From the NCBI GenBank assembly GCA_017430925.1, contig JAFRMA010000098.1, positions 1-64,000 on the forward strand: DNA of 64,000 nt, in the 5' to 3' direction. The position numbers and the translations under genes were made by a program. Below the pieces are notes generated by a model. The model was not told the DNA's origin. It did not search any database and saw nothing but the letters and a program-made list of their open reading frames with translations. The DNA comes from Solobacterium sp. (GTDB lineage Bacteria > Bacillota_I > Bacilli_A > Erysipelotrichales > Erysipelotrichaceae). Each line of letters starts with the position of its first letter. Positions within the stretch are counted from its first letter, which is position 1. This document shows positions 1 to 64,000 of this stretch, piece after piece.

Positions 1-64
1 ATTTCATCAATGAATACATCCATTATTACAACTATGAGAGACCAATGTATAAACTGCACTATAA

Positions 65-97
65 AAGCCCTGCGGAGTTTACACTCTCACAGGGCTT
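65..97 (-). terminator. Rho-independent terminator of the rubredoxin/monooxygenase pair
   Basis: An 8-bp perfect stem (65-72 with 90-97, AAGCCCTG/CAGGGCTT) has a 17-nt loop. Read on the minus strand it is followed by a short T-rich tail. It lies about 60 nt past the stop codon of the monooxygenase gene and probably ends that transcript. Nothing else was seen between base 1 and base 155. Confidence 0.7.
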
Positions 98-155
98 CCA
101 TCCGACTTTTTAGAACTGTCTACTTTCCGTTGACAAGTTCACTTATACCCTGCTC

Positions 156-482
156 TTACTTCCGGATAAACCCCTGGTCTTCTTCCGGTAATTCTTCCGA
201 TGTGAAGCGTTCCGCGCGCATATGCAGATCGTATTTGTTTCTCAGTTCCGCGATCTTCGCCATCATCGGTGACGTGTGGTGCAAATCTATGGATTCCTGG
301 TCTTTCCACATATCGATCAGCAGCACGGTCTCCGGGTCATCCATCGGGAAGAAGTATTCATAGCGGAGATTACCTGCCTCCGCGCGGATCAATGCGGCTG
401 TACCGCTCTCTTCCATTTCCCGGGCAAATTTACGGGCATTCCCGTTGACTCCTGTATAGTATAGATTTACTGCAATACTCAT
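156..482 (-). CDS. Antibiotic biosynthesis monooxygenase (ABM) family protein, putative quinol monooxygenase
   Basis: This 108-residue protein has the length and pattern of single-domain ABM proteins (ferredoxin-like dimeric alpha-beta barrels such as YgiN). It has an N-terminal beta strand, a helix rich in charged residues, then the pattern YEYFFPMDDPETVLLIDMWK typical of the central strands, and a conserved-looking HHTSP segment near residue 68. Members oxidise quinols or related aromatics without a cofactor, but the substrate here is unknown. A ribosome binding site (AGGAGGTG) sits just before the ATG. The gene follows the rubredoxin gene by 49 nt on the same strand, so the two may form a small redox or oxygen-stress operon. 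The family call is firm and the substrate is not. Confidence 0.8.
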   Translation of the reverse strand: MSIAVNLYYTGVNGNARKFAREMEESGTAALIRAEAGNLRYEYFFPMDDPETVLLIDMWKDQESIDLHHTSPMMAKIAELRNKYDLHMRAERFTSEELPEEDQGFIRK

Positions 483-531
483 TGTTCACCTCCTGTAGAT
501 AAAAGAAACACCTTGCGATGTTTCCATGTAG

Positions 532-693
532 TTATTCTGCTTTTTCGAACATGTCCTTGGATACGCCGCAGATCGGGCAGCACCAGTCTTCCGGAAGTTC
601 CTCAAAAGGTGTTCCGGGTGCTATACCGCTGTCAGGATCTCCAACTTCAGGATCATATACATAACCGCAGGGTCCGCATACATACTTATCCAT
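532..693 (-). CDS. Rubredoxin
   Basis: This 53-residue reading frame is short but unmistakable. It has the two rubredoxin knuckles, CGPCG at residues 6-10 and CPICG at residues 39-43, which supply four cysteines for one iron atom. The aromatic and acidic core residues of the family are present ([19 protein letters not shown]). Rubredoxins are small cytoplasmic one-electron carriers, often feeding oxygen- or peroxide-reducing enzymes in anaerobes. The start is fixed by an AGGAAAGGAGA ribosome binding site 6-7 nt upstream of the ATG. The monooxygenase gene follows 49 nt downstream in the same direction. The partner reductase is not in the window. Confidence 0.95.
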
Positions 694-823
694 AAATCTA
701 TCTCCTTTCCTTTATTATTTTCTGTTTTTCCTGTATTTACAATAGACATCTGAATCAGCTTTTTTTACTTGCTTGTTGTGATAAAAATATTTTCGTAATT
801 TTAGAATTTCGGTCACCGTTGAG

Positions 824-841
824 TGTACTTTATGAGGTACA
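824..841. promoter_or_regulatory. Inverted repeat upstream of gcvT, possible operator
   Basis: TGTAC and GTACA arms are separated by 8 nt, about 40 nt before the gcvT start and overlapping a TACAAT hexamer (838-843) that could be a -10 box. A regulator binding here would control the glycine cleavage operon. No good -35 box is visible, so this is only a candidate. No glycine-riboswitch-like structure was seen in the 188-nt leader region. Confidence 0.3.
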
Positions 842-881
842 ATAAAGTCGAACCATAAATCATATATCGGAGGAATAATCT

Positions 882-1940
882 ATGGCTGAAAAAACACCTC
901 TTTACGAGGAACATGTTGCTTTAGATGGCAAGATTGTTGAATTCGCCGGGTATTTACTTCCCGTGCAGTATCCGACAGGCGTCATCAAAGAACACATGGC
1001 TGTCCGTGAAAAAGCGGGTCTTTTCGATGTGTCTCACATGGGAGAGGTCACGTTTAAAGGACCGGACGCACTGAAGAATCTGAACCACATCATCACAAAC
1101 GATTACACCAGCTTGAAGCCGGGAAGAGTACGTTACGGTGTAATGTGCTATGACGACGGCGGATGTGTTGATGACCTGATCGTTTATTGCCGCGGTGAGA
1201 ATGACTACTTTGTCGTTGTCAATGCTGCAAACCGTTTCAAGGATGTTGCCTGGATCAAAGAACATCTGACCGGTGATGTTGAATTCGAAGATGTCTCCGA
1301 CCAGTATGCACAGATTGCTCTGCAGGGACCTCTGAGCGGTGAAATCCTCGCTCCGTACACAGAACTGCCGATGAAGTATTACAGCTATATCGACACAACC
1401 CTGTTCGGTAAGGAAGTCATCCTCTCTCAGACAGGTTATACCGGAGAATTTGGTTTTGAGATCTACTGCAAGCCGGAAGACGCGCCGGAAATCTGGAGAA
1501 AGATACTGGAAGATGACCGTGTGATTCCTTGCGGTCTCGGTGCCCGTGACACATTACGTCTGGAAGCTTCCATGCCGTTATACGGACATGAGATGGATGC
1601 GACTGTAAGTCCTCTGGAAACAGGTCTGGACTTCGGTGTAAAGATGAATAAGGAATTCATCGGACGTGAAGGTATCGCCAACCGTGTCAACCGTCATCGT
1701 ATCGGTATCAAGATCACCGGCAGAGGTATCGCAAGAGAACATTGTGATGTCTATGTCAATGATCAGTTAGTTGGTCATACAACATCCGGAACACACTGCC
1801 CGTACCTGAATGGTGCTTATGCAATGGCTCTGGTTGACCAGGCTTACGAACTCGGCACACCTGTACAGGTAGATGTCCGCGGAAGAAAAATTGAAGGCGT
1901 TGTTACCGCATTACCATTTTATAAGAAGGAGAGTAAATAA
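882..1940 (+). CDS. gcvT: Glycine cleavage system T protein (aminomethyltransferase)
   Basis: GcvT takes the aminomethyl group from the lipoyl arm of GcvH and transfers the carbon to tetrahydrofolate, releasing ammonia. The 352-residue length is normal. Family signatures are visible: the N-terminal segment with FDVSHMGEV (residues 48-56), a SQTGYTGEFGFEI block near residue 183, and GLGARDTLRLEASMPLYGHE near residue 218, which forms part of the folate pocket. The start is supported by the TCGGAGGAA ribosome binding site. It is the first gene of a compact gcvT-gcvH-gcvPA-gcvPB-lplA operon, with only 2 nt to gcvH. Confidence 0.96.
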   Translation: MAEKTPLYEEHVALDGKIVEFAGYLLPVQYPTGVIKEHMAVREKAGLFDVSHMGEVTFKGPDALKNLNHIITNDYTSLKPGRVRYGVMCYDDGGCVDDLIVYCRGENDYFVVVNAANRFKDVAWIKEHLTGDVEFEDVSDQYAQIALQGPLSGEILAPYTELPMKYYSYIDTTLFGKEVILSQTGYTGEFGFEIYCKPEDAPEIWRKILEDDRVIPCGLGARDTLRLEASMPLYGHEMDATVSPLETGLDFGVKMNKEFIGREGIANRVNRHRIGIKITGRGIAREHCDVYVNDQLVGHTTSGTHCPYLNGAYAMALVDQAYELGTPVQVDVRGRKIEGVVTALPFYKKESK

Positions 1941-1942
1941 AC

Positions 1943-2326
1943 ATGAAAACACCTGAAGAACTGAAGTATGCTAAAACCCATGAGTGGGTACGTTTCATCT
2001 CTGACACAGAAGTAGAAGTTGGTCTGAGTGACTTTGCTCAGGACCAGCTCGGCGATCTCGTATTCGTCAATCTGCCGGATGTTGATGCAGAAGCTGTTGA
2101 AGGCGAAGCAATCTGCGACGTTGAATCTGTAAAAGCTGTATCTGATGTTAACGCACCTGTAAGCGGAACTGTAACAGAAGTTAACGAGGCTCTGCTGGAT
2201 GCTCCGGAAACCATCAACTCTGATCCTTACGGTGCATGGCTGTTCCGTCTTGCTAACGTAACAGATACAGAAAATCTGCTTGATGCTGAAGCATATATTA
2301 AATTCTGCGAAGAAGAGGCTCATTAG
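1943..2326 (+). CDS. gcvH: Glycine cleavage system H protein
   Basis: GcvH is the lipoylated shuttle protein that carries the aminomethyl intermediate between the P, T and L proteins. The 127-residue product has the diagnostic ESVKAVSDVNAPVSG motif, with the lipoyl-accepting lysine at residue 64, between the hammerhead strands of the biotinyl/lipoyl fold. The HEWVR segment at 13-17 is also typical. The gene lies 2 nt from gcvT and 2 nt from gcvPA, so translation is probably coupled. The lipoate-protein ligase at the end of this operon is the likely enzyme that loads lysine 64. Confidence 0.97.
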   Translation: MKTPEELKYAKTHEWVRFISDTEVEVGLSDFAQDQLGDLVFVNLPDVDAEAVEGEAICDVESVKAVSDVNAPVSGTVTEVNEALLDAPETINSDPYGAWLFRLANVTDTENLLDAEAYIKFCEEEAH

Positions 2327-2328
2327 TC

Positions 2329-3621
2329 ATGGGTAGTTATGTTCCTTCCACTGCCAAGCAGCGGGAAGAAATGTTAAAAGCTGCCGGTTTCTCAAGTGCG
2401 GATGAACTCTATCGTGATGTTCCGGAAGAGTTAAAACTTCACGGAGAACTGAATCTTCCTGCCGGTAAATCCGAACTGGAAGTAGACCGCATCATCAGAG
2501 CTCTCGCCGCCAAGAACAAGGAATATCTCTCCATATTCCGCGGTGCCGGTGCTTATAACCATTACATTCCTGCAATTGTCGGCAGTGTTGTAAACAAAGA
2601 AGAGTTTGTTACTGCCTACACACCTTATCAGGCAGAGATCTCTCAGGGTGTTTTGCAGTCCATCTTTGAGTATCAGACAATGATCTGTGAACTGACGGGC
2701 ATGGATGTTGCCAATGCTTCTGTCTATGACGGTTGTGTTGCTGCTGCTGAAGCTATCTCCATGTGCCGTTCACCGAAGAAGAGAAAAGTCTATGTTTCTG
2801 CCGGTATCCATCCGGACACAATGAAGGTCATCAACACTTACTGCGGTACTGCAGGTGATGAGATCGTCGTTCTTCCGCTGAAAGACGGAAAGACAGATTT
2901 CTCTGCAGTAGACGGTGAAGGTGCTGTATGTCTGTATCTGCAGCAGCCGAATTTCTACGGTGTGATCGAAGACGCAGAAGAAGCCGGTAAGATTGCTCAT
3001 GAAAAGGGTCTGACCTATATTCTGAGCATGGATCCGTTTGCGATGTGTCTGCTTCCTTCTCCTGCAGAATACGGCGCAGATATCGCAGTTGGTGAAGGTC
3101 AGCCTCTGGGTATGCCTTTATCCTTCGGCGGACCGTATCTTGGTTTCATGGCATGTAAGGAAAAACAGATGCGTAAACTCCCGGGAAGAATTGTCGGTGA
3201 GACAGTTGATACCGAAGGAAGACGCGCATTCGTACTTACCCTGCAGGCTCGTGAACAGCATATCCGCAGAGAGAAAGCTTCCTCGAATATCTGTTCCAAC
3301 GAAGCTCACTGTGCTCTGACTGCTTCTGTATATCTTTCCGCGATGGGTCCGGAAGGAATGAAAGAAGCCGCCAGACAGTGCTACGCCAAGGCTCATTACC
3401 TGGCAGCGGAATTGGAGAAAGCTGGTCTGAAGCGCTGCTTCGAAGCAGACTTCTTCAATGAATTTGTTACTGCTTGTGATGATCCGGAAGCTCTGGTAAA
3501 GAAATTAGATGAAAAAGGTATCCTCGGCGGTCTTCCTGTTGAGGGAGGCATCCTGTGGTGCGCTACTGAGGCAAATACCAAAGATGAGATTGACACACTG
3601 GTAAAGGAGGTCTGTGCATGA
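2329..3621 (+). CDS. gcvPA: Glycine dehydrogenase (decarboxylating) subunit 1
   Basis: This is the N-terminal half-equivalent of the glycine decarboxylase P protein, in the two-subunit form found in Bacillota and Archaea. Its 430 residues match the family (about 440-450). The start Y-V-P-S-T is typical, and the region with GAGAYNHYIPAIV (residues 75-87) and TPYQAEISQGVLQ (near 98-110) is a hallmark. It has the fold of a PLP enzyme but lacks the cofactor lysine, which is in subunit 2. Its last 4 nt overlap the start of gcvPB (ATGA), implying coupled translation of the heterotetramer. Confidence 0.96.
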   Translation: MGSYVPSTAKQREEMLKAAGFSSADELYRDVPEELKLHGELNLPAGKSELEVDRIIRALAAKNKEYLSIFRGAGAYNHYIPAIVGSVVNKEEFVTAYTPYQAEISQGVLQSIFEYQTMICELTGMDVANASVYDGCVAAAEAISMCRSPKKRKVYVSAGIHPDTMKVINTYCGTAGDEIVVLPLKDGKTDFSAVDGEGAVCLYLQQPNFYGVIEDAEEAGKIAHEKGLTYILSMDPFAMCLLPSPAEYGADIAVGEGQPLGMPLSFGGPYLGFMACKEKQMRKLPGRIVGETVDTEGRRAFVLTLQAREQHIRREKASSNICSNEAHCALTASVYLSAMGPEGMKEAARQCYAKAHYLAAELEKAGLKRCFEADFFNEFVTACDDPEALVKKLDEKGILGGLPVEGGILWCATEANTKDEIDTLVKEVCA

Positions 3622-5045
3622 AAACACTTTTTGAAAGAAGCGTGACCGGAAGACACTGTACCATCCTGCCGGCATGTGATGTTCCGGAATGTACACCGGA
3701 AGTCACCAGAAAGAGTGAAATGAGACTGCCGGAACTGTCAGAGACAGATATCAGCCGTCACTATACCGAACTGGCTAAACAGACCTTCGGTGTTAACGAT
3801 GGTTTCTATCCTCTGGGTTCCTGCACAATGAAGTACAATCCGAAGATCAATGAAACCGCAGCTGCCCTGCCCGGCTTCAAGAATATCCATCCTACACAGG
3901 ATCATGTACAGGGATGTCTGGAACTGCTCCATACAGCAGAGAACTACCTGTGCGAGATCACCGGAATGGATGCGATGACCTTCCAGCCGGCTGCCGGCGC
4001 TCATGGTGAAATGACCGGATTGTTACTGATCAAGCGTTACCATGAACTCAAAGGCAACACACAGCGTAACAAGATCATCGTTCCGGACTCTGCGCATGGG
4101 ACAAACCCTGCCAGTTCCGCAATGTGCGGATTCACCGTTATCAACATTCCTTCCGCTCCGGATGGATGTGTAGATCTCGATAAACTGAGAGAAGCCTGCG
4201 GTGAAGATACAGCCGGATTGATGCTTACCAACCCGAATACTCTTGGTATCTTTGATAAGAATATTTCTGAAATTACCAAGATCGTTCATGAGGCAGGCGG
4301 TCTGTGCTACTATGACGGCGCTAACCTGAATGCGGTCATGGGTATTGTAAGACCTGGTGATATGGGCTTTGACTGTATCCACCTGAACCTACATAAATCC
4401 TTCTCCACCCCTCATGGAGGAGGCGGTCCCGGAAGCGGTCCTGTAGGATGTAAAGCATTCCTCGAACCATATCTGCCTGGTGAACGTATTGTTGAAAAAG
4501 ACGGTGAATACGCATTGAGTCCCCGCGGTGCTGAGAGTATCGGTGCTGTCCGCGGATTCCACGGAAACTTCCTGGTTGTCGTAAAGGCATTCACTTATCT
4601 TCTGACTTTAGGTCGTGAAGGTGTTCCGGAAGTTGCCAAGAATGCAGTTCTTAACGCCAACTATCTGAAGCATCTCCTGGAAACAACCTATGATGTTACA
4701 AATAAGGGTATCTGCATGCACGAGTTTGTTATCACCATGGAAGAGATGAAGAAGATCAACGGTGTAAGCGCAATGGATATTGCGAAAGCACTGCAGGACT
4801 ACGGTATTCATCCGCCGACAATGTACTTCCCTCTGAATGTACATGAAGCATTGATGGTAGAACCGACCGAAACAGAGACCAAGGAAACTCTGGATGAAGT
4901 TGCGAAGATCTTCCTCGAACTCCATGCGAAAGCTCTGGAAGATCCTGAATATCTGCACAGTGCACCGCATCATTCCGCGATCACTCGTCCGGATGAAGTA
5001 ACTGCCGCAAGAAAACCGGTTCTGCGTTTCCCGTTCAATGATTAA
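3618..5045 (+). CDS. gcvPB: Glycine dehydrogenase (decarboxylating) subunit 2
   Basis: This is the PLP-bearing subunit of glycine decarboxylase. It decarboxylates glycine and passes the aminomethyl group to lipoyl-GcvH. The cofactor lysine is K260 in the HLNLHKSFSTPHGGGGPGSG block, followed by the glycine-rich loop diagnostic of P proteins. PLGSCTMKYNP (65-75) and the PAAGAHGE segment (124-131) are also family signatures. At 475 residues it is of normal length. The start overlaps the gcvPA stop by 4 nt, and the end overlaps the lplA start by 8 nt. No dihydrolipoyl dehydrogenase (L protein) is encoded in the window. Confidence 0.97.
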   Translation: MKTLFERSVTGRHCTILPACDVPECTPEVTRKSEMRLPELSETDISRHYTELAKQTFGVNDGFYPLGSCTMKYNPKINETAAALPGFKNIHPTQDHVQGCLELLHTAENYLCEITGMDAMTFQPAAGAHGEMTGLLLIKRYHELKGNTQRNKIIVPDSAHGTNPASSAMCGFTVINIPSAPDGCVDLDKLREACGEDTAGLMLTNPNTLGIFDKNISEITKIVHEAGGLCYYDGANLNAVMGIVRPGDMGFDCIHLNLHKSFSTPHGGGGPGSGPVGCKAFLEPYLPGERIVEKDGEYALSPRGAESIGAVRGFHGNFLVVVKAFTYLLTLGREGVPEVAKNAVLNANYLKHLLETTYDVTNKGICMHEFVITMEEMKKINGVSAMDIAKALQDYGIHPPTMYFPLNVHEALMVEPTETETKETLDEVAKIFLELHAKALEDPEYLHSAPHHSAITRPDEVTAARKPVLRFPFND

Positions 5046-6009
5046 CAGGCTTTATCTGATTGAAGCCTCGGGAACAAATCCAACAGAAAATCTGGCTTTG
5101 GAATCCGTTCTGATGGATCAGGTGAATTTTCATGAGATGATCCTGTATCTCTGGCAGAATGACAATACCGTAGTCATCGGCAGGAATCAGAACGTTCGCA
5201 AAGAGTGCAGATTAAATGAAATCAAAAGAGACGGCGTACATCTTGTACGCCGCTCTTCTGGTGGAGGAGCAGTATATCACGATCTGGGGAATCTGAATTT
5301 CACCTTCCTGACGGATGATGAGAATTATTCGGAAGAACGGCAGTCCCAGATCATCTGTAATGCTTTAAGACAATTGGGTATAGAGGCAGAACGTACCGGA
5401 AGGAATGATATTCTCTGCCAGGGAAAGAAGTTCTCAGGGAACGCGTATTATCACCACAACGGCAAATCTTACCAGCACGGGACATTGCTCATCCACAGTG
5501 ATCTCTCTAAAATGCCGATGTATTTACAGCCGGATCCGGAGAAATATAAAGCACGTGGTGTGGATTCCGTCCGCAGCCGTGTGACGAATCTTGCGGATGT
5601 GCAGCCGGGGCTGACAATCAGCCAGGTGCGTACAGCATTGATCCACGCATGTGAGGAAGAATACGGTATTTCTGCGGAGCCATACTCCTGGCCGGATGCG
5701 GATATCCTTGCGCAAAGAACCGCTAAATTTGCGTCACCGGAATGGATCTATGGACAGGAGCTTCCCTTTGATACATCTTGTGAGAAGCGGTTTCCCTGGG
5801 GCAGTTTACGTCTTGAATTCCGTGTGGAACATGGCGTGATAAGTCATGTATCGGTATGGTCTGATTCCATGGAACCGGATATCATTGATGTGATACCGGA
5901 GTTACTGCAGGGATCTCCGTTTCAATCCGAAGAACTCTGTAAGAAACTATCTGTTACAGATCATCCAATTTACAGAGATTTATGCGACTTATTAAAAGAA
6001 CAGGTGTAA
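5038..6009 (+). CDS. lplA: Lipoate-protein ligase A
   Basis: This enzyme uses ATP to activate lipoate and attach it to lipoyl domains, here most likely GcvH encoded upstream. The 323-residue protein has the conserved RRSSGGGAVYHDLGNLNF motif (71-88), the GRNDI segment (121-125) and the catalytic-lysine region GKKFSGNA, with the lysine at about residue 131. The C-terminal accessory domain of full-length LplA is present. The start codon lies inside gcvPB (8-nt overlap), an arrangement that makes co-expression with the glycine cleavage proteins obligatory. The stop codon sits in the loop of the operon terminator. Confidence 0.93.
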   Translation: MINRLYLIEASGTNPTENLALESVLMDQVNFHEMILYLWQNDNTVVIGRNQNVRKECRLNEIKRDGVHLVRRSSGGGAVYHDLGNLNFTFLTDDENYSEERQSQIICNALRQLGIEAERTGRNDILCQGKKFSGNAYYHHNGKSYQHGTLLIHSDLSKMPMYLQPDPEKYKARGVDSVRSRVTNLADVQPGLTISQVRTALIHACEEEYGISAEPYSWPDADILAQRTAKFASPEWIYGQELPFDTSCEKRFPWGSLRLEFRVEHGVISHVSVWSDSMEPDIIDVIPELLQGSPFQSEELCKKLSVTDHPIYRDLCDLLKEQV

Positions 6010-6021
6010 CCCTGTTCTTTT
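5994..6021 (+). terminator. Terminator of the gcv-lplA operon, enclosing the lplA stop codon
   Basis: A perfect 11-bp stem (5994-6004 with 6011-6021) has the 6-nt loop TGTAAC. The TAA stop of lplA (6007-6009) is in the loop. T residues follow on the plus strand and A residues precede it, so it can serve both the gcv operon and the convergent small membrane protein gene. Confidence 0.9.
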
Positions 6022-6319
6022 ATTTTGTCTGCACCCTGTTTTTGAAACGCCAGAAGAAATATCCGGCACTCGCTGACGCGATGCACAGGACGCCGTAAGA
6101 TGCACCTAATAACGCAAAGAATGCGGATAAATCCAGATCCCCTGCGGCGAACCAGTGAAAGACCCTGCATAATAACGCAAGAATACACCAGACTATACCA
6201 TAGATCACCGGTAATAAACGAAACCAGATTCCTGCCTGTTTTGTACATAATTGGTATTCTTCAAAGCCAAATACAGCTGCGGTAAAAATCGTAAAAATCA
6301 AGAGAGTCAGGCTGTTCAT
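6020..6319 (-). CDS. Small membrane protein of unknown function
   Basis: I do not recognise this family. From the ATG at 6319 the product is 99 residues with three likely membrane segments: one near the N terminus (SLTLLIFTIFTAAVFGF), one in the middle (LLPVIYGIVWCILALLC) and one near the C terminus (FFALLGASYGVLCIASAS). It ends with a basic tail. A longer frame extends to a GTG at 6379, but the GGGAGG ribosome-binding sequence at 6331-6336 favours 6319. It is downstream of, and in the same direction as, the zinc-ribbon and Gfo/Idh genes, so it may be the last gene of that transcript. Confidence 0.6.
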   Translation of the reverse strand: MNSLTLLIFTIFTAAVFGFEEYQLCTKQAGIWFRLLPVIYGIVWCILALLCRVFHWFAAGDLDLSAFFALLGASYGVLCIASASAGYFFWRFKNRVQTK

Positions 6320-6389
6320 AAATCCACTTGCCTCCCGCATACTATGCAGATATTTACCAGTAATATACGAAAATACCACTGTCAGTCTG

Positions 6390-6545
6390 TTACTTCTTTT
6401 TCCACGGATCCTTTTTCAGAAGATCTGTTACAGGTTTGATCAGTTTCTTCCCTTCGTTTTTCCATCCGTTTGCTGTACGTGTGTAGCAATACGGACACTT
6501 GTTGGCACTATCGGGAATACTCTTCCCGCACTTTCTGCAGATCAT
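6390..6545 (-). CDS. Small zinc-ribbon protein
   Basis: A 51-residue frame begins with MICRKCGKSIPDSANKCPYC, a textbook zinc ribbon with cysteines at 3, 6, 17 and 20. A basic lysine-rich tail of 31 residues follows. The ATG overlaps the stop codon of the upstream oxidoreductase gene by 4 nt (ATGA, 6542-6545), which strongly supports translation by coupling. Similar mini zinc ribbons occur as the N-terminal part of many Bacillota membrane and regulatory proteins, but the role of this free-standing form is unknown. Confidence 0.75.
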   Translation of the reverse strand: MICRKCGKSIPDSANKCPYCYTRTANGWKNEGKKLIKPVTDLLKKDPWKKK

Positions 6546-7666
6546 ACTCCATGTACCTCCTGTTCTATACCGGTGAAGAATTCCGGTAGCTCCGGACGAG
6601 TGTGAATCTGAATAAACCGTTCTTCCGCAGCACTCTGTTCAATCGCTTCGATTGTTTCCAGAATATGACACGCCAGTTCTGCAGAAGCACGATGTCCTGT
6701 ATTCCTGCGTATGGCATATGCCATCTCGGCAGCACCCAGTCCCCGGCAATTCTCCGTATATTCATTTACCTGTTCAAGTATAACAGGTTCAGGCTTTTTA
6801 CTGAAGTCCTGCGGGATTGCCGGCAGAAAGCGAACCGGATCCCCAAAGTAATTTGGATCTCCCAGCAGAAGGATTCCTTTCGTTCCGTAGATCACAAAAT
6901 CTGCCCGATCATGGATATAGGATTCACTGTCATCGTGTAATGCGCCGGTGATTCCGTTATCCAGTTTGAGTAATACGGACGCAATCGACTCATTCGGTGT
7001 ATCGATTTCTTTCCCGTATTCCGGTGACTGCGGCAGGATACAGATACGTTTCTGATATGGCGCTTTGATCATTGCGGCAGTCTGCGCAAAAGGTCCAAGT
7101 AATACTGCTATTGTTGTCAGATAATAGACTACATAATCCCGGAGTATTCCTGCACCTTTTCTCCGTAAGAACGGGAACATACTTGTCAGAATATCATTAT
7201 TCCGGTTGACCGCAATACTGAAGCTGTTCACTTCCCCAAGCATACCTTCCTGTATAGCTTTCTTGGCGCATTGTATGGATGAACCAAGAAAGGTATCCGG
7301 TGCACATCCCAGGTACAGATTCTTCTCAGCCGCAAGCCTGCTCAGTTCTTCTGCCTGTGTATATCCTTCGGCAATCGTTTTCTCTGTATATACATGTTTG
7401 CCATGATTCAATGCGTCCCGGATCAGCTCTTCATGCGCTTCCAGCGGAGTGAGATTGATGATCATCTCGATTTCCGGATCATTCATCATCTCATCGGTTG
7501 TACAAGCCTGCAAGCCGTATTCCTGTGCTTTTCTCTGCGAATTCTCGAGATGATTCGCCGCAATACTTTTTACTTTGATCCATGGCGTAAAACGTCCGGT
7601 CAGATTTACCAGATATGCGTCACTGATTGCCCCTGCGCCAATTACTCCTGTAATCACTGGTTTCAT
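6542..7666 (-). CDS. Gfo/Idh/MocA family NAD(P)-dependent oxidoreductase
   Basis: The 374-residue protein starts with a Rossmann dinucleotide fold (GVIGAGAISDAY, residues 7-18). The family EKTIAEG segment (near residue 95) contains the conserved lysine, in place of the common EKP. A C-terminal alpha/beta substrate domain follows. Such enzymes oxidise or reduce sugars, inositols and related polyols, and the substrate cannot be told from sequence. The start is supported by CGGAGG upstream. The gene is followed by the overlapping zinc-ribbon gene and the small membrane protein, an association I do not recognise. Confidence 0.85.
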   Translation of the reverse strand: MKPVITGVIGAGAISDAYLVNLTGRFTPWIKVKSIAANHLENSQRKAQEYGLQACTTDEMMNDPEIEMIINLTPLEAHEELIRDALNHGKHVYTEKTIAEGYTQAEELSRLAAEKNLYLGCAPDTFLGSSIQCAKKAIQEGMLGEVNSFSIAVNRNNDILTSMFPFLRRKGAGILRDYVVYYLTTIAVLLGPFAQTAAMIKAPYQKRICILPQSPEYGKEIDTPNESIASVLLKLDNGITGALHDDSESYIHDRADFVIYGTKGILLLGDPNYFGDPVRFLPAIPQDFSKKPEPVILEQVNEYTENCRGLGAAEMAYAIRRNTGHRASAELACHILETIEAIEQSAAEERFIQIHTRPELPEFFTGIEQEVHGV

Positions 7667-7754
7667 AGATACCTCCGATTACTCTTTATTGTACTGTAAC
7701 ATCTTTACGCCGTCATCTCACAGAAAGGATCTTAAGAACGTTCCGGAATAATAA

Positions 7755-7775
7755 TGCCCCGGTTGATCCGAGGCA
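7755..7775 (-). terminator. Terminator downstream of the aconitase-like hydratase
   Basis: An 8-bp stem (TGCCTCGG/CCGGGGCA on the minus strand, with one G-T pair) has a 5-nt loop. A TTATTATT tail follows, just past the hydratase stop codon. Confidence 0.8.
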
Positions 7776-7784
7776 TCTTGTAAT

Positions 7785-10091
7785 TTACGCGTTTTTACGA
7801 TTACGGTTGAAGTTGATCAGGCATCCTGCCTTGACGATTTCACGCTCTTCAGCTGTCATTTCCTTGATGTAGAGGTGGATTTCCTTTGCCTCACCGTTCT
7901 TGATAACATACGCAGGGATTTCATCCAGAGTATTCTCTGTCAGAGCTTTGAGGATATTCGGCACATAGATGTAATCATCGACTTCGAAGTCTACCGGTTC
8001 GCCCTTGAGATGGAATGGTAACATACCCCAGTTCATGACGTTGGAGCGATAACGCTTTGTGGCATAATCCTGTGTGATATTCGCAAGACCGCCGATAACT
8101 CTCTGGCAGGAAGCTGCCTGTTCACGCGCGGAACCATCACCAGGCTTGTTTGCGTAGATCGTAGATCCGATCTCTGTCTCATCCGGCTTCACATTCTCGT
8201 TTCCGGGAATTGTATTGATGACTTTGAATACTTCTGACAGTTCCGGTGCTTTGGCAACGACATCTTCACCTTTACCTCTGGCAATTTCTAATGCGTCTAC
8301 GACTTTTGTCTTGCCTACATACTGCGGATCGCGTCTGGACAGGGTGAATTCCGCAAGACCCAGCGGATTGGAACGGTAGGAAGAAGTTTCTCCGGAAGGA
8401 ATCAGTTCGTCGGTAGTTGTGACTTCGTCAAGAATCTTTGAGCATACCTTCAGTAATACATTCTCTCCAAGAGGATGACGTTCCGGCCAGTCTTTGATAT
8501 TCGGTCCGTAGAACAGAGGTTCTTCCAGATCTGCCTTGCCGAAGCCGAAGTATACTCTGGCGTCATAAGGAGCACGGTCGAAGTGGTATTCAGGAACATT
8601 GCCGAAAGCTTCCGGATACTGTTCCGCACTGGTCAGCAGGCCTCCGTTGAGAGCAGTTGCCGCAATACTTCTGGCATCCATCAGAGCTACCGCAGACATC
8701 TGTCCGTTACCCGGCTTGGAACCTTCACGGTTCGGGAAGTTTCTGGTTGTATGACGGATGGAAAGACCGTTGTGGTTCGGTGTGTCACCTGCGCCGAAGC
8801 ACGGACCGCAGAACGCTGTCTTGATTACAGCACCGCTTGCCATCAGATCCGCAAGGATACCCTTACGGCTGAGGTCCATATATACAGGCATGGAGGAAGG
8901 ATATACACTCAGTGTAAATTCTCCGGCACCGATATATTTACCCTTTAACAGGTTGTTCGCTTCTACAACATTGGTATAGTTACCGCCTGCGCATCCGCCG
9001 ATAATACCCTGCTGTACCTGTAACTTACCGTCTTTGATTTTATCCAGTAATGTATAAGGAGCTCTGCCCTGGCTTACACCTTCCGCAGCCTTCTCTGTTT
9101 CTCTCAAAATCTCTTCCAGGTGTTCATACAGATAATCAATTTCGTATGCGTTGCTTGGGTGGAACGGAAGCGCAATCATCGGCTTGATCGTATCGAGATC
9201 GATGTATACACATCCGTCATAGTAGGCGACTTCTTTCGGATCCAGTTTCTTGTACTGATCACCTCTGCCATGTTCCGCAAGGAATGCGTGTGTATCTTCA
9301 TCGGTTACCCAGATGGACGACAGGCAGGTTGTTTCTGTTGTCATAACATCGACGCCGTTTCTGTAATCTGTGGTCATAGACGCTACACCAGGGCCGACAA
9401 ATTCCATAACTTTATTCTTTACGTAACCGTTCTTGTATACAGCGCCGCAGATCGCAATCGCGATATCATGAGGTCCTACCCATAGTTTCGGTTTGCCGGT
9501 CAGATAGATCGCGATGACTTCCGGGTAGTTGTTGTCCCAGGTATCACCGAGAATCTGCTTATCCAGTTCTCCGCCGCCTTCACCGACAGCCATGGTACCC
9601 AATGCACCGTAACGTGTATGGGAGTCAGAACCGAGGATCATCTTACCGCATCCTGCAGACATCTCTCTCATGTACTGGTGAATGACACCAACATGCGGAG
9701 GCACAAAGATACCGCCGTATTTCTTTGCGGCAGTCAGACCGAACATGTGGTCATCTTCGTTGATCGTACCGCCTACAGCATTTAACGAGTTATGGCAGCA
9801 GGTCAGTGTATACGGAATCGGGAATGTGTCCATGCCGGAAGCTCTGGCTGTCTGAATGATACCGACATAAGTGATATCATGTGAGGTTAATTCATCAAAC
9901 TTGATCTTCAGCTTATCCATGGAATCACTCTGATTATGTGCTTCCAGAATACCGTAGGAAATGGTGCCCTTCCTTGCTTCGGTTTTATCTGCAGGTTTTC
10001 CGGTCAGTTGTTCTACTTTACCGGCTTCGCTCTCTTTTACGATTTCTTTCCCGTTTACCAGATAAATGCCTTCATCATACAGTTTAATCAT
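7785..10091 (-). CDS. Aconitase-family hydratase, YbhJ-like
   Basis: This 768-residue protein belongs to the aconitase superfamily. The three 4Fe-4S cysteines appear at C367 (GGCAGGNY) and at C428 and C431 (FCGPCFGAG). [11 protein letters not shown] (155-165) is a substrate-site motif. Overall length and the swivel-like C-terminal part (from about 600) resemble E. coli YbhJ-type hydratases rather than aconitase A or the small LeuC/LeuD pair. It should hydrate or dehydrate a di- or tricarboxylic acid, substrate unknown. It is monocistronic, with its own ribosome binding site (CAGGAGGAAG) and terminator. Carboxylic-acid genes cluster downstream in the window, so it may act on citrate, isopropylmalate-like or methyl-substituted acids. 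Confidence 0.85.
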
Positions 10092-10267
10092 TGTCTTCCT
10101 CCTGTTATTTGGGTTTTTCCTGATTTCAAAGTATACGATAATAGTTATAAAGTAAAATATATGATTTTAATGCTTTGGATAGATATTTTCTATGGACGTT
10201 GATCTCATTCTGTACACACAGCAAGGTCGCAGATTTCTTTATTTACTCCGAAGGATAACAGAGAGAA

Positions 10268-10312
10268 AAACCCAGAGATTGGATTAATCATTAACACAAA
10301 CTCTCTGGGTTT
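10268..10312 (-). terminator. Terminator of the TetR-flavin reductase-MBL operon
   Basis: A perfect 11-bp stem (AAACCCAGAGA/TCTCTGGGTTT) has a 23-nt loop. On the minus strand a TTTTTCTC tail follows. It lies 14 nt past the stop of the MBL-fold gene. Confidence 0.9.
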
Positions 10313-10325
10313 CAGGATCAATAAA

Positions 10326-11021
10326 TCACTTAAGATCTGTGATAAAATCCGCACATCCGGCATGATATACCCGAACTGTTGTGCCGAACAGATCCGTATC
10401 CGTATACGGAAGTGTTTTCTCCAATACTTTCCGGGATGCTTCATACAGTTCATCGATGAGTGCAGGCTTCACCGGAACGGTTCCATGACACGGATAGACC
10501 TCATCAAAGCATTCCCGGTAAGCATCCAGTCTCTTCAGGCCCAGACGATAGGCATGCATCTCACGCTGTACGCCAAACATGAAGATACGCCCATCCTGGA
10601 TGGGATCACCGCTGAACAACAATCTGTATTTCGAATCAAGTACTGCGATACTGCCTGGAGTATGTCCCGGAAGTTCAATTACCTGCAGATCCCTGCCGCC
10701 AAGATGCAGGATATCCCCGTCATAGACCGGCCGGATCACTCCGTTTCCTTTCTGCGTATTATACAAGTTGGAAGCTTCTGCAGGATCCATATAAAACCAC
10801 TCAAACTCATGGTTGCCGCCGATATGATCCCGGTCAGCGTGTGTGTTCATCAGTTCAACCGGCAGATTGGTGATTGCAGAGATTTGTTCTTTGATGTTTT
10901 GAGTGTTCATCCCGCTGTCCAGAAGAAGTGCCTTTTCCTCCCCGCAGAGCAGATAAAAATATACACCACCTTCATCGAACATCCATGTTTCGTCGTTGAT
11001 CTTCTTGATCTCTGTGCTCAT
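10326..11021 (-). CDS. MBL-fold metallo-hydrolase
   Basis: From the ATG at 11021 the product is 231 residues of metallo-beta-lactamase fold. Metal motif 1 is HADRDH (residues 61-66), in which the usual second histidine of HxHxDH is an aspartate. PGHTPGS supplies the next histidine, FSGDPI the bridging aspartate, and PCHG a final histidine. Small MBL proteins hydrolyse thioesters, lactones or glutathione adducts, and the altered motif 1 suggests a distinct metal site. AAGGAG lies 9 nt before the 11021 ATG but only 1 nt before an upstream ATG at 11030, so 11021 is preferred. It is the last gene of a TetR-led operon. Confidence 0.85.
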   Translation of the reverse strand: MSTEIKKINDETWMFDEGGVYFYLLCGEEKALLLDSGMNTQNIKEQISAITNLPVELMNTHADRDHIGGNHEFEWFYMDPAEASNLYNTQKGNGVIRPVYDGDILHLGGRDLQVIELPGHTPGSIAVLDSKYRLLFSGDPIQDGRIFMFGVQREMHAYRLGLKRLDAYRECFDEVYPCHGTVPVKPALIDELYEASRKVLEKTLPYTDTDLFGTTVRVYHAGCADFITDLK

Positions 11022-11059
11022 GATATCCATCTCCTTTTTCTATCAGGATTACAGGTTCT

Positions 11060-11995
11060 TTACTTTCCCTTCTCCTTGCTTCTCTTATCGTTGATGATCT
11101 GCATTTCTTTCTCTGTGATGATCGTTACACCGTTCTCCTTCGCCCACTTAATACATCCCTTCAATACCGTTGGCAGGAATACCCTCGGTACATTCACGAT
11201 CATTGCACAGGCTTCATCAGTAAACTTCACGGTCGGATCAATACGGTCTGCCGCATATCGTACAGACTCTACGGTCGTCTTGCGCATCGGCAGTAACTCC
11301 GGAATCATCCATCTGTGTTTGTGATACCAGAAATACTTGGAGTCACGGTATCCGTAATCTACCGGACATGGCGGGAAACTGCTCCTCTTTACACCGTTGA
11401 TGATCCCGTCATAGTATTTCTTCTTCATCAGGATCTTATCTATACGCAGTACAAAGTGAGCTCCGTATGGGGAAGTGATCCCGTTGAAATCATGATAAGA
11501 TTCCAGTTCATAGTGATCTGATCCTTCCGGAAGAGTCTTAGTGTCTTCACAGTGTTCCAGATGATCCATCCATGTACACTCCATAGCCTGGAAAGATTCT
11601 CTGATCACCTTGGGATATACACCCTGAGGGTCCTGTTCTGCCATCAACCCATCCTCCAGAGTGAACATGAAGTCTTTCATCTTCTCTTCCGGTTTATCTC
11701 CCGGCCATCCCAGACGTACTGTTTCCTTGAAGTACTTCCGGTCATCCGGCAGGAAGTTAATGACACATTTCTTGCGTTTGATCAGATTCTGTGCTGTATT
11801 GCTGGAATTGCAGCAGGACAGCAACATTGCGTAGTAATCCTTTCCGGCAACATAAAACGGCTGTATCAGGGAATACGGGCCGCAGGTGGTCTTTCCGTCA
11901 TCCGTCAGGGTACTGATCAGTACTACCGGCATCGGAAAATACAAGGATGTCTGGTAAAAGTTATCGACGATTCTCAGATCTTCAAAACTGCTCAT
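11060..11995 (-). CDS. Flavin reductase-like (FMN-binding split-barrel) domain protein
   Basis: This 311-residue protein shows the flavin reductase-like split-barrel pattern: the N-terminal LYFPMPVVLISTLTDDGKTT and TCGPYSLIQPFYVAGKDYYA, then a CCNSSNTAQNLIKRKKCVIN stretch resembling the FMN-binding core. Members bind FMN and use NAD(P)H, or are passive flavoproteins. It is longer than most (about 190), with an extra C-terminal region of unknown function. AAGGAG 8-9 nt upstream supports the ATG at 11995 over an in-frame ATG at 12034. It lies 13 nt after the TetR gene and 38 nt before the MBL gene, so the three are probably co-transcribed. Confidence 0.75.
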   Translation of the reverse strand: MSSFEDLRIVDNFYQTSLYFPMPVVLISTLTDDGKTTCGPYSLIQPFYVAGKDYYAMLLSCCNSSNTAQNLIKRKKCVINFLPDDRKYFKETVRLGWPGDKPEEKMKDFMFTLEDGLMAEQDPQGVYPKVIRESFQAMECTWMDHLEHCEDTKTLPEGSDHYELESYHDFNGITSPYGAHFVLRIDKILMKKKYYDGIINGVKRSSFPPCPVDYGYRDSKYFWYHKHRWMIPELLPMRKTTVESVRYAADRIDPTVKFTDEACAMIVNVPRVFLPTVLKGCIKWAKENGVTIITEKEMQIINDKRSKEKGK

Positions 11996-12008
11996 GATTT
12001 TGTTCTCC

Positions 12009-12542
12009 TTAGTGTTTAGTAATATATCCTGCAAGGTGTAATATATCTGCCGCGGTAATGTTGTTGCGGGTTACCGATGACAGGATACTTTCTGTAAAGA
12101 TAATATCCAGGCTGATATCTCTTTCTGTGCCAAAGCGTTCCAGCAGATGACGTACGCTTCCAGATACTTCCCTGACCAGACGGTTATGATAGGCATCCCG
12201 AAGCTGGAAGGTGCCCGGGACATTCCCGTGTTTCATCCAGATATGACGGTAAATCATTATGAATTCCCGCATCGCTTCGATTATACCTGAGAGTCCTTCC
12301 ACAAGATCAGACGCATTTTCACTGACTTCACTCATCTTCTGAAGAGCTATGTTCCAGTCCTGAATCATGATTTCTTCCATCAGTGTATCTTTATCCGGAT
12401 AATAGTTATAGATCGTTCCTACGGATATACCGCATTCTTTCGCTATATTACGCATGGAAAAAGCTTCTCCGTCTTTATCCAGAAGCATTCTCTTTGCCGT
12501 ATCCAGGATTTCCTCTATGGATACTTTACTTGTTCTAGGCAT
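12009..12542 (-). CDS. TetR/AcrR family transcriptional regulator
   Basis: The 177-residue product begins MPRTSKVSIEEILDTA and has a clear N-terminal TetR helix-turn-helix (FSMRNIAKECGISVGTIYNY, residues 28-47). A helical ligand-binding domain follows. GAGGAAATAACA before the ATG at 12542 fixes the start. A perfect TTGAAC-GT-GTTCAA repeat lies 31-44 nt upstream, just downstream of a good promoter, so the gene and the operon it leads (flavin reductase, MBL protein) are probably autoregulated. The effector is unknown. Confidence 0.9.
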   Translation of the reverse strand: MPRTSKVSIEEILDTAKRMLLDKDGEAFSMRNIAKECGISVGTIYNYYPDKDTLMEEIMIQDWNIALQKMSEVSENASDLVEGLSGIIEAMREFIMIYRHIWMKHGNVPGTFQLRDAYHNRLVREVSGSVRHLLERFGTERDISLDIIFTESILSSVTRNNITAADILHLAGYITKH

Positions 12543-12572
12543 TGTTATTTCCTCTATTCTTTGTGATAAAAC

Positions 12573-12586
12573 TTGAACGTGTTCAA
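12573..12586. promoter_or_regulatory. Likely TetR operator
   Basis: The inverted repeat TTGAACGTGTTCAA has 6-bp arms and a 2-nt centre. It falls at roughly +3 to +20 relative to the promoter at 12595-12624, where a bound repressor would block transcription of the TetR operon. Confidence 0.6.
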
Positions 12587-12594
12587 TCATAGTT

Positions 12595-12624
12595 ATTATA
12601 ACTGAAACGAAGTATTCCCAACAA
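12595..12624 (-). promoter_or_regulatory. Promoter of the TetR operon
   Basis: On the minus strand a perfect TATAAT (12595-12600) is preceded by TTGTTG (12619-12624) at 18-nt spacing. The start point would be near 12588, about 45 nt before the TetR ATG. Confidence 0.6.
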
Positions 12625-12637
12625 CCGCGCAAGAGAA

Positions 12638-12659
12638 AAGTCCCGGATCAACGGGACTT
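12638..12659 (-). terminator. Terminator of the FMN/Fe-S oxidoreductase gene
   Basis: A 7-bp stem (AAGTCCC/GGGACTT) has an 8-nt loop. On the minus strand TTTTCTCTT follows. It lies 33 nt past the oxidoreductase stop. Confidence 0.8.
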
Positions 12660-12691
12660 ATGTCTGTTCAAACAAAGATTATCACCGGGTA

Positions 12692-14641
12692 CTATTCAAT
12701 ATCCATGGCTGCATGGTAACCAAGGTATACCGCGTTGGTAATGGTAGATACTCTCTGGGCATCACCGATGACTCTGACAAACGGGGCAGTTCCGAGTAAT
12801 TCATCGACCATCTTTGAGCGTGAACGCTGACCAAGTGCACAGATCACCGTCTTACCCGGAACAAGTACTTCCTTACCCTCCGCGTCTTCACAGATGATCC
12901 CGTCTTCGGTAACTCTCAAGCCCTTGTGATTGGTATGTACAGTCACATACTTGTTGATCTCAGCCATCAGTAACGGTCTGTGACGTACGTTGGCATCCGG
13001 CGCCAGTTCACTGCGCATTTCCACGAGGTGGACGTTCTTGCCTTCCATGCCCAGATGTACCGCGCACTCACAACCCGCAAGACCACCGCCGAACACAACG
13101 ACATCATCCTGTACCCTGTCTTTTTCCAGATAATAGTTATTGACGATGATGACGTTATCTCCGTCCAGTCCGGGAATCGGAGGTAATAACGGCTCTGAAC
13201 CAACGCCGATAATCAATGCGTCGGGAGCTTCTTTCTCCACGTATTCCTTTGTCACTTCCGTATTCAGACGGATCTCTACACCGGCAGCTCTTGCGAATCT
13301 TTCATATGTGCCGGATAACTGGTACATCTCATACTTGAACGGCAATGCCTGCTCACTCTTCAGAATACCGCCGCACTGTGCTTCCTTCTCACAGAGAATC
13401 ACCTGATGACCACGTTTCGCGGCGATATAAGCCGCATACAACCCTCCGGGTCCTCCGCCTGCCACAAGCACCTTCTTCTTCACCGGTGCCGGGTAGACCA
13501 CATCTCCCTCATCTTCTCTGCCGATCAGCGGATTTACCGTACAGCGGCGTGTAGAAGTGGAAGCTCTCTCTGCCATACAGGTGAAACAACGCAGACAGCG
13601 GACAATATCTTCATCCTGATTTGCCATGACTTTATTCGGAAGGAACGGATCTGCCAGTAAAGCTCTTCCCATGTATACAATATCTGCCTTGCCAGACGCG
13701 ATAATCTCTTCCATCTGCGCGGGATCATTCAGACCGCCGATCGTAGCGACAGGTTTACTGACGTGTTTCTTGATTTCTTCCGCAAGGAATACATTTCTTC
13801 CGTGTTCAGTAAACATGGAAGGATGTGTGATACCAAAGGTCTTCTGGTAGGTTCCTGCAGAGACGTGGATCAGATCCACATACGGTTCAACCATCTGCGC
13901 AATACGTACACCTTCCTCCAGGTCGTATCCGCCTTCCACGAACTCCGCACCGCTCATGCGGAATTCAATCGGGAAATATGGTCCTACAGCCTCACGTACT
14001 GCCTGTAATACTTCAATCGCAAACCGGCAGCGGTTCTCCAGAGATCCTCCGTATTCATCCGTACGATGATTGAATAAAGGAGACAGGAACTGGTTGATCA
14101 GCCAGCCATGTCCGCCATGAATCATCAACAGTTCAAAACCTGCACGCTTAGCCAGACCGGCCACATGACCATAGGCTTCAACGATTTCTGCCATCATCTC
14201 CTTAGTCAGCGCCTTTACCGGCACACCATCCCAGCGTGTCGTGTCGGAAGGGCCCCATTGAGAAAGAGATTTCTGTTTCTTCTTATCCGTCATGTATGTA
14301 CCTGCGAACATACCGGAATGGGATAGCTCCAGACTGGCAACCGCGCCGTGTCTGTGGATTGCATCTGCCGCATATGTGGCACACGCAAGAGAATTCAAAA
14401 TACTTTCATCTAAGTGGTAAGCATGAGAACCGTCGGTTTCCGGATGTACCATGCACTCTGAAACAGTAACCGCGGCAGCTCCGCCTTTAGCGCGTAATTC
14501 GTAAAAAGCTCGGGATTTCGGACCGATACAGCCATCGTTGGTGATATCTGTGCCTCCCATCGGTGCCGAGAACATGCGATTACGAAAAGTAGTTCTTCCT
14601 AACGTAATCGGACTGCATAAATGTGGAAATTTCTGCTCCAT
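12692..14641 (-). CDS. NADH:flavin oxidoreductase / 2,4-dienoyl-CoA reductase family (FMN, FAD, 4Fe-4S)
   Basis: This 649-residue enzyme has the three-part build of 2,4-dienoyl-CoA reductase, trimethylamine dehydrogenase and the bile-acid BaiCD/BaiH enzymes. Residues 1-340 are an FMN-binding TIM barrel with IHGGHGWLINQFLSP (174-188; H175, H178). C349, C352, C355 and C367 form the 4Fe-4S motif. The C-terminal half has an FAD site (VAGGGPGGLYAA) and an NAD site (VFGGGLAGCECA). It should reduce an activated C=C bond using NAD(P)H. The substrate (enoate, cinnamate, steroid or dienoyl-CoA) cannot be determined. It is downstream of the LysR gene on the same strand but separated by a terminator. Confidence 0.9.
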   Translation of the reverse strand: MEQKFPHLCSPITLGRTTFRNRMFSAPMGGTDITNDGCIGPKSRAFYELRAKGGAAAVTVSECMVHPETDGSHAYHLDESILNSLACATYAADAIHRHGAVASLELSHSGMFAGTYMTDKKKQKSLSQWGPSDTTRWDGVPVKALTKEMMAEIVEAYGHVAGLAKRAGFELLMIHGGHGWLINQFLSPLFNHRTDEYGGSLENRCRFAIEVLQAVREAVGPYFPIEFRMSGAEFVEGGYDLEEGVRIAQMVEPYVDLIHVSAGTYQKTFGITHPSMFTEHGRNVFLAEEIKKHVSKPVATIGGLNDPAQMEEIIASGKADIVYMGRALLADPFLPNKVMANQDEDIVRCLRCFTCMAERASTSTRRCTVNPLIGREDEGDVVYPAPVKKKVLVAGGGPGGLYAAYIAAKRGHQVILCEKEAQCGGILKSEQALPFKYEMYQLSGTYERFARAAGVEIRLNTEVTKEYVEKEAPDALIIGVGSEPLLPPIPGLDGDNVIIVNNYYLEKDRVQDDVVVFGGGLAGCECAVHLGMEGKNVHLVEMRSELAPDANVRHRPLLMAEINKYVTVHTNHKGLRVTEDGIICEDAEGKEVLVPGKTVICALGQRSRSKMVDELLGTAPFVRVIGDAQRVSTITNAVYLGYHAAMDIE

Positions 14642-14667
14642 AAACGTTCTCCTGACTATTATGATAA

Positions 14668-14717
14668 AAAGATATGTTGATTCCTGAAAAAATCATATCA
14701 GTTTTCAGCATATCTTT
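14668..14717 (-). terminator. Terminator-like hairpin after the LysR gene
   Basis: AAAGATATG (14668-14676) pairs with CATATCTTT (14709-14717). An inner CTGAAAA/TTTTCAG pair continues the stem past a bulge. T residues follow on the minus strand. It separates LysR from the oxidoreductase gene, which then needs its own promoter. Confidence 0.65.
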
Positions 14718-14743
14718 AAAGAAACCAAGATAGAAATTATGTC

Positions 14744-15667
14744 TTATTTACCGAATTCTTCTTTTAACAAGTCAATGAGATATCGTGTAGATCTGCTCAG
14801 GTACATTCCCTGACGGTATACCGCACTGACATCCCACTGGGCATCCGAACCGACATACCGGAAACATGGTATCTCATGGATTCCTCCCTGGGGAATGATC
14901 GCTCTTTCGGAAATGATCGTTGCGCCAAGGCCTGCTTTAGCCAGCTGTACAGCAGTAATCCCGGAGGTGACCACAACCATTTCTTCCGGATTCAGTCCTG
15001 CTTCATGCAGGATACGCTCCGCGTATTTACGGATATACTGTCCTTCTCCCATCAGGATAAACGGTATATCTTTCATCTTGGACAGATCCAGTAATGCCGG
15101 CTGGTCATCACTTTCTTTCTCCAGGATCATCTCCTTTGTGATCATACTCTGATCTGCTACCAGATATAGTTTCTCCTTGTAGATCAGTTCTGTCTGTAAT
15201 CCCGCGGGAAGATCATCGGTACGTCCGGGAAGTATGGCCAGATCCACAATACCATTTTCCAGATCATGAACGATCTGTGATGAGCGCGCTTCCTTCAGGC
15301 GAAGTGCCACTTTCGGGAAACTGCTGCGGAATCTCTTGAGTATTTTCGGTAACATATATCCTGCCCGTTCTGTCGGTATGCCCAGGTTGATTTCTCCGGA
15401 TTCTTCATTGCCGATATCATGTAGTTCTTTCTGCAGGCTGTCATACATGGCAAGGAGTTCTCTGGCTGTTTCCACGTAACGTTTTCCGGCAAAGGTCAGA
15501 GTGATTGGTGTGGTCTTGCGGTCAAAGAGTAAAACTCCGTTTTCTTCTTCTACTTTGGAGATGACATAACTCAGTGAGGGTTGTGATATATATAGTTTCT
15601 TTGCGGCTGCCGTAAAACTCTGACATTCTGCTGTCGTTACGATATACTTCAGTTCACGAAAATCCAT
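14744..15667 (-). CDS. LysR family transcriptional regulator
   Basis: The 307-residue protein starts MDFRELKYIVTTAECQSFTA and contains the LysR winged helix-turn-helix (AAAKKLYISQPSLSYVISKV, about residues 20-39). A two-lobed substrate-binding domain follows. CAGGGAGAACA before the ATG at 15667 supports this start over a longer frame. It is divergent from the dehydrogenase gene at 15790 with 122 nt between, the usual arrangement for a LysR regulator and its target. A second candidate control site, the 15749 palindrome, lies on the dehydrogenase side. Confidence 0.93.
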   Translation of the reverse strand: MDFRELKYIVTTAECQSFTAAAKKLYISQPSLSYVISKVEEENGVLLFDRKTTPITLTFAGKRYVETARELLAMYDSLQKELHDIGNEESGEINLGIPTERAGYMLPKILKRFRSSFPKVALRLKEARSSQIVHDLENGIVDLAILPGRTDDLPAGLQTELIYKEKLYLVADQSMITKEMILEKESDDQPALLDLSKMKDIPFILMGEGQYIRKYAERILHEAGLNPEEMVVVTSGITAVQLAKAGLGATIISERAIIPQGGIHEIPCFRYVGSDAQWDVSAVYRQGMYLSRSTRYLIDLLKEEFGK

Positions 15668-15735
15668 AATTGTTCTCCCTGGCAAATATACTCTAATTAT
15701 TCTAACATACCTGTGTTTCAACTATAAGGATGTGG

Positions 15736-15764
15736 TATGATTAGTGTAGGTAAAAGGTTTTACC
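15736..15764 (+). promoter_or_regulatory. Extended -10 promoter plus palindromic operator upstream of the dehydrogenase gene
   Basis: TGGTATGAT (15733-15741) is an extended -10 box. Immediately after the predicted start point is GGTAAAAGGTTTTACC (15749-15764), a palindrome with 7-bp arms. The same GGTAAA-N4-TTTACC pattern recurs at 23561 in front of the transporter operon, and a variant occurs at 25802 by the LacI gene. It is therefore a likely shared operator. Confidence 0.65.
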
Positions 15765-15789
15765 AAGCATATAATCGGAGGTTGTAATT

Positions 15790-16884
15790 ATGCGGACATT
15801 TACGATTGCAACATTGCCAGGTGATGGTATCGGCCCTGAAATCATCCGTGAAGGAGTGAAGGTAATTGAAGCCGTAGAGGAAGGTTTTGACTCTTTCAAA
15901 CTAAATTTTGATTATTACGATGCCGGTGCAGCATTCTACCGCGATACCGGTGTGATCATTGCCAAAGAAGTTGAACAAGCGATGGATTCCGCGGATGCGA
16001 TCTTCCTTGGGGCTATGGGACTTCCCGAAGTTACTCTTCCTGATGGTACAGAAACCCAGGGAATCATTATCAACGGTACAAGAAAACGTCTGAATCTGTT
16101 TGCGGGCGTACGTCCTATCCGTCTGATGCCAAACGTACAGTCACCGCTCAAGGGAAAAGATAAGATCGACTTTGTGATCGTCCGTGAAAGTTCGGAAGGA
16201 TTATTTGCGTCCTTCATGTCCGGCGCAAACGTTTATGACAAAGTATATGCAGATACGATGATCATTACCCGTGAAGGAACAGAGAAAGTTACAGATTACG
16301 CATTCCGTTTATCTGAGAAACGTAACGGCAGACCTTCCGATGGTAAGAAGGTCGTCACCTGTGTAGACAAGTCCAACAACTTCACCTCTCAGGCATTCTT
16401 CCGCAAGATCTATAACGAGGTCGCGGAAAAGTATCCGGAAATCGGCAGAGATTACTCCTATGTTGACGCCATCAACATCAACCTGATCCTCCATCCGGAG
16501 AACTATGACGTACTTGTATCAGAGAATATCTTTGGTGATATCATTTCCGACATGGCAGCGACATTGGTCGGCGGTATGGGTATGGCTCCTTCCGGAGATA
16601 TCGGTTATGATCATGCGATGTTCCAGCCTGCACACGGCTCAGCTCCTACACTTGCAGGAAAGAACGTAGCAAATCCGATTGCGACGATTCTCTCCGGTGC
16701 CATGATGCTTGAATGGCTTGGAAACAAGTTTGGCGTAGAAGATATGGTCAAAGCTTCTGAAATCATCACAAAAGCAGTAGACCAGGTACTGATCAACGGA
16801 CATCTGACCAGAGATATCGGTGGTGATACATCCACATCAGACTTTGGTGACTATACCGTTGAAGAGATCCGCAAACTCATCTAA
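15790..16884 (+). CDS. Isocitrate/isopropylmalate dehydrogenase family enzyme (beta-decarboxylating)
   Basis: The 364-residue protein has the family signatures: LPGDGIGPEI (9-18), the Arg/substrate segment ITREGTEKV, and the metal- and NAD-site block NIFGDIISDMAATLVGGMGMAPSG (from about 241). GSAPTLAGKNVANPIAT is the adenosine-binding region. Enzymes of this family oxidise a 2-hydroxy-3-substituted acid (isopropylmalate, isocitrate, homoisocitrate, tartrate, methylmalate) and usually decarboxylate it. LeuA, LeuC and LeuD are absent nearby, so a catabolic substrate is more likely than leucine synthesis. The shared palindrome links it to the transporter/HMG-lyase operon. CGGAGG supports the start. 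Confidence 0.85.
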   Translation: MRTFTIATLPGDGIGPEIIREGVKVIEAVEEGFDSFKLNFDYYDAGAAFYRDTGVIIAKEVEQAMDSADAIFLGAMGLPEVTLPDGTETQGIIINGTRKRLNLFAGVRPIRLMPNVQSPLKGKDKIDFVIVRESSEGLFASFMSGANVYDKVYADTMIITREGTEKVTDYAFRLSEKRNGRPSDGKKVVTCVDKSNNFTSQAFFRKIYNEVAEKYPEIGRDYSYVDAININLILHPENYDVLVSENIFGDIISDMAATLVGGMGMAPSGDIGYDHAMFQPAHGSAPTLAGKNVANPIATILSGAMMLEWLGNKFGVEDMVKASEIITKAVDQVLINGHLTRDIGGDTSTSDFGDYTVEEIRKLI

Positions 16885-16906
16885 ATCATTACGTTTATGA
16901 CAAAAG

Positions 16907-16942
16907 AAATACCTCCATATCCCTAAGGATAAGGAGGTATTT
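16907..16942. terminator. Bidirectional terminator between the dehydrogenase gene and the HMG-lyase operon
   Basis: A 10-bp stem (AAATACCTCC 16907-16916; GGAGGTATTT 16933-16942) has a T run on the plus strand and a complementary run on the minus strand. It serves two convergent transcription units. Confidence 0.9.
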
Positions 16943-16970
16943 TTTCATTCAGGCAATATTCTGAACAACA

Positions 16971-17894
16971 CTATTCTGCTGCACGCTTGAAGTGTTCAAG
17001 GTTCAGGATATAACTATCACAGGAATTCCCCTGAGCGAGTTCTTCAACATAGAGACCGGCTTCGATCAACTTGTCAAAGTCGATACCTGTATCAATACCC
17101 ATACCCTGTAACATGTATACCAGGTCTTCTGTGGAGATATTTCCGGTAGCACCCTTGACAACATTACAGCCGCCTGTACCTGCCAGTGAAGAATCAATAT
17201 ACTCTACGCCTGCGTCAATTGCCGCAATGACGTTCGCAAGACCGGCGCCTCTGGTGTTATGCGGATGGAATGCCCAATGCTCAACATTCGGGTAATATGC
17301 CATCATATCCGTGAAGAACTGTCTTACCATGACCGGAGTTGCCAGACCGGCAGTATCATTCAGAGAAATATCCGTTGCGCCGTTCTCCAGGAAACAGTCA
17401 ATGATCGTACGCAGTGTATCATAGGTGATCTCATCACCGAACGGAGACGCAAATGCCAGAGAAATCGATCCCAGCAGGGCAACGTTGTTTTTCTTCGCAA
17501 CATTTCCGATTTCAGTAAAGCCTTTCAGGCCTTCTTCCAGAGAACGATTGGTCATCAGTTCAAAGTGCTTCCGGGAAGCAGAAGTATTGATCTTGAACTT
17601 ATTACAGCCATATTCAACAGCCTGTCTTGCGCCTGCCGGAGTCTGTAACAGAGCTCTGTAGACAACGCCTTCCTTACGGTTCATCTTCGCGAACACTTCC
17701 GGTGTGTTGGCCATCAGCGGGAATGCGGTGGTATCCGGCAGGAAGGAACCTACTTCGATTTCCTTGATTCCGGCATCAACCATCATATCCAGAAGACGTA
17801 CTTTTTCATCCGCGCCTACCATAAAGGGCAGGTTCTGCATACCATCACGTGTGCTTACTTCACACACTCTGATTGTTTTCGGTACATTAAACAT
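16971..17894 (-). CDS. HMG-CoA lyase-like enzyme (DRE-TIM metallolyase), copy 1
   Basis: The 307-residue protein is an HMG-CoA lyase homologue. The catalytic Arg-Asp pair is R16-D17 in CEVSTRDGMQN. The metal-binding histidines are H210 and H212 (FHPHNTRG). The catalytic cysteine is C243 in the loop SLAGTGGCNVVKGATGN, followed by the family STEDLVYMLQGMG. Cleavage of a 3-hydroxy-3-substituted acyl compound by a retro-Claisen reaction is expected. True substrates might be HMG-CoA or another 3-hydroxyacid thioester. It lies 11 nt downstream of a paralogue in the same operon and is the last gene before the terminator. Confidence 0.85.
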   Translation of the reverse strand: MFNVPKTIRVCEVSTRDGMQNLPFMVGADEKVRLLDMMVDAGIKEIEVGSFLPDTTAFPLMANTPEVFAKMNRKEGVVYRALLQTPAGARQAVEYGCNKFKINTSASRKHFELMTNRSLEEGLKGFTEIGNVAKKNNVALLGSISLAFASPFGDEITYDTLRTIIDCFLENGATDISLNDTAGLATPVMVRQFFTDMMAYYPNVEHWAFHPHNTRGAGLANVIAAIDAGVEYIDSSLAGTGGCNVVKGATGNISTEDLVYMLQGMGIDTGIDFDKLIEAGLYVEELAQGNSCDSYILNLEHFKRAAE

Positions 17895-17905
17895 ATTTGT
17901 TACTC

Positions 17906-18844
17906 CTATTCTATACTTCCGTCACCCTGACGCTTGTACTGCTCAAGGCGAAGAAGATAACTATCCCACTTATCCGCAGGAACAAGTTCTTTGGTATATT
18001 CTCCGGCAACCAGAAGCTTCGCGAAGTCTATACCTGTTGTTACCCCAAGACCATCCAGCATATATACCAGATCTTCTGTAGAGATGTTTCCTGAAGCATT
18101 CTTGAATACCGTGCATCCTCCTGTACCCGCAAGGGAAGAGTCTACGTTCAATACACCGGCATCAATTGCGCTGAGTGTATTTGCCAGACCCATACCACGT
18201 GTATTATGCGGATGGAAGCACCATCTCTCTACGTTCGGGAATTCTGCCATCATGGCCTTGAAATACTCGTTAACCAGACCCGGTGTAGCCATACCTGCAG
18301 TATCGTTCATGGAGATCTGTGTAACACCGATATCCAGGAAGTTGGAGATGATCATACGCAGTCTGTCCAGAGGTACTCTGCCGTCATACGGAGACTCAAA
18401 CGCAAGGGAGATTGAACCAAGTAATGTGACATTGTTTTCTGCCGCGATCTGACCGATTTTGGCGAAGCCTTTGATTCCTTCTTCGATCGACTTTCCGGTC
18501 ATCAGTTCATAGTGTTTCTGACTTCCGGAGATATTGATCTTGAACTTATTACAGCCATGATCTACAGCCTGCTGAGCACCTGCCGGTGTCTGTAACAGAG
18601 CTCTGTAGACAACACCTTCTTTACGCTCAAGATTGTCAAAAACATCCGGTGTGTTTGCCATCTGATTCTTAGCTGCGCGGTCATCCGGCAAGAAAGATCC
18701 TACTTCAATCTCTTTGATTCCCGCATCAGTGATCAGGTTTAATAGTCTGACTTTTTCCGGAACTCCAATCATGTAAGGAAGTGACTGGAAGCCGTCTCTC
18801 GTACAAACTTCGCAGACGCGTATTTCTTTAGGTGTATTAAACAT
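17906..18844 (-). CDS. HMG-CoA lyase-like enzyme (DRE-TIM metallolyase), copy 2
   Basis: This 312-residue protein is a diverged paralogue of the next gene, with the same layout: R16-D17 in CEVCTRDGFQS, H211 and H213 in FHPHNTRGMG, and C244 in SLAGTGGCTVFKNASGN. Both copies keep all catalytic residues, so neither looks decayed. Two lyases side by side suggest related but different substrates or stereoisomers, or a hetero-oligomer. Classical HMG-CoA lyases take part in leucine breakdown, but no other leucine-catabolic gene (such as methylcrotonyl-CoA carboxylase) is in the window. Confidence 0.85.
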   Translation of the reverse strand: MFNTPKEIRVCEVCTRDGFQSLPYMIGVPEKVRLLNLITDAGIKEIEVGSFLPDDRAAKNQMANTPDVFDNLERKEGVVYRALLQTPAGAQQAVDHGCNKFKINISGSQKHYELMTGKSIEEGIKGFAKIGQIAAENNVTLLGSISLAFESPYDGRVPLDRLRMIISNFLDIGVTQISMNDTAGMATPGLVNEYFKAMMAEFPNVERWCFHPHNTRGMGLANTLSAIDAGVLNVDSSLAGTGGCTVFKNASGNISTEDLVYMLDGLGVTTGIDFAKLLVAGEYTKELVPADKWDSYLLRLEQYKRQGDGSIE

Positions 18845-18865
18845 ACATACACCTCCTTTCTGATA

Positions 18866-19684
18866 CTACAGGTATTTCTCAAAGAACGCAGTGGCTGTCG
18901 CAATTCTCTCGGCATCTCCGTCTTCATGCGCAATGCCCGGGATGATTGCCAGTTCTACTGTTTCTACACCGTTATCCAGGTAATTCTGCTGCAGTGTCTT
19001 CATCCGGTCAACACGGTTTGTGCCATACTTGGAATCACCGATAAACAGGTTGTCTTTTTCACCGACAACGATGATTACAGGTACCTTGCGGATTGCCGGG
19101 AGATCCAGTTCCTGACCGAAGACCTTCTTGAAATCCTTCACACCCCAGTAAAAGTTTTCTTCAAAATCGAGGTATGTCGGTCTGCCGGGCGCGCCGATAT
19201 TCACTGCTTTAAGACGATCCGGGTGCAGATACAGGAAACGATGGACAAACTGTCCGCCGCCGGAATGACCGAACAGGAAGAACTTCTCTGTTTCAATACA
19301 CCCCTCATAACGGGCTGCCATATCATCGATCATATTCAGCAGGACCTGATCATAGAAGATTCCATCCTGATGAACCATCTTATACGCATTGAAATCGTCA
19401 TGTACAACTACACCACTCGGGAATAACGGTGCCAGAATTGCGGCATTGTGCTCATCCGCCCACTTCTTTGCCAGACGTACATAGTGCTCGGTTGCGCAGC
19501 CGGTGCCGTGAACCAGAACAACTAACTGGTAATGCGGATTCTCTTCCTCATAAAAGCTGTCCGGTACATGTACCCAGTACGGGAAACGGGGATCACTCGG
19601 ACATGTCCACAACATGTTCAGGTCTGCGTTTCCGAACAGGTTCTTACGTGTTTCCTTGGTTAACCCTTCAGTTAAACTTGCCAT
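18866..19684 (-). CDS. Alpha/beta hydrolase, PHB-depolymerase/feruloyl-esterase-like
   Basis: The 272-residue protein has the alpha/beta-hydrolase hallmarks: oxyanion motif LVHGTG (near residue 57), nucleophile elbow GHSGGG with S141, a VVGEKDNLF acid region and a C-terminal GIAHEDGD histidine. No signal peptide is seen, so it is cytoplasmic. It resembles poly(3-hydroxybutyrate)-depolymerase-like and feruloyl-esterase-like hydrolases. It sits 21 nt from the HMG-lyase genes and 12 nt from the first of two esterases. It may cleave an ester or thioester of the acid handled by this operon. Confidence 0.8.
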   Translation of the reverse strand: MASLTEGLTKETRKNLFGNADLNMLWTCPSDPRFPYWVHVPDSFYEEENPHYQLVVLVHGTGCATEHYVRLAKKWADEHNAAILAPLFPSGVVVHDDFNAYKMVHQDGIFYDQVLLNMIDDMAARYEGCIETEKFFLFGHSGGGQFVHRFLYLHPDRLKAVNIGAPGRPTYLDFEENFYWGVKDFKKVFGQELDLPAIRKVPVIIVVGEKDNLFIGDSKYGTNRVDRMKTLQQNYLDNGVETVELAIIPGIAHEDGDAERIATATAFFEKYL

Positions 19685-19696
19685 TGTAGTACTCTC

Positions 19697-20506
19697 CTAA
19701 TCTTTGTCCTGGAATATCCAGCGCACTGCGTCCGGGAAACGATATCTCCATTCCCTCTGGTTATGCATTGCGTCAGGATAGATGTTGTATTTGATGATAT
19801 CTGCAGGAACTCCGTGTTTCAGGTAGTTCTCATACATCATGTTCGCGCCGTCCAGGAATTCTTCTTTCGTGGTCATACGGCCGAATTCGTTGGTTCCGAC
19901 ATCCATATACAGATATTTCAGATGACTGTAGGAACCGTTATCCAGAGATTCCTGGAGTTTATCCAGCCAGATACAAACCGCGGAACTCATCGCAATGATC
20001 CGATGGAAGGTTTCCGGGTGAGATACTGCCGCATAGACTGCGCTCAGACCACCTGTACTATATCCTGCATATGCTGTATTATCCGGATCCGGTAATGTAC
20101 GATATATCGCATCCACGTAGTTCTTCAGGTCTGTAACCATCCACTGCAGATATTCCTTACCTAAACCGTCAATATGCGGTTCAAACTTCTTTTCAGGCGG
20201 TACATCAAAATCCTTGGTATACGGTGAATACTCTGCTGTACGTTCTGCCGGATCAAATGGTGCTGAGATTGCCACATAAATGACCTGGGGCATAAATTTG
20301 CCGTAATCATCCATATACTGTTCCAGACGAAGGCTTTCCGCGCCGCGGTATGTCTGGTCATCTCTGTACAGATCCTGACCATCACTGACATAAAGTACAG
20401 GATAACGCTTATCACTGTCTTCATAGCCTTCAGGCACCATGATCCTGACCAGAACAGGCCGGTCATTGATCGTTGTTATACATGTGTTATATTCATCTAT
20501 TCTCAT
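19697..20506 (-). CDS. Putative esterase (enterochelin esterase-like alpha/beta hydrolase), copy 1
   Basis: The 269-residue enzyme has the esterase pattern RYPVLYVSDGQDLY (near residue 34) and nucleophile elbow GYSTGG with S150. A C-terminal HNQREWRYRFPDAVRWIF segment carries the likely catalytic histidine. It is cytoplasmic, with no signal peptide. It is a clear paralogue of the next gene downstream in coordinates (20518-21324), sharing YxPYTK, FDVP and the C-terminal RFPDAxRW. Enterochelin-esterase-like enzymes hydrolyse esters of hydroxy acids, which fits an operon led by a hydroxycarboxylate transporter. Confidence 0.8.
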   Translation of the reverse strand: MRIDEYNTCITTINDRPVLVRIMVPEGYEDSDKRYPVLYVSDGQDLYRDDQTYRGAESLRLEQYMDDYGKFMPQVIYVAISAPFDPAERTAEYSPYTKDFDVPPEKKFEPHIDGLGKEYLQWMVTDLKNYVDAIYRTLPDPDNTAYAGYSTGGLSAVYAAVSHPETFHRIIAMSSAVCIWLDKLQESLDNGSYSHLKYLYMDVGTNEFGRMTTKEEFLDGANMMYENYLKHGVPADIIKYNIYPDAMHNQREWRYRFPDAVRWIFQDKD

Positions 20507-20517
20507 ATTATTTACTC

Positions 20518-21324
20518 CTAATTAATATCCCTGTATACCCAGCGTATAGCATCCGGAAAACGTGGACGAAGTGATGTATGATCGTGTACCACACTTTCTT
20601 CACATATCCGGAGAAGAATATGATCCTGGTCAAAACCGTAATCCTGCAGTCTCTGATAGACTGTATTTGCACCGTCGATGAAATCCTGCGGTGTTGAAAA
20701 ACGGCCATGATCATTGATACCGGTATCGATATATACATACTTCAACTGGTCCAGATTACATCTGTCCATGGTTTTCAGTAATTTGTCCATCCAGATATTT
20801 ACGGCGCCACTCAGCATAATCACCCGGGAAAATACACGTGTGTATTTCATTCCCGCATAGATACTGAGTAAACCACCGATACTGAATCCGCCGATCCCGG
20901 TATACTCCGCTTCCGGTTTTGTCCGGTAGTTGGAATCAATCCAGGGCTTTAGTTCCGAAATCAGCCAGTTTAAATAGATCTCTCCCTGTCCTTCGATATC
21001 CGATTCAAAGTATACCCCTTCAGGCACATCAAAATGCTTTGTATATGGCGCATACAATCTTGTGCGTTTTGTGTTATCCGGCGGGCAGTCAATACCCACA
21101 ATGATGACTTTCGGCAGATATGCGGCAAATTTGGAATAATACTCGGCATAACGATAACTATGCCCGTCATACGCATCTTCGTCATAAAAGATGTCCTGTC
21201 CATCCTGCATGTACAGAACCGGATATTTCTCTTTCGTCTCTTCATACCCCTCCGGAGTCATGACCCGGAAAGTAACATCATAGTTCAACGCTGTGATTTT
21301 TGACTGAAATGTCTGAATATCCAT
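20518..21324 (-). CDS. Putative esterase (enterochelin esterase-like alpha/beta hydrolase), copy 2
   Basis: This 268-residue paralogue of the neighbouring esterase has KYPVLYMQDGQDIF (near 33), the nucleophile elbow GGFSIGG with S148, and the same C-terminal RPRFPDAIRWVYRD. Both nucleophile and histidine regions are intact. The pair probably arose by tandem duplication, as did the two lyases in this operon. It lies 11 nt from copy 1 and 8 nt from the upstream gene, so they are co-translated. Confidence 0.8.
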   Translation of the reverse strand: MDIQTFQSKITALNYDVTFRVMTPEGYEETKEKYPVLYMQDGQDIFYDEDAYDGHSYRYAEYYSKFAAYLPKVIIVGIDCPPDNTKRTRLYAPYTKHFDVPEGVYFESDIEGQGEIYLNWLISELKPWIDSNYRTKPEAEYTGIGGFSIGGLLSIYAGMKYTRVFSRVIMLSGAVNIWMDKLLKTMDRCNLDQLKYVYIDTGINDHGRFSTPQDFIDGANTVYQRLQDYGFDQDHILLRICEESVVHDHTSLRPRFPDAIRWVYRDIN

Positions 21325-21332
21325 AATTAGAC

Positions 21333-22139
21333 CTATTTCTTTTTCAGTGCTCTTATTTCCTGCGGAACGATATCCAGGATCTTCTCTGATGTTTCAGGGA
21401 TATAGAGCTTCCTGTCTTCATGGATCGTCCCTTCGTATACCTTTTCTTTTGCTATTGTTGTCAATGAATATTCAGTATGTACCATCTCTTTGCGCTTACC
21501 TTTTTTCATGGTTTCCAGAATTTCTTCATAGATGAAAAATTCAACGACAAGATACTGATTCATACGTATCGCTTCATTTCTCAAAAGTTCCTGATGTTTC
21601 TGTTCATACAGATCCCAGGAGATCGCCTTTAGATCAAGTTCTTCCGGACTGCGCTTCAGTACATCTTCTTTCAGATCAAACAAATATACGACCTGCGCCT
21701 CAATGCCATAGACTACATTCTTTACAAAGGGATTATCCATCCGGTAGAGATGTTCACCATCCCGGATCAGTAATACCGGCTTGAATGATTTCTGATTCCG
21801 CAGATACCCGAAAGCATATACACAATCTTCCGAGATTCCATGTTTTATGAAGGTTTCTTTTAACTGACGCAGATTCTTCTGTTCGATCTCCGTGTATTCA
21901 TCAAAGAGTTTGTGTTTCTTACGATTGATCACCAGCGAGACCAATATCAGATATACACCGGCAATCAAAAGGAAAATACCGTTCTGAGTAAACATATATA
22001 AACTTGTAGGAAAGAGTAACAGAACCAGATAGGAACTCTGTTCCTGCCGGATACGTTCATGCCTGGCCGTATATTCTTTATACGGACCATTTACCTGATA
22101 CTGCGGCGTGAATGTACTTTTCTTCCTAAACAAACCCAT
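21333..22139 (-). CDS. Conserved membrane-associated protein of unknown function
   Basis: I do not recognise this 268-residue family. The N terminus is basic and ends in a membrane hairpin (about residues 36-70: YLVLLLFPTSLYMFTQNG and IFLLIAGVYLILVSLVI). A soluble, charged C-terminal region of about 190 residues follows, with many aromatic and basic residues. It lies between the transporter gene (60 nt) and the esterase genes (8 nt) in one operon. It may be a membrane-linked accessory of transport or signalling, but this is only inference from position. Confidence 0.6.
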   Translation of the reverse strand: MGLFRKKSTFTPQYQVNGPYKEYTARHERIRQEQSSYLVLLLFPTSLYMFTQNGIFLLIAGVYLILVSLVINRKKHKLFDEYTEIEQKNLRQLKETFIKHGISEDCVYAFGYLRNQKSFKPVLLIRDGEHLYRMDNPFVKNVVYGIEAQVVYLFDLKEDVLKRSPEELDLKAISWDLYEQKHQELLRNEAIRMNQYLVVEFFIYEEILETMKKGKRKEMVHTEYSLTTIAKEKVYEGTIHEDRKLYIPETSEKILDIVPQEIRALKKK

Positions 22140-22199
22140 AGTTTTTCCTCAGAACGGTATTCAATTATTTATTGATTATTGTGATCGCAGTTTGTCCGA

Positions 22200-23534
22200 T
22201 TACATCATGCCGAACAATACACTGGCGACAACAAGCATCAGAGCACCACCGATACGGGAAGAGATCTGAGCATAGCTCATCATATCCATACGGTTGGCTG
22301 CACCTAATACCTGAACGTCACCGGAACCACCACCGTTAGCCATACAGAGACCAGCGGTAATGATCGCTTCGATCGGATAGAACTTGAACAGTTTACCAAC
22401 AAAGAACGTACCAATCATACATCCGACAACTGTCGCGAACATGCAGAAGAGACTTCCGAGGTTAGCGAATGCACCAAGGTAATCTGTCAGACTGGAGCCG
22501 ATACCAACAGTGATCATCAGCGGGAAGCTCATGTACTGAACGAAGAATCTCTGCATTGCACGAGCACCTGCACGAATTTCAACCGGGATAATACCGGAGA
22601 TGTTCAACAGAGCAACCAGGATGACCATGAATGCGAATTCATGAATAGAGAAGCCAAGACCTGCTCTGTTGATGAAGGAAATGTTCTTTCCATAGAATGT
22701 AGCAATCTGGAAGCAGAACAGACCTAACGCAAGACCACATGCATATTCCTGAGGTCCGCACTTAACTTTGTCGATCGGATCTTCACCGGCAGCCATGTTG
22801 CCTTCTGTCTTCATTAACTGACCATGACCATTCCATTCAGGCTTTCTGTCACCGATTCTGTTCAGCAGAGCGCCGAAGATAACTGCGAAGAGGTTACCGA
22901 TGGAGATAACTGCGAAACTCTTTGCCCACCATGCGGAAGCCGCCTGTGTAGCAGCATCACCTTCCAGACCTAAAGCGGCCGCGTACATCTTGGACATCGG
23001 GGTAATACCAGCACCGTTACCACCGCCCATGATCGGAACTGCATAGTCCATCATTGACTGTACGAAGCCAAGTCCGAACACTGTACCAACAAGACCGCAG
23101 AGTAACATAGCACATGCAACACCACCGATAATTGTCGGGATATATCCTGCGAAGGACTTGATCAGCATCTTTCTGTCGATGGATAATACTGAACCTGTAA
23201 TCAGAACCAGAATATAGAGGTTCAGGAAGCCTGTACCGCCGTTGAATGTATTCAGAGCAGCGACAGTATTCTCACCAAGCAGATGGAATGTGTTGAAGGC
23301 TGCAGCTGTGAGGGATGTAAATAACATACCGCCGCCCAGCCAGTCTTTCCATACAGGAATGTGGTTACCAATCCAGCCTAAGCAGGAACCGACAACCAGC
23401 GCGAAGCCGAGAGCACCAACCATGTTGGTGATCATCTTGTCTGTCTTTCCCAGAATCATGAAGACTACTGCCATAACAGCAATCATCCAAACGGGGAAGC
23501 CGAGAATTTTTGTTTGAGCTTTTTCCGTACTCAT
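22200..23534 (-). CDS. 2-hydroxycarboxylate transporter family protein (CitS/MaeN/CimH-like)
   Basis: The 444-residue polytopic membrane protein belongs to the 2HCT family. It carries the two inverted-repeat reentrant loop motifs, PIMGGGNGAG (about residue 168) and MANGGGSGD (about residue 400), each followed by an amphipathic segment. About eleven hydrophobic spans are visible. The family imports citrate, malate, lactate or related 2-hydroxy acids with Na+ or H+, or exchanges them. It heads a seven-gene operon. Its promoter carries a cre-like site between -35 and -10 and a palindromic operator at the start point, so carbon-source control is likely. Confidence 0.9.
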   Translation of the reverse strand: MSTEKAQTKILGFPVWMIAVMAVVFMILGKTDKMITNMVGALGFALVVGSCLGWIGNHIPVWKDWLGGGMLFTSLTAAAFNTFHLLGENTVAALNTFNGGTGFLNLYILVLITGSVLSIDRKMLIKSFAGYIPTIIGGVACAMLLCGLVGTVFGLGFVQSMMDYAVPIMGGGNGAGITPMSKMYAAALGLEGDAATQAASAWWAKSFAVISIGNLFAVIFGALLNRIGDRKPEWNGHGQLMKTEGNMAAGEDPIDKVKCGPQEYACGLALGLFCFQIATFYGKNISFINRAGLGFSIHEFAFMVILVALLNISGIIPVEIRAGARAMQRFFVQYMSFPLMITVGIGSSLTDYLGAFANLGSLFCMFATVVGCMIGTFFVGKLFKFYPIEAIITAGLCMANGGGSGDVQVLGAANRMDMMSYAQISSRIGGALMLVVASVLFGMM

Positions 23535-23560
23535 AACGCCCCTCCTATAGATAATTATTT

Positions 23561-23578
23561 AGGTAAAACGGTTTACCT
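23561..23578. promoter_or_regulatory. Palindromic operator of the transporter operon
   Basis: AGGTAAAACGGTTTACCT has 7-bp arms and a CG-containing centre, the form of LacI-family operators. It lies just downstream of the predicted start point (near 23581), at about +3 to +20. It matches the palindromes at 15749 and 25802. Confidence 0.7.
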
Positions 23579-23586
23579 GTAAATCT

Positions 23587-23615
23587 ACTTTAATAATGGA
23601 AACGCTTTCTGTCAA
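23587..23615 (-). promoter_or_regulatory. Transporter operon promoter with embedded cre-like site
   Basis: On the minus strand a consensus TTGACA (23610-23615) and TAAAGT (23587-23592) are 17 nt apart. Between them, TGGAAACGCTTTCT (23597-23610) closely matches the catabolite-responsive element bound by CcpA-type proteins. Binding there would block RNA polymerase. Confidence 0.65.
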
Positions 23616-23645
23616 GCGTGTTCACATAATTAACACATATTTTTT

Positions 23646-24719
23646 CTAAATTTCGTACTTCTTGTATGTACCTTCGCACGGATTGCCTTTGCATACATAG
23701 GAACACTGATTCTGGAAATCTACAACGATACTGGCTACTGTCATCACCCCATTCATGTCTGCAGGATCACCGGAATTCGCATGATTACAGATGGAGTTCG
23801 GATAAAATTCATGATCTTTCATGCACTCCATGATAGATTCAACGGTGATATTCCCATAATCGTGGTAAAGCAGACTTGCCAGTCTGACCTGACGATTTCT
23901 TGTCGAGGATAAAATACCTGTGGGACCCTTATCCTTGCTGGGATCTACTGAGAAATGATTCGCATGCGTCACAATACCACCAACCGGATGAATCAAATCA
24001 CAGCCCATCGGACTCGCTTCAATATCCACCGCTTTGTCTTCTGCACCGGATACCAACACAGAGTTGTTGGAAACACTTCTCTTAATACCTGTGATCCAGT
24101 TGAACGCTTCTTCATATGTCTTGCAGGCAAGTACTTTTCTTCTCAGGAAACACACCGGAATACCACCGCCCGGGCCGTCATATTTGGATGCGATCATATT
24201 GTTGCACAGACCGATTCCGTGGTTGTTATAGCCTTCTCTCAATAACTGACCTGCTTCAGTAAGGCCAAAGATTCTCGTTCCATCTTCTTCGATAATATGC
24301 AGTAATACGATCTTATCCAGTACACCAGGACGATAATCCCAGTTCTTGACCATAATCGTACCGTGATTCTTGGTTGCTTCCGCAAGAACCGCCCCGGTAG
24401 TACACTCTGCCACAGGCTGAATCGGATAGTTAGTCAATTCATAACGTGTATTAAGCACCATCAATCCCTCAAAAGGAACACCAGCACCCTCAGCGACACC
24501 TTTCGCTTCTTCCAAAACCTCCGGCATTGCTTCTTCGATATCCGGCACAAATGCCATCGCTAGTTTTGTGGTGACTTCCCATGGTTGTCCCTTCCCTTCA
24601 AAGTAAGCACGATAATTGGCAATCCCTGCTTTGATTCTGTCTGCTGCGGCTTTACCGTATTGAACACCACGTTCAAAAGGTGTTGATGCGTCGATTACAA
24701 TAACATCAAATTCTTTCAT
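23646..24719 (-). CDS. C45 family Ntn-hydrolase / acyl-CoA:6-aminopenicillanate acyltransferase-like
   Basis: The 357-residue protein resembles isopenicillin N acyltransferase-type Ntn hydrolases. The likely self-cleavage site is before C106 in VAECTTGAVL, giving an N-terminal nucleophile cysteine. The following NWDYRPG and the later ASPMGCDLIHP and GIVTHANHF segments are typical of the family. Gut relatives hydrolyse or transfer amide-linked acyl groups. The substrate is unknown. No signal peptide is visible. It is transcribed toward the transporter operon but separated from it by that operon's own promoter. Confidence 0.85.
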   Translation of the reverse strand: MKEFDVIVIDASTPFERGVQYGKAAADRIKAGIANYRAYFEGKGQPWEVTTKLAMAFVPDIEEAMPEVLEEAKGVAEGAGVPFEGLMVLNTRYELTNYPIQPVAECTTGAVLAEATKNHGTIMVKNWDYRPGVLDKIVLLHIIEEDGTRIFGLTEAGQLLREGYNNHGIGLCNNMIASKYDGPGGGIPVCFLRRKVLACKTYEEAFNWITGIKRSVSNNSVLVSGAEDKAVDIEASPMGCDLIHPVGGIVTHANHFSVDPSKDKGPTGILSSTRNRQVRLASLLYHDYGNITVESIMECMKDHEFYPNSICNHANSGDPADMNGVMTVASIVVDFQNQCSYVCKGNPCEGTYKKYEI

Positions 24720-24783
24720 GATCTCCTCCTTAGGTTTCTCACAATTACAATATACCTGTCATTATTACAAGGTTATGATGAAA

Positions 24784-24807
24784 AAAAGTCATATACCCAT
24801 GACTTTT
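24784..24807 (-). terminator. Terminator of the 24816-25760 LysR gene
   Basis: AAAAGTCAT (24784-24792) pairs with ATGACTTTT (24799-24807) around a 6-nt loop. T residues follow on the minus strand. It is 9 nt past the LysR stop codon. Confidence 0.8.
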
Positions 24808-24815
24808 ATTCCTGA

Positions 24816-25760
24816 TCAGATTTCGTTTGTTTTCTTAACCTGCCGTACAGCATCCTTAGTGATACGAATGAACTCTTTCAGTATGAAGGAGATTTCTTCA
24901 TCACTTCGTACAGCTGTCTGGAAAGTACAAGTTTCTTCATCCCCTGCCAGCACACAGAATACCGGTGTATTGAGATATCCTCCCTGGAATTTACAAATAT
25001 CATATACATAGGAGATCTTATCTCCTTCCACAGACATGATGTATGCCGCATCGATACTCATCATATGCATGATCGACTTTGGCGTGATATTGTTTCTTTC
25101 CAGGATATTCTCCAGGGATCTGGTGATCGCAAAGCCTTCCTTCGCGGTCACAAAGTCCTGTTTTTCCAATGTTTCCGGATGAATGACCAGAGGTGTATCA
25201 AAACTGTCTTTCGGTATTTCATACCCTTTCAGACATTCATGTGTTTGAGGTATGGTAAATAACAGTCTTTCCCGGCAGATCATACTGTAACTGATCTGAG
25301 GGTTATTGTATTCCGGCAGACTAAGTATACAGAGATCAACTTCATGATCCAGCAGTTTCTTTTCCAGTTCCAGCATACTGTCTGTGATAATATCCACCTG
25401 GATATCCGGATATAACTTCCAGAACCGGCTCAGGATAAACGGCGCCCAGTATTCCGCCCTGCCCGGTCCCATACCGACACGGATCTTACCGTGGTACTGT
25501 TCAGAGAACTGCTGCAGTCCGCGTTCCATTTGTTCTTTCTGACTCAGGATGATCCGCGCCTGTTTCACGAAATAAGCGCCTGCCGCAGTCAGATGGATCG
25601 GTGTAGACAAACGGTCAAACAGTTTCACACCGAGTTCATCTTCCAGACGATTCATACTCTTGGTTAGGGCAGACTGTGAAAGATACAGCTGGTTGGCTGC
25701 CTTGGTTATACTATTCTGTTCTGCTATGGTAAGCACATATTGTAATTGTTCAAAGTTCAT
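24816..25760 (-). CDS. LysR family transcriptional regulator
   Basis: The 314-residue protein has an N-terminal LysR helix-turn-helix (ITKAANQLYLSQSALTKSMN, residues 18-37) and a C-terminal inducer-binding domain starting near residue 90. It is divergent from the LacI-type gene at 25887, with a 126-nt shared control region that includes the 25802 palindrome. Its targets may be the acyltransferase gene that follows it or the surrounding carboxylic-acid genes. Confidence 0.93.
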   Translation of the reverse strand: MNFEQLQYVLTIAEQNSITKAANQLYLSQSALTKSMNRLEDELGVKLFDRLSTPIHLTAAGAYFVKQARIILSQKEQMERGLQQFSEQYHGKIRVGMGPGRAEYWAPFILSRFWKLYPDIQVDIITDSMLELEKKLLDHEVDLCILSLPEYNNPQISYSMICRERLLFTIPQTHECLKGYEIPKDSFDTPLVIHPETLEKQDFVTAKEGFAITRSLENILERNNITPKSIMHMMSIDAAYIMSVEGDKISYVYDICKFQGGYLNTPVFCVLAGDEETCTFQTAVRSDEEISFILKEFIRITKDAVRQVKKTNEI

Positions 25761-25801
25761 AACGGTAACTCTGTTTTTATCTTAGCATTTTATCTATATC
25801 T

Positions 25802-25817
25802 GATAAATCGTTTTATC
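25802..25817. promoter_or_regulatory. Palindromic operator between the LysR and LacI genes
   Basis: GATAAATCGTTTTATC has 6-bp arms around a CG-containing centre. It fits GRTAAA-N4-TTTAYC together with the sites at 15749 and 23561. A TATAAT box for the LacI gene lies downstream (25855-25860). The site suggests autoregulation or control of the divergent LysR gene. Confidence 0.55.
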
Positions 25818-25886
25818 GTTTTTCCTGTTATATGCACAAAACGAAGTTATGCTATATAATACATCCATACAGGAGTTGATTCAGTT

Positions 25887-26891
25887 ATGGGAGTTACCAT
25901 CAAAGATGTCGCAAAAAAAACCGGTGTATCCGTGACTACGGTATCTTTGGTGTTAAACAAGAAAACCAGCCGGATTTCCGAGAAGACCCGTCAGCTGATT
26001 GAAGAAGCTGCCAGAGAACTGAATTATGTTCCGAATCAGACAGCAGTATCTCTGGTAACCAAGAAGACCCAGCTGATCGGAATGATCGTACCGGCAGACA
26101 CATATTATCAGTACTCTGACTTTATCCGGTCTGTAGAATATGCGTGTAAAAATGCCGGTTACTATCTGAATATCTCCCTTGCGGAACATACTCCGGAAAG
26201 CATCGGGAAACAGATCCAGGCATTGATGCGTTATAACGTGGACGGGATCATTCTGGACCCTTCACTACTTCGTGACCCTTCGGATTCCCTATGTGAAATG
26301 ATCCGGAATCAGTCCATCCCCATCGTCTCCACGGATCAGATCAATAATCAGGCACTGCCAAATGCCATTCTCCCGGACCACAAAAGAGGCGCATACATCG
26401 CTGCAGAATATCTGCTGGAACTCGGGCATACTTCTATAGGATTGATTACCGGACCGGATTCACTGAGTATTACTGCTTCCATGGTCCAGGGATATCGTGA
26501 AGCTCTGGAGTCTTATCATATCCCGTTTGCGGAAGATAAGATCTACTGCGGCTCTTATCATCTTCAGACCGGATATTCCGGGGCAGAACAGTTGATTAAC
26601 GAATATGATATCTCAGCAGTCATCACTGCTTCGGATGCCATCGCATATGGTGTATATAAATACGCAAATGATCATCATCTTGTCCTTGGCAAAGATCTGT
26701 CTCTGATCACTTACGGATCTGGATCTTTGATTGACACCATGGGTCTTCCGCTGACTTCCGTATCGATCCATCTCGACCGGATTGCCAGAAAGTCCGTGAA
26801 CCTGATCCGCAGCTATAACCATGAACTTGTAAATACTGAAGTCATTGAGCCTACGCTGATTGAACGGGGAAGTACGGGTAGAAAACTGTAG
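25887..26891 (+). CDS. LacI family transcriptional regulator
   Basis: The 334-residue protein starts MGVTIKDVAKKTGVSVTTVS, a canonical LacI helix-turn-helix. The hinge-helix segment (NYVPNQTAVSL, about residues 46-56) and a periplasmic-binding-protein-like effector domain follow. It is the only LacI-type regulator in the window, and LacI-type palindromes lie at 25802, 23561 and 15749, so it is the best candidate regulator of the dehydrogenase gene and the transporter/HMG-lyase operon. The ligand is unknown. ACAGGAG supports the start, and a strong bidirectional terminator follows. Confidence 0.93.
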   Translation: MGVTIKDVAKKTGVSVTTVSLVLNKKTSRISEKTRQLIEEAARELNYVPNQTAVSLVTKKTQLIGMIVPADTYYQYSDFIRSVEYACKNAGYYLNISLAEHTPESIGKQIQALMRYNVDGIILDPSLLRDPSDSLCEMIRNQSIPIVSTDQINNQALPNAILPDHKRGAYIAAEYLLELGHTSIGLITGPDSLSITASMVQGYREALESYHIPFAEDKIYCGSYHLQTGYSGAEQLINEYDISAVITASDAIAYGVYKYANDHHLVLGKDLSLITYGSGSLIDTMGLPLTSVSIHLDRIARKSVNLIRSYNHELVNTEVIEPTLIERGSTGRKL

Positions 26892-26921
26892 TCAACAGAA
26901 TCATATACATAGAGTTAATTA

Positions 26922-26949
26922 AAAGGTAAGGATCCCGATCCTTACCTTT
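26922..26949. terminator. Bidirectional terminator between LacI and the GltD-like gene
   Basis: A perfect 12-bp stem (AAAGGTAAGGAT/ATCCTTACCTTT) has a 4-nt loop. A and T runs flank it for the two convergent genes. Confidence 0.9.
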
Positions 26950-26971
26950 ATTTGTTTTTATCTGTATACCG

Positions 26972-28207
26972 TTAAGCCTCTGCCGGAGAATCCTCTTTCT
27001 CCATATACTTCATCATGGCTTCAGCAGCTCTCTTGGCAGCTTCTGCCGCATGGACAACTGTCAGTGAACCTGTAACGACATCTCCTGCCGCAAACACACC
27101 ATCCACCGTAGTCATACAATTTTCGTCCGTGATCAGTAAGCCTTTGCTGTTGCCTAACAGGTGATCGGTACTCATGATCAGTTTATCCTTCGGTCCCTGG
27201 CTGATCGCAATAATGACAGAATCCGCAGGAACTAATTCTTCCTTTTCTGATATGCCGACCACATGTCCTTCTTCATCCAGAATGGAATCCGCAAAGACAG
27301 GACCTTCCTCTGTAATTCTGCGGATACTCTTACCGTAGATGAACTCTGCACCATCCAGTTCCGCATAGGACATTTCATGAGAACTTGCTGTCGCATGTGT
27401 ACCTCTCGCAAACATCATGACTCTCTGTACACCGTGGCGGAATGCAGTGCGCGCTACGTCCATCGCTACGTTACCCATACCGATGATTGCTATGGTTTCA
27501 CCCAGGTCGTGGTTGCCGGGATTCTCCAGATAAGAGATTCCATAATGCGCATTTGCCAGGGATTCTCCTTCAATACCCAAAGTACGCGGACGCCATACAC
27601 CTGTACCGACAAAGATCGTCTTATATCCATCACGGAAAAGATTATCAATGTGCAATGCTCCGCCGATCGTTGTATTCAGACGAATCTGTACCCCCAGTTT
27701 TGTCAGTAATTTCTGATACCGGTCAAGAATGGATTTAGGCAGTCTGAATTCCGGAATTCCGTACCTTAACATACCGCCGATCTTATCTTTTCTTTCAAAG
27801 ATCGTGACATCATATCCGTTTTTGGCAAGAATGATTGCCACAGTCATTCCGGCAGGACCGGAACCAATAATTGCGACTTTCTTGTTTTTCAACGGTGCCC
27901 TCTCAACACTCATACGATCCAGATACGTGTCAGACACAAAGCGTTCAATTTCATAGAACTGTACAGGTGTACCCTTGCGTCCAAGAACACAATGTCCGAT
28001 ACATTGCGCTTCATGGTTGCACACCGTGGCACAGATTACACTCATCGGATTATTCTGGAATAACTCTTTTCCTGCTTCCATGACTTTCTTTTCTTTAAAC
28101 AAAGAAATAATGTGGGGAATTGAAGTATGGATCGGGCAGAATTTCTGGCACATCGGTACTTTACAGTTCAAGCATCTCTGGGCCTCATTCTCTATATGAA
28201 TTGGCAT
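26972..28207 (-). CDS. GltD-like NAD(P)-dependent oxidoreductase (FAD, 4Fe-4S)
   Basis: The 411-residue protein resembles the small subunit of glutamate synthase and related electron-bifurcating or dihydropyrimidine-type reductases. Residues 12-24 (CLNCKVPMCQKFC) and 59-76 (CATVCNHEAQCIGHC) are the two cysteine clusters for 4Fe-4S centres. The FAD motif IGSGPAGMTVA is near 113 and the NAD(P) motif IGMGNVAMD near 243. The usual large GltB-type partner is absent, so it may act as a free-standing NAD(P)H:acceptor oxidoreductase. It is monocistronic, with its own upstream ribosome binding site (AGGAGG) and a terminator. Confidence 0.85.
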   Translation of the reverse strand: MPIHIENEAQRCLNCKVPMCQKFCPIHTSIPHIISLFKEKKVMEAGKELFQNNPMSVICATVCNHEAQCIGHCVLGRKGTPVQFYEIERFVSDTYLDRMSVERAPLKNKKVAIIGSGPAGMTVAIILAKNGYDVTIFERKDKIGGMLRYGIPEFRLPKSILDRYQKLLTKLGVQIRLNTTIGGALHIDNLFRDGYKTIFVGTGVWRPRTLGIEGESLANAHYGISYLENPGNHDLGETIAIIGMGNVAMDVARTAFRHGVQRVMMFARGTHATASSHEMSYAELDGAEFIYGKSIRRITEEGPVFADSILDEEGHVVGISEKEELVPADSVIIAISQGPKDKLIMSTDHLLGNSKGLLITDENCMTTVDGVFAAGDVVTGSLTVVHAAEAAKRAAEAMMKYMEKEDSPAEA

Positions 28208-28354
28208 GATATATCCTCCTGTAGTTACCTTAATTATACTGTATTAATCTTGGTTTTCCTGATAGTAAATCATAATACCCGATATATATTCTTGTTTATA
28301 CACACTTAGTTTTACAGTAATTCTTTTATTCTCTTTTTTCACCTGCAGTTTTCT

Positions 28355-28383
28355 TTGACATCTGGTTCTTCCTCCATTACTAT
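28355..28383 (+). promoter_or_regulatory. Promoter of the phosphodiester glycosidase gene
   Basis: A consensus TTGACA (28355-28360) is 17 nt from TACTAT (28378-28383). The start point near 28390 leaves only about 16 nt before the ATG at 28406. A longer frame would start at the TTG of the -35 box itself, which rules that start out. Confidence 0.7.
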
Positions 28384-28405
28384 CTTTAATGTACTCTCAA
28401 AAAAC

Positions 28406-29959
28406 ATGAAAACTATCCGACTGCTATTAATGACATTCTGTATGATGATCTGTTCACTTTTTCTCTCACCGGTAAAAGCCGAAGAGGTTGTCCTGGGCTT
28501 TGACGAACGCGGACGTGCATATGGTGCGCGCCGGGCAGTTCCTGCTGCGATTAACGTCTATGCCAAGGATGGCACAGTACCCCAGGTGGTCCATGAGAGT
28601 GGTGTATTTAAAGGGTGTGACTACGATGTACTTCGTGTGGATCCTTCAGAAGACACTTTTCTGGCAGTGGATTATTCCGGCCCTTCACTTCTTAATTATC
28701 TGTATGACAGTAATCTTACAGATAATGGGTATCACCGTGTGGGCGGAATCAACGCGAGTTATTACTCCGGAGATGGATGTCCTGTCGGGGCAATCCGCCG
28801 TTATAACGAATGGGCTTACTGCAACGGGATGGAATTATCTCCTTCCTTCGGCAATGGTTACGCAACCATGTATTTCAACAATACCAAGCTGGTGATCAAG
28901 TACCATGGCTGGATCAACGAAAGCTGGTACCCCTACGGGGATGGTATATGGATCGCGGAATCCACCGGTATCCATGCGTATGGTATCGATTCCAAGTACG
29001 CAATCTCCGGTTCTTATACGTATTTTGCGGATGGTATTGAACAGGATATTACCGGAGGTGCCAGCGGGAAACATACGACCCGGGCTGCTACGATATTTGC
29101 GCAGAGAAAGGATAAGCAGTATCTTCTGCTCACCTTCTTCGGAAGTATTACGGATGCGTCCATTAAAGAGTTCCTGCGAAAGGAAAATGTTACTGACGCG
29201 ATACGCTTCGACAGCGGCGGATCAACACAGATGATCTATGAATCTACACTGGTTAATCTTCCGTATGTGAAGTCAGATTACAGCAAGATCGTTGACGACA
29301 CACCGTTATTCGGCTGGGATGCGGTAGCACGTGGTTATCCGGCAATTCCCGAGGATAAGCGAAAGGATGTTCATATCGATCTCAGTAATACCGATATTCA
29401 GTTATACTCCGGTTCCATCAAGGAAGGCACTTCCCTCAAGGTCATTGATCAGGAAGGAAATGTGATCCTGGAACGTGATAATATACAGCACGACATGCAC
29501 ATCACTGCTGTACCGACATCTTCACAGACAAAGATTGAAAGTTCCAACGATAATATCTTCTATTATGACCGTCGTATGTACGGGAAGATCAGTCAGGCAT
29601 GGAAATCCGGTAACAGTGATTGTCTGGTGTTGCTGGCGTTCTTCGAGGATATTCCAACCACAGCAGAATACTTTATGATCAATGTCTACAGTCAGAATAA
29701 TCAGATCTGGTCATCCTGGTCTGCCGTACCGGTTGCGGTAACCATCCAGGACTCAAATGGTACAGCGAAAGAAACATATACGCTGGATACAGACAGCAAT
29801 ATCGAGATAGAGCCGGAAGAAATCGCAGGATATGTGTTTGAACGCTGGGAAGCTGGGGGAACCGTTACGGATATCCAGTTAAAACCGGTATACAGGAAAA
29901 AGACAATTTGGGAGATTATCCTGGAGAAGATCCTGGATTATGCGAATATGCTCTGGTAA
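28406..29959 (+). CDS. Secreted phosphodiester glycosidase (NAGPA-like) domain protein
   Basis: The 517-residue product begins with a signal peptide (MKTIRLLLMTFCMMICSLF, cleavage probably after VKA near residue 25). The NAGPA-type phosphodiester glycosidase domain follows, with GGINASYYSGDG and the conserved RFDSGGSTQM motif near residue 273. Family members remove exposed GlcNAc or other sugars from phosphodiester-linked surface or lysosomal glycans. About 200 C-terminal residues form a likely beta-sandwich extension. A promoter upstream and a terminator directly at the stop mark a single-gene unit. The leader is short and has no clear ribosome binding site, so initiation may be unusual. Confidence 0.85.
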   Translation: MKTIRLLLMTFCMMICSLFLSPVKAEEVVLGFDERGRAYGARRAVPAAINVYAKDGTVPQVVHESGVFKGCDYDVLRVDPSEDTFLAVDYSGPSLLNYLYDSNLTDNGYHRVGGINASYYSGDGCPVGAIRRYNEWAYCNGMELSPSFGNGYATMYFNNTKLVIKYHGWINESWYPYGDGIWIAESTGIHAYGIDSKYAISGSYTYFADGIEQDITGGASGKHTTRAATIFAQRKDKQYLLLTFFGSITDASIKEFLRKENVTDAIRFDSGGSTQMIYESTLVNLPYVKSDYSKIVDDTPLFGWDAVARGYPAIPEDKRKDVHIDLSNTDIQLYSGSIKEGTSLKVIDQEGNVILERDNIQHDMHITAVPTSSQTKIESSNDNIFYYDRRMYGKISQAWKSGNSDCLVLLAFFEDIPTTAEYFMINVYSQNNQIWSSWSAVPVAVTIQDSNGTAKETYTLDTDSNIEIEPEEIAGYVFERWEAGGTVTDIQLKPVYRKKTIWEIILEKILDYANMLW

Positions 29960-29979
29960 GAGGACTATTTAGTCCTCTT
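29958..29979 (+). terminator. Terminator of the phosphodiester glycosidase gene
   Basis: A 9-bp stem (AAGAGGACT/AGTCCTCTT) with a 4-nt loop begins at the stop codon and is followed by TTTTC. Confidence 0.9.
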
Positions 29980-29988
29980 TTTCATAAG

Positions 29989-30020
29989 AAAACTGCTGCG
30001 GATATAACCACAGTAGTTTT
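29989..30020 (-). terminator. Terminator of the Nudix-peptidase-MalY operon
   Basis: AAAACTGCTG (29989-29998) pairs with CAGTAGTTTT (30011-30020), with one G-T pair. Read on the minus strand a T run lies in the 3' arm. Confidence 0.7.
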
Positions 30021-30039
30021 ATACACACCTGTACAAGTA

Positions 30040-31221
30040 CTATTCCTTGAATTGTGCGATGATTCTGTCTAACGCTTCCGCAATCATGACCTTGGGAGAA
30101 GACAAACAGATACGGGCCCATTCATCTCCATCTTTATCACTAAAGACAGAGCCCATCTTCAGCATGACATGCGCATTGATTATTCTCCGGTTGACTTCCT
30201 GCTCTCCCAAGCCGTATGGGCGGAAATCGATCCAGATACAGTATGTCCCCTCCGGCACAAGAACTTTCGCTTTGGGGAGTTCTCTGTGTATACGCTCTAC
30301 AGCATACTCAATCAACATATCTACATACTCATTTAGTTGTCTTACCCACTCTTCTCCCTCGTTATATGCGGCAATCACAGCAGATACACCAAAGGGAGTA
30401 GCTTTGGCAGGATACGTATATTTCGCTTTTAATTCCGGATCTGCGATGATAACGTTTGTCATCATCAGTCCTGCGGTATTAAACGTCTTATTGATGGCGG
30501 TCGCGGAGATCACACCTTGCGGTCCCAGTACTTTCATTACAGGAAGACAAGTCAATCCTTTACGCACAATATCAATATGTACTTCGTCCGAGAGAATAAT
30601 TACGTTGTGACGTCTGCAGATCTCTCCCACACGGCGGATTTCTTCTTCCGTAAAGATTCTTCCGGTCGGGTTGTGCGGCTGAATCAGGATGATCATGGTA
30701 TTCTTCGGATCACCGGCAGCATGTTCCAGAGCATCATAATCGATCGTATAGTATCCGTCTGTTTCAATCAGCTGAATATCTACCTGGTGTCTGCCCAGAG
30801 GCCCGATATCCCGGCTATATCCGTAACTGGGCAGAAACAGCAGAATTCCGTCTCCCGGCTCAGTAAACGTCTCAATGCAGTTCTGTACTGCCGTGTGTGT
30901 GCCATCCATACATGGATAAATATCATCACGGTTGAACTTCCAGTCAAATCTGCGGGCAAACCAGCCCCTCACCGCATCATAGTATTCATCCGGTATTCTT
31001 GTATAACCGTATATCCCGTGTTCTGCTGTGCGGATCATTGCGTCAATGATCTCCGGTGCACAACGGAAATCCATATCTGCTGTATGTAATCCGATCATAT
31101 CCTCCGGAAGAGGATTACCGGCATTATACCGGTCACGATTCGACTGAATATCTGCCCATTTACTGCTGTACTGATCCGGTTCATGTCTTCTGTCTATGAC
31201 AGTATCAAAATCATATTTCAT
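30040..31221 (-). CDS. MalY/PatB-type cystathionine beta-lyase / aminotransferase
   Basis: The 393-residue PLP enzyme is of fold type I. The cofactor lysine is K245 in ATAINKTFN. QPHNPTGR (181-188) binds the phosphate and aldimine, and LSDEVHIDIV (210-219) carries the PLP-interacting aspartate. The MalY/PatB group cleaves C-S bonds of cystathionine or cysteine to release hydrogen sulphide or homocysteine. It is the last of three genes in an operon with a prolyl-oligopeptidase-like enzyme and a Nudix hydrolase, which suggests peptide or amino acid salvage. Confidence 0.9.
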   Translation of the reverse strand: MKYDFDTVIDRRHEPDQYSSKWADIQSNRDRYNAGNPLPEDMIGLHTADMDFRCAPEIIDAMIRTAEHGIYGYTRIPDEYYDAVRGWFARRFDWKFNRDDIYPCMDGTHTAVQNCIETFTEPGDGILLFLPSYGYSRDIGPLGRHQVDIQLIETDGYYTIDYDALEHAAGDPKNTMIILIQPHNPTGRIFTEEEIRRVGEICRRHNVIILSDEVHIDIVRKGLTCLPVMKVLGPQGVISATAINKTFNTAGLMMTNVIIADPELKAKYTYPAKATPFGVSAVIAAYNEGEEWVRQLNEYVDMLIEYAVERIHRELPKAKVLVPEGTYCIWIDFRPYGLGEQEVNRRIINAHVMLKMGSVFSDKDGDEWARICLSSPKVMIAEALDRIIAQFKE

Positions 31222-31263
31222 TCCTTAACTCCTATACCTCTTGTACTTATTACCATACGACAC

Positions 31264-33186
31264 CTATGCCGTATACTTGACCAGCCAGTCCGTGATTTCC
31301 TTCAATCTTCTCAGACGATGTAAAGGTTTACCGCTTCTTGAGAGTTCATGGTTCTCCCCTTTGAAGCCGCAGATTCTCGTTTCTACACCCTTCCAGCGCA
31401 GAGCAGAGAATAACTGTACTGCTTCCGGGAATGGGCAGCGGTAGTCTTCTGTAGACTGGATGAACAATGTCGGGGTAACCGCGTTCTCCGCATACTTGAT
31501 CGGAGATCTCTGCCAGAAGAGTTCAATAGCCTGTTGATCCAGGGGAATACCATTCTCGTAGGTTGTGTCATAAGAGTAATCCGAGTAGTAGAAATCTGCG
31601 ACACGGTTGGAGATGGAGCGCTGGGATACTGCGCCCTTAAAACGATCAGTATGCGTGATGATCCAGTTGGTCATATACCCGCCGTAGGAACCTCCGGTAA
31701 CGCCCAATCTCTCCTGGTCGATCTGCGGATACAACTCCAGAGCTTTGTCCACAAATGCCATAAGATCGTCATAATCCGTAGCACCGTAATGCTTGAGATA
31801 ATCCGCAAACGCATCACCCTTACCATCCGAACAATGCGGATTACAGTAGATGACAAAGAATCCTGCGGATGCCCACATCTGCATCTCATGTGTGAATACT
31901 GGACCGTACGCAGTCTTCGGTCCGCCATGGATATCCAGAATCATCGGATACTTCTTCTCCGGATCGAAATTGATCGGCTTTAATGCGAATCCGGCGATCT
32001 CATCAACATTGAAACAAGTATATCTTTCCGGCTGTGCGACATAGCGGTCCTTCAGTACTTCTTCATTCAGGAAGGTCAGTTGTTCAAACTCAGGAGCTTT
32101 GTATATCTCCTCCAGTTTCATATTTCTCATGGCAGTAACGTATAACTGGTCACCGACAAAGGCCATATCATCTACGGACCCTTCCCCTTCAGTAATCCAG
32201 GTCAGGTTCTTTCCGTCAAATTTAATGACGTTAGAGCTTTCTTCCACGGTATTGAGGAAGTACACATCTCCGTTATGTTTTAACATCTGATGTGTTCTGC
32301 CGTAACGGCAGTCACTTCCGATAGAGTTATGGAACATCCATTCCGTCTTGCATACAGGTACGAGTTCACCATCCTGAATCACACAGAAAGACATACCGGA
32401 GATACAGGTATCAAACGTGGCCATGACATACAGTGTATCTTTCACTGCCAGAACTCTGCGCAGGAATACTTTTTCGTTGTGATAGATCTCCTGGTACTCC
32501 CCGGTACTGACGTCGTAACAGTAGATTGAAGAGAACATCGTCTTCATGGATTCATAGTTGTTTCCGACGAAATAAATCTTATTCCCAATGATCTCCGTGG
32601 CTTCCGCGTCCATGGTAGCTTCGGTGATCCTCTGTACTTCCAGAGTTTGCTTATTCACCAGGAATAACGCTGTACGTGTACCGTTGATAAATCCGGCACC
32701 GTTAAAGAAGAACGGATACTCATCCAGAATCAGATAATCCGCATTATCCTTTACACTCTGGTGATAAGCTTTCTTCGTCTCCTCATCACTCTTGTAGTAA
32801 TCCGGGCAGTCTTTATGAATCGTCGCTTTGACAAGATAGTACGTCTCATTCAGATCCTGAATATCATTGACAGCCAGAGGTAACGTAAATGCATCTGTCC
32901 TGGTACCGTCAGTACCCAGCCAGCTGAACTTTGTCTCAATCAGTTCACTGTCGGTTTTTTCCCGGATCAGAAGCTTTTCTCCTACCTGGTATACAGACAG
33001 ACCTTTCTGCTGATCCAGAATGATCTGATCTTCTTTTGTCTTAGGATCAAGCATGTGTAAAGACTGCAGATAACCATTATTTTCCATATCCGCAACGGTT
33101 ACGGTAAACATCAGTTTATCTCCCTGACTGAAGAGATTGGATAAATACTTATACTGTGTCATTAATTCCAGGGTTATCGGTTTCAT
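31264..33186 (-). CDS. S9 family prolyl-oligopeptidase-like serine peptidase
   Basis: The 640-residue enzyme has an N-terminal beta-propeller-like region (about 1-390) and a C-terminal alpha/beta-hydrolase domain. The nucleophile is S500 in GVTGGSYGGYMTNW. The catalytic aspartate (ESTEDYRCPF region) and histidine (GENHELSRSG) are in the expected order. The acylaminoacyl-peptidase and dipeptidyl-peptidase branch of S9 cleaves short peptides. There is no signal sequence, so it acts in the cytoplasm. It lies 15 nt after the Nudix gene and 42 nt before malY. Confidence 0.92.
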   Translation of the reverse strand: MKPITLELMTQYKYLSNLFSQGDKLMFTVTVADMENNGYLQSLHMLDPKTKEDQIILDQQKGLSVYQVGEKLLIREKTDSELIETKFSWLGTDGTRTDAFTLPLAVNDIQDLNETYYLVKATIHKDCPDYYKSDEETKKAYHQSVKDNADYLILDEYPFFFNGAGFINGTRTALFLVNKQTLEVQRITEATMDAEATEIIGNKIYFVGNNYESMKTMFSSIYCYDVSTGEYQEIYHNEKVFLRRVLAVKDTLYVMATFDTCISGMSFCVIQDGELVPVCKTEWMFHNSIGSDCRYGRTHQMLKHNGDVYFLNTVEESSNVIKFDGKNLTWITEGEGSVDDMAFVGDQLYVTAMRNMKLEEIYKAPEFEQLTFLNEEVLKDRYVAQPERYTCFNVDEIAGFALKPINFDPEKKYPMILDIHGGPKTAYGPVFTHEMQMWASAGFFVIYCNPHCSDGKGDAFADYLKHYGATDYDDLMAFVDKALELYPQIDQERLGVTGGSYGGYMTNWIITHTDRFKGAVSQRSISNRVADFYYSDYSYDTTYENGIPLDQQAIELFWQRSPIKYAENAVTPTLFIQSTEDYRCPFPEAVQLFSALRWKGVETRICGFKGENHELSRSGKPLHRLRRLKEITDWLVKYTA

Positions 33187-33201
33187 ATACTTCTCCTTTA
33201 T

Positions 33202-33846
33202 CTATCCCTTAACTGATTCATTTTCATATACAAACCAGTATAGTGCTGCTCTGGTAACCATCGGGTACGGAATACCATCTGTATCTGTTCCTCTTTTCAG
33301 ATACTCCCGGGCTTCTTCTCTGGTCAATAGTGTAAAGTCACGGAATAACTCCGAGCCTTCCGCTCCGGCATGATTCAACTCACTTAAATCTTCTATGTGG
33401 ATCTGTACAGCGACCAGAGCCGTACACTCATCCGTCATTCCCGGGGAATTATACATTACCGGCGCGAGGATCCGGATATCATCCGTATCCTTGACTTTCA
33501 AGCCGATTTCTTCTTCAATTTCGCGGATCATGGCAGAGATGACCGGGTTTTCTGTATTCTTGTCTTTCTCGTCAATTAAACCAGAGGGAATACTCAATAC
33601 ATAGTTTCCGATAGGATAACGGTATTCCGGGAAACACACCAGGTAGGCATGATCTCCGCAGTGAACAGACACAAAACCAGATACCGCATCCGGAAGAATA
33701 TTCTCTGGTTCAGAGACAACAAGATCCTCCTTCTTTCTCCGGCTGGCATCGTAGTAATGTCTTCCATTCTCGTATTCCAGGTCATAGACCCGGATATACG
33801 GGGTATCCAATAAAGTATTGATCTTTTTCAAAACAGGTTTTTTCAT
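33202..33846 (-). CDS. Nudix hydrolase
   Basis: The 214-residue protein has a Nudix motif ending in REIEEEIGLKV (near residue 110). The spacing from the upstream conserved glutamate is one residue longer than the textbook box. Family members split nucleoside diphosphate-linked compounds with Mg2+; the ADP-ribose or NADH type is common among proteins of this length. It leads the operon with the S9 peptidase and MalY-like genes. The upstream ATG fits the first base of the frame. Confidence 0.85.
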   Translation of the reverse strand: MKKPVLKKINTLLDTPYIRVYDLEYENGRHYYDASRRKKEDLVVSEPENILPDAVSGFVSVHCGDHAYLVCFPEYRYPIGNYVLSIPSGLIDEKDKNTENPVISAMIREIEEEIGLKVKDTDDIRILAPVMYNSPGMTDECTALVAVQIHIEDLSELNHAGAEGSELFRDFTLLTREEAREYLKRGTDTDGIPYPMVTRAALYWFVYENESVKG

Positions 33847-33890
33847 CCCTAGAATTGTATCATTGTTTTCCGGGGTTTTGGGTAAAAGAA

Positions 33891-33912
33891 AAGGTCTGCC
33901 TAGGCAGACCTT
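33891..33912 (-). terminator. Terminator of the DUF362 gene
   Basis: AAGGTCTGC and GCAGACCTT form a 9-bp stem with a 4-nt loop (CTAG), followed by TTTTCTTTT on the minus strand. It lies 10 nt past the stop. Confidence 0.92.
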
Positions 33913-33921
33913 CCGGAGTAT

Positions 33922-34917
33922 TTACTTAATCAGTTTGAAGGGTTTTACATCCTTTACTGCTTCTTTCGGCGTGATGATCACCTCATCATTATCCAGATCG
34001 ATCAGGATGTATTTATCGTTACCCATACCCATTTCTTTCATGTAAGTTAACTGACGGAAACCATGTCTTGTCTGCATACGTTCCCATAGATCGTGGTTCT
34101 GTTCCGCAGTCATTGCGTGAACCAGGTCTACACACGCTGTATCAATGGCACAGATATCCGTGGAAGCCAGGATACCGACATTGGGAGTAACGACAGGCTG
34201 TGCTGCCACACCCTCACAGTCGCAGGACACACTCATATTCCGCATGACGTTGACATAGGTGACATGTTTACCGAAGAAATCAATGGTAGCCTTGGTGGAT
34301 TCTGTGATCTTCTCCATCAGTTCTTCTTCAACTACGCCCCAGTCATTTCCGTTCTTCGCGTGAATCATACCCTTGCCGATTCTGCCGTCTGCGCAGCCGA
34401 TACCGATATTCTTGTTAGAACCACCGAAACCGCCCATGGTATGTCCCTTGAAATGAGTCAAGGTAAACAGAGAATCATAGTTAGTCATATGTGAACCGCA
34501 GGTCATGTGGTCAAACCACTTCCCGTTAACCGGCAGGTCTACGGTTCCCTCTTCATCCATGATGTCTACTTCACAGAATGATGTCCATCCGTTGACTTCC
34601 AGTGTTTTACGATGTTGTTCGGTTGTATAACGATCTCCGGTATAGTACGTGTTGGTTTCTACGATTGTGGCATCCTTCAGGCTCTCTTCGTTCTCCAGAA
34701 CTTCCTTAACCCAGCTGCTTGGTATGATATTCGGTCCTTTAGGTTCACCGGTATGGAGTTTGATTGCGACCTTTCCGGTAATATTTCCGTTGACCTTTTC
34801 ATAGGCTTTCATGATTCCTTTTGCGGAAAGATCTCTTGTAAAATAAACGATGGACTCATTTCCCGTACGTTCTTCGTAAGGAACATAAATACTGCCATCC
34901 ACTTTGACTTCTGTCAT
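33922..34917 (-). CDS. DUF362 domain-containing protein
   Basis: The 331-residue protein matches the DUF362 family, whose conserved segments include KVAIKLHTGEP (48-58), the THFKGHTMGGFGGSNKNIG block near 153, and the ASTDICAIDTACVD region near 253. Members are often fused to or next to 4Fe-4S ferredoxins, but no CxxCxxCxxxC cluster is visible here. The true function is unknown; roles as flavin- or iron-sulphur-linked oxidoreductases have been proposed. It is a single-gene unit with its own terminator. Confidence 0.85.
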   Translation of the reverse strand: MTEVKVDGSIYVPYEERTGNESIVYFTRDLSAKGIMKAYEKVNGNITGKVAIKLHTGEPKGPNIIPSSWVKEVLENEESLKDATIVETNTYYTGDRYTTEQHRKTLEVNGWTSFCEVDIMDEEGTVDLPVNGKWFDHMTCGSHMTNYDSLFTLTHFKGHTMGGFGGSNKNIGIGCADGRIGKGMIHAKNGNDWGVVEEELMEKITESTKATIDFFGKHVTYVNVMRNMSVSCDCEGVAAQPVVTPNVGILASTDICAIDTACVDLVHAMTAEQNHDLWERMQTRHGFRQLTYMKEMGMGNDKYILIDLDNDEVIITPKEAVKDVKPFKLIK

Positions 34918-35010
34918 TATCGTTTTCCTCCTTGAACTACTTATATTATAACTTGAATACAGTCTTAATTCTAATTGGAGTACACTCCGTGCTTCGCAGA
35001 TGATCCGGTA

Positions 35011-35892
35011 TCAGGCTTTGTTTTTGGCTGTATCCGCTAACGTCACCAGTACGATCGACAGTAACATCAGGAAGTATCCCGCCCACTGAATCCCCTGCGG
35101 TACCGCATGATAAAACAAGATATCCGTAATTACACAAGTTATAGGTTCAAACAAACTGATGAACGCCACCGAAGGAGAACCAATCAGTGCCACACCCTTC
35201 GCTGTCAGGATCATCGCTGTAACCAGGCCAAGACTTGAAGTAATCATATAGAAAATCTCTCTGTTCCCGGGGATATACATTGTACGCATGACTACGGAAT
35301 ATAAGAAATAGCTGATCATCGTCAGGCACATGACATAGAAGATCGTTATGGGTTGTTCAAGATCCTTGTAGGATGCTTTCTCAAACGCGATCAGGTATGT
35401 TCCCCAGCCGACACCGGAAAGTACAGCGATTGCCATACCCGTAATTGAACCGGTACCGTAACTGTAGATCAGGAGTATCAGAGCCGCCAGAGTACAGAAG
35501 ATCGCATAATAAGTCAGCCGGTGAAACTTCTCGTGAAACAGGATACGCATGATGATGCACACCGCTACAGGGTAAAAGAAATGACATGCTGTGGCAAGGC
35601 CAAGACTGATGTACCGGTAGGAGATCACCAGCAATGTACTGGTGAAGATCGTTGCGCCTGCCCCAAAGATGATCAGATCCCGAAATTGTTCTCTGTTGAT
35701 ACGAAGAGAGTACTTTTTCCAGATAACAAACACAAGTACAAATACTGTACTGCACAGGAAGCGATATGCCATACTGCCGGATAATGTGGCATTCTGCGCA
35801 GATGTGATTTCCTTTGTCATCAGGGGCACAATACCGTAAATCACGGCAGAGATAATACTGTATACAATACCTTTAATCGTATCTGACTTCAT
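35011..35892 (-). CDS. EamA (DMT superfamily) transporter
   Basis: The 293-residue protein has about ten hydrophobic membrane spans arranged as two repeated EamA domains. The N-terminal IYGIVPLMTKEITSAQ is typical. Such proteins export or import amino acids, sugars, purines or other metabolites. No specificity is evident. A promoter (TTCACA, 17 nt, TATAAT; near 35915-35943 on the minus strand) precedes the gene. The imperfect repeat at 35958-35994 lies just upstream. Confidence 0.9.
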   Translation of the reverse strand: MKSDTIKGIVYSIISAVIYGIVPLMTKEITSAQNATLSGSMAYRFLCSTVFVLVFVIWKKYSLRINREQFRDLIIFGAGATIFTSTLLVISYRYISLGLATACHFFYPVAVCIIMRILFHEKFHRLTYYAIFCTLAALILLIYSYGTGSITGMAIAVLSGVGWGTYLIAFEKASYKDLEQPITIFYVMCLTMISYFLYSVVMRTMYIPGNREIFYMITSSLGLVTAMILTAKGVALIGSPSVAFISLFEPITCVITDILFYHAVPQGIQWAGYFLMLLSIVLVTLADTAKNKA

Positions 35893-35957
35893 CTTCCAAC
35901 CCCAATTACTGTAGATTATATCCCCATATCCATTGACTGTGAAATACTGTTTTATCT

Positions 35958-35994
35958 ATCCGGGTATAGAAAAAGTGCAAGGTATTCCTGCAGA
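35958..35994 (+). repeat. Imperfect direct repeat, copy A
   Basis: This 37-bp sequence is 81 percent identical (30 of 37 by eye) to copy B at 37295-37331, in the same orientation. The shared core is AAAGTGCARGGTAT. It lies 66 nt upstream of the EamA start. Shared regulation of two minus-strand genes or the scar of an insertion would both explain it. Confidence 0.7.
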
Positions 35995-36009
35995 ACTGTC
36001 ATACGGCAG

Positions 36010-36020
36010 CGGTTGTCCTC
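36010..36020 (+). repeat. Inverted repeat, 5' arm of the toxin locus
   Basis: CGGTTGTCCTC is the exact reverse complement of 36226-36236. A transcript running through both would fold back on itself over 205 nt and enclose the toxin gene. Fold-back of this kind keeps some type I toxin mRNAs untranslated. Confidence 0.8.
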
Positions 36021-36078
36021 CTCTTCCGGGGAGGTGGCGGCTCCCTCTCAACGATTCTTTCGCCAGGAGGTGGTCACT

Positions 36079-36189
36079 ATGGACGTGATTGGTATTATAG
36101 TCGCTGTTGTTACTCTTGTAGTAACTTCGATAGGCTTAGGCCTTCAGATAGCGTCTTATATTAATTCAACGAAAAACGATCGCCTATAA
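36079..36189 (+). CDS. Candidate type I toxin: 36-residue single-span membrane peptide
   Basis: The peptide begins MDVIGIIVAVVTLVVTSIGL. It has one hydrophobic helix (about residues 3-28) and a short polar, charged C terminus (NSTKNDRL). This is the build of Bacillota type I membrane toxins and holin-like peptides, though I cannot assign a named family. AGGAGG (36065-36070) sits 8 nt before the ATG, an excellent ribosome binding site. A duplicate GGAGGTGG (36030-36037) and a complementary CCTCCTC (36017-36023) lie upstream and could hide or decoy it. The stop codon lies in the loop of a strong hairpin. A convergent promoter at 36262-36270 would make an antisense RNA. No other open frame explains this region. 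Confidence 0.65.
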   Translation: MDVIGIIVAVVTLVVTSIGLGLQIASYINSTKNDRL

Positions 36190-36215
36190 CTCCAACATAG
36201 TCTAACGATCGTTTT
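36173..36215. terminator. Bidirectional terminator at the end of the toxin gene
   Basis: AAAACGATCG (36173-36182) pairs perfectly with CGATCGTTTT (36206-36215) around a 23-nt loop that holds the toxin stop codon. It suits termination of both the toxin mRNA and the antisense RNA, as in par/fst-type loci. Confidence 0.8.
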
Positions 36216-36225
36216 CGTTAACTCA

Positions 36226-36236
36226 GAGGACAACCG
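36226..36236 (+). repeat. Inverted repeat, 3' arm of the toxin locus
   Basis: GAGGACAACCG is the exact reverse complement of 36010-36020. It lies past the terminator hairpin, so the toxin mRNA must read through to include it. In the antisense RNA it lies near the 5' end. Confidence 0.8.
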
Positions 36237-36261
36237 TCACTGATGGTGCTTTTACGTATTA

Positions 36262-36270
36262 TTTATACCA
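36262..36270 (-). promoter_or_regulatory. Extended -10 promoter of the candidate antisense RNA
   Basis: TGGTATAAA on the minus strand matches the extended -10 form TGNTATAAT at most positions. It points toward the toxin gene and away from the nucleosidase-like gene. Confidence 0.45.
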
Positions 36271-36307
36271 CACCCTGTACCGGATTTCCTGGTGTAATCC
36301 GTACAGA

Positions 36308-37246
36308 TCAGGAATCCTCTTCCGGAAAATTGATCTGTAATTTCGCGAACAAGTCTTCCAGATCCAGCCGGGCATCCATGGTCCGGTATACACGTATCTT
36401 TTTTGTTCTGGGATTTTTACCGTGAATATAGGTCATGTCCGGTGCAAATGTCGGTGGTTTGATCAGATCATAGAGATCTGTTCTGGTTGTCTCACACATC
36501 AACGCTGCAATCGTACCTTCATCTCCGAGAGCCCAGAGTTCTCCGTGCGGCCACCGCGGAAGCCAGGTATGTTTATTGTTGAATTCAACCATCTGTTCAA
36601 ACAGATATCTGCCGATCTTTCCGTACGGTCGTACTCTAAGCTGCAGTTCTGCCAGAGATACCGCAAACTGCTTATATACAGGTTTCGGCACCTGCCATAA
36701 CTCTGCATCAGATTTGAATACGACATTTGCGGCGTGAATATCCTGACTGAGATTAAACTCACTTTCCCCCTCCGGATAAGCACCTCCTCCGATCCAAATC
36801 ACGACGATCTTTTTACAGATCTCTGGTTCCATAAGTATTGCGGATGCCAGATCCGTGATTGATCCCTGCATGCCTATATACAACGGTCTGGGATCATCCT
36901 TCATTGCCTGCTGAATAATAAACCGTGCCCCTTCAGAGTCTACCGGTGTCTCCTCATCCGGCATGGGAATACCACTTCCCAACAATACCGGATACTGTCC
37001 CTGCAGGTGCATCAGTTCCAGTATCTTGTCTATTTCTTCCTTACTGGCAATAACGGATTCTCCTGCAGGATATCTGCCGTCATTCAAGTCAAAATGTGCG
37101 GCGATAATACCTTCAACCTCCAGCTTATCTGTCATCAGGCAATGCGCCACGGTAAACTGGTCATCTGCCTCATTCTTACAGTCTGTGTGAATGATATACC
37201 GGAGACGTTTCTCTTCCGGTACCTGAAAATTATACTTAGGCCACAT
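36308..37246 (-). CDS. Nucleoside-hydrolase-like protein
   Basis: The 312-residue product (start at 37246) looks like the inosine-uridine nucleoside hydrolase fold. The metal-binding N-terminal segment is IIHTDCKNEADDQF (about 20-33), a variant of the usual DTDPGxDDA. GMQGSITDLASAI and VVIWIGGGAY resemble further active-site strands. It probably cleaves an N-glycosidic or similar bond, but the altered motif leaves the substrate open. A GGAGG site 8 nt before the ATG at 37246 is better placed than for the GTG at 37267. An inverted repeat (37275-37294) and repeat copy B lie just upstream. Confidence 0.75.
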   Translation of the reverse strand: MWPKYNFQVPEEKRLRYIIHTDCKNEADDQFTVAHCLMTDKLEVEGIIAAHFDLNDGRYPAGESVIASKEEIDKILELMHLQGQYPVLLGSGIPMPDEETPVDSEGARFIIQQAMKDDPRPLYIGMQGSITDLASAILMEPEICKKIVVIWIGGGAYPEGESEFNLSQDIHAANVVFKSDAELWQVPKPVYKQFAVSLAELQLRVRPYGKIGRYLFEQMVEFNNKHTWLPRWPHGELWALGDEGTIAALMCETTRTDLYDLIKPPTFAPDMTYIHGKNPRTKKIRVYRTMDARLDLEDLFAKLQINFPEEDS

Positions 37247-37274
37247 CTTCACTTCCTCCGCTTTCACTTTATCA

Positions 37275-37294
37275 TATCCGGGGAATTCCGGATA
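37275..37294. promoter_or_regulatory. Inverted repeat upstream of the nucleosidase-like gene
   Basis: TATCCGG and CCGGATA arms (37275-37281, 37288-37294) are separated by 6 nt. A TATGAT -10-like box on the minus strand (37271-37276) overlaps it, as an operator would. Confidence 0.4.
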
Positions 37295-37331
37295 ATCCGG
37301 TTATACACAAAGTGCAGGGTATGTCTGCAGG
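37295..37331 (+). repeat. Imperfect direct repeat, copy B
   Basis: This matches copy A (35958-35994) at 30 of 37 positions. It is 49 nt upstream of the nucleosidase-like gene, a position comparable to copy A relative to the EamA gene. Confidence 0.7.
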
Positions 37332-37353
37332 GCTTTAGATTGCATCACAAAAA

Positions 37354-37390
37354 AAGATGAATCTTAACCGGATGAGGTTTAGATCCATCT
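37354..37390 (-). terminator. Terminator of the citrate lyase genes
   Basis: GATGAATCT and AGATCCATC (with a G-T pair) form a stem extended by flanking A-T pairs. A run of seven T residues follows on the minus strand. It is just past the citF stop. Confidence 0.85.
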
Positions 37391-37403
37391 TCTTTAAGAA
37401 TTC

Positions 37404-38960
37404 TTACAGTTTATACGGTTTGATCTTTCTGACTACGTCAAGGATCGTACCATCTCTCGCTTCAAGTACAGCGACAACTTTGTCTTCCCACTGCAGGTCA
37501 TCCGGACGGCCGACAAGACTGTATGCCTTTTCTTTCAGACTTTCGATCGTCACATGCTTGATTCCTGCTTTATCCAGGCACTCGATCAGATCCGGTCTTA
37601 ACGGATTGACTGCGATACCATAGTCAGTAACCAGTACGTCTACACAGTCGCCGGGAGTTGTTACGGTAACCACATGTTCACATACGGTTGCCATACGTCC
37701 TCTGGTCAGAGGAGTAACGATAATACATACCTTGGAGCCTGCGGCTGTATCCGGATGTCCGCCCGGCGCGCCTCTCAGGACACCGTCAGAACCAGTCAAT
37801 ACGTTAACGTTGAAGTCTGTATCGATTTCCAGAGCAGCTAATACAACGAAGTCCAGTTTATTGACAAATGCGCCTTTATTTGCCGGATTCGCATACTGGG
37901 AAGCACTCATTTCAAAGTGATTCGGAGTCTGATTGATACTATGTACAGCATCCAGGTCAAAGTCCTGAACATCAATAACCTTACCGACTTTACCCTTCTT
38001 CAGAAGTTCAACCATCGGACCGCAGATACCGCCGATTGCCCATCCCATCTTGATGTTACGTTCATCCATCAGTTTCTCCAGGAACAGGTTGGCAGCCAGA
38101 GAAGGTCCGCCTACACCGGTCTGGAAAGAGAAACCTTCCTTGAAATACGGAGTAGAAGCGATAACTCTCGCAACATCCTCTGCCATCATCAGATCTCTCG
38201 GATTCTGCGAAATACGTGCAGCTGCAGAAGCAATCTTCTTCGGATTACCGATGGAATCAACAACAACGACTGCATCCACATCAATTGCTTCAACACTTGC
38301 CGGATAGTTCGGGAAATCAACGAGGCAGTCTGTAACGACAACAACATGATCCGCAAACTTCGCGTCGGTCATCGCATAGCCCATACTGCCGCAGTCACTC
38401 TTACCGCCGATACCACGGCAGTTACCTACACAGTCACTGGTCGGAGCTGCTACAAACGCGATATCGATGTGTACTTCACCTGCTTCAATCGCACGAGGTC
38501 TGCCGCCATGGCTGCGGATAATTGCCGGAGTCTTTAACTTACCAGCAGATACCACTTCACCCATACGTCCGCGGATACCACTGGTCTGGATACCAACTAC
38601 CTTACCCTGTTCAATATAATCCGCAATCGGATCATGAGCACTACCCAGGGAAGTAGCCGCAATTGTCAGATCTTCAAGACCAAGCTCTTCGATTGCTGCT
38701 TTCATAACCATGTTTACGACATAGTCACCATCTCTTAAGTGATGATGGAAACTGAATGTCATACCACTCTTGGCGCCGCAGTCTCTTAATGCCTGAGCCA
38801 GTGAATCAACGATCTTGCTTTCCTGCGGTTTCTCATAACGGCGGGTTTTCGGCCCGGCTTTCTGGATATATTTACCATCCAGGTAATTCTTACCCTGATA
38901 TACTTCCTTGCCGTTTACCAGCAATTCTTCCGGGATGTCTCTTCCTACAGCGTTTTTCAT
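37404..38960 (-). CDS. citF: Citrate lyase alpha subunit (citrate:acetyl-ACP transferase)
   Basis: The 518-residue protein matches CitF. It moves the acetyl group between the CitD carrier and citrate to form citryl-ACP, in the cytoplasmic citrate lyase complex. The N terminus (MKNAVGRDIPE) and the FSFHHHLRDGDYVVNMVM segment near residue 105 are strong CitF signatures. GGHPDTAAGSK near 405 is also typical. It overlaps citE by 4 nt (ATGA). The complex normally needs the CitC ligase, CitG and CitX to attach the prosthetic group; none is in the window. Confidence 0.96.
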   Translation of the reverse strand: MKNAVGRDIPEELLVNGKEVYQGKNYLDGKYIQKAGPKTRRYEKPQESKIVDSLAQALRDCGAKSGMTFSFHHHLRDGDYVVNMVMKAAIEELGLEDLTIAATSLGSAHDPIADYIEQGKVVGIQTSGIRGRMGEVVSAGKLKTPAIIRSHGGRPRAIEAGEVHIDIAFVAAPTSDCVGNCRGIGGKSDCGSMGYAMTDAKFADHVVVVTDCLVDFPNYPASVEAIDVDAVVVVDSIGNPKKIASAAARISQNPRDLMMAEDVARVIASTPYFKEGFSFQTGVGGPSLAANLFLEKLMDERNIKMGWAIGGICGPMVELLKKGKVGKVIDVQDFDLDAVHSINQTPNHFEMSASQYANPANKGAFVNKLDFVVLAALEIDTDFNVNVLTGSDGVLRGAPGGHPDTAAGSKVCIIVTPLTRGRMATVCEHVVTVTTPGDCVDVLVTDYGIAVNPLRPDLIECLDKAGIKHVTIESLKEKAYSLVGRPDDLQWEDKVVAVLEARDGTILDVVRKIKPYKL

Positions 38961-39871
38961 ACCAGATCCCCCTCATACAAACCGCAAGCTTTAGCCAGAC
39001 GCAGAGTTCTTTCCGCTCCCGGAATGAATGCGATATCAACCATCTTGCCGTTTACTGTAAATACACCGAGACCCTTGGCCGCATTCTCACGGAATGCACT
39101 GACCATCTGCTCAGCCTGAATGATTTCTTTTTCTGTCGGTGCGAATACTTCATGAACATAACGAATCTGTTTCGGGTTGATCAGACTCTTACCGTCAAAG
39201 CCCATAGCTTTGTTCTGCTGAACTTCTGCACGGAAGCCTTCTTCATCATCCAGATCTGTAAATACTGTATCAAAGCACTGTACACCTGCTGCTCTTGCGG
39301 CAATCAGCATCATTCCTCTTGCTGTTACCATATCGATACCATCTCTGGTCGGCTTTGTCTGCATGCACTTACGGAAGTCTCCGCCGCTGATTGCCACACC
39401 AAGCATACGATCCGATGCTGCACAGATCTCATACGCATTCAGAATACCCTTAGGGCTTTCCAAAGCAGCCATTAATAAGGTTCTGCCCTTTTCTACACCG
39501 AATTCCTCTTCCGCAGCTTCTACAGCTTTCTCTACGGTAATGACATCCTGCGCGCTTTCACACTTGGCGATACGGATACCATCAGCGCCGCCGGCAACAC
39601 ATACACGGATATCTTCCTGCCAGTGCGGAGTATCCAGACCATTGATACGTACGATAACCTCTGTATCACCGTAATCAATTGTCTTCAACGCATGGTACAG
39701 AGAGAATCTTGCGGAATCTTTCTGGTTTTCTGCTACGGCATCTTCCAGATCCAGCATGATACTGTCACAGCCGTAAATATAAGCATCTTTGATTAATCCC
39801 GGTTTCTGCGCGTTCATGAACATCATGGTTCTGCGCAGACGGTCTTTCTGTGGTTTCGGACGCGGAATCAT
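38957..39871 (-). CDS. citE: Citrate lyase beta subunit (citryl-ACP lyase)
   Basis: CitE splits citryl-ACP into oxaloacetate and acetyl-ACP. From the ATG at 39871 the protein has 304 residues, the normal length. LRRTMMFMNAQKPGLIKDA (11-29) and IYGCDSIMLDLEDAVAENQK (near 31) are family signatures, with the Mg2+ site in the LLMAALESPKGILNA region. The ATG overlaps the citD stop by 4 nt. A longer frame starts at a TTG inside citD and is less likely because GGGGAGG lies between the two starts. It lies between citD and citF. Confidence 0.96.
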   Translation of the reverse strand: MIPRPKPQKDRLRRTMMFMNAQKPGLIKDAYIYGCDSIMLDLEDAVAENQKDSARFSLYHALKTIDYGDTEVIVRINGLDTPHWQEDIRVCVAGGADGIRIAKCESAQDVITVEKAVEAAEEEFGVEKGRTLLMAALESPKGILNAYEICAASDRMLGVAISGGDFRKCMQTKPTRDGIDMVTARGMMLIAARAAGVQCFDTVFTDLDDEEGFRAEVQQNKAMGFDGKSLINPKQIRYVHEVFAPTEKEIIQAEQMVSAFRENAAKGLGVFTVNGKMVDIAFIPGAERTLRLAKACGLYEGDLV

Positions 39872-40170
39872 CGAATCATTCCTCCCCAAGGAATATCCTT
39901 GTCAGCCTTGTCACAGCTGCGGAATACCGCACACTCAATACGAGCAGCCAGAGTACAGTCCAAAGCACCCTTATCCACTACCGTGATCTTCGCATTATCT
40001 ACTTCCAATCTTTCCAGAGTAGCCAATACAGTCTCTTTAATCTGACGACCATACTGGTTCATGACGCTGCTGGATAACTCTAACTCAACGGTGCCGTTTC
40101 CCGGTTCAACGGTTACCTGGGCATCACTTGATTCAAGAGTACCAGCCATGGCAGTCTTTTTGATTTCCAT
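39868..40170 (-). CDS. citD: Citrate lyase acyl carrier protein (gamma subunit)
   Basis: The 100-residue CitD carries the 2'-(5''-phosphoribosyl)-3'-dephospho-CoA arm. The attachment serine is S14 in AGTLESSDA, the family motif. The C-terminal GMIR end is normal. GGGAGG before the ATG marks the start. It is the first gene of citD-citE-citF. The upstream 137 nt are very AT-rich and hold TATAAT-like boxes (for example 40259-40264 on the minus strand). Confidence 0.95.
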   Translation of the reverse strand: MEIKKTAMAGTLESSDAQVTVEPGNGTVELELSSSVMNQYGRQIKETVLATLERLEVDNAKITVVDKGALDCTLAARIECAVFRSCDKADKDIPWGGMIR

Positions 40171-40307
40171 ACATAGCCTCCCTTTCGGTATTATCGATAA
40201 TTTAATCGTAGTATAAATATGGATATAAACAAATATATTTTTCTTTACTTTTGCATAAATTATATCTTATATAGAAATAATTTAATTTAGATTTTTGTTT
40301 ATGCGTG
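40171..40307. promoter_or_regulatory. AT-rich control region of the citrate lyase genes
   Basis: The 137 nt between the kinase-gene stop and citD are far richer in A and T than the neighbours. No terminator of the upstream kinase operon is visible, so read-through into citDEF is possible. The AT richness fits regulators of the CitI/CitO type that bind AT-rich sites, but no defined site was found. Confidence 0.35.
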
Positions 40308-41954
40308 TTATCTCTCTTTACGCAAAGCGTTCAGGTACTTCATAACATCATTCTGTCCTTTGCCAAAGTACTCGGTAAGCCTGCGGTATTCGTTGTATAA
40401 GCAATCATATACTTTGGCATTCTGCGGATCCGGAGTGAAGACTTCCTCTCCCTTTTTCCCCAGTTTACCGGCTATCTCCGCAATCGATGTGTACCCGGTT
40501 ATCTCCGGAGAAGCAGCAGAAATTCCCACTAACGCAGCTCCGTAACAACTGGCATTCGCGGTTCCGCACAGACGGATCTCACGGTTGCAGACATCACTGT
40601 AGATCTGTACCAGCATACGGTTCTTTGCGGGTATTCCGCCGCTCAGTACGATCTTGTCAATATGTACCCCGGTTTCTTCAAACTGTTCCAGGATCCACCG
40701 TGTTCCATACGCCGTAGCTTCAATCAATGCCAGGTAGATTTCTTCTGGTTTTGTCATCAGATTCATCCCGAGGATCAACCCGTTAAGATCAAAATCTGCC
40801 AGTGGTGTACGTACACCGTTAAACCAGTCCAGCGCCAGCAATCCGGAATCTCCGGCACGATATCCCTGTAACTTCTCCGTCAGAAGCTGGTGAAGATCCA
40901 GTCCCTTTTCCTCTGCTTCCTTGTGGTACTCCGCAGGAACGCAGTTGTGCGTAACCCAGCGGAAATGATCACCCACACAACTCTGCCCGGCTTCATAACC
41001 GTAATACCCCGGCAATATACCGTTGTAGACAAGACCACCGACACCCGGAACAGGTATTTCTTTTTCCGACAATAGTAAATGACAGGAAGACGTACCGACT
41101 ATGATCATCATCGTACCGGGAGTTGTGATTCCTGCCGCAAGCACTGACGCATGCGCGTCAATGAATCCCGCAGCTACAGGAGTACCCGGAAGAAGCCCAA
41201 GCAGATCTGCCATCTCCGGTATCAGTTCTCCTGCCTTGTCTCCGACATTCAGCATGGGCGCATTCAGCTTTTCTTCCACAAGGTTTTCCAGGCGGGGATC
41301 AAGTTCACGGAGAAACTCACGGGAAGGATATCCCTGGCCATAACGATAAAACAGTTTATATCCCGCACCACAGGCAGCTCGTACTTCCTGACCGGTCAGT
41401 CTCATGACAAGCCAGTCTGTAACCTCCATAAACCTGGCTTTTTCGTAAACCTTCGGAGCGTGCCGCAGCGTTTCCAGAATCTTTGGCAGCATCCACTCAC
41501 TCGATACCACCCCTCCATAGTACTTCAGCCAGCTCTCCTGCCGTTCTTCCGCAAGTTTGAGGATCTGTTCGGCTTCTGCTTCAGCTCCGTGGTGTTTCCA
41601 TAGTTTGATATATGCCTGCGGTTCATTGCGGAATTCATCACTCATACACAGCGGGTAACCCTGATCATCCACTGCAATCATCGTTGTGGCTGTGACATCG
41701 ATTCCGATACCCACGATCTCTTCCGGAGATACACCGGAGTTTTTCATAACCCCACAGATTACTTCAGTTAAACCATCCAGATAATCCTGAGGATCCTGCA
41801 ATGCCCAAGTACCTGCCGGAGTATTCCTTTCCATTATCCCGTGAGGATAATCAAATGTACAGGAAGATACTTCTTCACCGCTGTGGATATCAACCAGCAA
41901 AGCTCTGACAGATAATGTACCGAAGTCCAGACCGAGCGCATATTTACTCTTCAT
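40308..41954 (-). CDS. FGGY-family carbohydrate kinase, L-ribulokinase (AraB)-like
   Basis: From the ATG at 41954 the product has 548 residues, close to AraB. GLDFGTLSVRALLVD (8-22) is the ATP-phosphate motif with the AraB-like GTLS. GFIDAHASVLAAG and the MIIVGTSSCHLL block near 290 are also as in ribulokinases. It should phosphorylate a ketopentose or related ketose at the terminal hydroxyl. The gene starts 7 nt after the AraM-like gene, which supports this start over one more than 230 nt upstream. The classical partners AraA and AraD are absent. Confidence 0.85.
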   Translation of the reverse strand: MKSKYALGLDFGTLSVRALLVDIHSGEEVSSCTFDYPHGIMERNTPAGTWALQDPQDYLDGLTEVICGVMKNSGVSPEEIVGIGIDVTATTMIAVDDQGYPLCMSDEFRNEPQAYIKLWKHHGAEAEAEQILKLAEERQESWLKYYGGVVSSEWMLPKILETLRHAPKVYEKARFMEVTDWLVMRLTGQEVRAACGAGYKLFYRYGQGYPSREFLRELDPRLENLVEEKLNAPMLNVGDKAGELIPEMADLLGLLPGTPVAAGFIDAHASVLAAGITTPGTMMIIVGTSSCHLLLSEKEIPVPGVGGLVYNGILPGYYGYEAGQSCVGDHFRWVTHNCVPAEYHKEAEEKGLDLHQLLTEKLQGYRAGDSGLLALDWFNGVRTPLADFDLNGLILGMNLMTKPEEIYLALIEATAYGTRWILEQFEETGVHIDKIVLSGGIPAKNRMLVQIYSDVCNREIRLCGTANASCYGAALVGISAASPEITGYTSIAEIAGKLGKKGEEVFTPDPQNAKVYDCLYNEYRRLTEYFGKGQNDVMKYLNALRKER

Positions 41955-41961
41955 CTGCGCA

Positions 41962-43317
41962 TTACTCCCGCAAACTGCCGCAGTACTGCTCAGCAGCTTT
42001 ACCATAGGCTTCAGATAAACCAAGATCCCATAACATCTGTAACATGGTAAACCGGTCACGTACTTCCTTGGCGGCTTCGACTGCCTGATGGATTTCTTCT
42101 GCAGGTACGCCCATCCCGGTCGCTTCCACAGGTGCACCCATACTGCGCAGCAATTCCACCATCTCTTCTGTCGCCGGTAATTCTTCACGGATCATCATCC
42201 GGATCTGCGGCCAGTTCTCCTTCATCCGCTTCAAACGCTTATTCCTGTGTTCAGGGTCATTCTTCCCTGCTTTCTTCTCAAGAGAAATGATCGCGTCTGC
42301 CGCATCCATGTAGTAACTGTGCATCTTCTCTTCCCAGGCTTGCATGTCAAACGGACGTTTCATCGCTTCCTCAAAATCCGGTTCTTCCTGTTCCAGACGG
42401 TGGTACAACCACAGGGCGAGGACCATTCCTACACCAACCTGTGTTCCATGTAATGCAGGCATCCTTCCGTTCATCAGCGCTTTCATCTCCCAGAAATGCG
42501 AGAAATGATGTTCACATCCCGATGCCGGCCGGGAATTCCCCGCAAAGCTCATCGCCAATCCGGTCAGTACAAGCGCCTCGGTCACTGCCTTGATTGCCTG
42601 CGGATTTCTCTTCACCACCAGATCTTTCTGTTCCATGACTGTCTGTAATGCCTTCTCTACCAGACCGACGATTTCTTCACAGTAATACTCATCATTGATC
42701 AAACGAGAAAGTTTCCAGTCCATCAGACAGGTATATTTACCCAGGGTATCACCCAGCCCTGCCGCGATCATGTGTATCGGTGCCGCGCACAAAACCTCCA
42801 GATCACCGATGATGGCTACGGGTGTATGGGCATCTATCGTTGTCTTTACATGCTTAAGCATCAGAGGTGCTCCAAGAGACGCAAACCCATCCATGGATGG
42901 AGCACTCGCCACGATCATGTAATCTTTGCCCATGCGGTGACTGACAAACTTACACAGATCGTTGATCGTACCGGAACCAACTGCCAGAATCAGTTCTGTA
43001 TCCATCGGTACAGCCGTCAGGATCTCTCCGATTACTGCTTCATCCGGAATGACTTCTTCCTGGGCAAGAATGAGCTTTCCAAAGGATATCCCTGCGTTCT
43101 CCAGTTCCTGTGCCGCGTACTTCCCGGCAGCTTCCCAGATATTCTGATCTGTTACCAGAAAAATACGCTCATAACCGAATTTCCGGATATGCTCTGGCAG
43201 TCTCTTCATTGCCCCTTCATCAATATCAATCAGTTTAATGGGATTGTAGTGTATACGTCCGCAGGAACAGTGTATTTCTCTGTTTAGGTAGTTGTTCAAA
43301 TCAAAATCTATACTCAT
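41962..43317 (-). CDS. AraM-like sn-glycerol-1-phosphate dehydrogenase
   Basis: The 451-residue protein belongs to the iron-containing alcohol/polyol dehydrogenase superfamily. It shows the AraM/EgsA pattern: AVGSGTINDLCKFVSHRMGK (NAD loop) and a SAPSMDGFASLGAPLM block, then GLGDTLGKYTCLMDWKLS with metal-binding residues. AraM of Bacillus subtilis makes sn-glycerol-1-phosphate. GGAGGAGGAA fits the ATG at 43317. It overlaps the HAD gene by 4 nt and the kinase gene follows by 7 nt. The product may feed archaeal-type lipid-like compounds or a sugar phosphate. Confidence 0.85.
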   Translation of the reverse strand: MSIDFDLNNYLNREIHCSCGRIHYNPIKLIDIDEGAMKRLPEHIRKFGYERIFLVTDQNIWEAAGKYAAQELENAGISFGKLILAQEEVIPDEAVIGEILTAVPMDTELILAVGSGTINDLCKFVSHRMGKDYMIVASAPSMDGFASLGAPLMLKHVKTTIDAHTPVAIIGDLEVLCAAPIHMIAAGLGDTLGKYTCLMDWKLSRLINDEYYCEEIVGLVEKALQTVMEQKDLVVKRNPQAIKAVTEALVLTGLAMSFAGNSRPASGCEHHFSHFWEMKALMNGRMPALHGTQVGVGMVLALWLYHRLEQEEPDFEEAMKRPFDMQAWEEKMHSYYMDAADAIISLEKKAGKNDPEHRNKRLKRMKENWPQIRMMIREELPATEEMVELLRSMGAPVEATGMGVPAEEIHQAVEAAKEVRDRFTMLQMLWDLGLSEAYGKAAEQYCGSLRE

Positions 43318-43982
43318 CGTTCCTCCTCCAGCAGCTCTTTTACCGCATAAAGATCCGGTAATATTCTCCACGCTATCCCGGCATACTCTTCCCCCGGATA
43401 CTTAAGATCCGGAATACAAATCACCTTCATGCCTGCTCTTTCAGCAGCCAGGATCCCGGCTTCACTATCCTCCAGCACAAGGCAGTCCCGCGCAGACAAA
43501 CCTCCCTTTTCGCATACTTTCAGGAAAATATCCGGGGCAGGTTTTCCGTTACTGATATCCTCCTTGAATGCCATCGCGTCAAACATTGTCTCCAAACCGT
43601 GAATCCGCAGGATCGTTCTCGCTCTCTTCTCATTTCCGGAAGTTGCCAGGCATACTTTAACCTGATTATGTTTGAGGTACCGGATCAGTTCACGGGCACC
43701 GGGTTTCAGCATGATCGTCCTTAAGTCATAGTTGCTCAGATAATCTGTAACGATTACATACGCTTCATCCAGGGTAACCGGCAATGTAAACATATCGATC
43801 AATCCCTGAATGTTCTCCTTCAAAGATCTGCCGCTGAACCCTGCAGTATATTCTTCCAAGGTAAACTCTGCCCCGTACTTCTCTGCCAGAGCCGCAAATG
43901 TCTGATAGTACATCTTCTCACTGTCTATCAGTAAACCATCCATGTCAAAGATGATAGCTTGAAACGTGTTGTTTTTCTTCAT
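43314..43982 (-). CDS. HAD-superfamily sugar phosphatase / beta-phosphoglucomutase-like
   Basis: From the ATG at 43982 the product is 222 residues. Motif 1 is IIFDMDGLLIDSE (10-22) with the nucleophile aspartate. LATSGNEKRA is motif 2, NGKPAPDIFLK motif 3 and VLEDSEAGILAA motif 4. A cap domain of beta-phosphoglucomutase type is present. In Bacillus subtilis the ara operon contains AraL, a HAD phosphatase, beside AraM. The same neighbour order here suggests an AraL-like phosphatase that removes accumulated sugar phosphates. It leads this operon, with weak ribosome binding (CAGG). Confidence 0.85.
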   Translation of the reverse strand: MKKNNTFQAIIFDMDGLLIDSEKMYYQTFAALAEKYGAEFTLEEYTAGFSGRSLKENIQGLIDMFTLPVTLDEAYVIVTDYLSNYDLRTIMLKPGARELIRYLKHNQVKVCLATSGNEKRARTILRIHGLETMFDAMAFKEDISNGKPAPDIFLKVCEKGGLSARDCLVLEDSEAGILAAERAGMKVICIPDLKYPGEEYAGIAWRILPDLYAVKELLEEER

Positions 43983-44127
43983 ATGATTACCTGTCTGATG
44001 AATCTTTAACGTTATTATAACATTGATCAAAGATGAAATAACCTGTATCGCCGGGATCAATAAACAGGTTTGTGTCATTTCCGCATTATCTCAGTGCTAT
44101 AATGGCTAGGCAGAAAGGCATTCAGAA

Positions 44128-45000
44128 ATGAGCGGACACAGACAGGAAAACAGAATCTCAAGACGTACAGCTATTTTGGAGGTGCTTGCGGCAAGCATCT
44201 GTTTTTCCACGGGCGGATTATTCATGAAATTAATTCCGTGGAATGCGCTGGCAATCAACGGTGTAAGAAACCTGATTGCGTGTTGTGTGATCGGAATCTA
44301 TCTGCTTATCACAAAACACAAAGTAAAATTCAACCTGACAGTTCTTATCGGAGCTGTATCCATGGCCGGGGTAACGACCTGTTATGCCATTGCGAATAAA
44401 CTTACCACTGCGGGAAATACGATCATTCTGCAGTATACTGCACCGGTGTGGATCATGGTTCTGGTCTATCTGTTCTTTGGGAGGAAACCGAATCGTACAG
44501 GTGTTATTTCTCTCTTGATCGTATTTGCCGGGATCTTATGTTTCTTCTTTGAAGGTCTCTCCACAGGGAAATGGCTGGGTGATCTGATTGCGCTGATTTC
44601 CGGAATATTCTATGCCGGTGTGTTCATGTTAAATAGTTTTGAGAAAGGGGATGCGCTTTCTTCGGTATTTCTCGGGCAGATGTTGTGCGGAATCTTCTTA
44701 TCTCCCCTGGCAATGAAGGAAACAGACTTCTCACTTCCTGTATTGCTTTCCGTCTTCTTTCTCGGTGCCGTACAGGTTGGTCTGGCTTATATCTTCTTCA
44801 CTTCCGGGACAAAGTATATTGATCCTCTTACAGCGTCTATTATCAACGCTCTGGAACCAATACTCAATCCAGTGCTGGTGGCTGTATTTTACGGGGAAAG
44901 ACTTGGCAGATTGTCTCTGATTGGTGCTGCTGTCGTCCTTTGCGGTATCCTGTACTACAACATCAAAGAAGCGCTGGATACACGCCAACGTTCATCATAG
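44128..45000 (+). CDS. EamA (DMT superfamily) transporter
   Basis: The 290-residue protein has about ten membrane spans in two EamA repeats. The STGGLFMKLIPWNALAINGV opening and PLTASIINALEPILNPVLVA near the end are typical. A TATAAT with TGC extension (near 44095-44101) is a good promoter. The ribosome binding site is weak. It is divergent from the HAD-led operon and may export a metabolite. Specificity cannot be told. Confidence 0.9.
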   Translation: MSGHRQENRISRRTAILEVLAASICFSTGGLFMKLIPWNALAINGVRNLIACCVIGIYLLITKHKVKFNLTVLIGAVSMAGVTTCYAIANKLTTAGNTIILQYTAPVWIMVLVYLFFGRKPNRTGVISLLIVFAGILCFFFEGLSTGKWLGDLIALISGIFYAGVFMLNSFEKGDALSSVFLGQMLCGIFLSPLAMKETDFSLPVLLSVFFLGAVQVGLAYIFFTSGTKYIDPLTASIINALEPILNPVLVAVFYGERLGRLSLIGAAVVLCGILYYNIKEALDTRQRSS

Positions 45001-45026
45001 CCCTTCTTTGAGTACTTAAGCACATA

Positions 45027-45054
45027 AAAACGAACCGTTTTGATGGTTCGTTTT
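45027..45054. terminator. Bidirectional terminator between EamA and the aldo/keto reductase gene
   Basis: AAAACGAACC pairs perfectly with GGTTCGTTTT around an 8-nt loop. Confidence 0.92.
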
Positions 45055-45065
45055 CTGTTTCAGTT

Positions 45066-45914
45066 CTATTCCTGATCGTCCCAGTCCGGTGTCCAATTCA
45101 GATATCTCTGTCTCATTTCATCTGTAAATACTTTGTATTGTGTTCCGGTATCCAATAAAGCGATTTCCTTCATATCTTCATCACTGAGTGAGAAGTCAAA
45201 GATATCGATATTCTCCCGGATATGTTCCGGGGATTTGGAACCAGGAAGAACAGAATTCCCCATCTGGATATGCCAGCGCAGGATGATCTGTACCGGAGAT
45301 TTCCCATACTTTTCCGCCAGACGCAAGATTACCGGTTCCTGTAACAAATGACTGTCCGCATGACCCAGCGGATACCAGGCCTCCAGAACGATGCCCTGAC
45401 TCTTCAGATACTCCCGCAGTTCTTTCTGCGCTGCGTACGGGTGTGTCTCTACAGTGACCAGAGACGGCTTGATCTCAAAGCGTTCCACAAAGCCTTTGAT
45501 CTGTTCCCGGGAGAAATTCGACAGTCCCAGGGCTCTTGCCTTGCCTGCCTTCACCAGCTTCTCAAAGCTCTCCCAGCAGGCGTAGTAATCACCCACAGGA
45601 TGATGCACGATCAACATATCACAGTAGTCGATCTGTAAACGACGTAATGATCCCTCAAACGCCTCTTCCGCATGGGTATAATCGGACGGCCAGATTTTTA
45701 CGGTAATGAATAATTCTTCCCTGGGTATACCGCAGCCTGCGATTCCCCTGCCTACGGCTTTTTCATTCTGGTAAGAACTAGCTGTATCGATATGCCTGTA
45801 TCCGCATTTCACTGCCTCAATCACCGCATTCTCCGCATCTTTCCCAAAAATACGAAGTGTGCCCAGGCCTAATGCAGGCATCTGTATTCCGTTGTGTAAT
45901 GTCAGATATTCCAT
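45066..45914 (-). CDS. Aldo/keto reductase
   Basis: The 282-residue protein is a complete AKR. The catalytic tetrad is visible as D43, Y48 (HIDTASSYQNE), K73 (FITVKIW) and the histidine of LIVHHPV. Such enzymes reduce aldehydes and ketones with NADPH; 2,5-diketo-gluconate reductase-like members have this length. It follows the large membrane protein by 15 nt, so the two form an operon, but no functional link is clear. Confidence 0.93.
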   Translation of the reverse strand: MEYLTLHNGIQMPALGLGTLRIFGKDAENAVIEAVKCGYRHIDTASSYQNEKAVGRGIAGCGIPREELFITVKIWPSDYTHAEEAFEGSLRRLQIDYCDMLIVHHPVGDYYACWESFEKLVKAGKARALGLSNFSREQIKGFVERFEIKPSLVTVETHPYAAQKELREYLKSQGIVLEAWYPLGHADSHLLQEPVILRLAEKYGKSPVQIILRWHIQMGNSVLPGSKSPEHIRENIDIFDFSLSDEDMKEIALLDTGTQYKVFTDEMRQRYLNWTPDWDDQE

Positions 45915-45929
45915 ATAACCTCCGTAGTC

Positions 45930-47990
45930 TTATCTCTGTACTTTCTTGACTTTATATTTACTGCCTGTATACAGGGATACTGTACAACCTTCCGTAGCTT
46001 CATCAAATTCCGGACTCTGCCAGTACTGAAGTAAGACATAGTCCACATCATATTCCTTCAGATATCCGCAGCTCTTTGTATAATCGGGATCCTCTTCTTC
46101 CAGCCAATCTTCTTGTTTACGGGCAATCTGATAGAATTCTTCATTGACTCTGTCCAGCGGATAATGATAATGCCACGGTCCGAAGATCTGATACGCTTCC
46201 GGGATATACGTCAGTGTTGCGCTGCTCTGAGAGATCAATACCGGCTGTCTATCTGTAATCGTATCTGTCTCTTCTTTCAGCACCAGGATTGCCTGACGTT
46301 CATCCGGATCAATCTTATAGATCCCATCCACGGATTTACCTCCGCGTATATAGACCCAGTAAATCCCCGTAGTCTGATCCAGCATGAAGGATCCGACATT
46401 CCCGAGTATGGTGGCGAAGATCAGAAATCCACATAACACAGGTACAGCATATTTCTTCTTTTCAATCTTCCGGGAGATCAGATCCAGGAAGAAGATCTCG
46501 GTCAGAGGGTTAAACAACGTCATGAAGTTCCGGTAGAAGACCATGCCGGTAATTGTTTTCTGTAACAGGATCATGCACAGCGGATTCAGGAAGTATACCA
46601 TCATCATGATCGTAAACGCGCGCATCCAGCGTTCATCATCCCCGATACTTTCAGGTTTTGCGAGTATGATCAGGATCACACCTGCCCACCGAAGTACATT
46701 TACCAGACCATCCAGCCACTCACTATGAATAAACAGATAATCGGTCATCATGTCCAGATGGCGGAAATCCCAGAAATAGTATGAATAAGAAGTAAAGTCT
46801 GATTTCTCAACCAGATGGACCACAAACGAACCAGCCGCAAACATCACCGGCACAAGGATAAAGAAGATCTGTTTCCCATACTTTGCGAAGAAATCTTCAC
46901 CAAGCGCGAGGATCCGGTTTTGCGGACGAAGCGCAAGATAGATCAATAGACCGGTGTAGAGTACTGCCAGAAGGATTCCCGCCTTCGGGGATACTCTGGA
47001 TAAGAACGCCAATACATAACAAACCATCGGCAGGATCAGCCAGATCATATCGCACAGGGCATGCGGTCTCTTCCGGGCAAAGAGATACCCGGCTAGAGAG
47101 AACATTACCGCAAAGCTCATGAACAGAAAACTGGAAGAACACGCAAACCCGGCTGCCAGGGGGAACCATAATAACCAGCGGATCTGATCTGTTCCATCTC
47201 TCTGCCAACGCATGATGATGTACAGTAGTAGCAGGATAAACAACCCGCGGAACGTATTCCCGTAGAATGCAAAAGCGATGTCCCAGTAAAAGAAATTCGC
47301 ATAGAACAGCGCAAAGACCAAAACCACGATACGGAAGATACGATTCGTGCTGCGCATACTCTTTACTGCGGACACGATCAGGGCATTGGTACACATATTG
47401 TACAGAAGCCCCAGCCCCCAGACCGATACCACAAGATTACTGACATAGGAGGATGAACCTAGCACAAAGTGCGGAGCATTCACCAGCCAGCACACAAAAG
47501 ATCCGAAGTGATAATACCCCTGGAACAGATAATAGACATTCCATTCCTGACCACGTAATCCCGTTGACAGATCATACATGTTTATCGCAGGCGCATTGAT
47601 ATTCAGTGCGATATAGTTCAGGTATGTTGTGCTGTCGGCGTAATCCAGATCCACATACATCCTGGAGAAGACCACGAAGAATACCGCCGCAGCCCCAAGC
47701 ACGATCAATGTGTCGATACTCCGCAGTGAACGTACAACATCTTTAAACGACAACAGAGTCATCACCAGTGATACTGCCAGCACTGCCAGTGATATACCGA
47801 TGATCCAGGTAAAAGACAGATTCAAAGAGATTGGGATGTAATACAGTGTCTGCAATACACCGAGGATCGCCGCAAAGCCCAGGGGAGCCGCAAGTCCTCT
47901 TCTTTCAACCTTGAACCGGTTCAGCAGAAAAACACCGGTACCTTCCGACAACAACATCAATACAGCAACTACAATCAGTATTCTTTTCAT
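45930..47990 (-). CDS. Large polytopic membrane protein of unknown function
   Basis: The 686-residue protein has many hydrophobic spans (at least eleven) from the N terminus to about residue 540. A soluble C-terminal region of about 140 residues ends in TGSKYKVKKVQR. The layout, with long loops such as MYVDLDYADSTTYLNYIALN holding acidic residues, resembles GT-C-type glycosyltransferases, which use acidic residues in an external loop. I cannot assign a family. It precedes the aldo/keto reductase gene in one operon. Confidence 0.7.
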   Translation of the reverse strand: MKRILIVVAVLMLLSEGTGVFLLNRFKVERRGLAAPLGFAAILGVLQTLYYIPISLNLSFTWIIGISLAVLAVSLVMTLLSFKDVVRSLRSIDTLIVLGAAAVFFVVFSRMYVDLDYADSTTYLNYIALNINAPAINMYDLSTGLRGQEWNVYYLFQGYYHFGSFVCWLVNAPHFVLGSSSYVSNLVVSVWGLGLLYNMCTNALIVSAVKSMRSTNRIFRIVVLVFALFYANFFYWDIAFAFYGNTFRGLFILLLLYIIMRWQRDGTDQIRWLLWFPLAAGFACSSSFLFMSFAVMFSLAGYLFARKRPHALCDMIWLILPMVCYVLAFLSRVSPKAGILLAVLYTGLLIYLALRPQNRILALGEDFFAKYGKQIFFILVPVMFAAGSFVVHLVEKSDFTSYSYYFWDFRHLDMMTDYLFIHSEWLDGLVNVLRWAGVILIILAKPESIGDDERWMRAFTIMMMVYFLNPLCMILLQKTITGMVFYRNFMTLFNPLTEIFFLDLISRKIEKKKYAVPVLCGFLIFATILGNVGSFMLDQTTGIYWVYIRGGKSVDGIYKIDPDERQAILVLKEETDTITDRQPVLISQSSATLTYIPEAYQIFGPWHYHYPLDRVNEEFYQIARKQEDWLEEEDPDYTKSCGYLKEYDVDYVLLQYWQSPEFDEATEGCTVSLYTGSKYKVKKVQR

Positions 47991-48134
47991 TTGTCACTCC
48001 GGTTCTATGACTACTTCATAATCATAACATTAATCTCAGGAATTCCTGCAGATACAGGCACAGAAAAGATGATGATTTCCCCAAATATCCGTTACAATTA
48101 AATCAGCAGAAAAGAATACAAAGGAGGAATACTC

Positions 48135-48647
48135 ATGGAATTCAAAGATGTCATAAAAAACCGGTACTCTTGCAAAAAGTACTCGGATCGTCAGGTAGAG
48201 CCTGAAAAACTGAACTACATCCTGGAAGCCGGGCGTCTTGCCCCGACAGCGAAAAATCTTCAGGAACAACATATCTATGTGATTCAGACCCCGGAAATGC
48301 TTGCGAAGGTTGATGCGCTGACACCTTGCCGGTATGGCGCGCCTACCGTTGTTGTCGTCGCGTTTGACAGTAAGAATGTATTCACCTATCCGGGAGGAAA
48401 ACGTGATTCCGGTGTGGAAGATGCCACAATCGTCGCAACTCACATGATTCTGGCAGCCGCAGACGCAGGAGTAGACAGCTGCTGGCTCAACTTCTTAGAT
48501 CCGGAAAAAACAGCTAAGGAACTTGGACTTCCGGAAAACGAAGAAGTACTGATGCTTATGGATCTGGGTTATGCCGCAGAAGGTGCAGGACCTCTGCCTA
48601 ACCATACTAACCGCAAGGCGCTGGAAGAAACGGTTACCTACCTGTAA
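48135..48647 (+). CDS. Nitroreductase family FMN protein
   Basis: The 170-residue protein has the nitroreductase opening FKDVIKNRYSCKKYSDRQVE with the FMN-phosphate-binding R-S-x-R-x-F-like segment (here RYSCKKY). The RLAPTAKNLQEQHIYVI block near 36 follows, with the VEDATIVATHMILAA helix and a C-terminal LMDLGYAAEGA. It uses FMN and NAD(P)H to reduce nitro compounds, quinones or similar. AGGAGG marks the start. It stands alone between the membrane protein and the cytochrome maturation genes. Confidence 0.92.
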   Translation: MEFKDVIKNRYSCKKYSDRQVEPEKLNYILEAGRLAPTAKNLQEQHIYVIQTPEMLAKVDALTPCRYGAPTVVVVAFDSKNVFTYPGGKRDSGVEDATIVATHMILAAADAGVDSCWLNFLDPEKTAKELGLPENEEVLMLMDLGYAAEGAGPLPNHTNRKALEETVTYL

Positions 48648-48670
48648 ACCGGCAAATACACATAACAAAC

Positions 48671-48713
48671 AAAAAAGTCTTTTCTGATCCTCAGGAGCAA
48701 AGAAGACTTTTTT
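48671..48713. terminator. Bidirectional terminator between the nitroreductase and ccsA-like genes
   Basis: AAAAAAGTCTT and AAGACTTTTTT arms flank an imperfect inner stem. A-T runs on both sides serve the two convergent genes. Confidence 0.9.
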
Positions 48714-48717
48714 TAAT

Positions 48718-49527
48718 TTACATCAGCCGGCTCAGAACCACTCCGTAGGAATGTAAACCGGGAATAATCGTATTCACACCGATAAAAGTAAACAGCACGA
48801 CCGGTACGGCAATTACTGCAAACCATGCCAGTTTTATTCCTGTCACCTTTTTACTGATACGCAGATGCAGGCAGATCGCATACAAGATCCAGGTAATGAG
48901 TGCCCATACTTCCTTAGGATCCCAGGTCCAGAACGAAGACCACGCTTCTTCTGCCCAGATTGCCCCAATCACGTTCGTTACCGTGAGCAGCAGCAAACAT
49001 ATCGCAATCACACGATAGATAAAGTAATCAATCTCCGGCAGACGTTCATCTTCTTTATCCTTCTTATGAATCAGAATATACCGGATACCGGAGGCTCCTG
49101 CCAGCATGAATGACGCATACGCAAACGCCGCGCTTCCGATATGTGATACAAACCAGACACTGCGCAGTGCCGGCATCAGTTCATGGATTTCTCTAGGCAA
49201 TAAAGCCGCATAAAGATAGATTGCCCAGGCCATGATCATTGCTACGGTAGTGATCCATTCCAGTCCAAGACGGTAATGCAGGAACACAAGAATCACGGAA
49301 ATACCCCAGGAGAACATCACCGCGAATTCAAATTGATTGGCCATGGGTACCCTTCCCGCCTGTATACCACGCATGACCAGATATACCGTATGTGCCGCAA
49401 ATCCTGCCATGAAGATCATCCAGGATGCTTTGGTCAATCCATCCTTCTTCCACACCTGTCCAAAGAACCGCAAAACCATACCAAGGAAATACAGTCCTAT
49501 ACCTCCAAAAAAGAATACATCCAACAT
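48718..49527 (-). CDS. CcsA/CcmC-family cytochrome c biogenesis protein
   Basis: The 269-residue protein has about eight membrane spans and the tryptophan-rich SFWTWDPKEVWALITW motif (around residue 196), which binds heme in system II heme lyases. With ResB, encoded 6 nt upstream, it forms the complex that carries heme out of the cell and attaches it to CxxCH motifs of c-type cytochromes. The adjacent pentaheme NrfA is the obvious client. In relatives such as Wolinella, a dedicated NrfI (a CcsA-ResB fusion) is needed for the CxxCK heme; here the parts are separate. Confidence 0.92.
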   Translation of the reverse strand: MLDVFFFGGIGLYFLGMVLRFFGQVWKKDGLTKASWMIFMAGFAAHTVYLVMRGIQAGRVPMANQFEFAVMFSWGISVILVFLHYRLGLEWITTVAMIMAWAIYLYAALLPREIHELMPALRSVWFVSHIGSAAFAYASFMLAGASGIRYILIHKKDKEDERLPEIDYFIYRVIAICLLLLTVTNVIGAIWAEEAWSSFWTWDPKEVWALITWILYAICLHLRISKKVTGIKLAWFAVIAVPVVLFTFIGVNTIIPGLHSYGVVLSRLM

Positions 49528-49533
49528 ATACTT

Positions 49534-50757
49534 CTACTCCTTCTCTTTTTTCAAGACAGACTTTAATCTTAGCTCTAGTCCTTCAGCTTTCTGACTGCAG
49601 ATTCGATAGCCGGCGGGTGTGACCAGCACAACAACAGGAATCCATAAGAACGTTACTGCCAGCCCAAAGACCAAAACCAGTACCGCAATCAACAGGAACA
49701 AGTTGATGTACGCAGGAGATTTCTTTATCCGAAGTCCCGGATATTCCACGGGATCTTCAAAGTAGTAGGTATAGTCACCGACATCAATACTATCTCCGGG
49801 AAACGCAAGCATCGCTTCTTGTCCGGTTTCATTGATGACCACAAATACATACACCGGATTCTCATATCTTCCGGAAGTCGATGTAATCAGCTGCATCCCT
49901 TCTTCCGTCTCCGTAAAGCCCGGATACAGATTATCTATCAGTATCCCGGTTTTCCCGTCAGATGACAGGAAGTCCTGACTTTCAATATTGAACGTATCCT
50001 GGTGATTCTTTTTATCCCTTACGGTGATCCTTCCAATCGTTCCGTATGTCTGCTGGTATACCTTGTATTGTCCTGCAGATGCCGGGTGATTCACGGATAC
50101 TTCTGTCAGTCCGCTCTCCTTCCCGTTTGGAAGAATTATATTCACTACACTCTTATAATCCAGTCTTCCTGTACTATCTGTGATGGAGAAAGAATCCACA
50201 TAAATCTCCGTACCATCTTCCAATACCAGTGATTCCTTGGGCATACATGTCTGATCCGTGATCTTCGGCATGATCATACCCAGTGCAAAGAAGACCACAG
50301 TAAACAAGATTCCCAGATGGGTGATAAATGTACCGTAACGTCCAAATCCATTCTTGTAGTAGACTGTACGGTCTCCTGTCTGTCTGGTATGACAGCGCAT
50401 CCGTACAAGCTCCAGCCTGACTTTATCCAGTGATTCCGGGTCTAGTTCAACAGTTTCTCTTCCCTGTAAAGCCGTGTCGACCAGATCTTCTTCATTGATC
50501 CTGCGGAAACGCACAATGGAACATAACGTGAGATTGATACACAGGAGAATCACGATTACCACAAAATACCAGCTGGTAAAGATCCTGTTTAATCCCAGAG
50601 TGAGAATCATCTGATAGTACGAAGGATAATTCCTGACATAGTACATTATTTCATTATTCTGTGGTATTACGCTTCCTGCCACAGAGAAAAGAATGATCAA
50701 TCCCAGAAGGATGACCCCGAATGTCATTGAGCGCAGAAATGTACTGATCTTTTTCAT
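49534..50757 (-). CDS. ResB-family cytochrome c biogenesis protein
   Basis: The 407-residue protein has the ResB pattern: a membrane span near the N terminus (SMTFGVILLGLIILFSVAGS), a second after about residue 58, a third near residue 140, a large external domain, and a fourth near residue 350. ResB holds apocytochrome c for heme attachment. It lies 6 nt before the CcsA gene on the same strand. A terminator separates it from nrfA, but partial read-through would join them. Confidence 0.9.
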   Translation of the reverse strand: MKKISTFLRSMTFGVILLGLIILFSVAGSVIPQNNEIMYYVRNYPSYYQMILTLGLNRIFTSWYFVVIVILLCINLTLCSIVRFRRINEEDLVDTALQGRETVELDPESLDKVRLELVRMRCHTRQTGDRTVYYKNGFGRYGTFITHLGILFTVVFFALGMIMPKITDQTCMPKESLVLEDGTEIYVDSFSITDSTGRLDYKSVVNIILPNGKESGLTEVSVNHPASAGQYKVYQQTYGTIGRITVRDKKNHQDTFNIESQDFLSSDGKTGILIDNLYPGFTETEEGMQLITSTSGRYENPVYVFVVINETGQEAMLAFPGDSIDVGDYTYYFEDPVEYPGLRIKKSPAYINLFLLIAVLVLVFGLAVTFLWIPVVVLVTPAGYRICSQKAEGLELRLKSVLKKEKE

Positions 50758-50840
50758 TTTTCCTGTATTTCTGAATAAACCTGTAAGTAGTATAGCATTT
50801 TACCGTGATAAATTTCCATTACGGCAAACACGGATAGGAA

Positions 50841-50867
50841 AGGGATGAAGTAATAAGCTTCATCCCT
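50841..50867 (-). terminator. Terminator of nrfA
   Basis: A perfect 10-bp stem (AGGGATGAAG/CTTCATCCCT) has a 7-nt loop and a TTTCCTATCC tail on the minus strand. It is 28 nt past the nrfA stop, between nrfA and the ResB gene. Confidence 0.88.
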
Positions 50868-50895
50868 GTATTCTGATCAAGTTGTAATCTAACAA

Positions 50896-52176
50896 TTACT
50901 TCAGATAAGAATTCGCTTCATCAAGATATGCCTGTGCTTTATCCAGACAGTCATTTGTCAATCTGGAGTTGTGAGCACCTTCACTGTTCTCCACGAATAC
51001 ATAGTCCCAGAACCACTGCGCATTTCTGCTTGCCAGACGTGCTTTTTCCAGGGTTTCGCCTTCGATCTTGCCGTCCGCAATTGCCTGAGCCAGATCTTTA
51101 TCCAGCTGTTCCAGCGCATTTCCAAGTTCATTTTCACGAGCTCTTGTGGCATCCTGGATATTCTTGACAAACCCCGCAAGATCACTGTGGCACTGACTGC
51201 AGTTATTCTTTACCAGATCCGGATTTTCCAGAGGGCTTACCCAATAATGGTTCGTAAATACCGTACCGTCTTCTGCCTTGATCTGAGGCATATGACAATC
51301 CGCACAGGTAAATGTACTTGCGTGTACACTTCCTGCCCCAAGATAAGTCTCAAATTCCGGATGCTGAACCTTCAGCTTACGCACACCTGTATCCGCATCC
51401 ACCCAGTCCGCGAACATATTACCTTCGCCGTCAACCAGAGAGTTCTCATATGCCAGAGAGTCTTCCGGAGAGAACTGCGATAAGCCATGATAGGAAACTG
51501 TGGTAGCTTTGGTAGCCGGATCAAAGTAGTATTCGGTATGACACTGCGCGCAGACAAGATTTGCGGCATCCACCTTGGCCAGGTCATCTCCCAGTGCATT
51601 CACCACATACGGGTGAGTCACATACAATACACCGGGTTCATTCGCATGACAGTGGAAACACCCGAAAGTATCCGTTGTCTGAGCTTCCATGTCCTCAAAT
51701 GCCATCGCATACGCACTGTCGCCGTCATTCAGTACTTTGGCGGTAAACTCGGAAGTCTTACAGGTAAAACAGTTCGCCAGTTTATGCGGACGTCCTGTAC
51801 TTGTGACATCCTCAAAGACATAGGTGTGACCTCTGGCACTGCCGTAAGAGATCGCAAATCCATATCCCTCATACAATGTCTTAATGTACGGATTCTCTGC
51901 GATATAATCATGAATTTCACTGTTTTCATCATTCATGACATACGTTTTATATTCGTTAGGATATTGTTCCGCCCAGTCGGAAGCCTTCATTACCTTAACA
52001 CCTGTCCCCTGTTCAGGAACAAGAGCAGTCACTTTTTCTCTTGGTGTAGGTGCTCCGCCATGGCTTTCGGTTGCCACAGGCTGCGGAGCAAAAGGTTTTG
52101 CGGTTAAGCCGAGAACAATCGCCAACGCAAACAGTACGCCAACCATGATCTTTTCTGTCTGTATTTTCTGTCCCAT
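50896..52176 (-). CDS. nrfA: Ammonia-forming cytochrome c nitrite reductase (pentaheme)
   Basis: NrfA reduces nitrite to ammonia with six electrons at the outer face of the membrane. The 426-residue protein has the active-site heme motif CFTCK (136-140, lysine ligand) and four CxxCH motifs (173-177, 209-213, 291-295, 326-330). The RGHTYVFED segment provides the catalytic arginine (R115), CHTEYYFDP a tyrosine, and SVHASTFTC a histidine (H285), which matches the family order. An N-terminal membrane helix (MVGVLFALAIVLGLTA) is an anchor or signal. No NrfH electron donor is encoded in the window. Confidence 0.97.
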   Translation of the reverse strand: MGQKIQTEKIMVGVLFALAIVLGLTAKPFAPQPVATESHGGAPTPREKVTALVPEQGTGVKVMKASDWAEQYPNEYKTYVMNDENSEIHDYIAENPYIKTLYEGYGFAISYGSARGHTYVFEDVTSTGRPHKLANCFTCKTSEFTAKVLNDGDSAYAMAFEDMEAQTTDTFGCFHCHANEPGVLYVTHPYVVNALGDDLAKVDAANLVCAQCHTEYYFDPATKATTVSYHGLSQFSPEDSLAYENSLVDGEGNMFADWVDADTGVRKLKVQHPEFETYLGAGSVHASTFTCADCHMPQIKAEDGTVFTNHYWVSPLENPDLVKNNCSQCHSDLAGFVKNIQDATRARENELGNALEQLDKDLAQAIADGKIEGETLEKARLASRNAQWFWDYVFVENSEGAHNSRLTNDCLDKAQAYLDEANSYLK

Positions 52177-52214
52177 GGTATTTCTCCTGTGTTTAGTTAT
52201 CGTTACTATCTAAC

Positions 52215-52246
52215 ATTATAGTACAATTGATTATCTCCCGTGTCAA
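52215..52246 (-). promoter_or_regulatory. nrfA promoter region
   Basis: On the minus strand TTGACA (52241-52246) and a perfect TATAAT (52215-52220) lie 20 nt apart, longer than the usual 17. The spacer holds a TTGA-N12-TCAA dyad (on the plus strand TTGATTATCTCCCGTGTCAA). Such an overlong spacer often needs an activator. Confidence 0.45.
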
Positions 52247-52315
52247 AGACCGCCGGGAAAACGAACCAGTATAACTATAATCACTAATAACTCAATATAG
52301 ATTTACTACCTGCGA

Positions 52316-53944
52316 TTACACTTCTGTACCTGCCATGGAATACGCAATATTCAGGGCATGGTCAGAACAACGTTCCAGATCCACAGATATATCGGTAAAG
52401 ATCAGACCACCCTGAGGATCACATCCTTCTTTCACCAATCTGACAAGGTGATTGTTGATGATCTCTTCTTTCTTCCGGTCAACCTTTTCTTCAATATCAT
52501 CCGCCTCAGGCAGACGTTCTGTAAGTTCCTGATCAAAGATCAGCAGAGATAACTCTACAGAACGAAGGGTAAGATCCGATAATTCCCTTAATTCCGTCAT
52601 GGCAACCGGCGAGATCTTAGCCTTTCCTTCACGAAGCTTCTCTTCATACTCGATGATATTCTCCGCATGGTCAGAGATACGTTCGATATCATCTACAGTC
52701 CGGATCATTCTGTACAGACGAGCCATATACTTTGGTGACAGATCCAGGGAACGTAATTCAACAAGTTTATCTACGATTGCACCCGCAAGGTAATCGACGG
52801 TTTCCTCTGTAGTTTCTACCTGTGCTGCTTTCTCCGGATCGTGGTTGAAGAAGCAGTCAACAGCTCTTACAAGGTTTACCACTGCCAGCTCACCCATTCT
52901 GGTGATTTCACGGTGAGCCTGGTCAATTGCCAGCGCGGGAGGAATCTTATCGGTCTGTGTCAGATAAATCAGACGGTGTTCCGCAAGTCTCTGGCTCTCT
53001 TCTGCCGAGATCGGGATAACTTTCTCAGACAGCTGGACGATCTTCTCCGCAAACGGAAGCAGGATCACAACCGCTGTAATCGCAAATATCGTATGCGTAT
53101 TCGCAATCTGTCTCGCGACATTATCCGGAGACAGGTTCTGAATCATCGTCAGAATCTGTGGGAATACTGTAATCAGGAGCAGGATCAGCAAAGCACGGAT
53201 ACTATTGAATAACAGATTCAGTACAGAACATCGTTTCCCCTGCCGGTTTGCGGTAAGTCCTGCAAGCAGGTTTGGTGTAACTGAACCAACAGCCGCACCG
53301 ATAACCAGGTATACCGCTGTACGGTAATCGATGATATGCTGCATTGCAAATGCCTGGAAGATTACCGTCGCGGAGGATGAACTCTGCAGCAACGCCGTAA
53401 ACAAGATACCAAAAATCACCATAAGTACAGGATTGGACATCTGTGAAACAAAGTTGATAAAACCCGGAGTCTCTGCCAGAGGCGCAATCGCTGACTTCAT
53501 CATGGTAATTCCCTGGAACAACATACCAAAGCCAAGAATTACCGAGCCAACATAGCGAACGGTCTTATTCTTCACAAACAGGTTCAGAATCGCTCCGGCA
53601 AACAGGATAAACGGCGCATAGGCTCCGATATTGAACGCGGTGATCTGGGCTGTAATCGTTGTGCCGATGTTCGCGCCCATGATAACACCAATAGCCTGTA
53701 CCAGAGACATCAGTCCCGATGTAACAAAACCGATTACCATAACATCCGTCGCCGAAGAACTCTGGATAAAGATCGTTACCAGAATCCCGGCGATCACGGA
53801 AGTAAGTTTATTCTTGGTTGCTTTTTCCAGCATATTCTTCAGGTTTTCACCGCAGGCATTCCGCAGTCCTGAAGACATGGTAGTCATTCCGTACAAGAAT
53901 AACCCTACCCCTCCCAAGAGTATAAAGACATCATATACTGTCAT
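52316..53944 (-). CDS. Na/Pi cotransporter (NptA-type) with C-terminal PhoU-like domain
   Basis: The 542-residue protein has two Na/Pi cotransporter repeats, each with the QSSSATD-type signature (IQSSSATDVMVIGFVTSGLM near 60; LLQSSSSATVIFQAFAMQ near 186). About eight membrane spans are present. Residues from about 345 form a PhoU-like helical domain. It probably imports phosphate or regulates it with Na+. It follows the sensor kinase gene by 82 nt on the same strand, which suggests control by the two-component pair. Confidence 0.93.
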   Translation of the reverse strand: MTVYDVFILLGGVGLFLYGMTTMSSGLRNACGENLKNMLEKATKNKLTSVIAGILVTIFIQSSSATDVMVIGFVTSGLMSLVQAIGVIMGANIGTTITAQITAFNIGAYAPFILFAGAILNLFVKNKTVRYVGSVILGFGMLFQGITMMKSAIAPLAETPGFINFVSQMSNPVLMVIFGILFTALLQSSSSATVIFQAFAMQHIIDYRTAVYLVIGAAVGSVTPNLLAGLTANRQGKRCSVLNLLFNSIRALLILLLITVFPQILTMIQNLSPDNVARQIANTHTIFAITAVVILLPFAEKIVQLSEKVIPISAEESQRLAEHRLIYLTQTDKIPPALAIDQAHREITRMGELAVVNLVRAVDCFFNHDPEKAAQVETTEETVDYLAGAIVDKLVELRSLDLSPKYMARLYRMIRTVDDIERISDHAENIIEYEEKLREGKAKISPVAMTELRELSDLTLRSVELSLLIFDQELTERLPEADDIEEKVDRKKEEIINNHLVRLVKEGCDPQGGLIFTDISVDLERCSDHALNIAYSMAGTEV

Positions 53945-54026
53945 AAAAACATCTCCCCTTACAAGAAAGATGTTACCTTTTTTTCATCAAATCCGTGCTC
54001 TTCCGGATGTAAAATCTATGTAAACT

Positions 54027-55364
54027 TTATTTGGGAAAGATTACTGTAAATACAGATCCTTTTCCTACTTCACTGCTGACTTTGATCTCCGCATCGTGGA
54101 TCTTCGCTCCATGCTTGACGATGGATAAGCCAAGACCGGTACCACCGACTTCCTTGGAGTGACTCTTATCGATACGATAGAATCGTTCAAAGATCCGGTC
54201 CAGTTCTTCCTGAGGAATACCTATACCGTGATCAGTAACCGATAATACAGCCTCATTATCCCTGTTTTCCACCAGAATCCGGACATCATTGCCGGGATCA
54301 CTGTATTTGATTGCGTTAAGACAAAGATTATAGACAATACTATACAGTACCTGCGGAATACCGGCGATGATCGTATTTTCACCTTCCACAGACAGACGGA
54401 TCTGGTTCTGCTCGGCCTCTGCTTCCAGGCTCTCTGCCGCATTCTGGGCGATCCTGTACAGATCTGTATTCTCCCGGTTCATATCTTTTCCGCCGCTGTC
54501 CAGTTTGGATAGATCAATAATATCTTCTACCAGTTTGGTCATTCTCTGTGCTTCAGCACGGATCTTACCCGCAAAGGAAGGGATATCTTCTTCTTTAACC
54601 ATCCCGTGTTCCAGTAATTCCGCATATCCGGAAATAACATGTAACGGTGTCTTTAACTCATGAGAAGCGTTTGCCGTAAACTCCTGGCGGATCAGTGAAG
54701 TTCTTTCCAGTTCTTCACGGTCTTTCTGGATCTGTTTATACTGGTCATCCAGACGCTTTAACAGAGGCCGTATTTCTTCATATACCGGTGCTTTTTCCGT
54801 ACTCATCTGTTCTTCCAGAGTGAGATCATTCAGAGGTTCTACAATCTTTTTCGGAAGTTTGAACGCGATACTTCTGGACAGCCACCAGGCCGCCAGAGCT
54901 GCCGCAATAATCACCGGAGAAATCCGCGCCAGCAAAGCCCAGATCGAAGCCAGCGTAACAGAGAGACATATTATTGTACCATCCGGCAATTTCCGGGCTG
55001 TATATAACTGTTTCTCTGATACAGAAGAATACCGGCTGCTCTCTCCATATCCGTTTGCCAGAGCACCCTGAATCTCTTCTTGTTCCAGAGGAACCTCCAT
55101 TCCCTCGACATCTGTTCCATTCTCATACAGGATCCGTCCCTCCGATGTAATCCAGGTGATACGGAAATTCTCAGTATCCAGATCCTTCAGATAAGATTCA
55201 CGGTTCATGGCTATACCCCTGGTAACCAGTTCTGTCTCGTTACGAAGCTGTATCATCTGTTCCTGTGTATACCGGTTATATGAGATGACCATAAGAAAAG
55301 CGATGCAGGAGATCAGCACCGTAATCGTCATTAACCATATGGCATAAAAGATCTTCTTGTTCAT
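54027..55364 (-). CDS. Sensor histidine kinase, PhoR-like
   Basis: The 445-residue protein has two membrane spans (about 8-28 and 137-162) around an external sensor domain. A HAMP-like/linker region follows, then the H box FTANASHELKTPLHVISGYA with H235, and an ATPase domain with DHGIGIPQEELDRIFERFYR and GTGLGLSIVKHGA. It autophosphorylates and passes phosphate to the response regulator encoded 1 nt upstream. The link to a Na/Pi cotransporter suggests a phosphate-sensing PhoR role. Confidence 0.94.
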   Translation of the reverse strand: MNKKIFYAIWLMTITVLISCIAFLMVISYNRYTQEQMIQLRNETELVTRGIAMNRESYLKDLDTENFRITWITSEGRILYENGTDVEGMEVPLEQEEIQGALANGYGESSRYSSVSEKQLYTARKLPDGTIICLSVTLASIWALLARISPVIIAAALAAWWLSRSIAFKLPKKIVEPLNDLTLEEQMSTEKAPVYEEIRPLLKRLDDQYKQIQKDREELERTSLIRQEFTANASHELKTPLHVISGYAELLEHGMVKEEDIPSFAGKIRAEAQRMTKLVEDIIDLSKLDSGGKDMNRENTDLYRIAQNAAESLEAEAEQNQIRLSVEGENTIIAGIPQVLYSIVYNLCLNAIKYSDPGNDVRILVENRDNEAVLSVTDHGIGIPQEELDRIFERFYRIDKSHSKEVGGTGLGLSIVKHGAKIHDAEIKVSSEVGKGSVFTVIFPK

Positions 55365-55365
55365 A

Positions 55366-56025
55366 TTATTCCATCCGGTAGCCTACACCACGTACAGTCT
55401 GAATCAAATCGCCGCTGCTGCCCAGTTTTGACCGTAACGTACCAATATGTACATCTACCGTACGGCTTTCACCGATGAAGCTCTGATCCCACACGGCTTC
55501 CAGAAGGCGCTCTCGCGTAAGCACAATACCGATATTCTCCATAAACAATTTCAGGATATCGTATTCCTTTAAGGTAAAGGTAATCTCTTTTCCCTTTACC
55601 TTTACGATATGTCTGGAGGTATCCATTTCCAGTTCCTTATATGTCAAAACCGCATGGTCCTCATGAACACTTCTGCGCAGTACTGCCTTGATCCGTGAGA
55701 CCATCTCCATCATACCAAACGGCTTACAGAGATAATCATCCGCGCCAAGATCCAGACCGATTACCGTATCATACTCACTGCCTTTCGCAGTCGCCATAAT
55801 TACCGGAATATCCACTGTTCCGGGATCTCTCTTTAATTTCTTTAAGATGGATAACCCGTCTTCTCCCGGCAGCATGATATCCAGCATGATCAGCTGCGGA
55901 CGCTCATCCATTGCTTCCCAGAACTTCTTACCGTCAGGAAAACCCGCCGCCTCAAAACCAGCCACATTCAGTGTGTATACCATCAGATCACGTATACTCT
56001 GATCATCTTCAACACAATAAATCAT
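55366..56025 (-). CDS. Response regulator, OmpR/PhoB family
   Basis: The 219-residue protein has a receiver domain (MIYCVEDDQSIRDL, acidic pocket; phosphoacceptor D49 in LIMLDIMLPGEDG; conserved lysine in ATAKGSE). A winged helix-turn-helix DNA-binding domain follows (TFTLKEYDILKLF, then VDVHIGTLRSKLG). It pairs with the kinase gene 1 nt downstream. PhoB-type boxes were not identified in front of its targets by eye. Confidence 0.95.
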   Translation of the reverse strand: MIYCVEDDQSIRDLMVYTLNVAGFEAAGFPDGKKFWEAMDERPQLIMLDIMLPGEDGLSILKKLKRDPGTVDIPVIMATAKGSEYDTVIGLDLGADDYLCKPFGMMEMVSRIKAVLRRSVHEDHAVLTYKELEMDTSRHIVKVKGKEITFTLKEYDILKLFMENIGIVLTRERLLEAVWDQSFIGESRTVDVHIGTLRSKLGSSGDLIQTVRGVGYRME

Positions 56026-56113
56026 TCTTCACCTCGATATTATTATGCATTGAAATCTTTTAATATTTCACCCGGAGTTGAAAAAAAACCAAAAAAGTTG
56101 ATCTGACATAACA

Positions 56114-56157
56114 AAAGATGGATCCCTGCCGGAAAGAATAAGCAGATATCCATCTTT
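56114..56157 (-). terminator. Terminator of the sugar operon
   Basis: AAAGATGGAT pairs with ATCCATCTTT around a 24-nt loop. T residues follow on the minus strand. It is 118-161 nt past the PfkB stop. Confidence 0.88.
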
Positions 56158-56170
56158 CTTTTCTTAAGTG

Positions 56171-56278
56171 TTATCTCTTTGCTGCCTTCAATAACTTCTT
56201 CAATTCGTTATTGAACTCGCGGTATACACCTTTGGGACTGACTTCATCCGGTATTTCTATGATCTCTTTTCTGATTAT
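56171..56278 (-). other. Coding-like 35-codon frame without a start codon
   Basis: After the PfkB stop, in a different frame, 35 sense codons run from just after a TGA to a TAA at 56171. The peptide ends EFNNELKKLLKAAKR, lysine- and leucine-rich like a protein C terminus. No ATG, GTG or TTG can start it near its beginning. It may be the tail of a deleted gene, a rare-start small protein or chance. It lies inside the operon transcript, before the terminator. Confidence 0.25.
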
Positions 56279-57246
56279 TCAACAGTTATTAAGAATTCTT
56301 CTACTTCCTTCTTTTCCGGCATGGATTTCAAAGCACCTTTACGGGTAGTAATAATGGAGGCTGCTGCACAGGCAAACTGAGCGCTCTTTTTCAGTGTCTC
56401 TGCGTTAAATCCATCCAGACCATGTTCCAGCACAGCATTGATCATACATGCGCAGAACGTATCACCGGCACCGGTTGTTTCAATCGTATTCGCCTGGCGA
56501 TACCCCGGGATATTCATCTGTTTTCCTTTATAGTATACGCGGCATCCATCCGGGCCTAAAGTCAGGCAGATCAGGGGAATGTGGAACTGTGCCTGCAGTT
56601 CATGAATACCTTCGTCATAGTCTTCCTTGCCGGTCAGCCAGACGATTTCATTATCCGCAATCTTTAACATATCACAGTGTCCCATACCCCAGAGGATCTG
56701 TTCACGGGCAAGTTCTTCATTCTCCCACAGAGGTATACGCAGATTCGGGTCATAGGAACGCAGTACACCGGCATCTTCCGCAATGCGCAGGGCTTTCTGT
56801 GTTGCGGAACGTACAGGTTCATCCGTCAGGGATAATGAGCCGAAATGGAATATCCTGGTGCTGCGGATCAGTTCCTCATTGATTTCTTCTTCCCTAAGCA
56901 TCATATCTGCTCCAGGCTGACGGTAGAAGGAGAAATCACGGTCACCGTCAGGCAGTTTATGCACAAATGCCAGAGTTGTATGGATCTTCTGATCGTGCAT
57001 TAGTCCTGTAAGATCTACACCGCAGGAACTGACTTCTTCGGTTAACTGCTTGCCAAAACCATCATCTCCGACTTTTCCGATAAACGCAGTCTTCTTTCCC
57101 AGTTTCTGTAACATCGCCAGTACATTGCACGGGGCTCCTCCGGGATTTGCTTCATACAGCGGATTGCCGAATTCGGAATCTCCGGCGCCGATAAAATCAA
57201 TCAGTAATTCTCCTAATGCCACAACATCATACTGCTTTTCACTCAT
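56275..57246 (-). CDS. PfkB-family sugar kinase (fructokinase-like)
   Basis: The 323-residue kinase has the PfkB N-terminal GELLIDFIG and NPGGAPCNVL (35-44) motifs, and the C-terminal TTGAGDTFCACM with catalytic D262. It phosphorylates a ketose at the expense of ATP. Its place after an aldose-ketose isomerase gene (8-nt overlap) suggests that it phosphorylates the isomerase product, probably fructose. A sulfofructose-kinase role of the YihV kind is possible but less likely. It is the last gene of the operon. Confidence 0.9.
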   Translation of the reverse strand: MSEKQYDVVALGELLIDFIGAGDSEFGNPLYEANPGGAPCNVLAMLQKLGKKTAFIGKVGDDGFGKQLTEEVSSCGVDLTGLMHDQKIHTTLAFVHKLPDGDRDFSFYRQPGADMMLREEEINEELIRSTRIFHFGSLSLTDEPVRSATQKALRIAEDAGVLRSYDPNLRIPLWENEELAREQILWGMGHCDMLKIADNEIVWLTGKEDYDEGIHELQAQFHIPLICLTLGPDGCRVYYKGKQMNIPGYRQANTIETTGAGDTFCACMINAVLEHGLDGFNAETLKKSAQFACAAASIITTRKGALKSMPEKKEVEEFLITVE

Positions 57247-58480
57247 TTTTGTTATCCTCCAGATATAGACACTTTTTTACTGCCGGCAGAACAGACACAG
57301 ATGGTACCAGTAAGGGAATCAGCATAGACTGCAAAGCGTGATACAGGTCGCTCTTTCCCGGCCAAACCGTTTCTTTTAACTGGTTCTTTTCGTCCAGCTG
57401 ATGGTACCACGAACCAAATACCGGATCATGTACGCATTCTTCCAGATACTGCATATATTCTGCGTATTGTGCCTGATATTTTGTGTCTCCCGTCACATGA
57501 TATAACACTGCAGAGGTGTTGATAGCTTCTGCCAGCGTCCAGTGCATGCGGTCATGGACAACAGGTCTTCCCTGCCAGTCTGTCGTATACACAATACCAC
57601 GGTTTCCGTCCGCATTCCACCCGTCTGATACTGCCCGGTCATACAACGCGCAGGCTTTCTTCACATAGTGGTTTTCTTTGCCGGAAGACAATGCCCACTG
57701 GGTGATCAATCGTGCCCATTCTATACCGTGACCCGGTGTAGCCCCATAGGGTTTAAAGGGATCATCCGGTTTATCCTGGTTGTAATCCGGCAGCGGGTTC
57801 CAATGTTCATCGAAGTGCTCCGGGATACGCCAGTCATTCTCTTCTGCCCACTTCAGCACATGTGTAATAATTCTGCCAGCGCGTTCACGCCAGATTTCTT
57901 CTCCTGTCACATCTGCCGCAGCCAGGAACGCTTCCACAGTATGCATGTTGGCATTAAGACCGCGGTATGGTTCAAGAACCGTAAATTCTGTGTTATACGT
58001 GTCCCGGGTCAGTCCTTTTTCTTCATCCCAGAACTTTTCCAGGAAGATCTTCGTACTTTCACGGAATAAAACTTCTGCCTCGGTATGTCCCATGGCCATG
58101 GCACTGCATGCCGCAAGGATCACAAACGCGTGCCCGTAACACTGTTTCTGTGTCATCGGTGATAGATTACTGTATATTCCCGGGTAATATCCCCCATATT
58201 GATCATCATGGAGTACTTTTCGTATCCCATGAATTGCCGTATCTACCAGATCTTTACAGCGTGGATACTCCAAGGCTTCTCCCAAAGAATATACATGAGC
58301 CATCCGGCAGGTGATCCACAATTCTCTCGGTCTTTCCCGGATTGGTTCACCGTCACTTCCCAGATAATAGGATAACCCCTCCGGTGAGGGGAACTTCCTG
58401 CCGAAATCTAATAATTCTTCCCGCAGTTCCTTCAGCCAGACGCGGTTTTCTTCTGTATTTAATTGATATTTCTTATTCAT
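57239..58480 (-). CDS. AGE-family aldose-ketose isomerase, YihS-like
   Basis: The 413-residue protein matches YihS of E. coli and related mannose isomerases in length and motifs: LWITCRMAHVYS (with R59), YRGLNANMHTVEAFL (H180) and TPGHGIEWARLI (H251), plus EHFDEHWNPLPDYNQDKP. These residues form the sugar pocket of the (alpha/alpha)6 barrel. YihS-type enzymes interconvert mannose, glucose and fructose or sulfoquinovose and sulfofructose. It overlaps the amylase gene by 4 nt and the kinase gene by 8 nt. Mannose or glucose released upstream could be turned to fructose and phosphorylated. Confidence 0.88.
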   Translation of the reverse strand: MNKKYQLNTEENRVWLKELREELLDFGRKFPSPEGLSYYLGSDGEPIRERPRELWITCRMAHVYSLGEALEYPRCKDLVDTAIHGIRKVLHDDQYGGYYPGIYSNLSPMTQKQCYGHAFVILAACSAMAMGHTEAEVLFRESTKIFLEKFWDEEKGLTRDTYNTEFTVLEPYRGLNANMHTVEAFLAAADVTGEEIWRERAGRIITHVLKWAEENDWRIPEHFDEHWNPLPDYNQDKPDDPFKPYGATPGHGIEWARLITQWALSSGKENHYVKKACALYDRAVSDGWNADGNRGIVYTTDWQGRPVVHDRMHWTLAEAINTSAVLYHVTGDTKYQAQYAEYMQYLEECVHDPVFGSWYHQLDEKNQLKETVWPGKSDLYHALQSMLIPLLVPSVSVLPAVKKCLYLEDNKNE

Positions 58481-60033
58481 CGGAAACTCCTCACCCAGTT
58501 TAATAATGAATCCCGGTAGATATTCTCCCGTACGTCTTGTTTCATCCGTTCAGTTACCGGACCGTTAGCTGCCATCTTAGCTAAGATTTCTGCCTGCAAT
58601 TCTTCCACAGACATCTCTTCGTAAGGTTTATGCGGATCAGCGGAACGTACAGGTTCTTTCCACTCTGTGACATTCTGTTTTTCTTGAATAACTCTTTTCA
58701 CCGGTTCGTACGTCATACGGTGTCCAAACGGGATATAGATTTCTCCGGAACATCCTGGTATCGTGATCCGCAGACGGTTGTTATCGCTCTGAAGCGTACT
58801 GCCGTACAACGCGCCGGTGTATTGTCCTTCTCCCTGGATTTCCAGAGTACATGCCTGTTCATCATTGTTCACACAGATGATGACATCACCGCGCCTGAAG
58901 ACATACTGTCTCGTGGTCAAGGACACTTCCTGATACTCTCCGTAAAAAAGTGCTTGTTCATTCCTGCGTATCTTTCCTAATGCCCGGATCAATTCCGAAC
59001 AGGCATTCTCTTTCATCTCTTCAAGATTCAGAGCCGGGCGTAACGATATGTCGGAGTGTCTCTCTTTCTTTCCTTCAATACCATACTCCGAACCATAATA
59101 GACCGAAGGAATGCCCGGCAATGTATAGAGGAGGATATGCAGAGGTGTGTAGTGTGCCTTATTCCTGAGGATCGTATAGATTCTCTCCACATCATGGTTA
59201 TCCGCAAAGTTATAAAGTCTTACGGACCTGCCCGCAAAGATTTCATTCATTCTGCGGATCGTATGCGCGATTTCGAAGTAATTGTGATCGTTATGCCCGC
59301 TGTAGAGGGCTTTGTGCAGGTGATAATTCGTTACGGAATGCAGGGTGTTGTCATTCACCCAGCGGCTGTAATCTCCGTGGATCACTTCTCCCATCAGCCA
59401 GAAATCCTCTTTCCATTCTTGTGTTCTTGCGCGTAATTCCCGCATGAAGTTGAAATCCAGCACATCTGCCGCATCCAGACGCAGACCGTCAATCGCAAAT
59501 TCATCGATCCAGAAGTGTATACTGTCCAGCAGATAGTTCCGTACATCCGGATTCGCGTGATTGAGTTTTGCCAGGGAATCGTGTCCGCCCCAGGTATCGT
59601 AGGAGAAACCATCGTTATACCGGTTATTCCCGTAGAAATTCACGTTGCAGTACCAGCTCACAAACGGGGAATTCTCCCGCTTTTCACGGATATCCCGGAA
59701 CGCAAAGAAATCTCTGCCGGTATGATTGAATACACCGTCCAGAATAACCTTGATTCCCTTCTCATGACATCTTTGTATAAATTCTTTCAGGTCTTCATTC
59801 GTGCCAAGACGTCTATCTACTTTACGATAATCCGTAGTCTCATAACCATGTCCTACAGATTCAAACAGCGGACCGATATACAGTGCGTTAAAGCCGAAAT
59901 CGCATAGATGATCAATCCAAGGATACAGTGTATGTATGCGGTGTACAGTTTCTCCGTATTCGTTATACTGAGGTGCTCCGGTCAGCCCCAGGGGGTAGAT
60001 GTGATAAAAAACTGCCCGATCTGTCCAACTCAT
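58477..60033 (-). CDS. GH13 alpha-amylase-family glycoside hydrolase
   Basis: The 518-residue enzyme has the GH13 regions: DGVFNH (99-104), DGLRLDAAD with nucleophile D187, MGEVIH with acid/base E216, and NFADNHD with D281. A beta-sandwich domain (about 375-445) follows. A C-terminal helical tail of about 65 residues is not found in classical amylases. There is no signal peptide, so it acts on imported oligosaccharides, like cyclomaltodextrinase-type or maltogenic enzymes. It overlaps the esterase gene and the isomerase gene by 4 nt each. Confidence 0.92.
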   Translation of the reverse strand: MSWTDRAVFYHIYPLGLTGAPQYNEYGETVHRIHTLYPWIDHLCDFGFNALYIGPLFESVGHGYETTDYRKVDRRLGTNEDLKEFIQRCHEKGIKVILDGVFNHTGRDFFAFRDIREKRENSPFVSWYCNVNFYGNNRYNDGFSYDTWGGHDSLAKLNHANPDVRNYLLDSIHFWIDEFAIDGLRLDAADVLDFNFMRELRARTQEWKEDFWLMGEVIHGDYSRWVNDNTLHSVTNYHLHKALYSGHNDHNYFEIAHTIRRMNEIFAGRSVRLYNFADNHDVERIYTILRNKAHYTPLHILLYTLPGIPSVYYGSEYGIEGKKERHSDISLRPALNLEEMKENACSELIRALGKIRRNEQALFYGEYQEVSLTTRQYVFRRGDVIICVNNDEQACTLEIQGEGQYTGALYGSTLQSDNNRLRITIPGCSGEIYIPFGHRMTYEPVKRVIQEKQNVTEWKEPVRSADPHKPYEEMSVEELQAEILAKMAANGPVTERMKQDVRENIYRDSLLNWVRSFR

Positions 60034-60842
60034 ACTGTTTTCACATTCCCGCTGTTTAATCCGTTATCTTCTTCCTGCAGAGGCAGCCAGTCCAGAACAC
60101 ACTTGATTTGTCTGTCCCAGAAGTCCCATTCATGAGCACCTGGTTCTTCCACATACGTTACGTCCGCGCCGTTTTCAATCAGATACTGCGCAAACTCCTG
60201 ATTACCCGGCAAAAGACCGTCCTGCAGACCACAAGCCATGTATATTTTCGGCAATTCCTTTCCTGAAGCGATTGCGTTTGCCAGAGCGATCTTCGGATTC
60301 TTATCACTGACTCTCGCCTCCCGCATATCACCGAAGATGGTATTCTCTCCATTCAGAGTTCTGGGGTTCTCCTCAAACAGATGTAAAGCGCTGGAAAGAC
60401 CAATCGCATACCCGAATGTATTCGCATACTTGATCCCGTTGCGCAATGCCCCGAAACCACCCATGGATAAACCGGCAATAAAGGTATCTTCCCGTTTGTC
60501 TGACAGCGGGAACATCTTTCTGGTGATCTCCACCAGTTCTTTGCCGACAAATTCTCCGTAATCATTCCCCGGCAGGGTACTGTTCACATAGAACGCATTA
60601 TCTCCGGACGGCATCACTACCGCAAGATTCTTTTCTTCTGCCCAGCGCTGGATTCTGGTGCCGCTGACCCAGTCGGTATAATTACCCAGATATCCGTGAA
60701 GAAGATACAGCGTCTTGAACTTCTCCTTACGCTTTTCATATTCCATCGTCTGAAATGAGATCTTATCTACCGGCAGGATCACCTGCACAGGTACTGTACG
60801 AAATAGTACCTTGGATAGATAGTTCACCTGTATTAATGCCAT
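60030..60842 (-). CDS. Putative esterase (esterase D/acetyl-xylan-esterase-like)
   Basis: The 270-residue alpha/beta hydrolase has LYLLHGYLGN (45-54) and the nucleophile elbow GLSMGGFGAL with S126. A C-terminal GAHEWDFWD histidine is present. It resembles cytoplasmic tributyrin or acetyl esterases and might remove acetyl groups from the oligosaccharides handled by the neighbouring GH13 enzyme. Overlaps of 4 nt with the amylase gene and a 2-nt gap to the Nudix gene show co-translation. Confidence 0.88.
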   Translation of the reverse strand: MALIQVNYLSKVLFRTVPVQVILPVDKISFQTMEYEKRKEKFKTLYLLHGYLGNYTDWVSGTRIQRWAEEKNLAVVMPSGDNAFYVNSTLPGNDYGEFVGKELVEITRKMFPLSDKREDTFIAGLSMGGFGALRNGIKYANTFGYAIGLSSALHLFEENPRTLNGENTIFGDMREARVSDKNPKIALANAIASGKELPKIYMACGLQDGLLPGNQEFAQYLIENGADVTYVEEPGAHEWDFWDRQIKCVLDWLPLQEEDNGLNSGNVKTV

Positions 60843-60844
60843 AA

Positions 60845-61330
60845 CTAATCTCCTTTGATATATTGCTTAACGTGAGGATGAATCAGCTGATCATCATCCA
60901 TACGTAATAACTCTTCTGCCGTGATCCAGCGGTAGTCCGAGGTTTCTCCTTCCTGCAGAGTTACCTTGTCCTTCTCCATTCCGGTAATACAGAGATACTC
61001 AACATAGTGGCAGGAAATCTGCGGAAAGGTACTCCTTTTCAGTTCCTGCAGAGTACCTGCTGTAACCCCGGTTTCTTCCCTGAGTTCGCGGATTGCGCAT
61101 TGTCCCGGTGTTTCTCCGCGCAGAGCTGAACCACCCGCTGTCGCTTCCCAGTAACCACCGTAATTCTTTCTTGCGTCTCTTTGCATGATCAGATACGTAC
61201 CGTCTGTATGCCGGACAAGTACTTCACAGATCAGATGATACATTCCTGCCGGTATTGGTTCATCTCTTACCAGGACTACTCCTTCAAGCAGATTCATCTC
61301 CGCATCATACGCATCCCAGAATTCACTCAT
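60845..61330 (-). CDS. Nudix hydrolase (IDI/NUDT-like, NTP pyrophosphatase type)
   Basis: The 161-residue protein has a complete Nudix box GSALRGETPGQCAIRELREE (near residues 68-87). Members hydrolyse nucleotide diphosphate-linked compounds. The role in a sugar operon is not clear; it may clean up nucleotide sugars or damaged nucleotides. The start overlaps the amidohydrolase stop by 4 nt. Confidence 0.9.
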   Translation of the reverse strand: MSEFWDAYDAEMNLLEGVVLVRDEPIPAGMYHLICEVLVRHTDGTYLIMQRDARKNYGGYWEATAGGSALRGETPGQCAIRELREETGVTAGTLQELKRSTFPQISCHYVEYLCITGMEKDKVTLQEGETSDYRWITAEELLRMDDDQLIHPHVKQYIKGD

Positions 61331-62466
61331 CCGGTAATTCTTTCTCCGTTTATGAGTACAAGATGGATCTTGGACAGACTGTCCAGCGGATCTCCTTCAT
61401 ATACCACCAGGTCTGCGTCCTTACCAGCTTCCAGGGTACCTACACGATCCGCGATTCCGATATGCTCTGCCGGATAGATCGTAATTGCCTTCAGTGCTTC
61501 TTCATGATCCATACCTGCTTTTACTGCCAGACCTGCGCATAAAGGCAGATATTCCTGAGGAATTACCGGTGAATCGGTAATAATCGACACATGACATCCT
61601 TTACTGTTCAGAATACCCGGAGTCGTCCAGGATTTGTTTTGTAATTCAAACTTTGTCGCATGTGTCAAAGATGGTCCCACTGCCATCATATACTCAGTTT
61701 CCGCCAGTTTATCCGCAATAAGATGTCCTTCTGTCACATGTTCAAGAGTCATCTTCAGGTTGAATTCCTTAGCCAGACGTACAGCGGTCAGAATATCGTT
61801 TGCCTGATGCGCATGGATCTTCAGCGGGATCTTTCTTTCCAGTACAGGAATCATGGCTTCACACTTGTAGTCAAACGCAGGCATCTTTGCCGGATCACCA
61901 TTTGCGGCTTCCTTCCGGTTCATGTAATCTCTTGTTTTAAAGATCATATTACGGATTACAGCTGCCGTAGACATCCTTGCGGCATTGCCTTTCTCTCTGT
62001 AGCATCGTTTCGGGTTCTCCCCAAGCGCGCACTTCATTGCGACAGGATCCAGAATCACCGCGTCATCTGCGCAGATTCCATGTGTTTTTACCGCGATCCA
62101 TGTGCCGCCGATTGCGTTGGCACTTCCCTGCCCTGTAGCCACACAGGTCACTCCTCCGAGAGCTGCCTTACGTACAGAGGGATCTAATGGGTTATAACTA
62201 TCGATCGCTCTTAGCTGAGGTGTACAAATATCATTTGGTTCATTATAGTCTGCGCCTTCAAAGCCTATACCGTAACCATCCAAGCCCAGATGTGCATGCG
62301 CATCGATAAAACCCGGATAGATATCCTTTCCTTTGGCATCATAGACATCTTCGTCCTGCGGAAGATCTGTACCGATCTGCAGTATCTTTCCGTCTTTGAT
62401 CAAAAGATCTGCTTTGTAAGGTTCTCTCTGAACCATGTCGTGGATCAAACCATTCTTAATAATCAT
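61327..62466 (-). CDS. Amidohydrolase-superfamily protein
   Basis: The 379-residue protein (start at 62466) has the metal motif PGFIDAHAHLG (51-61; H57, H59), a carboxylated-lysine-like region, metal ligands in KIHAHQANDI and TLEHVTEGH, and ITDSPVIP (D). It resembles imidazolonepropionase- or prolidase-like cyclic amidohydrolases. AAGGAG before the ATG at 62466 supports this start over a frame 51 nt longer. It leads the six-gene operon. Substrate unknown. Confidence 0.88.
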   Translation of the reverse strand: MIIKNGLIHDMVQREPYKADLLIKDGKILQIGTDLPQDEDVYDAKGKDIYPGFIDAHAHLGLDGYGIGFEGADYNEPNDICTPQLRAIDSYNPLDPSVRKAALGGVTCVATGQGSANAIGGTWIAVKTHGICADDAVILDPVAMKCALGENPKRCYREKGNAARMSTAAVIRNMIFKTRDYMNRKEAANGDPAKMPAFDYKCEAMIPVLERKIPLKIHAHQANDILTAVRLAKEFNLKMTLEHVTEGHLIADKLAETEYMMAVGPSLTHATKFELQNKSWTTPGILNSKGCHVSIITDSPVIPQEYLPLCAGLAVKAGMDHEEALKAITIYPAEHIGIADRVGTLEAGKDADLVVYEGDPLDSLSKIHLVLINGERITG

Positions 62467-62629
62467 GATGTACTCCTTATTGCCGGATTCTTCCGGACTC
62501 AATTCTGTTTCCATCATACAACCATTTCTGCCGGTTTGTCCTTAGAAAACCATCAGATTCTTTTTCATGAACCTTAGTTCTTATCCATCAACGGAATACG
62601 TCAGCTGACAACAATAATTTGCTAATAGT

Positions 62630-62674
62630 TATGTTAAACTGCACATATGTTAACCGCTTTGTATGCACTATAAT
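62630..62674 (+). promoter_or_regulatory. Promoter and direct repeat upstream of the glycerate kinase gene
   Basis: TATAAT (62669-62674) is a good -10 box. TATGTTAA occurs twice (62630 and 62646), spaced 16 nt, the second copy in the -35 position. The arrangement suggests an activator site covering the -35 region. Confidence 0.4.
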
Positions 62675-62731
62675 TTAGAAGAAAGATCTACGGATCATAC
62701 AACATTCAGAGATCTGTATGGAGGTGGTTTT

Positions 62732-63973
62732 ATGTCAATTAAAGATGATGCGTTTTCAATCATGCACGCCGCGCTGAATTCAGCCATGCCGGATGAAGCT
62801 GTGAAGAAGGCATTGCGGGAGCTTCCTGAAACAACCGGAAAGATCTATCTTACAGCGATAGGAAAAGCCGCGTGGCAGATGTCCAAAGCCGCGTCAGAGA
62901 TCCTCGGAGAACGTTTAACTAAAGGTATCTGTATCACAAAGTATGATCATGTCATGGGTGAGATTCCGCACGTGGAATGTTACGAAGCCGGTCATCCGGT
63001 CGTGGATGAAAACTCAGTATCCGCAGCCAGAGAAGCTATAAAACTTGTGAAACACCTAAACCCGGACGATCTCGTGATCTTCCTGGTTTCTGGAGGAGGT
63101 TCAGCACTGTTTGAGGATCCTGCCATATCTTTAGATGAACTCCAGGATATCACCAGACAATTATTAGCCTGTGGTGCAGATATTACGGAAATCAATACAA
63201 TACGCAAGCGTCTGTCTCATGTCAAAGGCGGTAAGTTCGCGGAACTCTGCGCACCCGCAAAAGTATTCTCCATTATCCTCTCAGACATTATTGGTGATCC
63301 TTTAGATATGATTGCGTCAGGACCGGCATACCCGGACCATTCCACCAGTTCAGATGCACTGAATATTGTACAGAAATACTCGCTGAAGTTCTCTCCAACG
63401 GCTCTGAACTTGTTGTCAGAGGAAACACCGAAAGAATTGCCTAATGTTGAGAATCACATTACTGGCAGTGTAAGGCAATTATGTAAGGCTGTGGAAGACG
63501 AGTGTCTGCGTCTTGGTTATGAGCCTCACTTCCTGACGGCTTCCCTGACTTGCGAAGCACGCGATGCCGGCAGTTTCCTGGCTTCCATAGCCAGAGATCA
63601 TATCCGTGACGGAAAAGCTCAGGCATATATCTGCGGAGGAGAAACGGTTGTACACCTGACCGGAAAAGGTCTTGGCGGCAGAAATCAGGAATTAGCACTA
63701 TCCGCTGCGGAAGGAATCGCCGGTTTAAACAACGTACTCCTGTTCTCACTGGGGAGTGATGGTACAGACGGACCAACAGATGCGGCGGGAGGAATCGTAG
63801 ATGGTAATACCTGCAGTAAACTGAATGAACAAGGAATACAGATCTCTGCCGTACTGCAGAACAATGATGCTTATCATGCGCTGAAAAAGTGTGACGGCTT
63901 GATCATGACCGGTCCAACAGGCACAAATGTCAATGACATTACGGTATTGTTGATTAAACCAGAAGTGCTATGA
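62732..63973 (+). CDS. Glycerate 2-kinase-type protein (GckA/TtuD, DUF4147)
   Basis: The 413-residue protein has the family segments FLVSGGGSALFEDP, the RKRLSHVKGGKFA block, SDIIGDPLDMIASGP, and GGETVVHLTGKGLGGRNQEL near 320. FSLGSDGTDGPTDAAGG near 355 is also typical. It phosphorylates glycerate at the 2-position with ATP. GGAGG at 62720-62724 favours the ATG at 62732 over one at 62663. It is divergent from the amidohydrolase-led operon and leads its own unit. Confidence 0.9.
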   Translation: MSIKDDAFSIMHAALNSAMPDEAVKKALRELPETTGKIYLTAIGKAAWQMSKAASEILGERLTKGICITKYDHVMGEIPHVECYEAGHPVVDENSVSAAREAIKLVKHLNPDDLVIFLVSGGGSALFEDPAISLDELQDITRQLLACGADITEINTIRKRLSHVKGGKFAELCAPAKVFSIILSDIIGDPLDMIASGPAYPDHSTSSDALNIVQKYSLKFSPTALNLLSEETPKELPNVENHITGSVRQLCKAVEDECLRLGYEPHFLTASLTCEARDAGSFLASIARDHIRDGKAQAYICGGETVVHLTGKGLGGRNQELALSAAEGIAGLNNVLLFSLGSDGTDGPTDAAGGIVDGNTCSKLNEQGIQISAVLQNNDAYHALKKCDGLIMTGPTGTNVNDITVLLIKPEVL

Positions 63974-63996
63974 TAAAAATCGGGAGATGACAAAAA

Positions 63997-64000
63997 ATGG
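63997..64000 (+). CDS. Possible start of the next gene (cut by the window edge)
   Basis: An ATG at 63997 is preceded by CGGGAGATG at a suitable distance (about 10 nt). Only one codon is in the window, so nothing can be said about the product. Confidence 0.3.

Follow-up and report, generated by a model that had tools for sequence, protein, structure and literature searches.

Seven genes of a Solobacterium sp. contig (JAFRMA010000098.1; the 64,000 nucleotides from positions 1 to 64,000 were analysed and are called the window) make up one real, conserved and co-regulated operon whose role is most likely catabolic. The reading that we prefer, at a probability of roughly 40%, is that this operon, presumably controlled by a LacI-family repressor and probably subject to catabolite repression, serves the use of a 2-hydroxycarboxylate that arrives either as the free acid or as an ester. 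A literature search returned no description of such an operon. If the reading is correct, the ruminant gut would have a hitherto unknown pathway by which hydroxy-acid esters of plant or microbial origin are broken down, served by a lyase branch that combines the catalytic core of HMG-CoA lyase with altered neighbouring positions.

Gene content and organization

The operon begins with a 2-hydroxycarboxylate transporter (2HCT) gene, followed by genes for a 268-aa membrane protein, three hydrolases (EstA, EstB and EstC) and two HMG-CoA-lyase-like enzymes (HMGL1 and HMGL2, the twins). All are on the minus strand, running from 23534 to 16971, and the open reading frame coordinates give intergenic gaps of 60, 8, 11, 12, 21 and 11 nt. 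A first-pass annotation of the window had described a co-directional operon with gaps of 8-60 nt, and every open reading frame lies where it was placed and on the minus strand; family searches also recovered the families named there (2HCT, three alpha/beta hydrolases and two HMGL-type enzymes). Overlooked in that annotation were lacI with its weaker operator, the C45 hydrolase, citDEF and the operator copy at a malic enzyme gene. The features referred to below are as follows.

15749..15764, no strand: LacI-type operator GGTAAAAGGTTTTACC, before the dehydrogenase gene
15790..16884, plus strand: beta-decarboxylating dehydrogenase (tartrate/isopropylmalate type), family profile match
16971..17894, minus strand: HMGL2, second lyase of the tandem pair; PF00682 at 6.2e-40; orthologues 94-96% identical in three genomes
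17906..18844, minus strand: HMGL1, first lyase of the tandem pair; PF00682 at 1.7e-40; orthologues 87-92% identical
18866..19684, minus strand: EstC, alpha/beta hydrolase, PHB-depolymerase-like; GHSGG motif
19697..20506, minus strand: EstB, PF00756 esterase; GYSTG motif
20518..21324, minus strand: EstA, PF00756 esterase; GFSIG motif; 42% identical to EstB
21333..22139, minus strand: 268-aa protein, apparently with two hydrophobic helices at the N terminus plus a soluble portion
22200..23534, minus strand: 2HCT transporter
23562..23577, no strand: LacI-type operator GGTAAAACGGTTTACC, located downstream of the predicted operon promoter
23587..23615, minus strand: predicted promoter TTGACA-17-TAAAGT, overlapped by the cre-like site ATGGAAACGCTTTCT (23596-23610)
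23646..24719, minus strand: C45/AAT-type Ntn hydrolase, accompanying the operon block across genomes
25802..25817, no strand: weaker copy of the operator, GATAAATCGTTTTATC, in the interval from lysR2 to lacI
25887..26891, plus strand: lacI, LacI-family repressor gene, the presumed regulator

Family PF00756 was matched twice, by EstA and EstB, and alignment shows the G-x-S-x-G nucleophile and the late His in both. EstC resembles PHB depolymerases and Hydrolase_4 proteins, and no signal peptide was seen in it by eye. Family searches assigned the 268-aa protein to no family at E 1e-3 and gave only weak sub-threshold matches. The predicted structures of this protein and of EstC are too poor to use (mean pLDDT 43 and 38, respectively).

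Elsewhere in the window, the YbhJ-like hydratase previously described as lying near the operon is complete (7785-10091) and its identity is secure (NF008503 score of 1329.9 bits, with the cut-off at 641), but it is about 7 kb away and has no operator match. We know of no function for this family. Genes for an NrfA-type cytochrome c552, ResB and cytochrome c assembly proteins at 48718-52176 suggest nitrite respiration in an Erysipelotrichaceae.

Conservation and distribution

Related loci were compared from a sheep-duodenum Solobacterium (L004), Solobacterium UBA3691 (L005) and the Erysipelotrichaceae MAG RUG14114 (L006). Both L004 and L005 have the gene order C45, 2HCT, 268-aa protein, EstA, EstB, EstC, HMGL1, HMGL2, and L006 starts at a contig end within the 268-aa gene. 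The dN/dS values of the block genes, 0.02-0.12, show purifying selection on all of them. In L004 lacI is also conserved beside the block, and beyond it, at 2-1816, lie genes for an additional C45 hydrolase (39%) and for an EamA transporter. A transposase-like coding region (IS110 type, by eye) lies at 1-900 of L005, directly upstream of the C45 gene, in the place held by lysR2 and lacI in the window.

Of 273 genomes of the family, four carry the twin lyases, and all of these belong to the window's genus; judging from identities and coordinates, the remaining three carriers match the genomes of L004-L006. No further carrier was found among 392 sampled genomes of the phylum at E 1e-40, and a looser search returned only an HMGL at 30% (in G007) and weaker matches to the HMGL superfamily. 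The search covered family and phylum samples, beyond which plasmid HMGLs reach about 38% identity. Against the plasmid collection, the 268-aa protein gave no match, and EstA matched only distant hydrolases (<=35% identical). Co-occurrence of the genes across genomes, to which the first-pass annotation had looked, is borne out in three further genomes but is confined to a small set of related gut bacteria within one genus.

Regulation

A near-palindromic LacI-type operator, GGTAAAAsGkTTTACC, precedes both the transporter and the dehydrogenase genes, and a weaker copy precedes the adjacent lacI. The operator that these two genes had been said to share is thus present, at 23562 and 15749. With up to three mismatches allowed and strands counted apart, the window holds 6 operator matches against 0.2 expected. 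All three operators are kept in L004. The upstream region of L005 has otherwise diverged, yet it retains the transporter operator and TTGACAGAAAGCGTTT, which contains the -35 element and part of the cre-like site. Control by the LacI-family protein is presumed, and catabolite repression is probable. An operator match on contig C15, inside a coding frame, was set aside as chance.

The transporter and citrate

The transporter scores 406 bits against the CitS model, under the cut-off of 600, and is 38% identical to Klebsiella CitS. It retains CitS residues Asn186, Ser405 and Arg428 and the glycine-rich hairpin motifs of 2HCT proteins, and has Gly in place of Arg402 and Ser in place of Tyr348. In SeCitS, Arg402 and Tyr348 bind citrate (PMC4718727). 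Because both are lost, citrate is an unlikely substrate; a smaller or differently substituted 2-hydroxycarboxylate would fit better. These substitutions also bear on citrate fermentation, in which the transporter would feed the citrate lyase encoded by citD-citE-citF at 37404-40171. CitS is the transporter's closest relative, and citDEF in the window is complemented by a citC match on contig C112, but the lyase genes lie 14 kb away without an operator match, and fermentation of citrate would leave the HMGL-type lyases and the hydrolases without a role. We consider it very improbable.

The twin lyases

HMGL1 and HMGL2 are 66% identical to each other, compared with 29-36% to ten other HMGLs. In a tree with these ten, the twins form one branch (100/100 support) whose duplication is older than the split of the four genomes; their position beside Priestia is weak and involves long branches. 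In human HMGCL the critical residues are Arg41, Glu72, Tyr167 and Cys266, and the metal ligands are Asp42, His233, His235 and Asn275 (PMC6941031). The twins keep all four metal ligands and the catalytic Arg41, Glu72 and Cys266, and Tyr167 is replaced by Ser in all eight twin sequences. This tyrosine is present in the human, 1ydo and 2ftp HMG-CoA lyases and absent from the CaiB-linked lyases. Both twins are also altered at Val77, Asp87, Asn109, Asn138, Gly173, Cys174, Pro267 and Ala269, and HMGL1 alone at Pro83; these 8-9 positions are invariant in the ten other HMGLs. From the barrel layout rather than from coordinates, they appear to sit on catalytic-face loops.

Since Tyr167 is Ser, the residue comparison indicates that the twins are not ordinary HMG-CoA lyases, in agreement with the earlier view that leucine breakdown is unlikely. 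That they are true HMG-CoA lyases in leucine breakdown or ketogenesis is hardly credible: HMG-CoA lyases are their closest PDB relatives, but a critical tyrosine is replaced, both fall under the NCBIfam NF004283 cut-off (245.2 and 230.1 against 246 bits), and the gene context is different.

The activation step

No CoA-transferase of family I or III was found (neither PF02515 nor PF01144 was matched) in the 94%-complete genome, in which the controls were detected. Among AMP ligases, the searches matched a ligase-reductase fusion and, near citC, a PaaK-like protein, neither a clear candidate for activation. The missing enzyme would be accounted for if the lyases were CoA-independent and worked like aldolases on a free hydroxy or oxo acid, and the replacement of Asn109, Asn138, Gly173/Cys174, Pro267 and Ala269 is in keeping with such a change. 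However, the CoA-lyase residues Cys266, Arg41 and Glu72 are all retained, and in itaconate catabolism succinyl-CoA synthetase can stand in for the CoA-transferase (PMC12290011); we regard CoA-independent cleavage as unlikely. There is one precedent, an unrelated CitE-type enzyme, for a lyase that accepts both HMG-CoA and citramalyl-CoA (PMC6689899).

The dehydrogenase and malic enzyme

The dehydrogenase falls between the tartrate, isopropylmalate and isocitrate dehydrogenases, scoring below every equivalog cut-off, and its best PDB match is a tartrate dehydrogenase. In this protein and in both orthologues, Phe occupies the position of the family's catalytic Tyr, so its activity may be altered; the catalytic Lys and metal-binding Asp residues are kept (motifs VDKSN, YVDAIN and NIFGDIISD, read from the alignment by eye). 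In L004 the dehydrogenase gene adjoins the block, while the L005 genome has its orthologue (90%) on a different contig, where no good operator copy was found.

A malic enzyme gene elsewhere in the genome (G000, contig C47) has a two-mismatch operator copy just upstream, in promoter position, unchanged in the close genome G498. No copy was found beside the orthologue in G499, and the G500 locus offers too little upstream sequence for a comparison. By our own estimate about one two-mismatch match per genome is expected by chance, and membership of the malic enzyme in the regulon is therefore only suggestive.

These two enzymes are central to the idea that the operon serves mainly malate-type esters (e.g., the hydroxycinnamoyl-malates of forage), with malic enzyme and dehydrogenase taking the acid to pyruvate and the lyases acting on the other half of the ester. 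The operator in two close genomes, the tartrate dehydrogenase match and the three hydrolases would all fit, but the site not found in G499 and the lost catalytic Tyr count against it, and we are aware of no way in which a pair of HMGL-type lyases would act on a cinnamic acid. Malate-type esters as the main substrate seem to us distinctly unlikely.

Proposed pathway

In the preferred reading, use of a 2-hydroxycarboxylate, the 2HCT protein, whose family is clear, would import an acid other than citrate, and the three hydrolases, as cytosolic serine enzymes, would set the acid free from one or more esters. The two divergent DRE-TIM lyases would then carry out a retro-Claisen cleavage of the hydroxy acid, giving an oxo acid plus an acetyl unit; in the simplest case, a citramalate-type acid would yield pyruvate and acetyl-CoA. 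The co-regulated dehydrogenase, and perhaps the malic enzyme, would pass related hydroxy acids to pyruvate. The first-pass annotation had proposed such import, ester hydrolysis and retro-Claisen cleavage, a sequence that the protein families make plausible: the conserved, co-regulated operon contains fitting parts, whereas the chemistry is throughout what we infer.

Support for 2-hydroxycarboxylate use comes from the conservation of the block under purifying selection, from operators on transporter, dehydrogenase and lacI together with a transporter promoter footprinted between genomes, and from the mostly intact catalytic and metal residues of the lyases. Other HMGLs repeatedly adjoin a CaiB-type CoA-transferase, often with a carboxylate transporter or leuCD, and the malic enzyme site in G000 and G498 adds to the case. 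The reading is weakened by the lack of a family I/III CoA-transferase or an obviously fitting AMP ligase, by the deviation of the lyases from all compared HMGLs at putative catalytic-face positions, and by the G499 result and chance expectation for the malic enzyme site. A more specific proposal, that a new lyase subfamily, working with no CoA-transferase, cleaves the hydroxycarboxylic acid that an imported ester yields, as part of an undescribed ester-catabolic pathway of rumen bacteria, is possible but doubtful. Assays are feasible for the lyases, the hydrolases, the transporter and the repressor alike, and the last of these could reveal which compound is the natural inducer.

Comparison with known systems

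Plasmid HMGLs of similar distance adjoin CaiB-type transferases, several of them accompanied by leuCD or by transporters of the citrate:proton, TTT or MFS type. Closest in layout to this operon is the cassette of CaiB/BaiF CoA-transferase, HMGL and carboxylate transporter found in Priestia pBMG6, Nitratireductor, Skermanella and Cupriavidus pBB2. Both that cassette and this operon combine an HMGL-type lyase lacking Tyr167 with a carboxylate transporter in a small regulated cluster. The cassettes have one lyase and an adjacent CoA-transferase, whereas here the transferase is missing, the lyase is doubled, and three hydrolases and a 2HCT transporter are present, so the operon resembles a variant of the cassette. 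The itaconate/citramalyl-CoA pathway (Ict-Ich-Ccl) likewise uses a dicarboxylate and ends in cleavage to pyruvate and acetyl-CoA, as proposed here, but relies on an itaconyl-CoA hydratase together with a CitE-type lyase, both missing from this operon. Citrate and malate operons of the CitS/2HCT type share the transporter family, some with malic enzyme or citrate lyase alongside, and differ in that the transporter here has lost Arg402/Tyr348 and that the hydrolases and HMGLs have no counterpart there. Finally, the twins share family, metal ligands, Arg41, Glu72 and Cys266 with the HMG-CoA lyases of human (HMGCL), B. subtilis (1ydo) and P. aeruginosa (2ftp), and are set apart from them by the Tyr167 to Ser change and the 8-9 other altered positions.
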